Below, piece by piece: positions 1 to 35,261 of a stretch of 35,261 nt of DNA (position 1 is the stretch's first letter; every line of letters starts with the position of its first letter). The notes beneath the pieces were generated by a model, which was not told where the DNA came from, did no database searches, and worked only from the letters and a program-made list of their open reading frames with translations. The position numbers and the translations under genes are program-made. The stretch is from a virus, in IMG/VR virus record IMGVR_UViG_3300037245_000499, positions 1 to 35,261 of that record; one strand, 5' to 3'.

Positions 1-1
1 C

Positions 2-493
2 AACCTCGACCATCATGGTTATATGTGTGACAAATTAGAAGTACCCGACTTGACGTACGAGGCATTTATTGTCTTGAGGTTCATAAGGGGTGCAGGTCAG
101 ACTAAAAGGGTTGTGATATTCTTGACTCACGGGCAAGGTGGGGGCAGGCGGGCTGGGTCGGCTGCTAACAAGCTTGAAGACGTAGCCAACATGTTCAGGG
201 CAGACATTGTCCTTATGGGTCATAATCATCAGTTCTGTGTCGCACCTCCTGTAGTTGAACTGGGCGTACCACATCGCAAGACTAAAGATAACGAATGCGT
301 CCAGAACCTGAAATACATGGGCAACTGGGGAACGTACCGACTGTCTTACAAGAGTGGGCCGTCTACGTACACGTCAAGAGCTTTGTATAAGCCAAGGCCC
401 ATATCGGCATTAGAGATTGGGATAATACCGTTCAGGGATTCCGGCGGCAAGTCGTGCGAGACTATAATACAGATGCGGGAAGTGAGCCTGTAA
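2..493 (+). CDS. Calcineurin-like metallophosphoesterase, 5' end outside window
   Basis: The reading frame is open to the left edge, so the true start lies upstream; the first in-window ATG is at 23. Counting from that ATG, two conserved blocks are visible: THG near residue 36 and the GHNH signature at 66-69 (LMGHNHQ), which in calcineurin-like phosphoesterases supplies histidines to the di-metal centre. The THGQGGGRRAGSA stretch and the following helix also fit phage members of this family. The N-terminal metal ligands (D-x-H and GNHD-type motifs) would lie outside the window. The substrate is not readable from sequence; phage relatives are thought to act on nucleic acid or nucleotide phosphoesters. 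It is the first visible gene of the rightward operon. Confidence 0.8.
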   Translation, partial: NLDHHGYMCDKLEVPDLTYEAFIVLRFIRGAGQTKRVVIFLTHGQGGGRRAGSAANKLEDVANMFRADIVLMGHNHQFCVAPPVVELGVPHRKTKDNECVQNLKYMGNWGTYRLSYKSGPSTYTSRALYKPRPISALEIGIIPFRDSGGKSCETIIQMREVSL

Positions 494-634
494 TTCGTAA
501 TAATAGGCGAGATAGGGTATAAAAATGCTTGCGACACAATATATATGTGGTAAAACCTCGGCACTTGACTATAAATACATAGTAAATGACACCGAACAGG
601 TATAAAACACCATAGCAAAATAGAAAGGGAATCA

Positions 635-829
635 ATGACAAGTAATTGGATGACAATTAAAGACAGAGAAGCTAGTAAGGTCGACAAATTGAAGCGTCAT
701 TGGGTAAATGAAGGGCTTAAAACTGGCGTGGGCGTTGGCCAGATAGCCGCGTTATTGGGAATTAAAATAGCCGATGTCACCGCTATATACTATGCTGATG
801 GGCATTGGGCAGAAGGGAGAGAACTATGA
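635..829 (+). CDS. Small helix-turn-helix-like protein
   Basis: This 64-residue protein starts at ATG 635, 7 nt after a GAAAGGG Shine-Dalgarno site. The middle (GVGVGQIAALLGIKIADVTAIYYADG, roughly residues 31-56) has the helix-Gly-helix pattern of a resolvase- or sigma-like HTH: a short helix, a turn at the LLGI segment, then a recognition-type helix. No enzyme motif is present. Its stop codon overlaps the start of the HExxH gene (ATGA), so the two are probably translationally coupled. A DNA-binding role is inference from the HTH-like pattern only. Confidence 0.6.
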   Translation: MTSNWMTIKDREASKVDKLKRHWVNEGLKTGVGVGQIAALLGIKIADVTAIYYADGHWAEGREL

Positions 830-1083
830 ATGTCAAGACTCATGCATTTAACGGCAAGAAATACGACATAGACATATGCGGCAAGCTAGACGGGTTTGCA
901 TCACAGGGCGGTAAGAATGAAACAATGATGATCTTCTGCGACCTCGACACATTCACTGGGCTTGAGACGCTGATCCATGAGGCACTTCACGCTTGCAACT
1001 GGAAAGCAAAAGAACCGGAAGTGTTGCAAACTGGTAAGGATATTGCCAGGTTCCTCTGGCGGGTGGGGTATCGCAAGAAATAA
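826..1083 (+). CDS. Small HExxH-motif protein (putative metallopeptidase-like)
   Basis: The protein is 85 residues long. I chose ATG 826 because it overlaps the upstream stop (ATGA) and follows AGAAGGGAGAG; an in-frame upstream ATG at 805 lies inside the preceding gene and lacks this spacing. Residues 51-55 form HEALH, the zinc-binding HExxH signature of gluzincin-type peptidases, in the context LIHEALHACNW. The tail (KDIARFLWRVGYR) is conserved in similar small phage proteins that I recognise only as a family of unknown function. At 85 residues it is very short for an active peptidase, and no obvious third zinc ligand can be assigned. It may be a minimal SprT- or ImmA-like fold or a non-catalytic metal-binding protein. 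Confidence 0.7.
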   Translation: MNVKTHAFNGKKYDIDICGKLDGFASQGGKNETMMIFCDLDTFTGLETLIHEALHACNWKAKEPEVLQTGKDIARFLWRVGYRKK

Positions 1084-1111
1084 ATTAACAATAATCAAAA
1101 GGAGAATAGAC

Positions 1112-1267
1112 ATGGAAAAATGCAAGAAATGTGCAAAAGTAGTCAGCTATCGGGATAATAAATACTGCCAGGACTCCGGCCACCCCCTGCCCATCGACGA
1201 CATTGACTGTGAATTTGAGGAGGATAAGGCCTTGTATGATATTCAGACTGGTATCGAGATAAATTAA
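1112..1267 (+). CDS. Small Cys-rich (zinc-ribbon-like) protein
   Basis: A 51-residue protein begins at ATG 1112, 7 nt after AAAGGAG. It carries a CKKC knuckle at the N-terminus and further Cys/His residues (YCQDSGH, then DIDCEF), a spacing suitable for one structural zinc site. The C-terminal third is acidic. The longer ORF that begins at 977 in this frame is mostly antisense-like overlap with the upstream gene, so the start with the Shine-Dalgarno site is preferred. No function is recognised. Confidence 0.65.
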   Translation: MEKCKKCAKVVSYRDNKYCQDSGHPLPIDDIDCEFEEDKALYDIQTGIEIN

Positions 1268-1286
1268 CTTTTTTACGGAGAGAACT

Positions 1287-1511
1287 ATGAAAGCACAAGA
1301 AAAACACGCCCGTATGCTTCAAGAAGTCAATGATGCAAAGTACAAGTTCATGAGCAATACAGGCTACCCAATACGGATTGACAAGGACACATGGCGTCAC
1401 ATGCTGAAGAAGAACCAAGACACTGTGCTTATGGACGGAAAGAAACGTCAGATCAAAGCCAGGAGCATAGGTGCTGGTGTTTATGAGTTGAGTTTGAAGG
1501 AGAAAAAGTGA
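1287..1511 (+). CDS. Hypothetical basic phage protein
   Basis: The protein has 74 residues and starts 6 nt after ACGGAGAG. It is Lys-rich, with an N-terminal helix (QEKHARMLQEVNDAKYKF) and a C-terminal beta-rich part ending ELSLKEKK. Its stop overlaps the GTG start of the next gene, so the two are probably coupled. I recognise no family. Confidence 0.6.
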   Translation: MKAQEKHARMLQEVNDAKYKFMSNTGYPIRIDKDTWRHMLKKNQDTVLMDGKKRQIKARSIGAGVYELSLKEKK

Positions 1512-2107
1512 GCCTATTTGACAATGAACCAAAGCTTACGAATCATCAGTTCAAGCTCAAAGGTGGCCGAATATGGACATTAAGCCAATCTAAATACGAT
1601 GAATGGATGGATAATCTATCTAGTTATGATGTTGAAGGCGAGATACGCAAAGCTAAACAGTGGATATTAGACAACCCTAGGAAAAGGAAATCACCCAAAG
1701 GGATGCATAAATTTATCTCAAGCTGGATTATGCGGAGCGAGGAAACTGGATGCGTAACCGTAGATCCTGAAAAGTCACAAGCTGAGCTTATCTATGAGAA
1801 AAACGTGCGGGAAAAGATAGAACTGTTCAGTAATGTTATCCATGAACGCACAAAAAAAGAACTCAGGAGCAATAAAGGCTTCATGTACGCATACAATACT
1901 TATCCAGAATTTAGGGAGTGGGTAGGGAATCAGACTTTTAAAGCGGGTAATCCGCCCCCGCCAGAGCCTGTAAAGCCTGATATTACCGAGGACTTACCCC
2001 CGCCTGTAGACAAGATGGATAAGATTCGCCAGTTTGTCGGGGACGTGAGGCAGGCTAAAGCTGATGGGAGGATTGAGGCGATGGTTCAGAAATATCAGTT
2101 ATTTTGA
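1508..2107 (+). CDS. Replisome-organiser-like protein with Pro-rich linker
   Basis: The 199-residue protein starts at GTG 1508, overlapping the upstream TGA and preceded by AAGGAG at good spacing. Residues about 55-78 (AKQWILDNPRKRKSPKGMHKFISSW) match a short basic helical motif often seen in phage replication-initiation or helicase-loader-type proteins and in other phage HTH proteins. A proline-rich linker with several PPPP/PPP runs (about residues 149-170) joins this to a C-terminal helix ending in MVQKYQLF. The architecture, a basic DNA-binding part, a flexible linker and a terminal helix, fits a protein that docks onto a replisome partner. That role is inference; there is no Walker motif. 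Confidence 0.6.
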   Translation: MSLFDNEPKLTNHQFKLKGGRIWTLSQSKYDEWMDNLSSYDVEGEIRKAKQWILDNPRKRKSPKGMHKFISSWIMRSEETGCVTVDPEKSQAELIYEKNVREKIELFSNVIHERTKKELRSNKGFMYAYNTYPEFREWVGNQTFKAGNPPPPEPVKPDITEDLPPPVDKMDKIRQFVGDVRQAKADGRIEAMVQKYQLF

Positions 2108-2116
2108 AGATTTTAT

Positions 2117-2144
2117 TTGACTTTTGGATTATAGTTGTTATATT
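2117..2144 (+). promoter_or_regulatory. Sigma70-like promoter before the non-coding block
   Basis: TTGACT (2117-2122) and TATATT (2139-2144) are separated by 16 bp. The predicted start is near 2151, with no coding gene before the terminator at 2189-2235. Confidence 0.5.
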
Positions 2145-2150
2145 AGTAAT

Positions 2151-2235
2151 AGTGCCAGATATATGCGACGTATCGAAACAACTTCAAAGCTCACGAAAAA
2201 CCACAGTCGCATGTGTCTGGTCGTGGGCTTTTTTT
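2151..2235 (+). ncRNA. Candidate ~85-nt small RNA
   Basis: The interval lies between a sigma70-like promoter and an intrinsic terminator and holds no credible gene: the only ORF inside it (ATG 2163, 32 codons) has no Shine-Dalgarno site and reads through the terminator stem. If both signals work, a short discrete transcript of about 85 nt results. Alternatively, the stem is only the 3' terminator of the upstream operon. Which of these holds is inference. Confidence 0.35.
2189..2235 (+). terminator. Intrinsic terminator
   Basis: GCTCACGA (2189-2196) pairs with TCGTGGGC (2221-2228) over 8 bp, with one G-T pair. A further CCA/TGG or CACA/TGTG stem lies inside, and seven T residues (2229-2235) follow directly. 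Confidence 0.7.
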
Positions 2236-2262
2236 CCGCCCTCATTTACAAGTTAATATAAG

Positions 2263-2402
2263 TTGAGCATAGTGGCAAGACAGTAGCTCCATGTTACCGG
2301 GCCTCTCTGGGATGGGTTATCTTGGAAACGAGGACGCGTGGAAATAGGACAGTAAGATGGCCTGCAAGCCGGAATTAACCCTCCACTATTCATTGTGCTC
2401 AA
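2263..2402 (+). ncRNA. Structured RNA domain immediately 5' of the tRNA
   Basis: The ends form a long closing stem: TTGAGCA (2263-2269) pairs with TGCTCAA (2396-2402), and TAGTGG (2270-2275) pairs with CCACTA (2383-2388), leaving a 7-nt bulge. Inside, GGGTTA pairs with TAACCC, ATCTT with AAGAT, and GGC with GCC in GGCCTGCAAGCC, giving a nested multibranch fold. There is no ORF with a ribosome-binding site. It ends 4 nt before the tRNA. The class is unknown; large phage RNAs such as GOLLD and ROOL are known to occur beside tRNA genes, but I cannot match conserved motifs by eye. Confidence 0.5.
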
Positions 2403-2406
2403 TTCT

Positions 2407-2478
2407 GCCCTCATAGCTCAACGGTAGAGCGTGTCTTTTGTAAAGACGAGGTTGGCTGTTCAAATCAGCCTGAGGGCC
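2407..2478 (+). tRNA. trnT: tRNA-Thr(UGU)
   Basis: A full cloverleaf can be drawn. The acceptor stem is GCCCTCA/TGAGGGC (2407-2413 with 2471-2477), the D stem GCTC/GAGC, the anticodon stem TGTCT/AGACG with loop TTTGTAA, and the T stem GGCTG/CAGCC with loop TTCAAAT. The anticodon TGT is at 2439-2441 and reads ACA. First pairs G1-C72 and C2-G71 agree with threonine identity. The discriminator base appears to be C rather than the A usual in bacterial tRNA-Thr, and CCA is not encoded. It sits between two structured non-coding segments. Confidence 0.93.
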
Positions 2479-2480
2479 TT

Positions 2481-2712
2481 AAGACTGGATGGTTTCACCC
2501 TTCAAGACGGTCTTTATAAATGTCTACCAAGGGTGGGTCTTGATATGCAAGGGATGGCTACCCAGAACGCCATCAAATTTTCTTTGACAACTAAATAGAC
2601 TACACAAACACTATGATCTAGCTTGCAGTGAAAAGCGTTCATACCAAGGTGACGGTGAAGAAGTGGACTACTGCCGTCTGAGCGTTCCGTATTAAGTACC
2701 CAAGGATAAGCT
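2481..2712 (+). other. Non-coding hairpin-rich segment 3' of the tRNA
   Basis: No gene is seen here. Several stems can be drawn. AAGAC (2481-2485) pairs with GTCTT (2537-2541) and encloses CACCCTT (2496-2502) with AAGGGTG (2529-2535). GATGGC (2553-2558) pairs with GCCATC (2569-2574). GACGGT (2651-2656) pairs with GCCGTC (2673-2678). AGCTT (2620-2624) pairs with AAGCT (2708-2712) around the last. AGCGTTC occurs twice (2634-2640, 2681-2687). This looks like a continuation of the structured RNA rather than decayed coding sequence. Confidence 0.4.
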
Positions 2713-2714
2713 GC

Positions 2715-2744
2715 TTGACAGGATCAAAAGAATAGGGTTATAAT
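2715..2744 (+). promoter_or_regulatory. Consensus sigma70 promoter
   Basis: TTGACA (2715-2720) and TATAAT (2739-2744) are both exact consensus hexamers, with an 18-bp spacer. The predicted start near 2751 places the hairpin leader at the very 5' end of an mRNA for the genes from 2859 on. Confidence 0.75.
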
Positions 2745-2749
2745 AACAA

Positions 2750-2812
2750 AAGGTTTCTCCCGTAGTCTCAACACTTAAGCCCGTCCCTATGGACTACTTA
2801 AGGGGGGACTTG
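2750..2812 (+). promoter_or_regulatory. 5' leader hairpin of the 2859 operon
   Basis: TCTCCC (2756-2761) pairs with GGGGGA within 2803-2808, and GTAGTC (2762-2767) pairs with GACTAC (2792-2797). The two helices are separated by an asymmetric TTAAG bulge. Two CTTAAG palindromes also occur (2773-2778 and 2797-2802). Lying at the predicted mRNA 5' end, it may stabilise the transcript or regulate it. Confidence 0.5.
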
Positions 2813-2858
2813 GTAGGTAAACAGTAAGACTAAAGAAGTATCACAGAAAGGTAATAGA

Positions 2859-3143
2859 ATGAGTAAGAAAAACAGAGACGGCGAATACATAGCTTTAGTC
2901 TGGGATAACACAGCAGATGCCTATTACGTAAGAGGTCATATCGAAATAATGAACGCCCTCGAAATAGTCGTCGGCGAGAACTGTCTTGATAATGCGGATG
3001 GGATCACTAATGGCAGGCATGTTTATGCAAGATGGTCAATGCAAGGCGATGCTCCTGAGGGTTGTACTTGTATCTTGCGAGAGTATGTCAATTCGGGCAA
3101 AGGTAGATTTAAAGTCACTGCGTTCGACAACGAAGCCCAATAG
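2859..3143 (+). CDS. Hypothetical phage protein
   Basis: A 94-residue protein is preceded by GAAAGGT. It is the first gene after the consensus promoter and hairpin leader, so it is probably well expressed. It has mixed alpha/beta character with a WDNTADAYYVRGH segment and an acidic C-terminus (FDNEAQ). Two cysteines lie close together (GCTCIL). I see no catalytic motif and recognise no function; similar small proteins occur in other phages. Confidence 0.65.
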   Translation: MSKKNRDGEYIALVWDNTADAYYVRGHIEIMNALEIVVGENCLDNADGITNGRHVYARWSMQGDAPEGCTCILREYVNSGKGRFKVTAFDNEAQ

Positions 3144-3195
3144 CCACCTATTCATGAGTAAGACTAAAGAGCAAATAAGAACAGGAGAATAAGAC

Positions 3196-3438
3196 ATGAG
3201 CGATTTGTTTGGAAATAAGACACACGACTGGAAGAAGGAATGGGTTGGTATGCCTGAATATATTCAAGAAAAGATAGAACCATATCAAGAAATCCTAGTT
3301 AGGTTTTATGAAGAATCTGAAGTTGATGAATTCTCCAAGCTTATTGACTGTAACATAACGCCTAACACTAAATGTATAGTTTTTTGTAGAAGAAAGCGTT
3401 GCGATTCCCCTAAATTGAGGTATAAAGATGAATCCTAA
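3196..3438 (+). CDS. Small conserved phage protein next to the DNA glycosyltransferase
   Basis: The protein is 80 residues, starting 7 nt after an AGGAG site. It opens with SDLFGNKTHDWKKEWVGMPEY and continues EPYQEILVRFYEESEVDEFSKLI, a pattern I recognise from small conserved phage proteins that often sit beside ParB-like or DNA-modification genes. Relatives usually end after a K-T-K-S-I-W-Y-P-like motif; here that region reads NTKCIVFCRRKR, so the end has diverged or been extended. The last 11 nt overlap the glycosyltransferase start, so coupled translation is likely. An accessory role in DNA modification is guilt by association only. Confidence 0.65.
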   Translation: MSDLFGNKTHDWKKEWVGMPEYIQEKIEPYQEILVRFYEESEVDEFSKLIDCNITPNTKCIVFCRRKRCDSPKLRYKDES

Positions 3439-4300
3439 ATATCCAGTTTATATTGTTAGCAAGGGGCGTTGGAGTTCGAGATTAACTAGTAAGTCTTTTG
3501 AGAGGATGCACGTTCCCTACAAGATAGTCATAGAAGAGCAAGAGTTTGATGAGTACGCTAATGTTGTTGATGAATCTAAAATACTTATCTTACCGCAAAA
3601 ATATTTAGATGATTATGACACATTCGACGACCTAGGTAACACAAAAAGTAAAGGCCCTGGAGCCGCTAGGAATTTCTGTTGGGATGATTCTATAAGTAAT
3701 GGATTCAAGAGGCATTGGGTTCTAGATGATAACATAAATGGATTCTGTAGGTTTAACCGGAACAAAAGAGTAACGGTAACATCTGGAACCATATTTAAAG
3801 CGTCAGAGGACTTCGTTGATAGATATACCAATATTGCTCAAGCAGGATTTCAGTACAGATTCTTTGTAAGTGATTGTAGGCAAAGACCTGCTTACATTCA
3901 TAACACCAGAATATATTCGGTTTTATTGATACAGAACGACATTCCATATAGATGGCGTGGACGATACAATGAAGACACTGACCTATCACTTAGGCTTCTC
4001 AAAGATGGCTGGTGCACTATTCAGTTTAATGCGTTTCTTCAAAATAAAGCTGGTACGCAATCCGTCTCTGGTGGTAATACTGAGGCATTCTACGAACACG
4101 AAGGCACAATACCTAAGTCAAAGATGTTAGAAGACATGCACCCAGACGTAGCAAAAGTTGCTCGGATATTTGGTAGAGATCACCACCATGTAATTTATAA
4201 GAAATTTAAAGACAACGAGTTCATCAGAAAAGAAGGAATACCTAAATACGAAGGCGTGAATAATTACGGAATGGTTTTAGTGCAAGTAAAGAGCAAATAA
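3428..4300 (+). CDS. TET-associated-type DNA glycosyltransferase (TAGT family)
   Basis: The 290-residue protein has the features of the GT-A-fold glycosyltransferases associated with TET/JBP oxygenases in phages. These include an N-terminal PVYIVSKGRW strand, GPGAARNFCWDDS at 76-88, the DxD-like metal/sugar-nucleotide motif in WVLDDN at 97-102, and RYNEDTDLSLR at 179-189, a likely acceptor or catalytic acidic region. It closes with GGNTE (215-219) and a DHHHV block at 251-255. The known family role is to transfer a sugar onto hydroxymethylated pyrimidines of phage DNA, protecting it from restriction. The next gene is a cytosine methyltransferase-like protein, which fits a pathway of methylation, oxidation and glycosylation. 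No TET/JBP gene lies in the window, so the oxidising step would have to be encoded elsewhere. Confidence 0.82.
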   Translation: MNPKYPVYIVSKGRWSSRLTSKSFERMHVPYKIVIEEQEFDEYANVVDESKILILPQKYLDDYDTFDDLGNTKSKGPGAARNFCWDDSISNGFKRHWVLDDNINGFCRFNRNKRVTVTSGTIFKASEDFVDRYTNIAQAGFQYRFFVSDCRQRPAYIHNTRIYSVLLIQNDIPYRWRGRYNEDTDLSLRLLKDGWCTIQFNAFLQNKAGTQSVSGGNTEAFYEHEGTIPKSKMLEDMHPDVAKVARIFGRDHHHVIYKKFKDNEFIRKEGIPKYEGVNNYGMVLVQVKSK

Positions 4301-4313
4301 GGAGAATAAGACA

Positions 4314-4925
4314 ATGAAAGACAGAGAGAATAAGAATAAGCTAATCCTTCATCTATGTGCGGACATGGGAACTGATAGTCAGCCCTTTGTTGATGCTGGG
4401 TATAATGTTCTGAGGATTGGCAAAGATCTTGGCGTAGAGAATTATTATCCACCCAATAATGTCTACGGTATAATAGCGAACCCGGTCTGCACTATGCTTA
4501 GTTGGGCGAGGACTAGGGACGAGAAAGTTAAAAGAGACTTGCGAGAAGGAATGTTTCTCGTTCAAGAATGTTTAAGAGTCATATGGGAAGCTCAATATGA
4601 TCTACCAAACCCTAGAAGCAAACTCACCAGTCTCAAGTTCTGGATCATTGAAAATCCAGCTAGAGGATTCCTTTATCAGTTCCTCGGTAAACCAGCAGCT
4701 AAGTTTCAACCTTACGAGTATGGAGATAACTACAAGAAAGAAACAGCGTTGTGGGGTAACTTTGTTATGCCGCCAAAAACTCCTATCGTATGTACTGCTC
4801 CTAAGTTCGACCAACTGAAAACTAAAGAGATACACTACGAAGGCAATGAGCATTTAACACGTAAGGAACGCAGATCAATTTGCTCGCCCGGATTTGCTAA
4901 TGCATTTTTTAAGGCTAACCAATAA
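4314..4925 (+). CDS. Short cytosine-C5 DNA methyltransferase-like protein
   Basis: The protein is 203 residues, preceded by AAGGAG. It has a Rossmann-like start (LILHLCADMGTDS, residues 10-22, at the position of motif I), the motif IV-like sequence NPVCTM at 56-61 with a candidate nucleophile Cys59, and the motif VI-like ENP at 113-115 (FWIIENPARG). The usual motif IV is PPC; here it is PVC. It lacks the roughly 100-residue target-recognition domain of Dcm/HhaI-type enzymes, as do other short phage members. Lying 13 nt after the glycosyltransferase, it most plausibly supplies 5-methylcytosine for further modification. Activity, base and target site are not shown by sequence. Confidence 0.65.
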   Translation: MKDRENKNKLILHLCADMGTDSQPFVDAGYNVLRIGKDLGVENYYPPNNVYGIIANPVCTMLSWARTRDEKVKRDLREGMFLVQECLRVIWEAQYDLPNPRSKLTSLKFWIIENPARGFLYQFLGKPAAKFQPYEYGDNYKKETALWGNFVMPPKTPIVCTAPKFDQLKTKEIHYEGNEHLTRKERRSICSPGFANAFFKANQ

Positions 4926-4945
4926 TAAGAACAGGAGAATAAGAC

Positions 4946-5182
4946 ATGGCAACAGAACAAGATATAAAACTGAAGGCACGCATTCTCGACCTTGAGGGTG
5001 ATTTGAAATCCGAGGGGGAACGCATTGAAGACTTGGAGGAAATAAACAGTTCCTTGCGGATTCACTACGATAAGTCTGAATCTCATGTCGCCGAGCTTGA
5101 GGCAGAACTGCTTGCGTCTAAGCGAGAAGCTAACGATTTAAGGCTTGAATTGATAAGTGCTGATATACACGGAACAGATTAA
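4946..5182 (+). CDS. Small coiled-coil protein
   Basis: The 78-residue protein starts 8 nt after an AGGAG site. Almost the whole chain is a heptad-like, charged helix (KARILDLEGDLKSEGERIEDL, then HVAELEAELLASKREANDL), predicting a coiled-coil dimer. It has no membrane segment and no catalytic motif. The function is unknown; a scaffold or adaptor role would fit. Confidence 0.65.
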   Translation: MATEQDIKLKARILDLEGDLKSEGERIEDLEEINSSLRIHYDKSESHVAELEAELLASKREANDLRLELISADIHGTD

Positions 5183-5199
5183 AGACAGGAGCGTAAGAT

Positions 5200-5679
5200 A
5201 TGGGCAAGAACCCAGGTAAAGCATTCGAAATAGACTTTGTAAAGAGCATTCCAGATCGGTGCGACATAACCCGGCTTAAGGATGGAGGTGGATGGAGCGA
5301 CGCTACAAATACGAGGTTTACTAGTAGTAATCCATGCGATTTTATTGTATACAGTGCATCGCAACACGAAATGGACACAGGGGTGTTATACAAGCTGGAA
5401 CTCAAAAGCACTAAAGGAATCTCACTACCGTTCGGGAACATCAAAGAGCATCAACTGAAAGAGCTTACAGAGTCAGGAACCAAAGGCGTGATGGCATGGT
5501 TTATTGTCAATTACCGTCAAGTAAACGAGACTTATGTGATAGCTGCTCACACGCTAGCAAGCTACATAGAGTCGGGGGTCCGAAAGTCTTTGCCTGTTTC
5601 ATACTGTAGGGATAACTGCTTGCTTATTAAACAATCACTAATCCGGGTCAGATACAGGTATGATCTCGAATGGCTATAG
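5200..5679 (+). CDS. RecU-like Holliday junction resolvase
   Basis: The 159-residue protein matches the RecU/PrfA-type PD-(D/E)xK nuclease layout. It has GKAFEIDFVKSIP at the N-terminus, a short loop, then NPCDFIVY with Asp47, and LYKLELKSTKG with Glu67 and Lys69, followed by LPFGNIKEHQLKEL, which corresponds to the conserved helix after the active site in RecU. Such enzymes cut four-way junctions and resolve branched replication or recombination intermediates before packaging. It is slightly shorter than typical cellular RecU (about 200 residues). A general phage nuclease of the same fold is the main alternative. Confidence 0.75.
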   Translation: MGKNPGKAFEIDFVKSIPDRCDITRLKDGGGWSDATNTRFTSSNPCDFIVYSASQHEMDTGVLYKLELKSTKGISLPFGNIKEHQLKELTESGTKGVMAWFIVNYRQVNETYVIAAHTLASYIESGVRKSLPVSYCRDNCLLIKQSLIRVRYRYDLEWL

Positions 5680-5704
5680 TAAATAAACTTTAAGGAGCAA
5701 GTCA

Positions 5705-6322
5705 ATGAAACAACCAATAGTACCATACTTAAAATGTAGAGACCAGCTCCCTATATTCACAATCCTCAATTGTATCAGTTGGAAACTACCGTACAAGTGG
5801 ATCGGTCATACCGCGATAGTCTTTGTAGACCCCATCACTGGTCAGGTTATGGTATTTGAGTCTACTACATTGAACAAGTGGACTGGTAAATCAGGCGTCC
5901 AGATGATGCCGATGGGTGCATGGCTTGCTCATTACCCTGGTAAGGTTTATGCAAGGGTTCCTAAGTTTGGGGATTCCAGTAAGGGAGCAGAAGCAGCAAG
6001 GGAACTCATGGCAGCAGATTTCATTAAAGAACACCTTGGCTCGTCCTATCCAGACCTAAAGACCCGGACAGGCAGGTTTAAACTGTACCTGTCTGCGTTG
6101 GACTTTAGATTGTTCGGGAGGGACTGGTTTACTTATACAGGCAAGGACAATGGGATATTCTGCACCATGCTGGTGATTATGATGTTGCAAGCTTGCGATT
6201 TGTTCGATAAGAGGATGTCACCCAATGAATACGAACCAGACGATACTAGGAAATATGACAACTATTCATTCAGTCAGCGGCTCGAACACGTTGTCTACAA
6301 GGAAGAAATAAGACTAAAATAA
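5705..6322 (+). CDS. Permuted papain-fold (NlpC/P60, YiiX-like) protein
   Basis: The 205-residue protein, preceded by AAGGAG, shows the circularly permuted NlpC/P60 arrangement. A His block comes first (WIGHTAIVF, His35), then an acidic strand (VMVFEST, Glu52), and the candidate nucleophile near the end (GIFCTMLV, Cys153). In YiiX/LRAT-like families these residues form a papain-type catalytic site used for amidase, peptidase or acyl-transfer chemistry. It has no signal peptide. It could be a cell-wall hydrolase acting in lysis, but its position among replication and modification genes does not support a lysis cassette, so its substrate is open. Confidence 0.7.
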   Translation: MKQPIVPYLKCRDQLPIFTILNCISWKLPYKWIGHTAIVFVDPITGQVMVFESTTLNKWTGKSGVQMMPMGAWLAHYPGKVYARVPKFGDSSKGAEAARELMAADFIKEHLGSSYPDLKTRTGRFKLYLSALDFRLFGRDWFTYTGKDNGIFCTMLVIMMLQACDLFDKRMSPNEYEPDDTRKYDNYSFSQRLEHVVYKEEIRLK

Positions 6323-6336
6323 GAAAGGAAATAAAT

Positions 6337-6588
6337 ATGAGCAAAGAAGATAACGTATGCCGTCACCAAAATTGTGAAGTACCCAACCCCCCAGCCGTTT
6401 GCCGTAAGTGCGGAGAGTGGGAGGGGAGCGGAGGTGTCGATAGCAAATTAAGCGGTCTCCTAGAGGCGTTCAGCGACCTCATAGAATCCATACTGGACAA
6501 TGTAACAATTGAGTATATGGACGAAATGACAGAAGGTAAAATGTCGATTGCAACTAAAACTCTGGATAAATATAAGGATAAGACATGA
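6337..6588 (+). CDS. Small protein with Cys/His knuckle
   Basis: The 83-residue protein follows AGAAAGG. The N-terminal half has Cys/His pairs (VCRHQNC and VCRKCGEW) that could hold one zinc ion, and the C-terminal half is an acidic helix (LSGLLEAFSDLIESILDN). Its stop overlaps the next start (ATGA). I recognise no family. Confidence 0.55.
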   Translation: MSKEDNVCRHQNCEVPNPPAVCRKCGEWEGSGGVDSKLSGLLEAFSDLIESILDNVTIEYMDEMTEGKMSIATKTLDKYKDKT

Positions 6589-6776
6589 AGACTGATGATA
6601 TGGAAACAATGGTTAATTTAGATGATACATTCTCGATTACCATAGAAGAAGAAAGCGATTGTTCTATGGACGGTGGGTATTCTTTTGAGACTACTTTCAA
6701 CACGACATATCTTGACGCTCAATTAGCTAATGCGTTAATAATCGAACTGCAACTTTTTTTAAAGGGCATAGAATAA
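6585..6776 (+). CDS. Small acidic protein
   Basis: This 63-residue, strongly acidic protein is coupled to the gene before (ATGA) and the gene after (TAATG). It contains EEESDCSMDGG and a hydrophobic helix at the end (ALIIELQLFLKGIE). I see no known motif. Acidity and small size would allow an inhibitor or DNA-mimic role, but there is no direct evidence for one. Confidence 0.5.
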   Translation: MKTDDMETMVNLDDTFSITIEEESDCSMDGGYSFETTFNTTYLDAQLANALIIELQLFLKGIE

Positions 6777-7063
6777 TGCGAACAGAACTAACAATATTCA
6801 TCCTCTGCATCATAGGGGTAATAGCCGGATGCAGGCACACAAGATGTAATCGAACAATCTTGATGATAGACCCCAACGGTGCTGTTACTATAGATTATGT
6901 CCATATAGAGGCCACAAGCTTCGCTACGGACACGGAACTGGATGGGCTGGTCATTGAGTCGGATAAGGGCGAAATCGCCTTAAATCGAGCGACAAGCAAA
7001 GAAGATAGTATTACCGTCTTGACTCCCGCTGTGGTTGTTAAGACTGATAGTAACTCTAATTAA
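6776..7063 (+). CDS. Predicted lipoprotein
   Basis: The 95-residue protein has a hydrophobic N-terminus (LTIFILCIIGVIAGC) ending in a lipobox, IAGC, with Cys19 as the acylated residue. The mature part has a DPNGAVTIDYVHIEA segment that I recognise from other phage proteins of unknown function. Export to the periplasm and anchoring in a membrane are inferred from the lipobox. It could be an outer-membrane spanin-like or superinfection-exclusion protein, but it lacks the proline-rich sequence typical of Rz1. Confidence 0.65.
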   Translation: MRTELTIFILCIIGVIAGCRHTRCNRTILMIDPNGAVTIDYVHIEATSFATDTELDGLVIESDKGEIALNRATSKEDSITVLTPAVVVKTDSNSN

Positions 7064-7074
7064 GGAATGTAAAG

Positions 7075-7347
7075 ATGGAAATTGACGCAACTAAGAAAGT
7101 AAAAGTGAATGCAAAGACACTCAGATTGCACTTGAAAGTATGTGACAGATTCACTTGCTCCATTGAAGATCAAGACGGAGATGTGTTGATGGATTATGAT
7201 GATTACGTGCCTGGCTTTATGCCTGGGGAACATTTTGGCGATTATGTGATATTAGACATTGACATTGATTCCGGTAAAATAACAAACTGGAACCCGACAC
7301 CAGATCAGATAGAGGAATTCGTAAACCTTAGTGACGATGACGAATAA
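7075..7347 (+). CDS. Hypothetical acidic phage protein
   Basis: The 90-residue protein is preceded by TAAGGAATG and has a very acidic C-terminal half (DYDDYVPGFMPGEHFGDYV and a DDDE end). The basic N-terminus (KKVKVNAKTLRLHLKVCDRF) resembles small beta-rich phage proteins of unknown function. No catalytic motif is seen. Confidence 0.6.
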   Translation: MEIDATKKVKVNAKTLRLHLKVCDRFTCSIEDQDGDVLMDYDDYVPGFMPGEHFGDYVILDIDIDSGKITNWNPTPDQIEEFVNLSDDDE

Positions 7348-7363
7348 CAATAACCTTTCAATC

Positions 7364-7387
7364 CCCCTCGTCCATATGGGCGGGGGG
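7364..7387 (+). promoter_or_regulatory. GC-rich perfect hairpin in the intergenic gap
   Basis: CCCCTCGTCC (7364-7373) pairs with GGGCGGGGGG (7378-7387) over 10 bp, including two G-T pairs, with an ATAT loop. No T-run follows; the Shine-Dalgarno site of the 33-residue gene follows instead. It may be an mRNA-stability or attenuation element rather than a classical terminator. Confidence 0.5.
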
Positions 7388-7402
7388 CAAGGAGATAAGA
7401 GA

Positions 7403-7504
7403 ATGAAACTACTTATGATAGCCGCACTCTGCGTAGGCGTCTGCTTCATTGCATGGTGGACTGTGGTGGTATGGGGAAATTCGTTAGCCATCCTGTTGAA
7501 ATAA
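7403..7504 (+). CDS. 33-residue membrane micropeptide
   Basis: ATG 7403 follows AAGGAGATAAGAG and opens a 33-codon frame, MKLLMIAALCVGVCFIAWWTVV continuing to LAILLK. It is almost entirely a single hydrophobic helix, with two Trp near the middle. The last codons overlap the minus-strand terminator stem. The Shine-Dalgarno site is among the best in the region, so translation is likely. A holin-like or membrane-regulatory role is possible but unproven. Confidence 0.6.
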   Translation: MKLLMIAALCVGVCFIAWWTVVVWGNSLAILLK

Positions 7505-7532
7505 AACCCCCACGGGGAGAGTGCCGTGAGGG
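7499..7532 (-). terminator. Terminator of the late (virion) operon
   Basis: On the minus strand CCCTCACGG (7532-7524) pairs with CCGTGGGGG (7515-7507) over 9 bp and is followed by TTTTATTT. On the plus strand no T-run follows the stem, so it acts mainly on leftward transcription. Confidence 0.75.
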
Positions 7533-7547
7533 TCGAAGGGAGATGAA

Positions 7548-7619
7548 TTATTTCTTAGCTTTGGATCTATTCTTTTTAGCTCTATTTGCTTTTCGCTTTG
7601 CTACTGTGTGCTTTGGCAT
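7548..7619 (-). CDS. 23-residue Lys/Arg-rich micropeptide
   Basis: A minus-strand ATG at 7619 follows AAGGACTGAATC and encodes 23 residues, MPKHTVAKRKANRAKKNRSK and so on to AKK. Twelve of 23 residues are Lys, Arg or His, and none is acidic. It is the last gene of the late operon, immediately before its terminator and just after another basic micropeptide with the same MPK start. It is too short for most gene callers. Binding to DNA or to the acidic interior of the virion is inference from charge. Confidence 0.55.
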   Translation of the reverse strand: MPKHTVAKRKANRAKKNRSKAKK

Positions 7620-7639
7620 GATTCAGTCCTTAATGAAAG

Positions 7640-7717
7640 TTATTTCTTTTTCTTCAACTTACCTTTTGGTTTCCGTTTGAGTTTTCCCTTTGTCTTTCGC
7701 TTCAATCCTTTTGGCAT
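7640..7717 (-). CDS. 25-residue Lys-rich repetitive micropeptide
   Basis: The minus-strand ATG at 7717 overlaps the stop of the upstream gene (TAATG), which favours translation by coupling. The peptide MPKGLKRKTKGKLKRKPKGK continuing LKKKK has two to three loose repeats of a (K/R)GKLKRK unit; 14 of 25 residues are Lys or Arg. It resembles protamine-like DNA-condensing tails. Its place at the end of the virion operon suggests a virion, packaging or DNA-ejection role. No family is recognised. Confidence 0.6.
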   Translation of the reverse strand: MPKGLKRKTKGKLKRKPKGKLKKKK

Positions 7718-7953
7718 TATTCTTTTTCCCATTCTTTAACAATATCATAAATGCGTTTAACGTCTTCTTGAGTGTTTCTGGTTCTTTCGTCCATTACGCC
7801 CTTAAATGTAGCCTGCTCTTGCTCTAGTTTGTCCATACGATTATCAATACCACCATAGACTACCGCACAGGCAATAAGGCCGCCAGCGACCATAGATACA
7901 ATCTTTAGACTTGTCAGTGTTCTATCTAGATTAACTTTCACTATTTCCGTCAC
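7717..7953 (-). CDS. Membrane protein with C-terminal coiled coil (spanin- or holin-like)
   Basis: The 78-residue protein starts at GTG 7953, 7 nt after AAGGAG. It has a short N-terminal amphipathic part, one transmembrane segment (about residues 15-35, ending ACAVVYGG) and a charged coiled coil to the end (NRMDKLEQEQATFKGVMDER). This topology matches many small phage membrane proteins, including i-spanins (Rz) and XhlA-like lysis proteins. It follows the giant ejection protein and is coupled to the basic micropeptide. No nested Rz1-like lipoprotein is visible, so the spanin assignment stays tentative. Confidence 0.7.
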   Translation of the reverse strand: MTEIVKVNLDRTLTSLKIVSMVAGGLIACAVVYGGIDNRMDKLEQEQATFKGVMDERTRNTQEDVKRIYDIVKEWEKE

Positions 7954-7974
7954 GTTCTTTCTCCTTATAAGTAG

Positions 7975-10900
7975 TTAATTGTTTTTCTCTTTACGTTTCT
8001 TTAGCTTATCGATTATCTTACCCGGGATAAGATCGCTTGTCAACAGCCCTGAATCGCTTAGCTCGATTATCTTATCAGTCAATGCCTCGCCCTTGAGACC
8101 ACCTATTTGCTTGGCAACAGCCTCAGATTTTGCGACATCCCTGCTCGTATTAATGACTTCTGTTATGTTGTCCGCTTTCTGATCGTCGTTTAATTTCTTA
8201 TAACCTTGATTTGATATCATCACGGTAAGGGCGTCTTTCGTTATCTGGCCGGTGCGTTTCCACAACTCTGTATTCTCCTTATCAGTTAAGGCGTCATAGC
8301 CGTCCCTATTGCCTAACAAAGACGGGGTTGCGGTAAAACCTGCGTCGAACAGTCTCCTAAGCTCCTTGACTACAGGCGTGCTTATATCTTTAGATGGCCT
8401 TGTCGGATCGATCATTATCTCGATAGGATTAGCCGTTACTCTACGTTCTTCGCCTAGGACGGTTATCTGAGGTTCAAGTGTTTCTCTTAAGAATGGAATC
8501 TTCGCCTTGACCCTTGCTGCTACCGAACCTGTTCTTCTTTCAAGCGGATCTCTTGCTCTTGCTATGTCTCCTGAAATAGTTGGTATCACTGACGAAACAA
8601 GCCCTCTTGCAAGTCGTGGTCCGGAACGCTCGGGGTCTTGAAGTGCTGACGTGAATTGATTGACTCCCTGAAGGAAGGTCTGTTCGGTAAATGATTTAGC
8701 ACTACCAAACAAAGCCGTTGCCATTGCCTCTGAAGGACTTCCAGAATCTAGGAACGCTCTCCTGAAGTGACCACCCACCACGAGTAGATTTCCAGCCGGG
8801 CCGAATGACTGTATGGTTCTCCACTTGCCATCCACTTTGATCGAGTTCGCTTTCCGGCCTTCGATCTTCCACAGTTGGCGTTCTTTTTCGGTCTTAGGAA
8901 AGTCAAGTGTGAGCATGTCTTCCTCCCACAAAGCAGCCCCTATGACCAGCGGAATCGCCCCAACAATTGACCGGCCCAAACCTGTAACAAAGTCTCTCTG
9001 GTTAAACTTACCCTTGCCGATATTTTCTATGATTGTTTTTACCGCACCGACTGGAGAGTAATTGATTATCTGCATTGCAACTGCTGACGGTGTCCTACCG
9101 AACGGAACAACTATTTCGCCAACACCGCCGCCAAGCTCTTGAATGCCCTTAGCGAGATCGCCTAACTTTGTTTTATTCTGGAATACCGCAGCTTCCGCAT
9201 CCTTAGACGCGTTCTTAACCATATCCTCCGTGGGGTTCTGCAAGAGGTTGTCAATATAAGACTGGGCTTCTTTGCCCTTAAGCCCTGCGTTAATTGCTTC
9301 GACCTTTGCCTGCTCATAAAGAGACATCATTTTTGTAGCATAATAGAATGGCTGATCCGCTGCACCAAGCAACCGGAATACTATCTCTGTATATCTCTGC
9401 AAGGCTCTTGCCAGCCTGCCTTCGCCCATATTAACACGCTTATAATCAAGCTTCGTGCCTATATCTCTCTCGTCATAACCCGTCCTGAAGTAATCAACTC
9501 CGCTCTTTCTACCTCGCTCCAATCCGGAACCAAGTCCTTGAATGCTTGCGGTGACTGTCCTCTTGCCCGTACCTAGTGCGATGACCTTGTCGATCATAGT
9601 CGCGGGTATCTTTGCCAACTTCTCGGTAGCGAGATGGGAGATGTTCGCAAAGATATTAAGACCCTGAGTTTTCAAACCCGTCAACAATCCAGCTTTCCAG
9701 ATCGTAATCAGCTTCTTGAATAGCGGAGTCGGTACAAGATCTGCGATTTCGTTTTGTAACTTCTGGAACTTCTTCGCCTTCTCAGTACCCGGAGCCATGT
9801 TTTCAATGTCTTCCATTTCAGTCACTATCTTCTTCGACTGTTCGGGCGTTAATTCCGGTATCTTCTTCTGTAATCCAAACTTGCCGCCACCTGTCTTTTC
9901 TATTTTCTCGTTAAACTTCTGGATTTCCCTGGCCGCAAACCTCAACTGACCTTCGGGAGTTAGCCTGCTCAGTATGATCGCCGCCTGAACCGTCCTGCCT
10001 GCCTCTGTGAGCTTGGCGGCTATGTCGCTGGAGATAGTTGCGGCCTTTTCAAAAAGTGCATCTTTGACAGTTTCGTCGGTCGCAAGCAAAGCCTGCTCGT
10101 TGTAATGCTTCAAGAGTTCCGACGCTACGGCTACCGACTTATCGCTATTGCCTTTGAGTGCCATATTCTCAGCCGCTTTAATATCATCCTTGACTAGATT
10201 TCTAGCCCTAATGGACAGCTTGTCGGTACTCCGTGGAATGTACGTACCTTCAACTCTTAGTTCTGGAAGTGCTGTTTTGATGCTGGATATGAAACCGCGT
10301 TCTCTTATATTGTCCTCTGCCTTTTTCTGTGCAGTGGTTACTCTCGGTTTCGTGGGTTTCTTCTTTGGTTTGACCTTCGCCTTTACTTTGGCTTTTGGCT
10401 TTTCAGCTTTCGGCTGTGCTGCCTGCTCAGAAACTATGCCGTCCCAGATACTTTGCAGGTGAGGCTTGACGCTTTCGCCGACAAGTTCTATCATCCGCTT
10501 AGACCAATCAGCAAACTTGCGGACGCCCGTTTCCACGAGATAACCGCCAACAATGGCAGCGTCTTTAATCTGCTGTGGATCAAGTCCTGTTTTAAGCTTG
10601 TCGATAGTACCAAGCCGTTTCAATGCAGCATCAAAAGCGTCTTTGGATATTATGCGTTTTTCTGCTACAACCCCAGTCTCAATACCTCGTTCGCCGAGTT
10701 CAGGTAAATTAGTTTCTGCTGTCTTACTTGCTTTTCCCCGAATCTCCCCACTGCCTTCTCTAGCCAGTTCAAGAGTTTCTGCCGTTCCTGCGGGTTCCCC
10801 GGCAGCTTTTTGCCCAATAACTTCACGTCTAATTCTTTCGACATTTCGATCTCCTTTAAAGTTCATAAATACTATATCAGGTCTGCCCTTCTTTGTCAAG

Positions 10901-12942
10901 TCCCAATTTGGAGGAGCAAATTTATCGTCCCATTTCACTCTATTTGCTTCTTCGAACCCAAATTGCTCGTAGTAATCTATCAAAAATCCATCAAAAGCAT
11001 CTAGTGTTTTGACGCCCTTTGATATGGCGTCTATGACCAGTTCTGTTCCTAGTCCTTTTTCGCCTGAGAAATTAAACAGAGAAACTAAGTCTTTTTCAGG
11101 AGTCAATCCATACCCAGCATCTTTGCCTTTTATTGTGAATAGCTCAAACTCTTGCAATTCCGCCTCTGTTGATTGAGTCAATGCGGTAGGATCGTCCCCT
11201 TTGTCTCTTGAAGAAATAAAATCTTGCGGCGTCGTTTCTATAACCTCTACCTCACCAGCAATAGGTTCAAGTTCCGGAACCGGTTTCTTTTTCTCAACTA
11301 AAGCGTTGGCCTCCGCAAGTGCTTCGGGGAACTCCTGACTTGACAATCGAGCAATCCGCTCAGCATCTTCAACATTTTCGCCCTTACTCACTAAGAAATC
11401 TGCGGTTGTTTGTTCTATCTCGGTTAATGGTAGTAGTTCTTCTGCCGCAACATCTTCTATTTTTTCAAGAGTAACAGTATTATCGGCAAGGTCAATGTTG
11501 ATTGTTACGTCAATGTCTTCGCGTAAAGCAACCTCCGCCGCACGTTCGGCATACCCTTTTGCGTCCTCTGCGGTATCGAATGGCACTTCGCCAACCTCAA
11601 TAGCCTGTTGGAGCTGTTCGGCCTCGGTCGGGACTGACACGCCTTTTGTCAGCGATACGCCCAGGGTCATACCACGCCTTACGCTGGCAGGTGCTAGTAA
11701 TGTCACAATCTCAGAGCCTAAGTTCTCTGGCTGGAAGTCTTCTTTTATTCCCTCCCAAATACGCTCTCCCCATTTCCCCTTGCGATCCGACACTCCTGTA
11801 GCCTCACGAAGTATCGTACCGATCCGCTCCTCGCCAACCTCGCCCAATACAGACGAGAAGCCAGCCTTTGTTAGCATCCTAGAAGCGAAGTCGCCTGACG
11901 AACCTCCTGTGAGCTTTATCCAATCATCTTGTAGTGAGGCTATGAACTTCTTCCCAAATGGTAATTTACTTAAAGTACCCTTGATTAAATCCCCACCCAA
12001 TGACCCGGCCCCGAAGAATTCCTCTGAGAATGATTCAATAGCAACATCGCCCCATGCTTTTGCGAGACTTGTTGCCCAACTCTCTTTTCCGGCGATACCG
12101 AGTTCGATCAACTCTTGACGATAAACCGCTTTTTCACCAACACGCGGCAATAAACCTGTCGATGTCCTGACTACCGCACCAGTGGTAAGGCCAGCCGCCT
12201 TGATTGCAACTTTACCAGCGGCAGTCTGAACGTACTTGCCGAGAAGTTTTTCGCCTGCTTTCCTTGCAACATCATCGCCGAGCGAAGCAAGCCCGCCAGT
12301 CGCGGCGAATTCGATCATCCATGTCGGCAATTGAGACAGGCCAGCGGCAACTTTACCTCCGAAAGTTAAACCTCTTTGCTGTCTCTCGAAATCCTTTATG
12401 ATAGAAGCTATGAACCTCTGGTCTTGCTCACGGCTTGCCGCAGATGGTGGTAATATCCTTGTAGATAAACTACCCCTAGTCCCACCCCGACTGACCTGAT
12501 CCTTATAACGATTGAAGCCTTCATAGTCAAACGAAGCGTCCGTTAATCTATTCGCCACATTTATCACAGATAACGACTCGATAGCACCGGCTATTCCTCC
12601 CGTTATCGGTATTTTAGTTACGACATTTCCGCCCGTCCACTGTCTCTTGAATTCCTCACTAAACCCAACTCGGTTATCTTCAATTGGTTCATCGAACCCA
12701 GAAGGGTCCGCCCCGGCAGCACCTAACGCATCGTAAAAATACATATCTGCAATATCAAGAGGAACTTCGAATTCAATAGACGCATCCCAGACCTTACCAG
12801 CTCTGTCGAACGCAACGTCTTCGCTTACTGGCTCTTGTGTTGGCTGCGGTGGAACTGGCTCGGTTTCGGTAATAGCTGGATCACCAAACTCTGTCGTCTG
12901 ACCACTTACTGCAATTTCGTCTCCGAATAAAGTCTTTGCCAT
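7975..12942 (-). CDS. Giant polyvalent virion/ejection protein (T7 gp16 position)
   Basis: The 1655-residue protein starts at an ATG that overlaps the upstream stop (TAATG). Its position after a gp15-like protein is that of the large ejection protein in T7-like phages. Regions visible are: an acidic/Pro N-terminus (1-60); a long Gly/Ala helical part with hydrophobic segments (about 190-420); a GNAT-like domain (about 615-685) with GEKGLGTELVIDAI and DYYEQFGFEEAN; a Lys/Pro-rich hinge (about 836-868) with KAKVKAKVKPKKKP; and a helical C-terminal part (about 1050-1655) with VPFGRTPSAVAMQIINYSP near 1275, reminiscent of large polyvalent-protein-associated domains. It probably sits in the capsid and enters the cell with the DNA. 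No lytic transglycosylase motif is obvious. Confidence 0.75.
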   Translation of the reverse strand: MAKTLFGDEIAVSGQTTEFGDPAITETEPVPPQPTQEPVSEDVAFDRAGKVWDASIEFEVPLDIADMYFYDALGAAGADPSGFDEPIEDNRVGFSEEFKRQWTGGNVVTKIPITGGIAGAIESLSVINVANRLTDASFDYEGFNRYKDQVSRGGTRGSLSTRILPPSAASREQDQRFIASIIKDFERQQRGLTFGGKVAAGLSQLPTWMIEFAATGGLASLGDDVARKAGEKLLGKYVQTAAGKVAIKAAGLTTGAVVRTSTGLLPRVGEKAVYRQELIELGIAGKESWATSLAKAWGDVAIESFSEEFFGAGSLGGDLIKGTLSKLPFGKKFIASLQDDWIKLTGGSSGDFASRMLTKAGFSSVLGEVGEERIGTILREATGVSDRKGKWGERIWEGIKEDFQPENLGSEIVTLLAPASVRRGMTLGVSLTKGVSVPTEAEQLQQAIEVGEVPFDTAEDAKGYAERAAEVALREDIDVTINIDLADNTVTLEKIEDVAAEELLPLTEIEQTTADFLVSKGENVEDAERIARLSSQEFPEALAEANALVEKKKPVPELEPIAGEVEVIETTPQDFISSRDKGDDPTALTQSTEAELQEFELFTIKGKDAGYGLTPEKDLVSLFNFSGEKGLGTELVIDAISKGVKTLDAFDGFLIDYYEQFGFEEANRVKWDDKFAPPNWDLTKKGRPDIVFMNFKGDRNVERIRREVIGQKAAGEPAGTAETLELAREGSGEIRGKASKTAETNLPELGERGIETGVVAEKRIISKDAFDAALKRLGTIDKLKTGLDPQQIKDAAIVGGYLVETGVRKFADWSKRMIELVGESVKPHLQSIWDGIVSEQAAQPKAEKPKAKVKAKVKPKKKPTKPRVTTAQKKAEDNIRERGFISSIKTALPELRVEGTYIPRSTDKLSIRARNLVKDDIKAAENMALKGNSDKSVAVASELLKHYNEQALLATDETVKDALFEKAATISSDIAAKLTEAGRTVQAAIILSRLTPEGQLRFAAREIQKFNEKIEKTGGGKFGLQKKIPELTPEQSKKIVTEMEDIENMAPGTEKAKKFQKLQNEIADLVPTPLFKKLITIWKAGLLTGLKTQGLNIFANISHLATEKLAKIPATMIDKVIALGTGKRTVTASIQGLGSGLERGRKSGVDYFRTGYDERDIGTKLDYKRVNMGEGRLARALQRYTEIVFRLLGAADQPFYYATKMMSLYEQAKVEAINAGLKGKEAQSYIDNLLQNPTEDMVKNASKDAEAAVFQNKTKLGDLAKGIQELGGGVGEIVVPFGRTPSAVAMQIINYSPVGAVKTIIENIGKGKFNQRDFVTGLGRSIVGAIPLVIGAALWEEDMLTLDFPKTEKERQLWKIEGRKANSIKVDGKWRTIQSFGPAGNLLVVGGHFRRAFLDSGSPSEAMATALFGSAKSFTEQTFLQGVNQFTSALQDPERSGPRLARGLVSSVIPTISGDIARARDPLERRTGSVAARVKAKIPFLRETLEPQITVLGEERRVTANPIEIMIDPTRPSKDISTPVVKELRRLFDAGFTATPSLLGNRDGYDALTDKENTELWKRTGQITKDALTVMISNQGYKKLNDDQKADNITEVINTSRDVAKSEAVAKQIGGLKGEALTDKIIELSDSGLLTSDLIPGKIIDKLKKRKEKNN

Positions 12943-14609
12943 TATCTCTTAACTCCCACGTTTCCGTTTTTGTCAACATACCTAGTTCCACTTGGAAGCT
13001 TATCGTACTCTGCTTGCGTGTTCACTGCTTTGGGGCTAGAAAAAGAGCTTATAAGACTTGCCCTACTGGGACCGGTCACTGGCTTACCAGCGTCTATTTG
13101 AGACTGTTGCTCTGGCGTCGGCGTAATACTTCCGAGAGTTCTGGCACGTGCCTCTTTCACACCCCTTTGAATGTCCTGCCGACTCTTGTTCCAGTATACA
13201 TGCTTTAGGGATTCACTGAATTGGAAGAAATCTTTCCCAAGCTTGTCTGGGTTTCCAGTTACCCAATCCCTCAATTCTGCATTATACTGAGACAGTGAGA
13301 AGAATTGTTCCTGTCGAATTTTATTGGCTTCGTCTTTGAAAATATCAGCGGCCTTAATCTCCATTCCTTCTGTCCCCTCGGACAAGAAGTTTAAGAATGC
13401 GTTTTCTTCCGCAAAGTCGACTATTAATCTACTGGCTTCTGTATTGGCCCTTGACAACGACTCTGCCTGTGAGGATCTCAATGTGTCGGCTGCTGACTTC
13501 GCCAGCCTGCGATACGAGTCATCGTCAAGATTCGCGGCTGCGTTAGCAAGGTCTCTGTTGAATTGAGTCTTCGTTATGTTACCACGCCATATGTCCAGGG
13601 ACTTTGTATACAACTCCGATTCTGTTATTCTGTTCGTCACTGCATTGCCGTTGATAGACTTAGCTCTCTTACTGGCTCCGTCCTTTAGGTCAAGCTTTTG
13701 TTTGCTGGTGAGATTCAACTGCGAGTCTATGAATTCATTTATCCCAACCAGTTCACCTTCGTTTATTTTATCATAAACATTATCCGTTTCTTCTGACTGG
13801 GCAGCCTCGATCTGGATCTTATTCTCTGCTCGTCGGTTATTCACTCTGGTCTTCACCTCTGACTCGATTTCCTGCTTATCTCCATCAGGCACGTCAAGGG
13901 CTTCGATAGCGTCAAATGCCACATTGAGATCGCCGTTCGGATTGTCTTCTGTTACGGTCTGTTCCCATGCCGCGAACCCTATGCCGGAAGCGTTCTTTAT
14001 ATTTATTTTATTTTGGGCAGCGTCGAAGATAGCAAAGTCCTCAACCTGCTTAGCTCGTGCAGAACCTTCGTCGACTAGCCCATTAGTAATAGCCTTTTCC
14101 ATATTGTCAGTATACTTCGCTTTGCCATCAATTGAAAGGCTTTTGATATTATTTTCCTGCAATTGGCTGTAAGTCGCAAGTTCTTGCTTTGCCTTGATCG
14201 ACTCCATTGAAGCCTGTGTTTGCAGTCGTATTGAATCAAGATTGCTGCTGTACCATCTGGCATTGCTTTCTTTTGCTCGCGGCATTGTAGCCAGATTGCC
14301 AGACTTCTTAATGCCCGCAAGCATTTTGTCACGCTCTTTTTCCAAATCCTCGAAACTCGCCGCTGGGTTACTCGCAACAAAAACGTCATAATCTCCCATC
14401 GCTGCTTTAACTTGCCCCTGAAAGACAGCTTCTTCATTAGCAACCCTTGCTTGTTCAAGACGGTTGAAAGTTTCACCTCCGAACTTAGCAAGTGATCGAC
14501 CAAGGTTAATCTGGCCGGACCTGTCGGCTAATTGCGGTGGTGGCTTTACCGCACCCGTTCTACTTGGCGGCAATGCTGACCTCTGATGTAATTGTATTTC
14601 TACTGCCAT
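12942..14609 (-). CDS. Helical internal virion (ejection) protein, gp15-like position
   Basis: The 555-residue protein is preceded by AAGGGAAT. It is almost wholly alpha-helical and highly charged, with long stretches such as KAKQELATYSQLQENNIKSL and few aromatics. The N-terminus is Pro-rich (SALPPSRTGAVKPPPQLADR). Gene order (gp13-like, gp14-like, long fibre, this gene, giant protein) places it as the second ejection protein, the equivalent of T7 gp15. Sequence similarity by eye is weak; the assignment rests on composition and position. It is coupled to the giant protein by TAATG. Confidence 0.7.
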   Translation of the reverse strand: MAVEIQLHQRSALPPSRTGAVKPPPQLADRSGQINLGRSLAKFGGETFNRLEQARVANEEAVFQGQVKAAMGDYDVFVASNPAASFEDLEKERDKMLAGIKKSGNLATMPRAKESNARWYSSNLDSIRLQTQASMESIKAKQELATYSQLQENNIKSLSIDGKAKYTDNMEKAITNGLVDEGSARAKQVEDFAIFDAAQNKINIKNASGIGFAAWEQTVTEDNPNGDLNVAFDAIEALDVPDGDKQEIESEVKTRVNNRRAENKIQIEAAQSEETDNVYDKINEGELVGINEFIDSQLNLTSKQKLDLKDGASKRAKSINGNAVTNRITESELYTKSLDIWRGNITKTQFNRDLANAAANLDDDSYRRLAKSAADTLRSSQAESLSRANTEASRLIVDFAEENAFLNFLSEGTEGMEIKAADIFKDEANKIRQEQFFSLSQYNAELRDWVTGNPDKLGKDFFQFSESLKHVYWNKSRQDIQRGVKEARARTLGSITPTPEQQSQIDAGKPVTGPSRASLISSFSSPKAVNTQAEYDKLPSGTRYVDKNGNVGVKR

Positions 14610-14619
14610 GGTTATTCCC

Positions 14620-17115
14620 TTATGGTAAAGTTAATAGTTGCGAGCAAGTGGCCCATACCTTCATCGTTACATCTTCTACAAAGGCTGGACTATTGGAAAA
14701 GTGCATATCAACCCATATCCCGTCAGTCGTACCGTTCAATGATTCGTTTAGATTGCCTCTCCTGAGTCGCCAATACTGATTGGCTAGAGCAGTTTCGCCA
14801 TTAGCCCCAATATGCAAACTTGATTCGTTTTCAATATCACACTCATCGCCTGTCACATGAATGTCAAATAAGTAAGCATCAAATTCTGCGTTCACGCTGG
14901 TAGTTAAAAGATTAACATCGAATGTATTCAGTGTTATAGATGGTTGGTCGTTAAATTGCTCAAACGATATATGGTATATATCCATATCGGAGATAGTCAC
15001 ATCAGTCGTACTTAATGTCACGACTCCAACAAACCACTTGTCTGTGATATAAGCTTTAGTAAAGGCATGAACAGAATTTCCATTCAAGTCTGTAGTAGAG
15101 TTGTCACTGGTCACTCCGGTAAGTGTTATTACAGATGTATCGTTTGGCGTAGTTGCTCCTGAATCGCGGTCAACACTCGTACCTGTGACAGTTATATCAC
15201 CCAAAACATCTGCACCTGCTATAATTGCTATGACAATTTTGCCTATGCCTTTAGCACTTGCAACAAATGGTACACCAGAACTCACGGAAGCTGCATCGTC
15301 AAGCTTAATAAAGGCGCCATGTATATTGCTCTCGGATGCCCTTGCAGGTTCTGCATCATACTCCGTCAGTACTATTGGAATGTCAACTGACGGGGTGGTA
15401 TTCTTATAAACATCCGCAGCACTATCCCACTTGAGAATTTGATTATTAGAAATACCAGAAGTGCTTACGTCAGATAACGAATTTAGATTTGGTATTGAAG
15501 TTTGAAAGACATATATCTCGCCCGCAGTTGCATGTGCTATTGTAACAATTCCGACTAGGTGAGTTATGTCTGGGGCAGTTGGTGCAGTAGTGGTAAATCC
15601 TCCGCCTACCGCTACGTAAGCAGGCAAACCAGCGGCTACAGCAAACGATGTGTCAATATCCCTAACGAAACCTTCAGTAGTGACAAACCCTTTTTGGGAT
15701 GCTGCAATATCCTCGGTCGCCACAGCAAACGTTCTGAACCCAACACCGCCTGCAAAATCTGCATCGGCTGGAGCCACTAGTATATTAGATCCAGTAGCGC
15801 CAGAAATATAAACCGGAGTCCCATTGTCTATCTGGGACGCAGTGTCGTTAGTAACCCTAACTAACATCTCCTGTCCTATCTGAAGATTTACATTACCGCC
15901 AGGCATTCCAACCTCAAGAGTACCATCGTCGGTATTCCATTGAAGCCTACCTTCTGCACTACCATTAGAAAAGTCAGTATCAAACAGGACATAACCTGCA
16001 TTGAGAATAAAACTATCTTCCATATCAAGCACGTCGCCCAAGTTGGACATAGTCAGTGTTGTGCCTTGCCTATCCCAGTACCCTAGTATTCCAGAGGTAG
16101 GGACAGTTGATGTTAACTTACTAATTGAATCGGTATAAACTCCACCCAGAGGATCAAGGCTAGTCGCTATAATTTCATCGGCAGTTAAGATTGATTGAGC
16201 TGCTATAACAGCTAACCCAATGCCGTCAGGTCCTGCGTCGTAACTACCTAGAAAACTGCCAGTACCTGGAGCAGAGTTCCACGAGATATCTACTATTCCA
16301 ACACCGGTCGTAAGTTCCCATCTAATAGAAGAATACCATATGTCCCAATTAACAGAACCTCCAAAGCCATCTGGGTGAACACTGTCGCTTACGTACACTC
16401 TCTGCCCATTGAACAACGTACTCCCATCCCAAGCATATCCACCTATAGGGCCTGCCTTGAATTCGAATGCTTCAATACTGACAACATTAGTAATTGCACT
16501 TCCTGGCGACCTTATCGTTATATCAGTGCCTTGCGCAATGAAGTCAAAGAATGTATCAGCGACGATATTGAACTCAAGGAGTTGCCCACCGCTAAAGATG
16601 TCAATCCCGAGACCCGTATGACTACCCACATCTACAACGAGCGTATATTCCCGGCCAATCACTAAGGCGTCCTGTGACACATTAATAGCGCCATCGCTTA
16701 CGATACTAAGCCCAAGAGTACCCGAAATTGGTGTGATGTAATTCGTTGGTGTTCTCGCCTCAGCCATCGTCCAATCAGCTAGGGTGTTATCTGGATCACC
16801 AATAATTGTCCAGTCATCGAAAGCCGAATCGGTTACTTCATTTACATTTGACAGGAACTTAATGCCACCAGTCACAGACACTACTTGGATATCAGAAGAA
16901 GCGCCCGAAAGAGTTACATTACCACCCTGCATAACCAAACCGCCGAACGTCCAGTCCATGTAAACACTGTCGTTGTCTATGTCCCGGTAAAACTTAAGAG
17001 TCTCTGTACCGTCAGGACTGAGCAATCGAGTCTGATCTTCGACGACTTCCCAGCCCCCAAAGCAAATTGCTACGATGAATAATATTGATATGAATATGAA
17101 TAGTATTTTTATCAT
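14620..17115 (-). CDS. Long tail fibre/adhesin with N-terminal signal peptide
   Basis: The 831-residue protein is coupled to the gp14-like gene by ATGA. It opens with a signal-peptide-like stretch, IKILFIFISILFIVAICFGG (residues 2-21), followed by a Trp-rich beta part (WEVVEDQTRLLSPDGTETL). A beta-sandwich-like segment spans about 100-220, then comes a motif GPIGGYAWDG and RVYVSDSVHPDGFGGSVNWDIWY (222-261). This segment recurs in the second adhesin at the right end of the window. The 410-560 part resembles decoration/fibre beta-domains (NGTPVYISGATGSN), followed by LNSLSDVSTSGISNNQILKW, typical of tail fibres. It is likely a receptor-binding protein. The inserted position between ejection genes is unusual. 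Confidence 0.75.
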   Translation of the reverse strand: MIKILFIFISILFIVAICFGGWEVVEDQTRLLSPDGTETLKFYRDIDNDSVYMDWTFGGLVMQGGNVTLSGASSDIQVVSVTGGIKFLSNVNEVTDSAFDDWTIIGDPDNTLADWTMAEARTPTNYITPISGTLGLSIVSDGAINVSQDALVIGREYTLVVDVGSHTGLGIDIFSGGQLLEFNIVADTFFDFIAQGTDITIRSPGSAITNVVSIEAFEFKAGPIGGYAWDGSTLFNGQRVYVSDSVHPDGFGGSVNWDIWYSSIRWELTTGVGIVDISWNSAPGTGSFLGSYDAGPDGIGLAVIAAQSILTADEIIATSLDPLGGVYTDSISKLTSTVPTSGILGYWDRQGTTLTMSNLGDVLDMEDSFILNAGYVLFDTDFSNGSAEGRLQWNTDDGTLEVGMPGGNVNLQIGQEMLVRVTNDTASQIDNGTPVYISGATGSNILVAPADADFAGGVGFRTFAVATEDIAASQKGFVTTEGFVRDIDTSFAVAAGLPAYVAVGGGFTTTAPTAPDITHLVGIVTIAHATAGEIYVFQTSIPNLNSLSDVSTSGISNNQILKWDSAADVYKNTTPSVDIPIVLTEYDAEPARASESNIHGAFIKLDDAASVSSGVPFVASAKGIGKIVIAIIAGADVLGDITVTGTSVDRDSGATTPNDTSVITLTGVTSDNSTTDLNGNSVHAFTKAYITDKWFVGVVTLSTTDVTISDMDIYHISFEQFNDQPSITLNTFDVNLLTTSVNAEFDAYLFDIHVTGDECDIENESSLHIGANGETALANQYWRLRRGNLNESLNGTTDGIWVDMHFSNSPAFVEDVTMKVWATCSQLLTLP

Positions 17116-17723
17116 CTGAATAACGGGATTCCTCTCCTTGTTACTGTATTCGTTGAAAGCGGATTAAAGCTTCCGCCTGTTGGTTTTTTTGGCAAACGAG
17201 AACCTGCCAGGGCAATCGATCCGGCCCCAAGCAAGACTTGGCTCGCCGCATTGAAAACGGACTGCTTCTTTTGACTCTCACCAATAGCTCGCTCTAATTT
17301 AGAACTTTGCAATAAAGATTCAGTTTCTACACGGCCAGCCTTCAGACTAAAACCTATATCCTTGGCTATGCTATCACGAGTCTCAGTTTCAATTACAAGA
17401 GGTGAGCCAACATTGATTCTAATATTGCCTGCCGCAGCGGTAGCTTTTTGTGTCGCAATCAACCTCTGCCTACGTTCGCCCTGTATCTTGGCCTTTTCAA
17501 CACTAGCCTCGCGAACAGCTTCGGCATTCTGCTCATCAACGGCTGCTCTCTGATTAGCAATTGTCTGGGCGTCCTTGCCTTGTTGGATCGTACTACTGAC
17601 CTTCAATGCGGTCCCAGTAATCAAAAGGGTAAGTGTAATAGGGTCGTACCGTCTGAAAGCACTAAGCTTCCACAGCCTGCCGTTTTTCTCTATTTCAATT
17701 ACCTGTTCAAATATATTCATCAT
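17112..17723 (-). CDS. Internal virion protein, gp14-like
   Basis: The 203-residue protein overlaps the gp13-like gene by 17 nt and the fibre gene by 4 nt. It has a hydrophobic N-terminal segment (ITLTLLITGTALKVSSTIQQG, about 30-50), then a long Ala/Gln/Glu/Arg-rich helix (ANQRAAVDEQNAEAVREASV), then a Gly-rich end (LLGAGSIALAG). This arrangement, with a membrane-active segment plus coiled helix, is typical of the small ejection protein that forms the outer part of the DNA-translocating channel in short-tailed phages. Confidence 0.75.
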   Translation of the reverse strand: MMNIFEQVIEIEKNGRLWKLSAFRRYDPITLTLLITGTALKVSSTIQQGKDAQTIANQRAAVDEQNAEAVREASVEKAKIQGERRQRLIATQKATAAAGNIRINVGSPLVIETETRDSIAKDIGFSLKAGRVETESLLQSSKLERAIGESQKKQSVFNAASQVLLGAGSIALAGSRLPKKPTGGSFNPLSTNTVTRRGIPLFR

Positions 17724-18147
17724 TCACCTTTGAATAAAGCATAGAGGATATACCACCTGGAAAGAAGTTCTTACGCTCGCAGTCAAACTTAAAGCCTAAA
17801 GCCTCCACGAATCTGATCGCGATAGGGAAGTTCTTGCGAACATTAGCTTCGGTTCTTCTCATTCTTAATTGATCGATCAATTCATTCAGCTTATTCTCAA
17901 TTGCCCGGCAAGCTATCAATCCAAACACACCATTCTTTTTCGACTGTTTAGTCATCACAATCCAGCTTTCGCCCATACCTTCATGGAATAGATTGATACC
18001 GCCGACAGCAACGATCTCGCCGTCAAAGATGCAAGTGTACGTATTTGATGGTATAATCAAATCGGGATAGTCCTTCACTTCTTTCTGGAATGGATTCTGT
18101 CTTACGAACGCCATATCGCCAGTTTGATATTCACGAGTTTCAATCAT
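17707..18147 (-). CDS. gp13-like GNAT-fold internal virion protein
   Basis: The 146-residue protein starts at an ATGA overlap with the tail tubular B-like gene. It follows the acetyltransferase-like layout of phage gp13/DUF2833 proteins: an N-terminal strand with REYQTGDM, a central beta sheet (YTCIFDGEIVAVGGINLF), a helix (LIACRAIENKLNELIDQL) and a late NFPIAIRFVEALGFKFD segment like the C-terminal GNAT motif. The acetyl-CoA-binding Q/RxxGxG/A loop is not obvious, so it is probably structural. Its position next to tail tubular B and the gp14-like gene matches T7 gene order. Confidence 0.75.
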   Translation of the reverse strand: MIETREYQTGDMAFVRQNPFQKEVKDYPDLIIPSNTYTCIFDGEIVAVGGINLFHEGMGESWIVMTKQSKKNGVFGLIACRAIENKLNELIDQLRMRRTEANVRKNFPIAIRFVEALGFKFDCERKNFFPGGISSMLYSKVNDEYI

Positions 18148-20432
18148 CTGCGTATCTCCATCTCAGGGATAATTGCACGAACACCCAAAGGTACAGGCTT
18201 ACTGCTTTCAAGGTACACGGTCTGTTTCTTCATCCCGCTATATACCCAAGCGAATCGTTTCGGTTTCACTTTGCTTGTATGGAATTCCTGAAAAGCCAGA
18301 AAAGAACTGCCCGACGAGAAGTTGACCGGCGTAAGGTCACTATCCGAGCCATTGCCAAACGAGACATCACCAGTCTTGTAGAAATCAATATACAGAGCTT
18401 TGATCCTCTTATTAAGAGTGTAGTCTTGGGGATCGATCCTGATCGGCATTGTTTCCAGCTTTGCGGTATAAGGAAGTCCCATTGCAACGACAGATGCCGC
18501 GATATCAATAGTTACCTGCCCACCCGCAACTGTTTCGCTTTCTTGGACGATCCCATCAGCGAACACAGCGACCGTCTGGCCGTTTAAGTGGTCAAGACCA
18601 CCAAATGTACTAGCTGGCGTAGAATCGTAACCTAGCCCACTGTCAACGAACCACGCGTCCTCCTGGTCATCACCCCAGTAGTTAGGTTGGAACTGTTCTA
18701 TAAAAGTTGTGTTATTTCTCGTAACTGACACCCAAACCTCATCTTCGTTAGTTCCGGCTATGATCGCAACGCTATGGAAGTCCCCTGCTGTCACTTGTTT
18801 TGTCCATGCAATAACTGACTGTGTTCTATCGTATGTTAATGTTGCTATATCTCCATTAGCCAGCACGGACCATAAAACCGGATTCGGGCGTAGTTGAAAG
18901 CCAATATCTACTATTCCACTCTTGGTAATTTCCGGAGATAAAATTGTCAGGTCAGGAGACGTGTACTTGTCGACTTGGAGGGAAAAGGAAAACTCTCTGA
19001 CTTTTCTTGCACCTCTTTCGACGTAAAGAACTGAGTCGCCACCGAGAACGGCTGTAAGCGGTGCGCCTCCATGTCGTGTTTGCTGTTGGTAATTTGGGGA
19101 GGTTGGCGTAATCGCTTTGCCCTGATCGCCATACTTGCCGCATGATCCGCTTGTGCCTATCAGTAAGAAGTCCTGGCTGAGCATCCAAGCTATAGGATTC
19201 TGGCCAGGTAAGGCTACCGTGAAAGATGACGTATCAAGCGTGCCTTCTAAAAAGTTTGAATAGTCGTCAGGGTCGGTCTTACCGAACCATATCGTTTGAG
19301 GGTAAGTCTTGGACCCTCCATAAACAAGCCTTTGCTGATGAAAGGCCACCGTCAGAGGCCAACCTCTAAAGTCTGACCAATACCCCTCTCGCCATGCAGT
19401 AGTAGCATCAGTCGAGACAAGGTCAGTTAAAACCGTAGCAGTAGCAGAGGTGGCACTTGCGACAGCGGTTATTCTAACGACACCTTTATTTGTATTATCG
19501 GTAATTGTAAGCGTAAATGTCGGAGTACCTCCAGTGTAGTTGCTCATTACAACTCTGTAAATAGCACCATCTTCTTCTGTTTCAGCGGGGTTATCGAAGT
19601 CGGTATTAGTTAAGGATGATAGTGCAGCCCTCCAAGACGTCCCCCCGTTAGTGCTTCTTTGTAGCGTGATAGTTCCGCCTGAATTCCCACTGGTAATAAA
19701 CCCATATGCCCCAGTAAAGAATGGACTTGATAACGAAGTTCCATTCCCTGAAAATGACCCAGTAACCGTAGAGCTTTCTCTGGTCTGTTCAATTGCCCAT
19801 AAAGAACCAACATGACTTGCTCCAGGAGTGCTTTGAAATATATCATCAGTCGCAGTAAGAGTAATCGAGCCAGTTATAGCGGACGGCGTTATAGTGGTAG
19901 CTGTGTCGTTTTCGGGTAAGAATGGGCCTGTTGTGAAGTCAACATCTATCATCGTCCAATCAGTATGACTTGTTCTTGATAGTAACTGCGGGTGATCCGT
20001 TCCGTTGGCAAAGTACATTTCATTATCTGCTTGGTCGTGCTGGATGCTCCGCAATTCTGATGTATCGTAAGGCGTAACTATCTCGACAGGATTTACCGGG
20101 TCAAGTATCTGCCCGCCATCCCTAAAAAACCTCATATACTGATTACCGGTTTCGAGGATATAGGCATCGTCTACGGAGAATTCAAATGGCAGTAGTCGCG
20201 GTTGTTCTCTTTTGGCGGTTGCAATATACTTTGTACCTGGCCGCTTAAGGGCTGGACCTTGTACGGTGACAAACATATTTTCAAGTATTCGGCTTGATGA
20301 ATTATACTTCTGGAAATCCGACCGGGCCTCCATAAGTGGAGATACCTGCCCAGCGTTGAAGGAGGTAATTGACGGACTTAACCCAAAAGCCACGTTGCAT
20401 AACAACAGTAATATCAAGAATTTTCTAATCAT
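18144..20432 (-). CDS. Tail tubular protein B-like (nozzle) with signal peptide
   Basis: The 762-residue protein starts at ATG 20432 after ACAGGTGAC. The family N-terminus is recognisable (SPSITSFNAGQVSPLMEARSDF, then NMFVTVQGPALKRPGT), as in T7 gp12-type nozzle proteins of podovirus tails. In front of it lies MIRKFLILLLLCNVAFG, a Sec signal-peptide-like sequence with a basic n-region, Leu-rich core and AFG before the predicted cut. No internal ATG could start the protein between the signal and the conserved N-terminus. The rest is beta-rich with Thr/Ser repeats, and a conserved end region (EFHTSKVKPKRFAWVYSGMK). The signal peptide is highly unusual for this family. Confidence 0.85.
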   Translation of the reverse strand: MIRKFLILLLLCNVAFGLSPSITSFNAGQVSPLMEARSDFQKYNSSSRILENMFVTVQGPALKRPGTKYIATAKREQPRLLPFEFSVDDAYILETGNQYMRFFRDGGQILDPVNPVEIVTPYDTSELRSIQHDQADNEMYFANGTDHPQLLSRTSHTDWTMIDVDFTTGPFLPENDTATTITPSAITGSITLTATDDIFQSTPGASHVGSLWAIEQTRESSTVTGSFSGNGTSLSSPFFTGAYGFITSGNSGGTITLQRSTNGGTSWRAALSSLTNTDFDNPAETEEDGAIYRVVMSNYTGGTPTFTLTITDNTNKGVVRITAVASATSATATVLTDLVSTDATTAWREGYWSDFRGWPLTVAFHQQRLVYGGSKTYPQTIWFGKTDPDDYSNFLEGTLDTSSFTVALPGQNPIAWMLSQDFLLIGTSGSCGKYGDQGKAITPTSPNYQQQTRHGGAPLTAVLGGDSVLYVERGARKVREFSFSLQVDKYTSPDLTILSPEITKSGIVDIGFQLRPNPVLWSVLANGDIATLTYDRTQSVIAWTKQVTAGDFHSVAIIAGTNEDEVWVSVTRNNTTFIEQFQPNYWGDDQEDAWFVDSGLGYDSTPASTFGGLDHLNGQTVAVFADGIVQESETVAGGQVTIDIAASVVAMGLPYTAKLETMPIRIDPQDYTLNKRIKALYIDFYKTGDVSFGNGSDSDLTPVNFSSGSSFLAFQEFHTSKVKPKRFAWVYSGMKKQTVYLESSKPVPLGVRAIIPEMEIRR

Positions 20433-20445
20433 TCATGTCACCTGT

Positions 20446-21669
20446 TTAGTATTTTATAATGAAGTTAAGTGTCAATGATGGCTGTAAGTTGTTATGCGAG
20501 GAACCTAACGTCGGGCCTGGATCTACAGTTACTACGCCTTGGTTCACTCCAGATGTTCCGCCGATAGACTTCAAAGCCCCTCCTCCAGCTGACCAGACAT
20601 TAATTCTATGCTCATGGGCTGGCAGTTCGTCCGATATTAAGGTATGCGTCTCAGTACCTTCCTTGTCTGCGAGAGCATGGGCAGTTCCGTCAGGCACATC
20701 AGCGGGATCGGCCGTACCCACGCCGAGAGGAACTTTACCTCTCATATCAGGGAGATTGAAAGTTGTTGATCCGTCACCAACACCGTAAGTTGTCGTTATA
20801 AGAGTAAATAGAACGCTGTATGTAGTTCTCGATACTGCCTGCCCCTGACAAAGAAGCCATCCGGACGGTGCAGTTGTTGCCCCAGCGTACATCGACATAG
20901 AGCCAACCGGCATAAATCCAGGTCCACCAACCGGCATAACAGGCGTTGCGGTGAATGTTGCACTTGGAAATGTCTGAGTATCTGCCCATGTATTCTGCTG
21001 TGCGATTAAAGTCGCTATCGTCTCGGCTTGAGTATTTACTTCAAGCAAGCCCCTGCCGGAAGCTGCATTTGCAGTCTGAATGAATATACCACCAAATACT
21101 GAAGTTGATCCTTCTGGGATAACCCCAGAGAAAGCAACTGGATTTCCATTCAAGTCGAATCCGAGTAGCGTACCAGCCCGCTCTACTGTTGGCGGTATTA
21201 CCATATCAAAAGAAGTATCGTCGCTTCCGGGGATCCTCAAAGAGCGTTGAAGTCGATCTTGCATGTCCCGCACTTCGCGAGTCAGTTTATCAAGTGCCAA
21301 CACCAATGAAGCGACAGTAACAGCCCCAGAAGACAACTCTTGACTTACTTTAATATCTCGCTCAATAAACACTTTGAAAGTAGCCGCAAGAGCAGGGTCG
21401 ATAGTTACAGTTCCGCCATTAAGATAGCTTCCGCCAGTTGGAACTACGGTATAATCAGTGTCTATTGTTAATGCTGTGGTCGGTTGGCCGGTCGAAGTCA
21501 ATGGGGCATAGACATTTATGTCGTCAACTGAATTGCAAGCGAAAGTGAAGATGAACTCCGTTGTCACTCCATTACACGCAAACGACTGTCTTGTCGCCTC
21601 GCCTTCAGGCACAGTTGCAAATACTGGAATCACAAACAGTAAAAATAATATGATAAGTGCTTTTTTCAT
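20446..21669 (-). CDS. Collar-domain tail fibre with signal peptide
   Basis: The 407-residue protein is coupled to tail tubular A by TAATG. It begins with a textbook signal peptide, MKKALIILFLLFVIPVFA, cut after V-F-A. The T7-fibre-type N-terminal domain follows (CNGVTTEFIFTFACNSVDDI, then FIERDIKVSQELSSGAVT), then an amphipathic helix (LDKLTREVRDMQDRLQRSLR). At about 268-316 is a phage tail-collar domain (GWLLCQGQAVSRTTYSVLF, FNLPDMRGKVPLGVG), ending LQPSLTLNFIIKY as is usual for these fibres. It is expected to attach at the tail and contact the cell surface. Confidence 0.85.
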   Translation of the reverse strand: MKKALIILFLLFVIPVFATVPEGEATRQSFACNGVTTEFIFTFACNSVDDINVYAPLTSTGQPTTALTIDTDYTVVPTGGSYLNGGTVTIDPALAATFKVFIERDIKVSQELSSGAVTVASLVLALDKLTREVRDMQDRLQRSLRIPGSDDTSFDMVIPPTVERAGTLLGFDLNGNPVAFSGVIPEGSTSVFGGIFIQTANAASGRGLLEVNTQAETIATLIAQQNTWADTQTFPSATFTATPVMPVGGPGFMPVGSMSMYAGATTAPSGWLLCQGQAVSRTTYSVLFTLITTTYGVGDGSTTFNLPDMRGKVPLGVGTADPADVPDGTAHALADKEGTETHTLISDELPAHEHRINVWSAGGGALKSIGGTSGVNQGVVTVDPGPTLGSSHNNLQPSLTLNFIIKY

Positions 21670-22388
21670 TATAATGCTCCAATAGCTCGGCTTCTACCGC
21701 CGCGATAGTTCTTTACATTTCTTGCTGAATTGTTGAATCCAGTCACGTTTGCTTTCTTGGCCTTTGGTAGCACAACCTGCTCGTACAAAGCTCGCATGGC
21801 AGTGCTGGCTTTCATGTCTTTACCTACAACTGGAGCAACCTCAGAAGCAAGGAGAGTTGCTATACAGTCTATCATGTTCTCGCTAAATCCTGCTGTCTTT
21901 GGTGTGTCAATGACATATTCAATGAAAGCACTGTTGCCATCCGTGTTAGATAAAACGTCGGTCAGTAGCAATTTCCCTGATCCAGCCTTATTAGCAACGA
22001 TTTCCCATTGAAAGAAAACCATCCCTCCTGGGTCGGAGTAGGCTCGTTGATCCCTTGTCGCTATACTGCCCTCGCTGAATTGACTGACAACCATAAGGCA
22101 GTCTGTGGGAATGTTAAACGCATGGTCCCAGTTTCCTATCTCGGGCAAATTATCGTCACCTACTTCATTTCCGAGGTCTTTGAATCTTATAGTAGACCGA
22201 AAAGATGCTTGACTGGTGGCTAAATCAGTAATAACAGTACGTCTTATTCTCGGGAATGAGATTTTACACCACGCTGAAACCTTGTCGTCTCCGTCGATGC
22301 TGTCTATGAACGCATTTCCATCAAGTGCATCGCCTGCGCCCCCGAGTTTCCCCAGTGCTAAATTGCATATGTCAGTTTCGGTAGGCAC
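21669..22388 (-). CDS. Tail tubular protein A-like (adaptor)
   Basis: The 239-residue protein starts at GTG 22388 after GAGGA. The opening TDICNLALGKLGG and CKISFPRIRRTVITD match the gp11-type adaptor (head-tail gatekeeper) of T7-like tails, as does the length. It links the portal to the nozzle. It has no signal peptide, in contrast to the proteins on either side. Confidence 0.85.
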   Translation of the reverse strand: MPTETDICNLALGKLGGAGDALDGNAFIDSIDGDDKVSAWCKISFPRIRRTVITDLATSQASFRSTIRFKDLGNEVGDDNLPEIGNWDHAFNIPTDCLMVVSQFSEGSIATRDQRAYSDPGGMVFFQWEIVANKAGSGKLLLTDVLSNTDGNSAFIEYVIDTPKTAGFSENMIDCIATLLASEVAPVVGKDMKASTAMRALYEQVVLPKAKKANVTGFNNSARNVKNYRGGRSRAIGAL

Positions 22389-22390
22389 GA

Positions 22391-23245
22391 TTAATATCCT
22401 CGAATAAGTAATTTGCTGTCAGCGGAAGTCGCACTTGTTACGACAACCATAAAGTCAGCACCTTTAACGTCCACGGAGGCTTCTGCATTGAGTTCGCCCA
22501 CAGGAGATATCTCTGACCAGTCTGCCCCCCATGCTTTGGCAGTAAGAACAAGCGTGTCTGCCAATTCAAAATCGATCAGGTCAGAAGCAGCGTGAGTATA
22601 GGCATTGTTAGATAGAACCTTTCTGGCTCTAAGTATAGAAACCGTTTCAGAGTTCGTAAATGTCCCAGAAGCGGATCGATATGTCACAGTTCCTGCGGCA
22701 GTCCCAGCGGACCATGTTGACGCTGTCTCTGCTATAGATACAATAACCGCTGTTTCGCCGCTAGTATTTCCAGTTACCGTATCGCCGATCTGAGGAATAT
22801 AAGTTCCGCCACTCGTAAACGTAATCTGGTAATAAATATCCTGTTGCTGACCTATTATCCACGCCAATTGACCGGCATAGGTGAGGTCGCAATCAAGACC
22901 ACCGCCAAGCGTGCCAAAGTATATCTCATGGGTTACAGTCCCATTTTCGGTTATGCCAATTGCCCTCAATCTTATTGCATTCCATTTTGCAGGAATCGGC
23001 ATAATAGAAATTTGAGCTTCCTCATTTGCGTTAGCTGCAATCAAAGCATCTAACCTTTTCTTCATCCTCTGGGACTTGCCCAATGCGGCTGCCTGAGTAT
23101 CTGCCGAATTCTCAGATTCAGCTATTGCCCAACCCGACTGGATGGTATGCAAAGCATCGCCATCGACCTGACTTACAGAAGTAAGTGAAGCGCCGGCAAC
23201 GATAAGTAATGCCATTCCAATCATAATATAAAATAACTTTTTCAT
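22391..23245 (-). CDS. Virion-associated protein with signal peptide, function unknown
   Basis: The 284-residue protein is preceded by AAAGGAAT. The N-terminus KKLFYIMIGMALLIVAGA is a signal peptide or signal anchor with a good A-G-A cleavage context. A helical piece follows (AAALGKSQRMKKRLDALIAANA), then a long beta-rich part with VTGNTSGETAVIVSIAETAS, suggesting a surface or fibre fold. It lies between a capsid-surface-type gene and tail tubular A, so it is probably a head or tail appendage. No known family is recognised. Confidence 0.65.
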   Translation of the reverse strand: MKKLFYIMIGMALLIVAGASLTSVSQVDGDALHTIQSGWAIAESENSADTQAAALGKSQRMKKRLDALIAANANEEAQISIMPIPAKWNAIRLRAIGITENGTVTHEIYFGTLGGGLDCDLTYAGQLAWIIGQQQDIYYQITFTSGGTYIPQIGDTVTGNTSGETAVIVSIAETASTWSAGTAAGTVTYRSASGTFTNSETVSILRARKVLSNNAYTHAASDLIDFELADTLVLTAKAWGADWSEISPVGELNAEASVDVKGADFMVVVTSATSADSKLLIRGY

Positions 23246-23292
23246 TGTAAATTCCTTTAAGAAATGGGCAGAACCGAAGCCCTGCCCGTTAA

Positions 23293-23802
23293 TTATTTAG
23301 TCACAGTCGGCTGCGCAGTAAGACCGAAGCATCCTGTAAGAATCCACCCAACAGTATCATCGATCCATTCAATTGTGATGGTATCACCGGCATCAGCAAA
23401 CACAACCGTAGCCCAACCAGTTCCGGTAGAATTAGTGCCGACAGTCAAAGTGCCATCACCATTGCCATCAGTTCCAAGTGTGATGGTCAGTCGTTGCCCT
23501 GGCTCTCCATCGACAATAGTTAACGCCTCTGCGTCAGCACCAGTCGTTTTCGTGACAATAGCGGCAGTAATGGGTATAGCAAGAGAGTCAGCAGCAGACG
23601 TAGTAAGACCTGCCTTCTGACCGCCTATCAACCCTTCGACCTCAACCATATTGAGATAGATCGGGTCAAGCGTTTGGCTGCCTGAATTTCGGTAAGCGTT
23701 ATTCAGATACTCAGCGGACCCATTCGTCAATGACGCGGCAACGAAAGGAGCCGAAAGTATCGCAATAAGCAATACCGATATAAGTATAAAAATCTTCTTC
23801 AT
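23293..23802 (-). CDS. Surface beta-protein with signal peptide
   Basis: The 169-residue protein is preceded by TTTAGGAGTT. It begins KKIFILISVLLIAILSAPFVAA, a strong signal peptide with cleavage near V-A-A. The mature part contains a segment I recognise from many phage head/tail-surface proteins that normally lack a signal: DAEALTIVDGEPGQRLTITL, then GTDGNGDGTLTVG, and DAGDTITIEWIDDTVGWIL. It sits beside the cement-protein gene, so a capsid decoration or head-fibre role is plausible. Confidence 0.7.
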   Translation of the reverse strand: MKKIFILISVLLIAILSAPFVAASLTNGSAEYLNNAYRNSGSQTLDPIYLNMVEVEGLIGGQKAGLTTSAADSLAIPITAAIVTKTTGADAEALTIVDGEPGQRLTITLGTDGNGDGTLTVGTNSTGTGWATVVFADAGDTITIEWIDDTVGWILTGCFGLTAQPTVTK

Positions 23803-23860
23803 TATAAAACTCCTAAATAAAGTTATGCCGGGACAGTTTCCCGCCCCGGCTAATTATTTA

Positions 23861-24352
23861 TTACGGCTGCCCAACATCGCTGAACAACACCTGCGCTCCA
23901 CGGAAATCAGAAGCTGGAACATCTTCAAGCCATGCGTCAATCGTGAATACACCATTAGATGTTGTATTACGATACATCAATCTGATATGCGGATTCGCAA
24001 TATCGTAAGGCAATTGAACACGCTGAATCCATGCCCCTGCCAACGCAAGCCTATCGTCCGACGCTATGACTTCTGCGCCATTAACACCAACTAACGGCAT
24101 CAATGTAACATTAGTCCATGTGCCGGCGGGATCGCCTGAGCCATCATCCGCGTCTGTCTGAAGCTCAATGCTGAGAGTGTCAGATGCGTCAGTCGGAGCT
24201 ACGGCAGTACGAATACAGAGATACGGTGAATGCTGACCAACGCCGATCTTTGGTTTGGTTTGTCTCAGGTCAATTGTATTCGTAGACGCTGTATCGTCTG
24301 CCGAGATTGCCTGTGCGTCACTCAGGACGCCTAAATTATCATATGCACCCAT
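23861..24352 (-). CDS. Bbp16-like capsid cement protein
   Basis: The 163-residue protein starts after AAAGGGTAC. It opens GAYDNLGVLSDAQAISADDT and STNTIDLRQTKPKIGVGQ, the typical start of Bbp16-family decoration proteins, followed by paired strands with TLSIELQTDADDG. Its position directly downstream of the major capsid gene agrees. It probably stabilises the capsid shell from outside. It has no signal peptide. Confidence 0.8.
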   Translation of the reverse strand: MGAYDNLGVLSDAQAISADDTASTNTIDLRQTKPKIGVGQHSPYLCIRTAVAPTDASDTLSIELQTDADDGSGDPAGTWTNVTLMPLVGVNGAEVIASDDRLALAGAWIQRVQLPYDIANPHIRLMYRNTTSNGVFTIDAWLEDVPASDFRGAQVLFSDVGQP

Positions 24353-24389
24353 AAGAGTACCCTTTCATTAAAACATTTTATAGTAAATA

Positions 24390-25400
24390 CTACACAGCAG
24401 CTACAGCGGTCTCGGTCCTTCTCAAAGCATCTTCAGACCGGAGAAGAATATTGCCGATACGATGCAGGGGAATACCATAAATGTTATTCGTGTCATAAAT
24501 AACATTCTGCTTCGACTCAGCCATGATCTTCAAGAAGGTCATCATACGCTTTGGAACATACGCGAATATCTGACCAGAACCCTTAAAGACTTCTTCTTCA
24601 GCCTGGAAAATCAACTGTAAGAAACTCGGGTCGAGATCGGCGACAGCAGCAGGAATATTACGAACCCGGGCAACTGCACGCTGGTCTTCGATATTCAGAC
24701 CAATCTTCCACGAAAGTTCTGTCCTTAGTTCTTCACGTTCCTTGCTGTTTTCGGCATCGGCGTACACTAAACCTCTATCGCGTTTGTCAATACCCATCTG
24801 AGGATCATTGATAGGAGCTATGCCAGAAAACTTGTCCATTTCCTGCTGAATAAGCCAGATAGACATTGTATTACTACCGGTTCCGCCTGCATCAAATACG
24901 AACGGATCGGCTGCGGCATTGCTCGGGTCAGTCGGATCCGTTGCATCAGGGATCGAATAACGAACATCCAAACCATCAAACTTCTCAGGAGTCGCAACAC
25001 TTGTTCCGTAGAAGAAGTGATTCGTTACGCCCTGACCGAAACCCGCCATGTGACGGCTTACGATTTTCGCACGATAAGCAATCTTATCGGGCTTGAGATC
25101 GTAAACATCTAGCGGAATAGCAACTCTGTCCTTGAAGATGCTAATATTCTCGGTAAATGTGTCCCAGCGAACCGTACTGGAATCGTGACCATCGCCAACT
25201 TTAATAATCTGAGGTTTGGGCAGCGATACTTCCCGTGACCCCTCATTGCTCAATATCCCGGATGCTGTTTGCATCTGTAAGTCAAACAGAAAAGGGCTAT
25301 CTTCCGTAAGTGTTTCCGCCCACGGGACAAACTTGTTGTCCTGTACGTTCTTGAGACAATCAATAAGATTGTATCTTGTGCCTAAATCTAATTGGCCCAT
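24390..25400 (-). CDS. Major capsid protein
   Basis: The 336-residue product is counted from ATG 25400, which has TTTAGGAGTATTTAAA in front; an in-frame ATG at 25427 would add nine residues but lacks a Shine-Dalgarno site. Context (after scaffold, before cement protein) and composition support an HK97-fold capsid protein. It has an N-terminal arm (LDLGTRYNLIDCLKNVQDNK), a middle with GFGQGVTNHFFYGT and ADAENSKEREELRTELSWKIGL, and a C-terminal NIYGIPLHRIGNILLRSEDA typical of such proteins. No protease gene and no delta-domain-like extension are seen; the separate scaffold fills that role. Confidence 0.85.
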   Translation of the reverse strand: MGQLDLGTRYNLIDCLKNVQDNKFVPWAETLTEDSPFLFDLQMQTASGILSNEGSREVSLPKPQIIKVGDGHDSSTVRWDTFTENISIFKDRVAIPLDVYDLKPDKIAYRAKIVSRHMAGFGQGVTNHFFYGTSVATPEKFDGLDVRYSIPDATDPTDPSNAAADPFVFDAGGTGSNTMSIWLIQQEMDKFSGIAPINDPQMGIDKRDRGLVYADAENSKEREELRTELSWKIGLNIEDQRAVARVRNIPAAVADLDPSFLQLIFQAEEEVFKGSGQIFAYVPKRMMTFLKIMAESKQNVIYDTNNIYGIPLHRIGNILLRSEDALRRTETAVAAV

Positions 25401-25427
25401 TTTAAATACTCCTAAATTAAATAACAT

Positions 25428-25556
25428 TTCGTTTAATTTTTGGAGAGGTTTCTCTTTCGAGGCTCTGCCTTGCGTAACTGACTACGCTTGCCACCTTACT
25501 TTCAAGGCCGTCACTCAGGTCCAACCGTAGTTGAAGTATCTAAGGTTTTTTTATTT
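25428..25556 (-). promoter_or_regulatory. Structured 129-nt leader between scaffold and capsid genes
   Basis: This is the longest gap inside the late operon. On the mRNA GCCTTG (25508-25503) pairs with CAAGGC (25472-25467), with an inner GCGTA/TACGC stem (25487-25472). No ORF or clear promoter is seen. It may be an RNA-processing or expression-boosting element for the capsid gene. Confidence 0.4.
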
Positions 25557-26435
25557 CTATTGTTTTATACCTGCCATATTCCTGAGTTGCTGAGATTCAT
25601 TTTCCCACGAATCAGAAGGGTTGCCCCATTCGTGTTCAGTAGAGGGGAATTCCGCTTTCTTCCATTCATAAGGCGTTATCTGGCTTTCGCCACCACCACT
25701 AGAACCGTCGCCACTGTGAGTACCGCCTTCGGCTGCCATCGGCGAGAACGCTTGCAACATGAGTTTAGCAAGTTTTGGATTCGTGGTCAGTCCACCGTCT
25801 ACCATAGCCTGAACAACTTCGTTAGTTGCTTCTAAGTCCAAACCGTTCTCTGTGGCCATACCTGTTATTGCTCGCTTGAACAACTCTGTTTGCTTTTCAA
25901 CTTCAGCGATACTCCCAAGATCAGCGATCAATGCTTCATTACATGCCGTCGCTTTCGCCTCAAACGCAACCGTGTCTCGGTCTGCCATAGTCTCCATGGC
26001 AAGAGCGGAAACAGGCCCATTGTAGAACTCTGTCAGCTTACTGACCGTCTCAAGTGGTATCTTATTATCGATAGCCCACTGCTTGACAAGTCCGGTAAAT
26101 GCTTCATTGACTTGACCTTCTTCGCCTAACCCAGCCTTGAAGTCGACTTCGGCGAAAGATTCGAGATCCTTTGGCATTGTTCTGCCAAGAAGCTTATTTG
26201 CATTACTGGTGAACTGATCCCTTGCCTGATCGTCCTTGAAGCCCTCCATTGTCTCGGGGAACTCGAACGGCTTACCAACTGCCTTAGAGGCATTGTAACC
26301 ACCGACAATAGCGTCTGCCTGGGTTGCGTACTTTGCATTCGCTGACCGAAACGCCTCTTGATTATCAGTCGTAACGGAATCATGTTCGAAACCCTGTGAC
26401 CAATGTTCGCCACCATTATTATTTTCATCCGACAT
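25557..26435 (-). CDS. Scaffolding protein
   Basis: The 292-residue protein starts after AAAGGAAG. It is acidic and helical, with no cysteine-rich or catalytic motif, and lies between portal and major capsid genes, as is usual for podovirus scaffolds. Helices such as KTELFKRAITGMATENGL-type sequence in the middle and a Gly/Ser-rich linker (GGTHSGDGSSGGGESQ, about 235-250) precede a C-terminal segment (YEWKKAEFPSTEHEWGNPSD) that may bind capsid. The assignment is mainly by position and composition. Confidence 0.75.
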   Translation of the reverse strand: MSDENNNGGEHWSQGFEHDSVTTDNQEAFRSANAKYATQADAIVGGYNASKAVGKPFEFPETMEGFKDDQARDQFTSNANKLLGRTMPKDLESFAEVDFKAGLGEEGQVNEAFTGLVKQWAIDNKIPLETVSKLTEFYNGPVSALAMETMADRDTVAFEAKATACNEALIADLGSIAEVEKQTELFKRAITGMATENGLDLEATNEVVQAMVDGGLTTNPKLAKLMLQAFSPMAAEGGTHSGDGSSGGGESQITPYEWKKAEFPSTEHEWGNPSDSWENESQQLRNMAGIKQ

Positions 26436-26456
26436 CTTTCACTTCCTTTTCTTTAT

Positions 26457-27008
26457 TTAAACTCTCACTGTGTTTACTTTCTGTTCCTTCAGTTCAATGT
26501 CGAAGCTTGTCACCCACTCACCTTCAGCAGAAACTTCGCAATATTTGATAGTCGTAATCGATACAATCTTACCTTTGTACTTACGCTGACCGATCTCTTT
26601 GTTGAGAAACGCCACATCTCTTTCGTTACGAACTGAGTCAGCCAGGAAGATATTACGCTTCCTGATGCGGTTCTCGATATGAACGCAAATAGCAGAAGTC
26701 TCAGTGCTGAAATCGGAGCATGCTAATTCGTCTGAGACGCGAGCAACGCATTTAGGTGTTTCGAATTCCAGACACTCACCACATGAATCGGCCCTGTATT
26801 CGCTTTCATCTGTCGCGGCTACAACCTTGTCAGCAGCGACCTTAAGGATATCGCCAAGCCTATTGACCTCTACTACAGCATCATCGTCATAGCCGGCCAC
26901 TGTAGTAGACTTCAACAATGCACACAACTCCTGATAATTGTCCGTCGTAACCGGTATGCCCAACTTCGTCAATTCTTCTTTAACTTGCCTCTTACTTTTA
27001 TTTGCCAT
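26457..27008 (-). CDS. Cys-rich hypothetical virion-cluster protein
   Basis: The 183-residue protein is preceded by GAAAGGTC. Its N-terminus resembles a SAP/HeH-like helix-extended-helix (KRQVKEELTKLGIPVTTDNY), a fold often used to bind DNA. The middle is Cys-rich (DSCGECLEFETPKCVARV, then LACSDFSTETSAICVH), suggesting a zinc site. The C-terminus is beta-rich. It may be a minor head or completion protein; no family is recognised with confidence. Confidence 0.6.
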   Translation of the reverse strand: MANKSKRQVKEELTKLGIPVTTDNYQELCALLKSTTVAGYDDDAVVEVNRLGDILKVAADKVVAATDESEYRADSCGECLEFETPKCVARVSDELACSDFSTETSAICVHIENRIRKRNIFLADSVRNERDVAFLNKEIGQRKYKGKIVSITTIKYCEVSAEGEWVTSFDIELKEQKVNTVRV

Positions 27009-27010
27009 AT

Positions 27011-27283
27011 TTATGACCTTTCACCTATAATAACTTCACATAATTGTTTTATGAAACTCTTTTTTGCTCGTTTTTCCAGCAACTTATGGGCCAACAAACG
27101 GTAGAACATATTAGCATGGGCTTGATCCTGCCCGATCATATCAAACACCTTCTTCTGTATTAAGTTATGCAATGCCTTATCTTCATCGGTCTTGATGGTC
27201 CGGAACATACATTCAAGGTCGGACGCAAGGAAGTCTTCGCCCGCTCTCCGATACGCTTGCTTTATTGAATCCTTGTTTTGCAT
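27011..27283 (-). CDS. Small helical protein downstream of portal
   Basis: The 90-residue protein is coupled to the portal gene by TAATG. It is all helical and basic toward the end (HKLLEKRAKKSFIKQLCEVI). No membrane segment is seen. It may be a minor head protein; no family is recognised. Confidence 0.6.
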   Translation of the reverse strand: MQNKDSIKQAYRRAGEDFLASDLECMFRTIKTDEDKALHNLIQKKVFDMIGQDQAHANMFYRLLAHKLLEKRAKKSFIKQLCEVIIGERS

Positions 27284-29043
27284 TAAGCCAATGCCTCCTG
27301 AGCCTGTGAAGCGATACTTGTTTCGTCTACGGGGCCTTGTAAGTTTTTGCTTGCCTTTATCATTTCAATTTGCTGCTGTTGTGCGATAGCTGCTGCTTCT
27401 GCCTCGCGTATTGCGGCAACGATCTCATTATATTCGTCTTCTGACTTGAATTCCTGCAATGGGAACCCAGTTGCTTTGAATACTCGCTCTAGTGTACCAT
27501 GCTCTCGAACAGCGTTCTTGAGTTCCGGCCATACTTCAAACATCGTACCGGCAACACCCAAGCCTTCAAGGATAGGATCAAGCTCCTGTTTTACCTTCTG
27601 CGCTCTTGCCAGTGGTCCGGTGAACACAGGCGTCAAAGATATCGTCGTCACTGCCCCAAACTCATCAGCAATACTCTGTATTATCTGGCTAATATCTTCC
27701 ATGCGAGCAGGATTAAACGGCCCACGTCCGGCCCTGATCTCAATATCCATCATTCGCTCATCAACATCAGCAAGAAAGCCAGTGGTGAATGTAGCAATAC
27801 CCGGATTGACCTGGACAGACAATTCGGCAGCAATCTTGATAATCTGCGTAGCGGTCGGTTGTTGTCGCAAAGTGTTCGTGAGGTCGGTAAACTTCAAGAA
27901 TTGGTCAGTCAAGAACCAACGCTTAACTCTTTCGGCATTGAATTCCATTTCTTCACGACTCAACCTGATATCACCAACGACATCAATGGCCGTCGGAAGA
28001 TTGCCCCAGTCGCCCTTAGCTACAGGCGTAATGCCTTCAGGGTTAAAGTCCACTATGTTCCTGTGATCCTCTAAGACGGCACGAGGCGGATTGTTCTTGA
28101 GCTTACGGTTCGTAGCCTGGTCAAGCGCCATCTCTTGCTGAGACAAGACATCGTGGATAGCCTCGAAAGCTGGTGTTCTCGAAATAGACTCCCATGGTTT
28201 CTTGTCATAGTCCCATGTAACGAAGGGACGCGTGAAATATTGCTCTGTACTTAACGGATTGTTCTTCTGGTCGTCTGGTGTCTTCTCAATGAAGTAAACA
28301 CTAACCCACTCAGCGCCGGGCTTATCAAAGCCTTCAACATCCCATACAGGATTATCGCCCTTGAACACTGCCCGATACATCGTGTGTTCTTCATAAAATT
28401 TACCATCCCTGATGTTGTTGTTTATCATCTTCGGGAGCTTAGCCTTTTGTTCTTCTTCAGTAGGTGCGAACTTGTCTGTTATCTTCTTAACGGTCCAGTT
28501 CTCATCTTTAATTATCACACCCTCAAGCTTATTATTACCATCATAGAAAGCAAACACAGTTGTATAGTGCTGAGGCAAGAATGTCACAACTCCGGCTACG
28601 ATGTCAGTTTCTTCGACGAACATGAGGGGAGAGCCTATCGAAATACCATCCTTAGTAAACATAGGAAGGACGCGATAGAAATTGCTCTTTTGATATACAT
28701 TCGTCATGTGGTCATCTATCTCTTGCAACCAGATAGATATCTCATCCACCTCGTCCAGTACGCCATCGCCCGCTTCATGAGCTAACCAGTCCGCATCAGC
28801 ACTGACTAGGCCGCCTTGGAAACCACGAGACATTACACCAACAGCCCATGAGCCAACACCATCATAAATGTCTTCACCAAAAAACGAACCATCACCATCA
28901 GGATCGATATCACTTCCCATGTCAGGTCTCATTAAGTTGATGATATTCTCACGAGCCTTATTGAACTTAACATAACCCCGCTCTCTCTGGTTTAAGAGTT
29001 GCAGGATCCTGTCGTATAGTTTTGTGTTTTCCCAAATTGGCAT
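27283..29043 (-). CDS. Portal (head-tail connector) protein
   Basis: The 586-residue protein begins MPIWENTKLYDRILQLLNQR, followed by a segment containing MRPDMGS and VGSWAVGVMSRGFQGGLVSADADW, which matches podovirus head-tail connector proteins of the T7 gp8-like type. A central wing and stem can be inferred from FYRVLPMFTKDGISIG and RKLKNNPPRAVL. Length is within the family range. It forms the dodecameric DNA channel at one capsid vertex and docks the terminase. Confidence 0.88.
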   Translation of the reverse strand: MPIWENTKLYDRILQLLNQRERGYVKFNKARENIINLMRPDMGSDIDPDGDGSFFGEDIYDGVGSWAVGVMSRGFQGGLVSADADWLAHEAGDGVLDEVDEISIWLQEIDDHMTNVYQKSNFYRVLPMFTKDGISIGSPLMFVEETDIVAGVVTFLPQHYTTVFAFYDGNNKLEGVIIKDENWTVKKITDKFAPTEEEQKAKLPKMINNNIRDGKFYEEHTMYRAVFKGDNPVWDVEGFDKPGAEWVSVYFIEKTPDDQKNNPLSTEQYFTRPFVTWDYDKKPWESISRTPAFEAIHDVLSQQEMALDQATNRKLKNNPPRAVLEDHRNIVDFNPEGITPVAKGDWGNLPTAIDVVGDIRLSREEMEFNAERVKRWFLTDQFLKFTDLTNTLRQQPTATQIIKIAAELSVQVNPGIATFTTGFLADVDERMMDIEIRAGRGPFNPARMEDISQIIQSIADEFGAVTTISLTPVFTGPLARAQKVKQELDPILEGLGVAGTMFEVWPELKNAVREHGTLERVFKATGFPLQEFKSEDEYNEIVAAIREAEAAAIAQQQQIEMIKASKNLQGPVDETSIASQAQEALA

Positions 29044-29051
29044 ATCGGCCT

Positions 29052-29273
29052 CTAACCTAAAACACTACTCTTGTTAATTGCATCTAATCCGGGTATACCG
29101 AGCTTTGGCGGTGCAAATTCCCGAGTCAACAACGATGCTTGAAGTCGTCTGTTCTTCTTTGCGGCCTCGGATGTCTGTGGCAACGCTGACGCAGTGCGTG
29201 TAGCTGTCTGTGCTGGCTTTGCTTTTGGCGCATCTATGCCAGGTGCTGATAGGAAGTCATCGCTCTCGGTCAT
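29052..29273 (-). CDS. Small conserved protein between terminase and portal
   Basis: The 73-residue protein has a low-complexity Ala/Pro/Thr N-terminus (APKAKPAQTATRTASALPQT) and a C-terminal block RRLQASLLTREFAPPKLG ending in GLDAINKSSVLG. The block is a pattern I recognise from small phage proteins encoded just upstream of portals. The role is unknown; it probably assists assembly. Confidence 0.65.
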   Translation of the reverse strand: MTESDDFLSAPGIDAPKAKPAQTATRTASALPQTSEAAKKNRRLQASLLTREFAPPKLGIPGLDAINKSSVLG

Positions 29274-29292
29274 TTTGGCTCCTTGTAATTTA

Positions 29293-30846
29293 TCATGCTA
29301 ATCGCCTTATTCGTTTTTTATATGCTGAATGTCCCGACTTTACCGGGATCGTTTGCTTAGTCTGCCCAACTCTTTCACCTTTAACACTATGACATCTAAA
29401 CACTATCGCAAGGTATCTGAAGGCATCTGATCCATGGCAAGCCCAGTTCTTTAAAGGCTTTTCTTCATAGCAGCCCGCAGATTCGTCCCACTTCGCCCGG
29501 TACATCTCCAGACATCTAATACCGTAATCGCACTTTACTGCGTCAAACCAGCATTGGTCAAGTATTGACTGAACTTCTTGGATGCCGCCGTTGATACTGC
29601 ACTTATCCACAATTTCGAACTCAATGCCAGCATCACGGGCGACTTCCACAAAATCACGTCCGGTCTGCATACTTCTACCGTTAGGGCCTGTTGATGCAAC
29701 GTCCCACGGTGCGTAGTGCGTCCCGTATACATATCGTTTGTTTTGGAGCATTAAGGCGTATTCATGAATCCCTATGCCCTCGCCATCAATATAAAAGTCT
29801 ATCAACCTGATCTCTTGCCCGATGAACTGGACGAACCATATCGCTGTATGCTTATGTCCCGGGTCCCAGATAGTATGCACCTTAGCATGTTTATCGTATG
29901 GGACTGTGCATATCCTGCCAGATTCCCGGGCGATTGCCATGTCTTTACCGTAATAAGCGCCTTCGATATGAGCCTTGAAAGATTCTTCAGGGGTTGAAGG
30001 ATGCTCGCGATATATCAAGAGTTTCAGTTTCTTCTTCTTTTGAGTGTACCAAGCCCGCTGTCCGAGCGTTAACTTGATATCGTGAATAGAGGCATCAATG
30101 TATTGCTGGACCTTATTCAGATAGTTATTCATCTTCTCATCAACCATGACATAGCTTTCATCGGTGGTATTCTTTGAGTCTTGCCACCAGGCGAAGAAAT
30201 GCCACTTGTAATCCATGGGGCCGAGAGGCTTGCCGCTTAATTCAAATTCTAAAGCGTCCATACATCGATCATAAAAGTCACCTGCACTACCCTCGGCGGT
30301 TGATTCTATTGTTACAAACCCGCCTTCATGAACGGCTTCTAGTGTACCAGTCTGGATCTCAGTAGCTCTTTCAGGAGTCTTGGCACATATCTTTCCGTAT
30401 TCGCTTATATGAACCCACTGCAAAGTACCGGATCGAAAGGACAGGGCTACCATTAAGCTGCTGTTGTTCGATAATACCAATTGCCCAGCGTCGCATTTAA
30501 CTGTACTTATCTCCGCCCTTAAAGCTGCGGGGAGCTGCGAGTAGGGATATTTTATCTTGTCGCGGAATATTTCCTTCATGGCCGCGTCATTATGCGCCAC
30601 GATCCCCGCCTTGGTGTTTGAATTGAATAGGCACATATCTAGCATCATGATACAACAAAACGTCGTAATGCCATGCTGACGGCTCTTGAGGATGATGTTG
30701 AGCCAGTGCAGGGCCTTGTAGAAAAGAAGCTGGACCGGTCGACACTTGAACAAGACTCGCTTACCTTGCTCATTAGTGATGTAATAAAGGTTGTTAAGCC
30801 TCCATAGTCGGTCACTCATATTCTTTTTTAGTTCTTCTTCAGTCAT
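29293..30846 (-). CDS. terL: Terminase large subunit
   Basis: The 517-residue protein has an ATPase part with a Walker A-like KSRQHGITT at 54-62, a Walker B region VHISEYGKI at 145-153, and a coupling motif TIESTAEG at 179-186. The nuclease part shows HTIWDPGHKHTAIWF with Asp328 and a late CHGSDAFRYLA with a further Asp. It drives DNA into the procapsid and cuts concatemers. Neither ATG 30846 nor the next one (30819) has a clear Shine-Dalgarno site, so the start is uncertain. Confidence 0.93.
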   Translation of the reverse strand: MTEEELKKNMSDRLWRLNNLYYITNEQGKRVLFKCRPVQLLFYKALHWLNIILKSRQHGITTFCCIMMLDMCLFNSNTKAGIVAHNDAAMKEIFRDKIKYPYSQLPAALRAEISTVKCDAGQLVLSNNSSLMVALSFRSGTLQWVHISEYGKICAKTPERATEIQTGTLEAVHEGGFVTIESTAEGSAGDFYDRCMDALEFELSGKPLGPMDYKWHFFAWWQDSKNTTDESYVMVDEKMNNYLNKVQQYIDASIHDIKLTLGQRAWYTQKKKKLKLLIYREHPSTPEESFKAHIEGAYYGKDMAIARESGRICTVPYDKHAKVHTIWDPGHKHTAIWFVQFIGQEIRLIDFYIDGEGIGIHEYALMLQNKRYVYGTHYAPWDVASTGPNGRSMQTGRDFVEVARDAGIEFEIVDKCSINGGIQEVQSILDQCWFDAVKCDYGIRCLEMYRAKWDESAGCYEEKPLKNWACHGSDAFRYLAIVFRCHSVKGERVGQTKQTIPVKSGHSAYKKRIRRLA

Positions 30847-30884
30847 TTAATGTACGTTTCTATCGAATGCGTAGGGTTTACACT

Positions 30885-31301
30885 TTATTTGCTTGGAAGT
30901 CCTCGCGATTGTCCATCCAAAGCAGCAAGTAAACCCGTAAGGTCTGTATTTTGTTGCTCATTATCTTTCTCGTAACCGCCTACATGTTTCATTAGCATAT
31001 CGGAAGCCTTTAGTTCTGCTGTGTACTCGCCACCTTTATCCTTAGCTCTGCGGTGGGTGTCTACTATGTCATCAACCACGCTCTGAATGCTCACTTCTGC
31101 CTTCTTAGCTGACTTATCCTTCATATTCTGGATAAAAGCGGCTATCTTACCTATCCTTAACGTTCGACATGAACCCGACTCAGCGGCCTTGAGAGCACAC
31201 TTGTAAATGCTTTTATAAGCTTGAGTAGCATTTCCCGATACCATATAAGCCAGGCAGAATCGTTCTTGCTTAGGAGTTAACTTTGCATACTTCTTAGACA
31301 T
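30885..31301 (-). CDS. terS: Terminase small subunit
   Basis: The product is 138 residues from ATG 31301, which follows AAGGGAATAGG; an in-frame ATG 15 nt upstream has no such site. The start KYAKLTPKQERFCLAYMVSG and NATQAYKSIY matches the HTH-bearing Terminase_2 family that recognises packaging sites. A helical oligomerisation part follows (VSIQSVVDDIVDTHRRAKDK), and the C-terminus is polar. It precedes the large subunit in the usual order. Confidence 0.88.
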   Translation of the reverse strand: MSKKYAKLTPKQERFCLAYMVSGNATQAYKSIYKCALKAAESGSCRTLRIGKIAAFIQNMKDKSAKKAEVSIQSVVDDIVDTHRRAKDKGGEYTAELKASDMLMKHVGGYEKDNEQQNTDLTGLLAALDGQSRGLPSK

Positions 31302-31344
31302 CCTATTCCCTTGCATGGTTTATTCCCTATTCTTTAACATGCTT

Positions 31345-31485
31345 TTACCGCTCCATCATCTTTCTTATTCTCTCGTCTACTGCTTTACCTTCTGTCTCGT
31401 GCTTATGCTCAAACGCTGCTACTCTTGCTATTGATCTGGCTCTTGCCTGGGCCATCATCTCATTATATTCTTCATTATTTAACAT
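31345..31485 (-). CDS. Small helical protein, first gene of the late operon
   Basis: A 46-residue frame runs from ATG 31485 (MLNNEEYNEMMAQARARSIA, then RVAAFEHKHETEG, ending ERIRKMMER). It is charged and helical. The predicted transcription start of the late promoter falls at or one base from this ATG, so translation may be leaderless. Alternatively, a shorter product starts at ATG 31458 or 31455. No family is recognised. Confidence 0.5.
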   Translation of the reverse strand: MLNNEEYNEMMAQARARSIARVAAFEHKHETEGKAVDERIRKMMER

Positions 31486-31491
31486 ATCCGT

Positions 31492-31520
31492 ATTCTACAT
31501 GCCATTAGCTCACTTGTCAA
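31492..31520 (-). promoter_or_regulatory. Near-consensus sigma70 promoter of the late operon
   Basis: On the minus strand TTGACA (31520-31515) and TAGAAT (31497-31492) are 17 bp apart. The -35 box lies inside the inverted repeat ACTTGACAAGT, a possible operator. No other strong promoter is seen in the 24 kb downstream, so this may drive the whole virion operon. Confidence 0.75.
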
Positions 31521-31619
31521 GTACTTTTTATCATTATTCTACTATACTATAAATATTCTGCTATTTCCACCCTTTTCGATACCCTCACAGTGTATTTTCT
31601 CTTTTTATCGCTTTTCTTA

Positions 31620-31647
31620 TTGCTTTTGTCTAATGGTAGTGTATATT
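31620..31647 (+). promoter_or_regulatory. Sigma70-like promoter of the right operon
   Basis: TTGCTT (31620-31625) and TATATT (31642-31647) are separated by 16 bp, divergent from the late promoter. The 120 nt between the two promoters is AT- and pyrimidine-rich with no gene. Confidence 0.4.
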
Positions 31648-31704
31648 TTAACCGATAAGTCATTTATGTTAGTTAATTGTTATTTAATTCTATTGGAGAG
31701 TATT

Positions 31705-31872
31705 ATGAGTGACAAGATCAAAGCTTTAAGCAGTCATGGTATCAATTACAACGTAGACGGCGACAGGTTGCTTGCTGAAGAGGCTTATACGCTTAATGGT
31801 AATGTTGGCACTAGTTGGGTTGATGTTACATCCTGGACACTCTCACAGCTTGCTACGTGGCTGGGGTATTAG
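31705..31872 (+). CDS. Small hypothetical protein
   Basis: The 55-residue protein starts at ATG 31705 after TTGGAGAG; the longer ATG at 31633 lies upstream of the leader and lacks this signal. It is SDKIKALSSHGINYNVDGDR and so on to TLSQLATWLGY. It is the first gene of the divergent operon and is preceded by the AT-rich leader motif that recurs before other genes of this operon. No family is recognised. Confidence 0.6.
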   Translation: MSDKIKALSSHGINYNVDGDRLLAEEAYTLNGNVGTSWVDVTSWTLSQLATWLGY

Positions 31873-31874
31873 TC

Positions 31875-31940
31875 ATGATTGATCTATTCTTTCCCTTTAC
31901 TGTGTTAATTGCTTATTTAATTGTTAAGAGTCACTTTTAA
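31875..31940 (+). CDS. 21-residue hydrophobic micropeptide
   Basis: ATG 31875 lies 3 nt after the previous stop and encodes MIDLFFPFTVLIAYLIVKSH followed by F. The peptide is one hydrophobic segment with a charged end. The Shine-Dalgarno site is weak (GGCTGGGG), so coupling to the previous gene would be needed. It is paired with a second membrane micropeptide just downstream. Confidence 0.4.
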   Translation: MIDLFFPFTVLIAYLIVKSHF

Positions 31941-31952
31941 GGAGTATGCACG

Positions 31953-32021
31953 ATGGATCATGTTATTGCTTTATGTTTTAATGGGTTGTTGATTTGCGTG
32001 ACGTTTATTGTTTGTCGTTAA
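31953..32021 (+). CDS. 22-residue hydrophobic micropeptide
   Basis: ATG 31953 follows TTAAGGAGTATGCACG, a strong Shine-Dalgarno site, and encodes MDHVIALCFNGLLICVTFIV and CR. It is a single predicted membrane helix. It is too short for usual gene finding, but the ribosome site and position between leader motifs support it. The role is unknown. Confidence 0.45.
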   Translation: MDHVIALCFNGLLICVTFIVCR

Positions 32022-32095
32022 TGCTTAAGGCCGGGCAGGTGACACTGCCTGAGCTTAATTGTTAATCTATTGTTTAATTGAGAGGTATTTGCGTT

Positions 32096-32452
32096 ATGAC
32101 ACAGAAATTATCAACGTTGTACAGGTCAAGAGGTGGTAATAATATGTTTACTATGCGTGTAACATTTAGGCTCAGTATAGATGATATAGCTTATACCATA
32201 TATACCTGCCTTTTAACTGATAAGAATGATTATGATGACGCAGGACACCTTATACCAATACTACATGGAAATATCACGAGAGATAAGGTTATGCAAGCAC
32301 TAAGGATTGATTTAGGCACCCAAAGAAAACCTGAAGATGCTTGGTATGAAGACACATTGTATGAATACTCTCCCGGCATATTCGACCTCGTAAGCGGTAA
32401 GGCAAAAGAGCTATTTCCTGAACTAGATTACGAAGGCTGGTCAATGGTCTAA
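32096..32452 (+). CDS. Hypothetical phage protein
   Basis: The 118-residue product starts at ATG 32096 after GAGAGG; an in-frame TTG at 32078 lies inside that site and is rejected. It shows a beta-alpha pattern with VTFRLSIDDIAYTIYTCLLT, VMQALRIDLGTQ and FDLVSGKAKELFPELDYEGW. No catalytic motif is recognised. It ends directly before a terminator-like hairpin. Confidence 0.65.
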   Translation: MTQKLSTLYRSRGGNNMFTMRVTFRLSIDDIAYTIYTCLLTDKNDYDDAGHLIPILHGNITRDKVMQALRIDLGTQRKPEDAWYEDTLYEYSPGIFDLVSGKAKELFPELDYEGWSMV

Positions 32453-32493
32453 GCCCATCACTAACACGCCTCTTTGCGGGGGCTTGTTTGTAA
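32450..32493 (+). terminator. Possible attenuator/terminator hairpin
   Basis: AAGCCC pairs with GGGCTT across an inner CGC/GCG stem, followed by GTTTGTAATT. The T-run is interrupted, so partial termination or read-through seems more likely than a strong stop. Confidence 0.35.
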
Positions 32494-32528
32494 TTGACTT
32501 ATTAACCTTTTATTATTGGAGACGTATT

Positions 32529-32978
32529 ATGAGTATTACAATAGAAAACGCAAGAGAAGTATTTAGTGTATTCACTGCCGAGCTTGGCTTGTCTTTTGAT
32601 GTTGATTCGGCCAACACTCTATTTAGTGAATTAACCTCGGGCGCTGGTGACATATCGCTTGATATTGACGGCGAAGAATACAGGCTTGTCGCAGATAATG
32701 AGATCGACTCAATTATGCAGGAAGAGCTTGAGTCTGACCTTTACTGCCTTGGTGGGTGTAACGCTTGGTTTATCGCTGATATGACTGACTTGGACACCGA
32801 CACAATCCAGAAAGCACAAGGAGACGGTTCTTTTGAGTTACTTGGTGCTTTGCTTGCCAAAGACATTGAGGCAGTTCAGGAAGCCATTGTGTCTGCTGAT
32901 AGCTATGGGCCTCATTTCAACCATTATGACGGCTCTGAATACGAAGCTGGCGGTTGGCGTGTATTCCGCACTAACTAA
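32529..32978 (+). CDS. Acidic hypothetical phage protein
   Basis: The 149-residue product starts at ATG 32529 after TTGGAGACG; the longer in-frame start at 32484 lacks a signal. It is strongly acidic (IDGEEYRLVADNEIDSIM, TDLDTDTIQKAQGDG). It ends with YGPHFNHYDGSEYEAGGWRV and FRTN, a pattern I recognise from other phage proteins of unknown function. Acidic anti-restriction mimics are a possibility, but no ArdA- or Ocr-like motif is evident. Confidence 0.65.
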   Translation: MSITIENAREVFSVFTAELGLSFDVDSANTLFSELTSGAGDISLDIDGEEYRLVADNEIDSIMQEELESDLYCLGGCNAWFIADMTDLDTDTIQKAQGDGSFELLGALLAKDIEAVQEAIVSADSYGPHFNHYDGSEYEAGGWRVFRTN

Positions 32979-33065
32979 CCTCTCCCCCTTGCTCCGTGTA
33001 TTCCGGCGGTAGGATCAAATCCAGGCAAGGGCTTAACTGTTAATATTATATTGAAAGGGCTTTAA

Positions 33066-33341
33066 ATGAGGAATTTAAAAGGATCGCTTTCGTTATTGAA
33101 GGCTAAACGGGATCAGTTGAAATATGATATTAGAGAGCTTACTAAGAGTGTCGACAATGCCGATTCATTGCAGAACGCTCTACCATTTATTACGATCCGC
33201 TTGCGGGCTAGTCAGAAGCTTGCTGCAGTAGGGGTTGAGATTACAAGGGTTGTAAAAGAGGTTAAACGCCTTAATGACAACTATTCGAACAAGAAACCGT
33301 CTATTAAACCAATTACTATTTATTTGAAAGATGTATCATGA
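33066..33341 (+). CDS. Small basic helical protein
   Basis: The 91-residue protein is preceded by GAAAGGGC. It is Lys/Arg-rich and largely helical (LKAKRDQLKYDIRELTKSVD, then VEITRVVKEVKRLNDNYSNK), likely a coiled coil. It is coupled to the next lipoprotein gene by ATGA. The function is unknown. Confidence 0.6.
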   Translation: MRNLKGSLSLLKAKRDQLKYDIRELTKSVDNADSLQNALPFITIRLRASQKLAAVGVEITRVVKEVKRLNDNYSNKKPSIKPITIYLKDVS

Positions 33342-33577
33342 AAAAACTATTACTAATCGCCGTATTGTTGCTTATGAACGTATTGCAAGGCTGTCAGCTT
33401 GACATTCAGGGTCCGTCCATGACCGCCAAGGTCTTGCGTAAGGGTGAGAATGGCAATCGTGAGTACTTGAGCCGTGGGTCTGGTATGTCTGGCGGCACGT
33501 CTTACGCTGCTGGTGGTGGCTCTCAAATGTCATCTACCGGATCGAGTGGGTCTATGTCGTGGGGCAATAATAAATGA
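33338..33577 (+). CDS. Predicted Gly/Ser-rich lipoprotein
   Basis: The 79-residue protein has a signal (MKKLLLIAVLLLMNVLQGC) with lipobox LQGC and Cys19. The mature chain is short and Gly/Ser/Met-rich (GSGMSGGTSYAAGGGSQMSS). It overlaps both neighbours (ATGA), and a one-helix membrane protein follows. The pair could form a membrane-spanning assembly such as a spanin-like or superinfection-exclusion complex, but it lacks known signatures. Confidence 0.6.
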   Translation: MKKLLLIAVLLLMNVLQGCQLDIQGPSMTAKVLRKGENGNREYLSRGSGMSGGTSYAAGGGSQMSSTGSSGSMSWGNNK

Positions 33578-33723
33578 TTACCCTACTTAAGAGCCTCATC
33601 TATATCGAAGTAGGCGGCGATTCGGTATTGCTAAATGTTAAATGGTCGCTGCTTATTGTTATGGGCTTGCTTCAATGGTTTGTTTTGGCTCGGGCCTTAA
33701 AGTCTTTTAGAAGGAGGTCTTAA
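33574..33723 (+). CDS. 49-residue single-helix membrane protein
   Basis: ATG 33574 overlaps the lipoprotein stop (ATGA), and the frame ends overlapping the next start (TAATG). The protein has an N-terminal amphipathic part (MITLLKSLIYIEVGGDSVLL), one membrane helix (WSLLIVMGLLQWFVLARAL) and a basic end (KSFRRRS) predicted to stay in the cytoplasm. It may be holin- or anti-holin-like; no family is recognised. Confidence 0.55.
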   Translation: MITLLKSLIYIEVGGDSVLLNVKWSLLIVMGLLQWFVLARALKSFRRRS

Positions 33724-33923
33724 TGCTTAATTGTATACAAGCCGCCAAGTATCTTAATATGTCTGTTTGGTCGCTAAAGAACCTCCGAGATGCTGGAAGG
33801 CTTCCCCCTCATACGATGCCTACAATGCACCGATTTCTATGGGACGAAAGCGATCTTGACCTGTGGAATAAGGCTGGCCGTAGTATGAAGGAGTACCGCA
33901 GAATGAAGTCGTTATTAACTTGA
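33723..33923 (+). CDS. Excisionase/MerR-like helix-turn-helix protein
   Basis: The 66-residue protein starts after AAGGAGG, coupled by TAATG. It has the winged-helix pattern of AlpA/excisionase-type HTH proteins: CIQAAKYLNMSVWSLKNLRD for the HTH, then GRLPPHTM, and HRFLWDESDLDLWNKAG for the wing and last helix. Such proteins bind DNA as directionality factors or small regulators. With no integrase in view, a transcription-regulator role for this operon or the divergent late promoter is the better guess. Confidence 0.7.
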   Translation: MLNCIQAAKYLNMSVWSLKNLRDAGRLPPHTMPTMHRFLWDESDLDLWNKAGRSMKEYRRMKSLLT

Positions 33924-33930
33924 AAATAAA

Positions 33931-33961
33931 CTGGCTCCCGTTTAATCGCGGGGGCTTTTTT
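33931..33961. terminator. Bidirectional intrinsic terminator
   Basis: GCTCCCG (33934-33940) pairs with CGGGGGC (33949-33955), followed by six T on the plus strand. On the minus strand the same stem is followed by TTTATTTTC. It separates the right operon from the convergent adhesin gene. Confidence 0.8.
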
Positions 33962-35261
33962 AATATCTTCCTATACCTTGATACCTTGCGCGATAACTTC
34001 CACCGTATCTTGACCTGTACCCGCCTGGCACCAACACAGTCCCCGTCACGCCGCTTGAGCTTGTCAACCCATAAAATCCCTGCGTTATAGCGGTTTGGGT
34101 TGCAATGTCATAAGCCAGGAGGTAGCAGTTGCTTGCGTCCCCGCTGGATATTTCGTTTAATGCGTAATAGACGCCGCTTATGTTATTATCGTAATCGAAT
34201 ATGGCTGCTGCAATACTGTGAGCGTTGTAATTACTGCTCACTGCTGCCGTGTTTATTGCTTCGCTGAGTTCTGTAGAGAAAGTGGCGTCTACTGTTGTTA
34301 CGGCAGAGAAGTCTAGGATTGAGGTGAAGCCGAATTTTGCTTTTGCTAATCCAATCACGCTATAAGCCCTAGCACCTAAGCGGACGAACGTGCTTTGAGA
34401 CACAAGAAGGCCGCTCGATGTCGGGTCTAAAGACACGAACTCACCATTAAAATTAAACCAAGCGTCTTCGTTTGCTATGTCTGTGGTTGTTAGCAATGTA
34501 TCTAAAGTACTATCCAGCGTTATTACATCAGAGATCATATTGCCAGAACCTGGCCACACAGCCTGTATATCTGGATATGAAGTAGATATATTTAATTGCA
34601 GTCCCACGCCTGAACTCACCTCTGAACTGTATATACGGGCGTTATCATCCGAATCGCTATCCACCTCAAACACGCTCACTATCCCAAACTTCCCATCCCG
34701 CAGATTATTAAGCTCGTCGAATAGTGTATGAAGATCAGCAAAGCCCGTATCGCCATTTGTGAATATCCCCGCCGATCCGCTTGCCGTGGAGTGGTCTACT
34801 GGGCCATGCGTGACTGTGGCTGTGCCTACTGCACCCCCAAATACTGGCACGTAACTGTCACTAATTAAAGCAGCATCTTGCCATCTTGGATTATCCGGCG
34901 TTGTTGTCGGAGAGACAGGCTTTGTTTTTGTGATATAAAACTGACTATCACTCACCCTTTTCCATAAGTACCAATTAATATCAGCGCCACCCACGCCGTC
35001 AGCATGAGTATTAACGCTCTTATATACCCGCTCCCCGTTATATATCCCCAAAGGCTCTGCACCAGAACTGTAGTCTGTGCCGCTGTCCCAAGGATATTCA
35101 TCTATCGGGCCGTTTGTTAATTCAAAGAGGGTGACAGAGGTGACTGTAAGGTCTGCCATTGAGCCGACAGAGCTGATTAAGAGGTCTATTGATGTGGCTA
35201 CAAAGGTGTCTGTGAAGGTGTCGTCATCGTCGCATGATAATATCGTATCTGTGCCGTTAAG
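33960..35261 (-). CDS. Second tail adhesin/fibre protein, 5' end outside window
   Basis: The frame is open to the right edge without a stop, so ATG 35159 is probably internal. The first visible residues (LNGTDTILSCDDDDTFTDTF, then VATSIDLLISSVG) align with the beta-sandwich part of the long signal-peptide fibre (DTFFDFIAQGTDITI), and GPIDEYPWD, then RVYKSVNTHADGVGGADINW, aligns with its RVYVSDSVHPDGFGGSVNW motif. The remaining 330 residues are beta-rich with Ser/Thr/Gly turns, ending YRSRYGGSYRARYQGIGRY. It is likely a receptor-binding or fibre protein encoded away from the main virion operon. Confidence 0.7.
   Translation of the reverse strand, partial: LNGTDTILSCDDDDTFTDTFVATSIDLLISSVGSMADLTVTSVTLFELTNGPIDEYPWDSGTDYSSGAEPLGIYNGERVYKSVNTHADGVGGADINWYLWKRVSDSQFYITKTKPVSPTTTPDNPRWQDAALISDSYVPVFGGAVGTATVTHGPVDHSTASGSAGIFTNGDTGFADLHTLFDELNNLRDGKFGIVSVFEVDSDSDDNARIYSSEVSSGVGLQLNISTSYPDIQAVWPGSGNMISDVITLDSTLDTLLTTTDIANEDAWFNFNGEFVSLDPTSSGLLVSQSTFVRLGARAYSVIGLAKAKFGFTSILDFSAVTTVDATFSTELSEAINTAAVSSNYNAHSIAAAIFDYDNNISGVYYALNEISSGDASNCYLLAYDIATQTAITQGFYGLTSSSGVTGTVLVPGGYRSRYGGSYRARYQGIGRY

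Follow-up and report, generated by a model that had tools for sequence, protein, structure and literature searches.

During our analysis of an uncultured short-tailed phage genome (IMG/VR record IMGVR_UViG_3300037245_000499; the window is the whole stretch analysed, 35,261 nucleotides) we were confronted with the question of why neighbouring genes that appear to encode virion parts, which in tailed phages are assembled in the cytoplasm, should start with signals for protein export. The initial annotation had drawn attention to five such proteins, of 831, 762, 407, 284 and 169 residues, and had noted that the head, adaptor and ejection proteins lack the signal. This observation is confirmed by our analysis. 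All five open reading frames, which lie on the minus strand, start with three-part Sec/SPase I-type signal peptides (SPs), comprising a basic n-region, a 7-15-residue hydrophobic h-region and a small-residue (-3,-1) cleavage site. None of the five contains the lipobox L-[ASTVI]-[GAS]-C of SPase II substrates, although two small genes outside the block (6776-7063 and 33338-33577) do look like lipoproteins.

To judge how often such N-termini arise by chance we applied a three-region rule (basic n-region, an 8-residue core of mean Kyte-Doolittle hydropathy >=2.2, and a (-3,-1) site). The rule recovers 17/17 E. coli/M13 signal peptides and, at the first start codon, is satisfied by 5/527 genes in unrelated control phage contigs versus 40/138 genes in contigs of the clade; the trained predictors SignalP 6 and Phobius, named at the outset as a check, were not applied. 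The chance of finding 5 or more positives among ~16 structural genes at the control rate is about 3e-7, or 3e-5 to 4e-4 if any start within 60 codons is allowed. Four of the five starts have an SD-like site in place (AGGTGA at 5 nt in the case of the 762-residue protein), whereas the 831-residue gene has none at standard spacing. No internal start with a good SD lies between the SP and the conserved domain, but weak in-frame TTG/GTG codons are present inside the SP of the 762-residue protein, and the 284-residue gene has ATG codons at residues 8 and 11 inside its hydrophobic core.

The 762-residue protein (18144..20432, minus strand) is a tail nozzle of the T7 gp12 type. It matches PHROG 376 (E=6e-172) from residue 19 and the solved tail nozzle of phage Carin1 (8ck1_A, E=7e-201), and its AF2 model (pLDDT 81.7) retrieves 8ck1 (E=4e-53) and T7 gp12 (E~1e-18 to 1e-22) in Foldseek. 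Its SP comprises residues 1-17 (20382-20432), MIRKFLILLLLCNVAFG, followed by LSPSITSFNAG. It had been proposed beforehand that the signal idea would fail if homologs showed the same segment folded inside the virion. However, the solved nozzle relative aligns from its residue 10, so it lacks any such segment, and AF2 leaves residues 1-20 outside the fold (pLDDT ~50). Known nozzles begin directly with the platform domain; the gene product here does not, and would do so only if the SP is cleaved. In relatives the SP preceding this domain is 15-33 residues long, and in part of the clade ConA-like lectin domains are inserted near residue 110.

The 407-residue protein (20446..21669, minus strand) is a collar fibre with a tail-fibre-type N-terminal domain (phrog_1640, residues 20-130), starting right after the SP, and a Pfam Collar C-terminus (PF07484). 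Its SP comprises residues 1-18 (21616-21669), MKKALIILFLLFVIPVFA, followed by TVPEGEATRQ, and is found on orthologs in 6 other loci. A search with this fibre returned mostly Collar-domain hits to unrelated phages, which we reused as controls. The 831-residue protein (14620..17115, minus strand) is an appendage or fibre-like protein without clear family, whose SP (residues 1-20; 17056-17115), MIKILFIFISILFIVAICFG, is followed by GWEVVEDQ; relatives keep both the SP and the WEVVEDxxxLLSPDG N-terminus. The remaining two proteins occupy the slot between the decoration and adaptor genes. The 284-residue protein (22391..23245, minus strand) has an SP of residues 1-19 (23189-23245), MKKLFYIMIGMALLIVAGA, followed by SLTSVSQ, and the SP is retained in relatives down to about 20% identity; a PHROG scan of its family gave nothing, and its beta-rich AF2 model is of low confidence (pLDDT 57) and found no Foldseek match. 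The 169-residue protein (23293..23802, minus strand) has an SP of residues 1-23 (23734-23802), MKKIFILISVLLIAILSAPFVAA, followed by SLTNGSAEY, and an N-terminal (x)YGSGxKTLDPxYLxM-type domain that is shared with 300-800-residue SP proteins of relatives. Designation as virion or tail genes, as in the initial annotation, is proven for the nozzle and strongly indicated for the 407-residue fibre, but is only inferred from position for the 831-, 284- and 169-residue proteins, which have weak or no family match.

In contrast, the other structural genes, all on the minus strand, lack an SP. These encode the 239-residue adaptor (tail tubular A, T7 gp11 type; 21669..22388; phrog_394), which is the first component on the non-exported side of the boundary and has no SP in any relative examined, a 163-residue head protein in the decoration slot (23861..24352; phrog_427), the 345-residue major capsid protein (24390..25427; phrog_212, E=1e-30), a 292-residue protein assigned as scaffold by position only, with no PHROG match (25557..26435), and the 586-residue portal (27283..29043; phrog_332, E=9e-32). 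The 1655- and 555-residue ejection-type proteins (7975..14609) also lack an SP; the former has an internal virion protein match (phrog_6651) and the latter is assigned by position. The same is true of the 203- and 146-residue internal virion proteins (17112..18147; phrog_418 and phrog_308), even though they lie between SP genes.

Alignment with homologs, which had been suggested as a way to see whether the signal is restricted to one clade, revealed two classes of nozzle N-termini among relatives in IMG/VR and in genomes: 30 loci with an SP and about 50 without. In the SP-nozzle loci 22% of neighbouring genes have SPs (65/293), compared with 1.2% (5/406) in the others (Fisher by locus p=3e-11, not phylogenetically corrected), although this co-occurrence rests on few independent evolutionary changes, and SP-less relatives (loci L151 and L172) sit beside each SP clade. 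SPs are present on 90 genes belonging to 25-32 unrelated mature families, including pectate-lyase and beta-helix tailspikes. The SP is conserved as hydrophobicity plus a cleavage site rather than as sequence, and 29/29 nozzle SPs have a (-3,-1) site 7-12 residues before the conserved motif, against 49% expected by chance.

Two further natural experiments, like the retention of the cleavage site, argue for selected export. In one relative (locus L125) the nozzle gene is split into 126- and 690-residue halves, joined by TAATG, each of which carries its own SP. In a close relative, G514, the SP has been lost from nozzle and fibre together, while other appendage genes keep SPs. The G514 fibre starts with M followed by TVASSESIRE at the point where SP orthologs are predicted to be cut between FA and TVPEGE, and its nozzle starts within three residues of the predicted site. 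G514 also shows, however, that nozzle and fibre work without an SP in a close relative. We found no disulphide signature, since the Cys content of SP proteins is not raised and even Cys numbers are not enriched.

The likely hosts of these phages are Planctomycetota, and a MAG of the putative host group has SPs of similar style and hydrophobicity. A general requirement in this phylum is rejected, because the nozzle relatives in the other nine matching genomes of a 392-genome phylum sample show no SP where the N-terminus is present. Bipolaricaulota were also considered as hosts, but no further members were found in 100 genomes.

The closest cultured relatives by nozzle are the pelagiphages HTVC010P/HTVC035P and epsilon15-group podoviruses, which have a similar gene order (portal-capsid-adaptor-nozzle-internal proteins) but only 30-38% nozzle identity; the records examined (HTVC035P, vir555 and Klebsiella ST512-KPC3phi13.3) lack an SP on the nozzle. 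The filamentous phage coat proteins pIII and pVIII of M13 are virion proteins made with cleavable Sec signals and assembled at the membrane. Filamentous phages, however, extrude without heads or lysis, whereas here only the tail module of a DNA-packaging, portal-based phage carries signals; the resemblance lies only in exporting virion parts. We saw no pI/pXI ATPase or pIV secretin gene on inspection of the open reading frames of the window or of the circular relatives, but these were not sought by profile, and whether membrane assembly of the filamentous kind has a counterpart here is left undecided by this inspection. SAR or signal-bearing endolysins, spanins and phage lipoproteins are also exported with N-terminal signals, for example JG068 gp47 (PMC3765740), but these are lysis or exclusion proteins rather than parts of the virion, and five rumen phage genomes had 0-2 signal peptides each (PMC5723332). 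Literature searches found no report of signal peptides on tailed-phage nozzles or fibres; one paper notes that phage-encoded DGR target proteins lack signal peptides (PMC6199706).

Of the three meanings offered in the initial annotation, namely export and assembly of appendages at or across the inner membrane, a retained hydrophobic anchor used at ejection, or a targeting device that builds tails on the membrane, the comparative evidence supports the first, although the other two are not excluded. We consider it more likely than not that the five N-termini are functional Sec/SPase I signal peptides of a phage whose outer virion module (nozzle, fibres and other appendages) is exported across the inner membrane, whilst the inner module (portal, capsid, decoration, adaptor and ejection proteins) is built and filled with DNA in the cytoplasm. 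In T7 the adaptor binds first, then nozzle and fibres, and a closed portal holds the DNA before the tail is added (PMC6702177), so the SP boundary is a natural assembly break. In this view adaptor-capped heads would pick up the nozzle and then the fibres at or after breach of the envelope, in the same order as T7 but in another compartment. The presence and conservation of the SPs, their cleavage sites, their restriction to outer parts and the concordance between nozzle and fibre are what the sequences demonstrate. Export, though well supported by sequence, is itself deduced, as are cleavage and the time and place of joining; export and cleavage in cells, localisation and virion proteomics were not examined here. 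How a hexameric nozzle would find and seal DNA-filled heads after export is unexplained. The fullest form of this model, a two-compartment assembly in which nozzle, fibres and tailspikes are exported through Sec and processed, and the virion becomes infectious only when both halves meet at the moment the envelope is breached, is possible but tentative, and we rate it somewhat less likely than not.

Among the alternatives, it is possible though unlikely that the segments are uncleaved membrane anchors, such that nozzle and fibres are inserted N-in/C-out and stay tethered to the membrane where heads dock, or that the anchor serves at ejection. The cores are very hydrophobic (mean 8-residue Kyte-Doolittle value 3.5), and some group II slot proteins (MKxxIGKIxxPxLLxL...) have longer, less clearly cleavable cores, but this reading is countered by the cleavage site directly at the domain boundary in the nozzles and by the start of the SP-less ortholog at or near that point. 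About equally unlikely is that export is real but serves some purpose other than virion assembly, such as surface display of fibres and tailspikes to block superinfection or strip host polysaccharide, with virions built from a non-exported fraction or from alternative starts. Several SP proteins are tailspike or lectin-like, and G514 keeps SPs on appendages while its nozzle and fibre have lost them; in contrast, the nozzle has no plausible surface role on its own yet carries the most conserved SP, well-placed internal starts are lacking, and both halves of the split nozzle have SPs. Less likely still is a translation or targeting device, whereby SRP brings the ribosome to the membrane or slows folding so that tail parts do not assemble too early, but the proteins finally act in the cytoplasm. 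Very hydrophobic cores suit SRP targeting, and the SP status of nozzle and fibre changes together, but a conserved cleavage site is not needed for this role and signal-bearing proteins delivered by SRP are normally translocated. It is highly unlikely that the segment is an ordinary folded part of the virion with no export role, as nothing specific favours this and the segment is absent from solved nozzle relatives, lies outside the confident AF2 fold, and occurs on 25-32 unrelated families and on both halves of a split nozzle. An artefact of wrong starts, chimeric contigs or chance is refuted by conservation across contigs from many metagenomes and three MAGs, and SP starts overlap or abut the upstream stop codon in several loci, although a few relatives need ATT/ATA starts.

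The textbook view is that tailed-phage morphogenesis takes place wholly in the cytoplasm, whereas the signals described here suggest that the tail parts leave the cytoplasm before the virus particle is finished. The presence of an SP on the nozzle gives a cheap sequence marker for finding such phages and links them to Planctomycetota, a group whose phages are poorly known, and the SP-less relative G514 is a ready natural control. A clade that marks its nozzle, fibres and tailspikes, and not its head, for export would mean that head and tail are made on opposite sides of a membrane; this would create an assembly checkpoint tied to lysis, and would make the T7-type adaptor-nozzle joint testable as a post-lysis joining step.

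The minus strand of the 35,261-base IMG/VR record carries the structural block, which comprises the terminase small and large subunits, portal, a scaffold-position gene, capsid, a decoration-slot gene, the 169- and 284-aa genes, adaptor (239 aa), fibre (407 aa), nozzle (762 aa), internal proteins of 146 and 203 aa, the 831-aa gene, and the 555- and 1655-aa ejection-type proteins. The initial annotation had claimed that the 169-, 284-, 407-, 762- and 831-residue proteins begin with Sec-like signal peptides (SPs), and this observation holds: all five have basic-hydrophobic-small N-termini, in frame with proper starts, and four of the five have an SD-like site. No other large gene of the block possesses such an N-terminus. 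Outside the block, two small proteins on the plus strand (6776-7063 and 33338-33577) are lipoprotein-like (VIAGC and VLQGC, respectively) and are possible spanin or exclusion proteins, whereas a 205-aa protein (5705-6322, plus strand) shows a weak match to the permuted papain-like amidases (PF05708, E=0.004), is also found in the phage of locus L118 (a circular contig in a Phycisphaerae MAG), and is a possible lysis enzyme. An isolated 399-aa fibre-like protein (33960-35159, minus strand) lacks an SP; its DGxGGxxxNWxxW segment resembles part of the 831-aa protein.

To ask whether these N-termini could have arisen by chance, we applied a simple three-region rule, which recovers 17 of 17 E. coli/M13 signal peptides. 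At first start codons this rule hits 5 of 527 genes in unrelated phage contigs (L034-L113), but 40 of 138 genes in contigs of the present clade. Five or more positives among ~16 structural genes would be expected with a probability of about 3e-7, or 3e-5 to 4e-4 under laxer start rules.

The argument is anchored by the 762-aa protein, which is a nozzle according to its match to PHROG 376 (E=6e-172, from residue 19), a profile match to the solved Carin1 nozzle 8ck1 (E=7e-201) and its fold. The AF2 model leaves residues 1-20 at a pLDDT of ~50, outside a confident body. Alignment with homologues had been proposed beforehand as a way to see whether the signal is restricted to one clade, and relatives from IMG/VR and genomes were found to fall into two classes. 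Thirty distinct loci start 22-44 residues before the conserved F-N-x-G motif, with segments resembling MKK...LLLCSxAFA ahead of the predicted cleavage point, whereas about fifty start 9-22 residues before the motif and have no such segment. The nozzles of loci L176, L015 (ATT) and L147 (ATA) keep the segment even though it is reachable in frame only with these unusual start codons. In all 29 sequences listed, a (-3,-1) site falls 7-12 residues before the motif, against a background of 49%, and the mature length so defined matches the N-terminal length of SP-less nozzles (medians 10 and 12). In part of the clade (e.g. L128 8210-11977, L141 6864-10742, L146 and L140, among others) the nozzles carry ~480 aa inserted after residue ~110, which in L141 is a Laminin_G_3/ConA-like lectin (E=3e-26); a lectin built into the nozzle is unusual.

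The presence of SPs is a module-wide trait. Within 10 kb, 65 of 293 co-directional genes have SPs in loci with an SP nozzle, compared with 5 of 406 in loci with an SP-less nozzle (Fisher p=3e-11 per locus, not corrected for phylogeny). In L115 (vir555, an archaeal virus) and L029, a gene about 1.1 kb and 3.1 kb upstream of the nozzle, respectively, has an SP-like N-terminus although the nozzle does not. The 90 SP genes fall into 25-32 families that are unrelated in their mature parts, and these include beta-helix and pectate-lyase tailspikes, whereas portal, capsid, decoration, adaptor and ejection proteins lack SPs. Phylogenetic analysis of the mature nozzles places the SP rows in two fully supported clades (10 and 18 rows) inside one weakly supported group (SH-aLRT 80), each next to an SP-less row (L172 and L151) whose fibres or neighbours also lack SPs. 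The number of independent changes is therefore small, and the correlation must not be read as that many independent events. The adaptor (tail tubular A; 21669-22388 in the window) is longer in SP loci (221-340 aa) than in the SP-less loci measured (197-207 aa, only two), and may help to hold DNA before the nozzle arrives.

Three natural experiments bear on the role of these segments. In locus L125 the nozzle gene is split at the point where others carry lectin insertions; the 126-aa and 690-aa parts are joined by TAATG and each starts with its own SP, which cannot be explained by a structural role of one N-terminal helix but can be explained by a need to export each polypeptide. A second SP-bearing copy of the nozzle N-terminal domain, with a long insert containing a GLUG motif, lies just upstream of this split nozzle (L125 7344-9941). 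Both nozzle and fibre lack the SP in G514:C12, a circular 46.9-kb phage contig. The fibre begins MTVASSESIRESF where SP orthologues are cut between FA and TV, and the nozzle begins MKISPTITSF where they are cut between FG and (Y/L)SPTI, whereas the 1193-aa slot gene and a 228-aa gene keep their SPs. G514 nests inside an SP clade next to L118, albeit with modest support, so this is most simply a secondary, joint loss, in which the two proteins that must touch each other changed together. Finally, the SP boundary coincides with the order of assembly in T7, in which the adaptor is added first, then the nozzle and then the fibres, with a closed portal retaining DNA before tail addition (PMC6702177).

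Genome scans found SP-type nozzles in a Phycisphaerae MAG (L118, a circular 44.7-kb phage contig), in a Planctomycetota MAG (L119) and on a small contig of a Bipolaricaulis MAG from the same sample series. The genomes that contain L118 and L119 (G001 and G002, respectively) lie in one family with G514. In L119 (2200-7094) the nozzle lies beside a host histidine-kinase gene that is 92% identical in a sister genome, which suggests integration, although the contig is short. What looks like an IS110-type transposase fragment also lies next to it, and the locus is perhaps a prophage remnant. Phage and MAG GC are alike (~0.45-0.47) and the style of the SPs is compatible. The assignment of the host to Planctomycetota is of moderate confidence. 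SP-less relatives also occur in Planctomycetota, and hence the phylum alone does not demand the trait.

Known phage signal peptides are located on lysis, spanin and exclusion proteins (e.g. PMC3765740), and a survey of five rumen phages found 0-2 per genome (PMC5723332). Filamentous phages export coat proteins but are not tailed. We found no report of signal peptides on tailed-phage nozzles or fibres in the open-access literature, to which our search was confined, subscription papers and preprints not being covered.

The initial annotation had offered export and assembly of appendages at or across the inner membrane as one of several possible meanings, and our analysis favours this inference over the others. 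Whereas the signals themselves, their cleavage sites, their distribution and the concordance between nozzle and fibre are all shown by the sequences, we infer from them that export and cleavage take place and where the parts are joined, no experiment having been performed. It is not explained how leakage-prone heads would wait for the nozzle, or why G514 could drop the signals, and the SP proteins show no disulphide signature. Three alternatives are less likely, namely that the segments serve as membrane anchors, that export serves a purpose outside the virion and, least probable of the three, that the segments act in targeting without export. Most likely the outer module is exported by Sec, cleaved by signal peptidase I and joined to DNA-filled, adaptor-capped heads when the envelope is opened.
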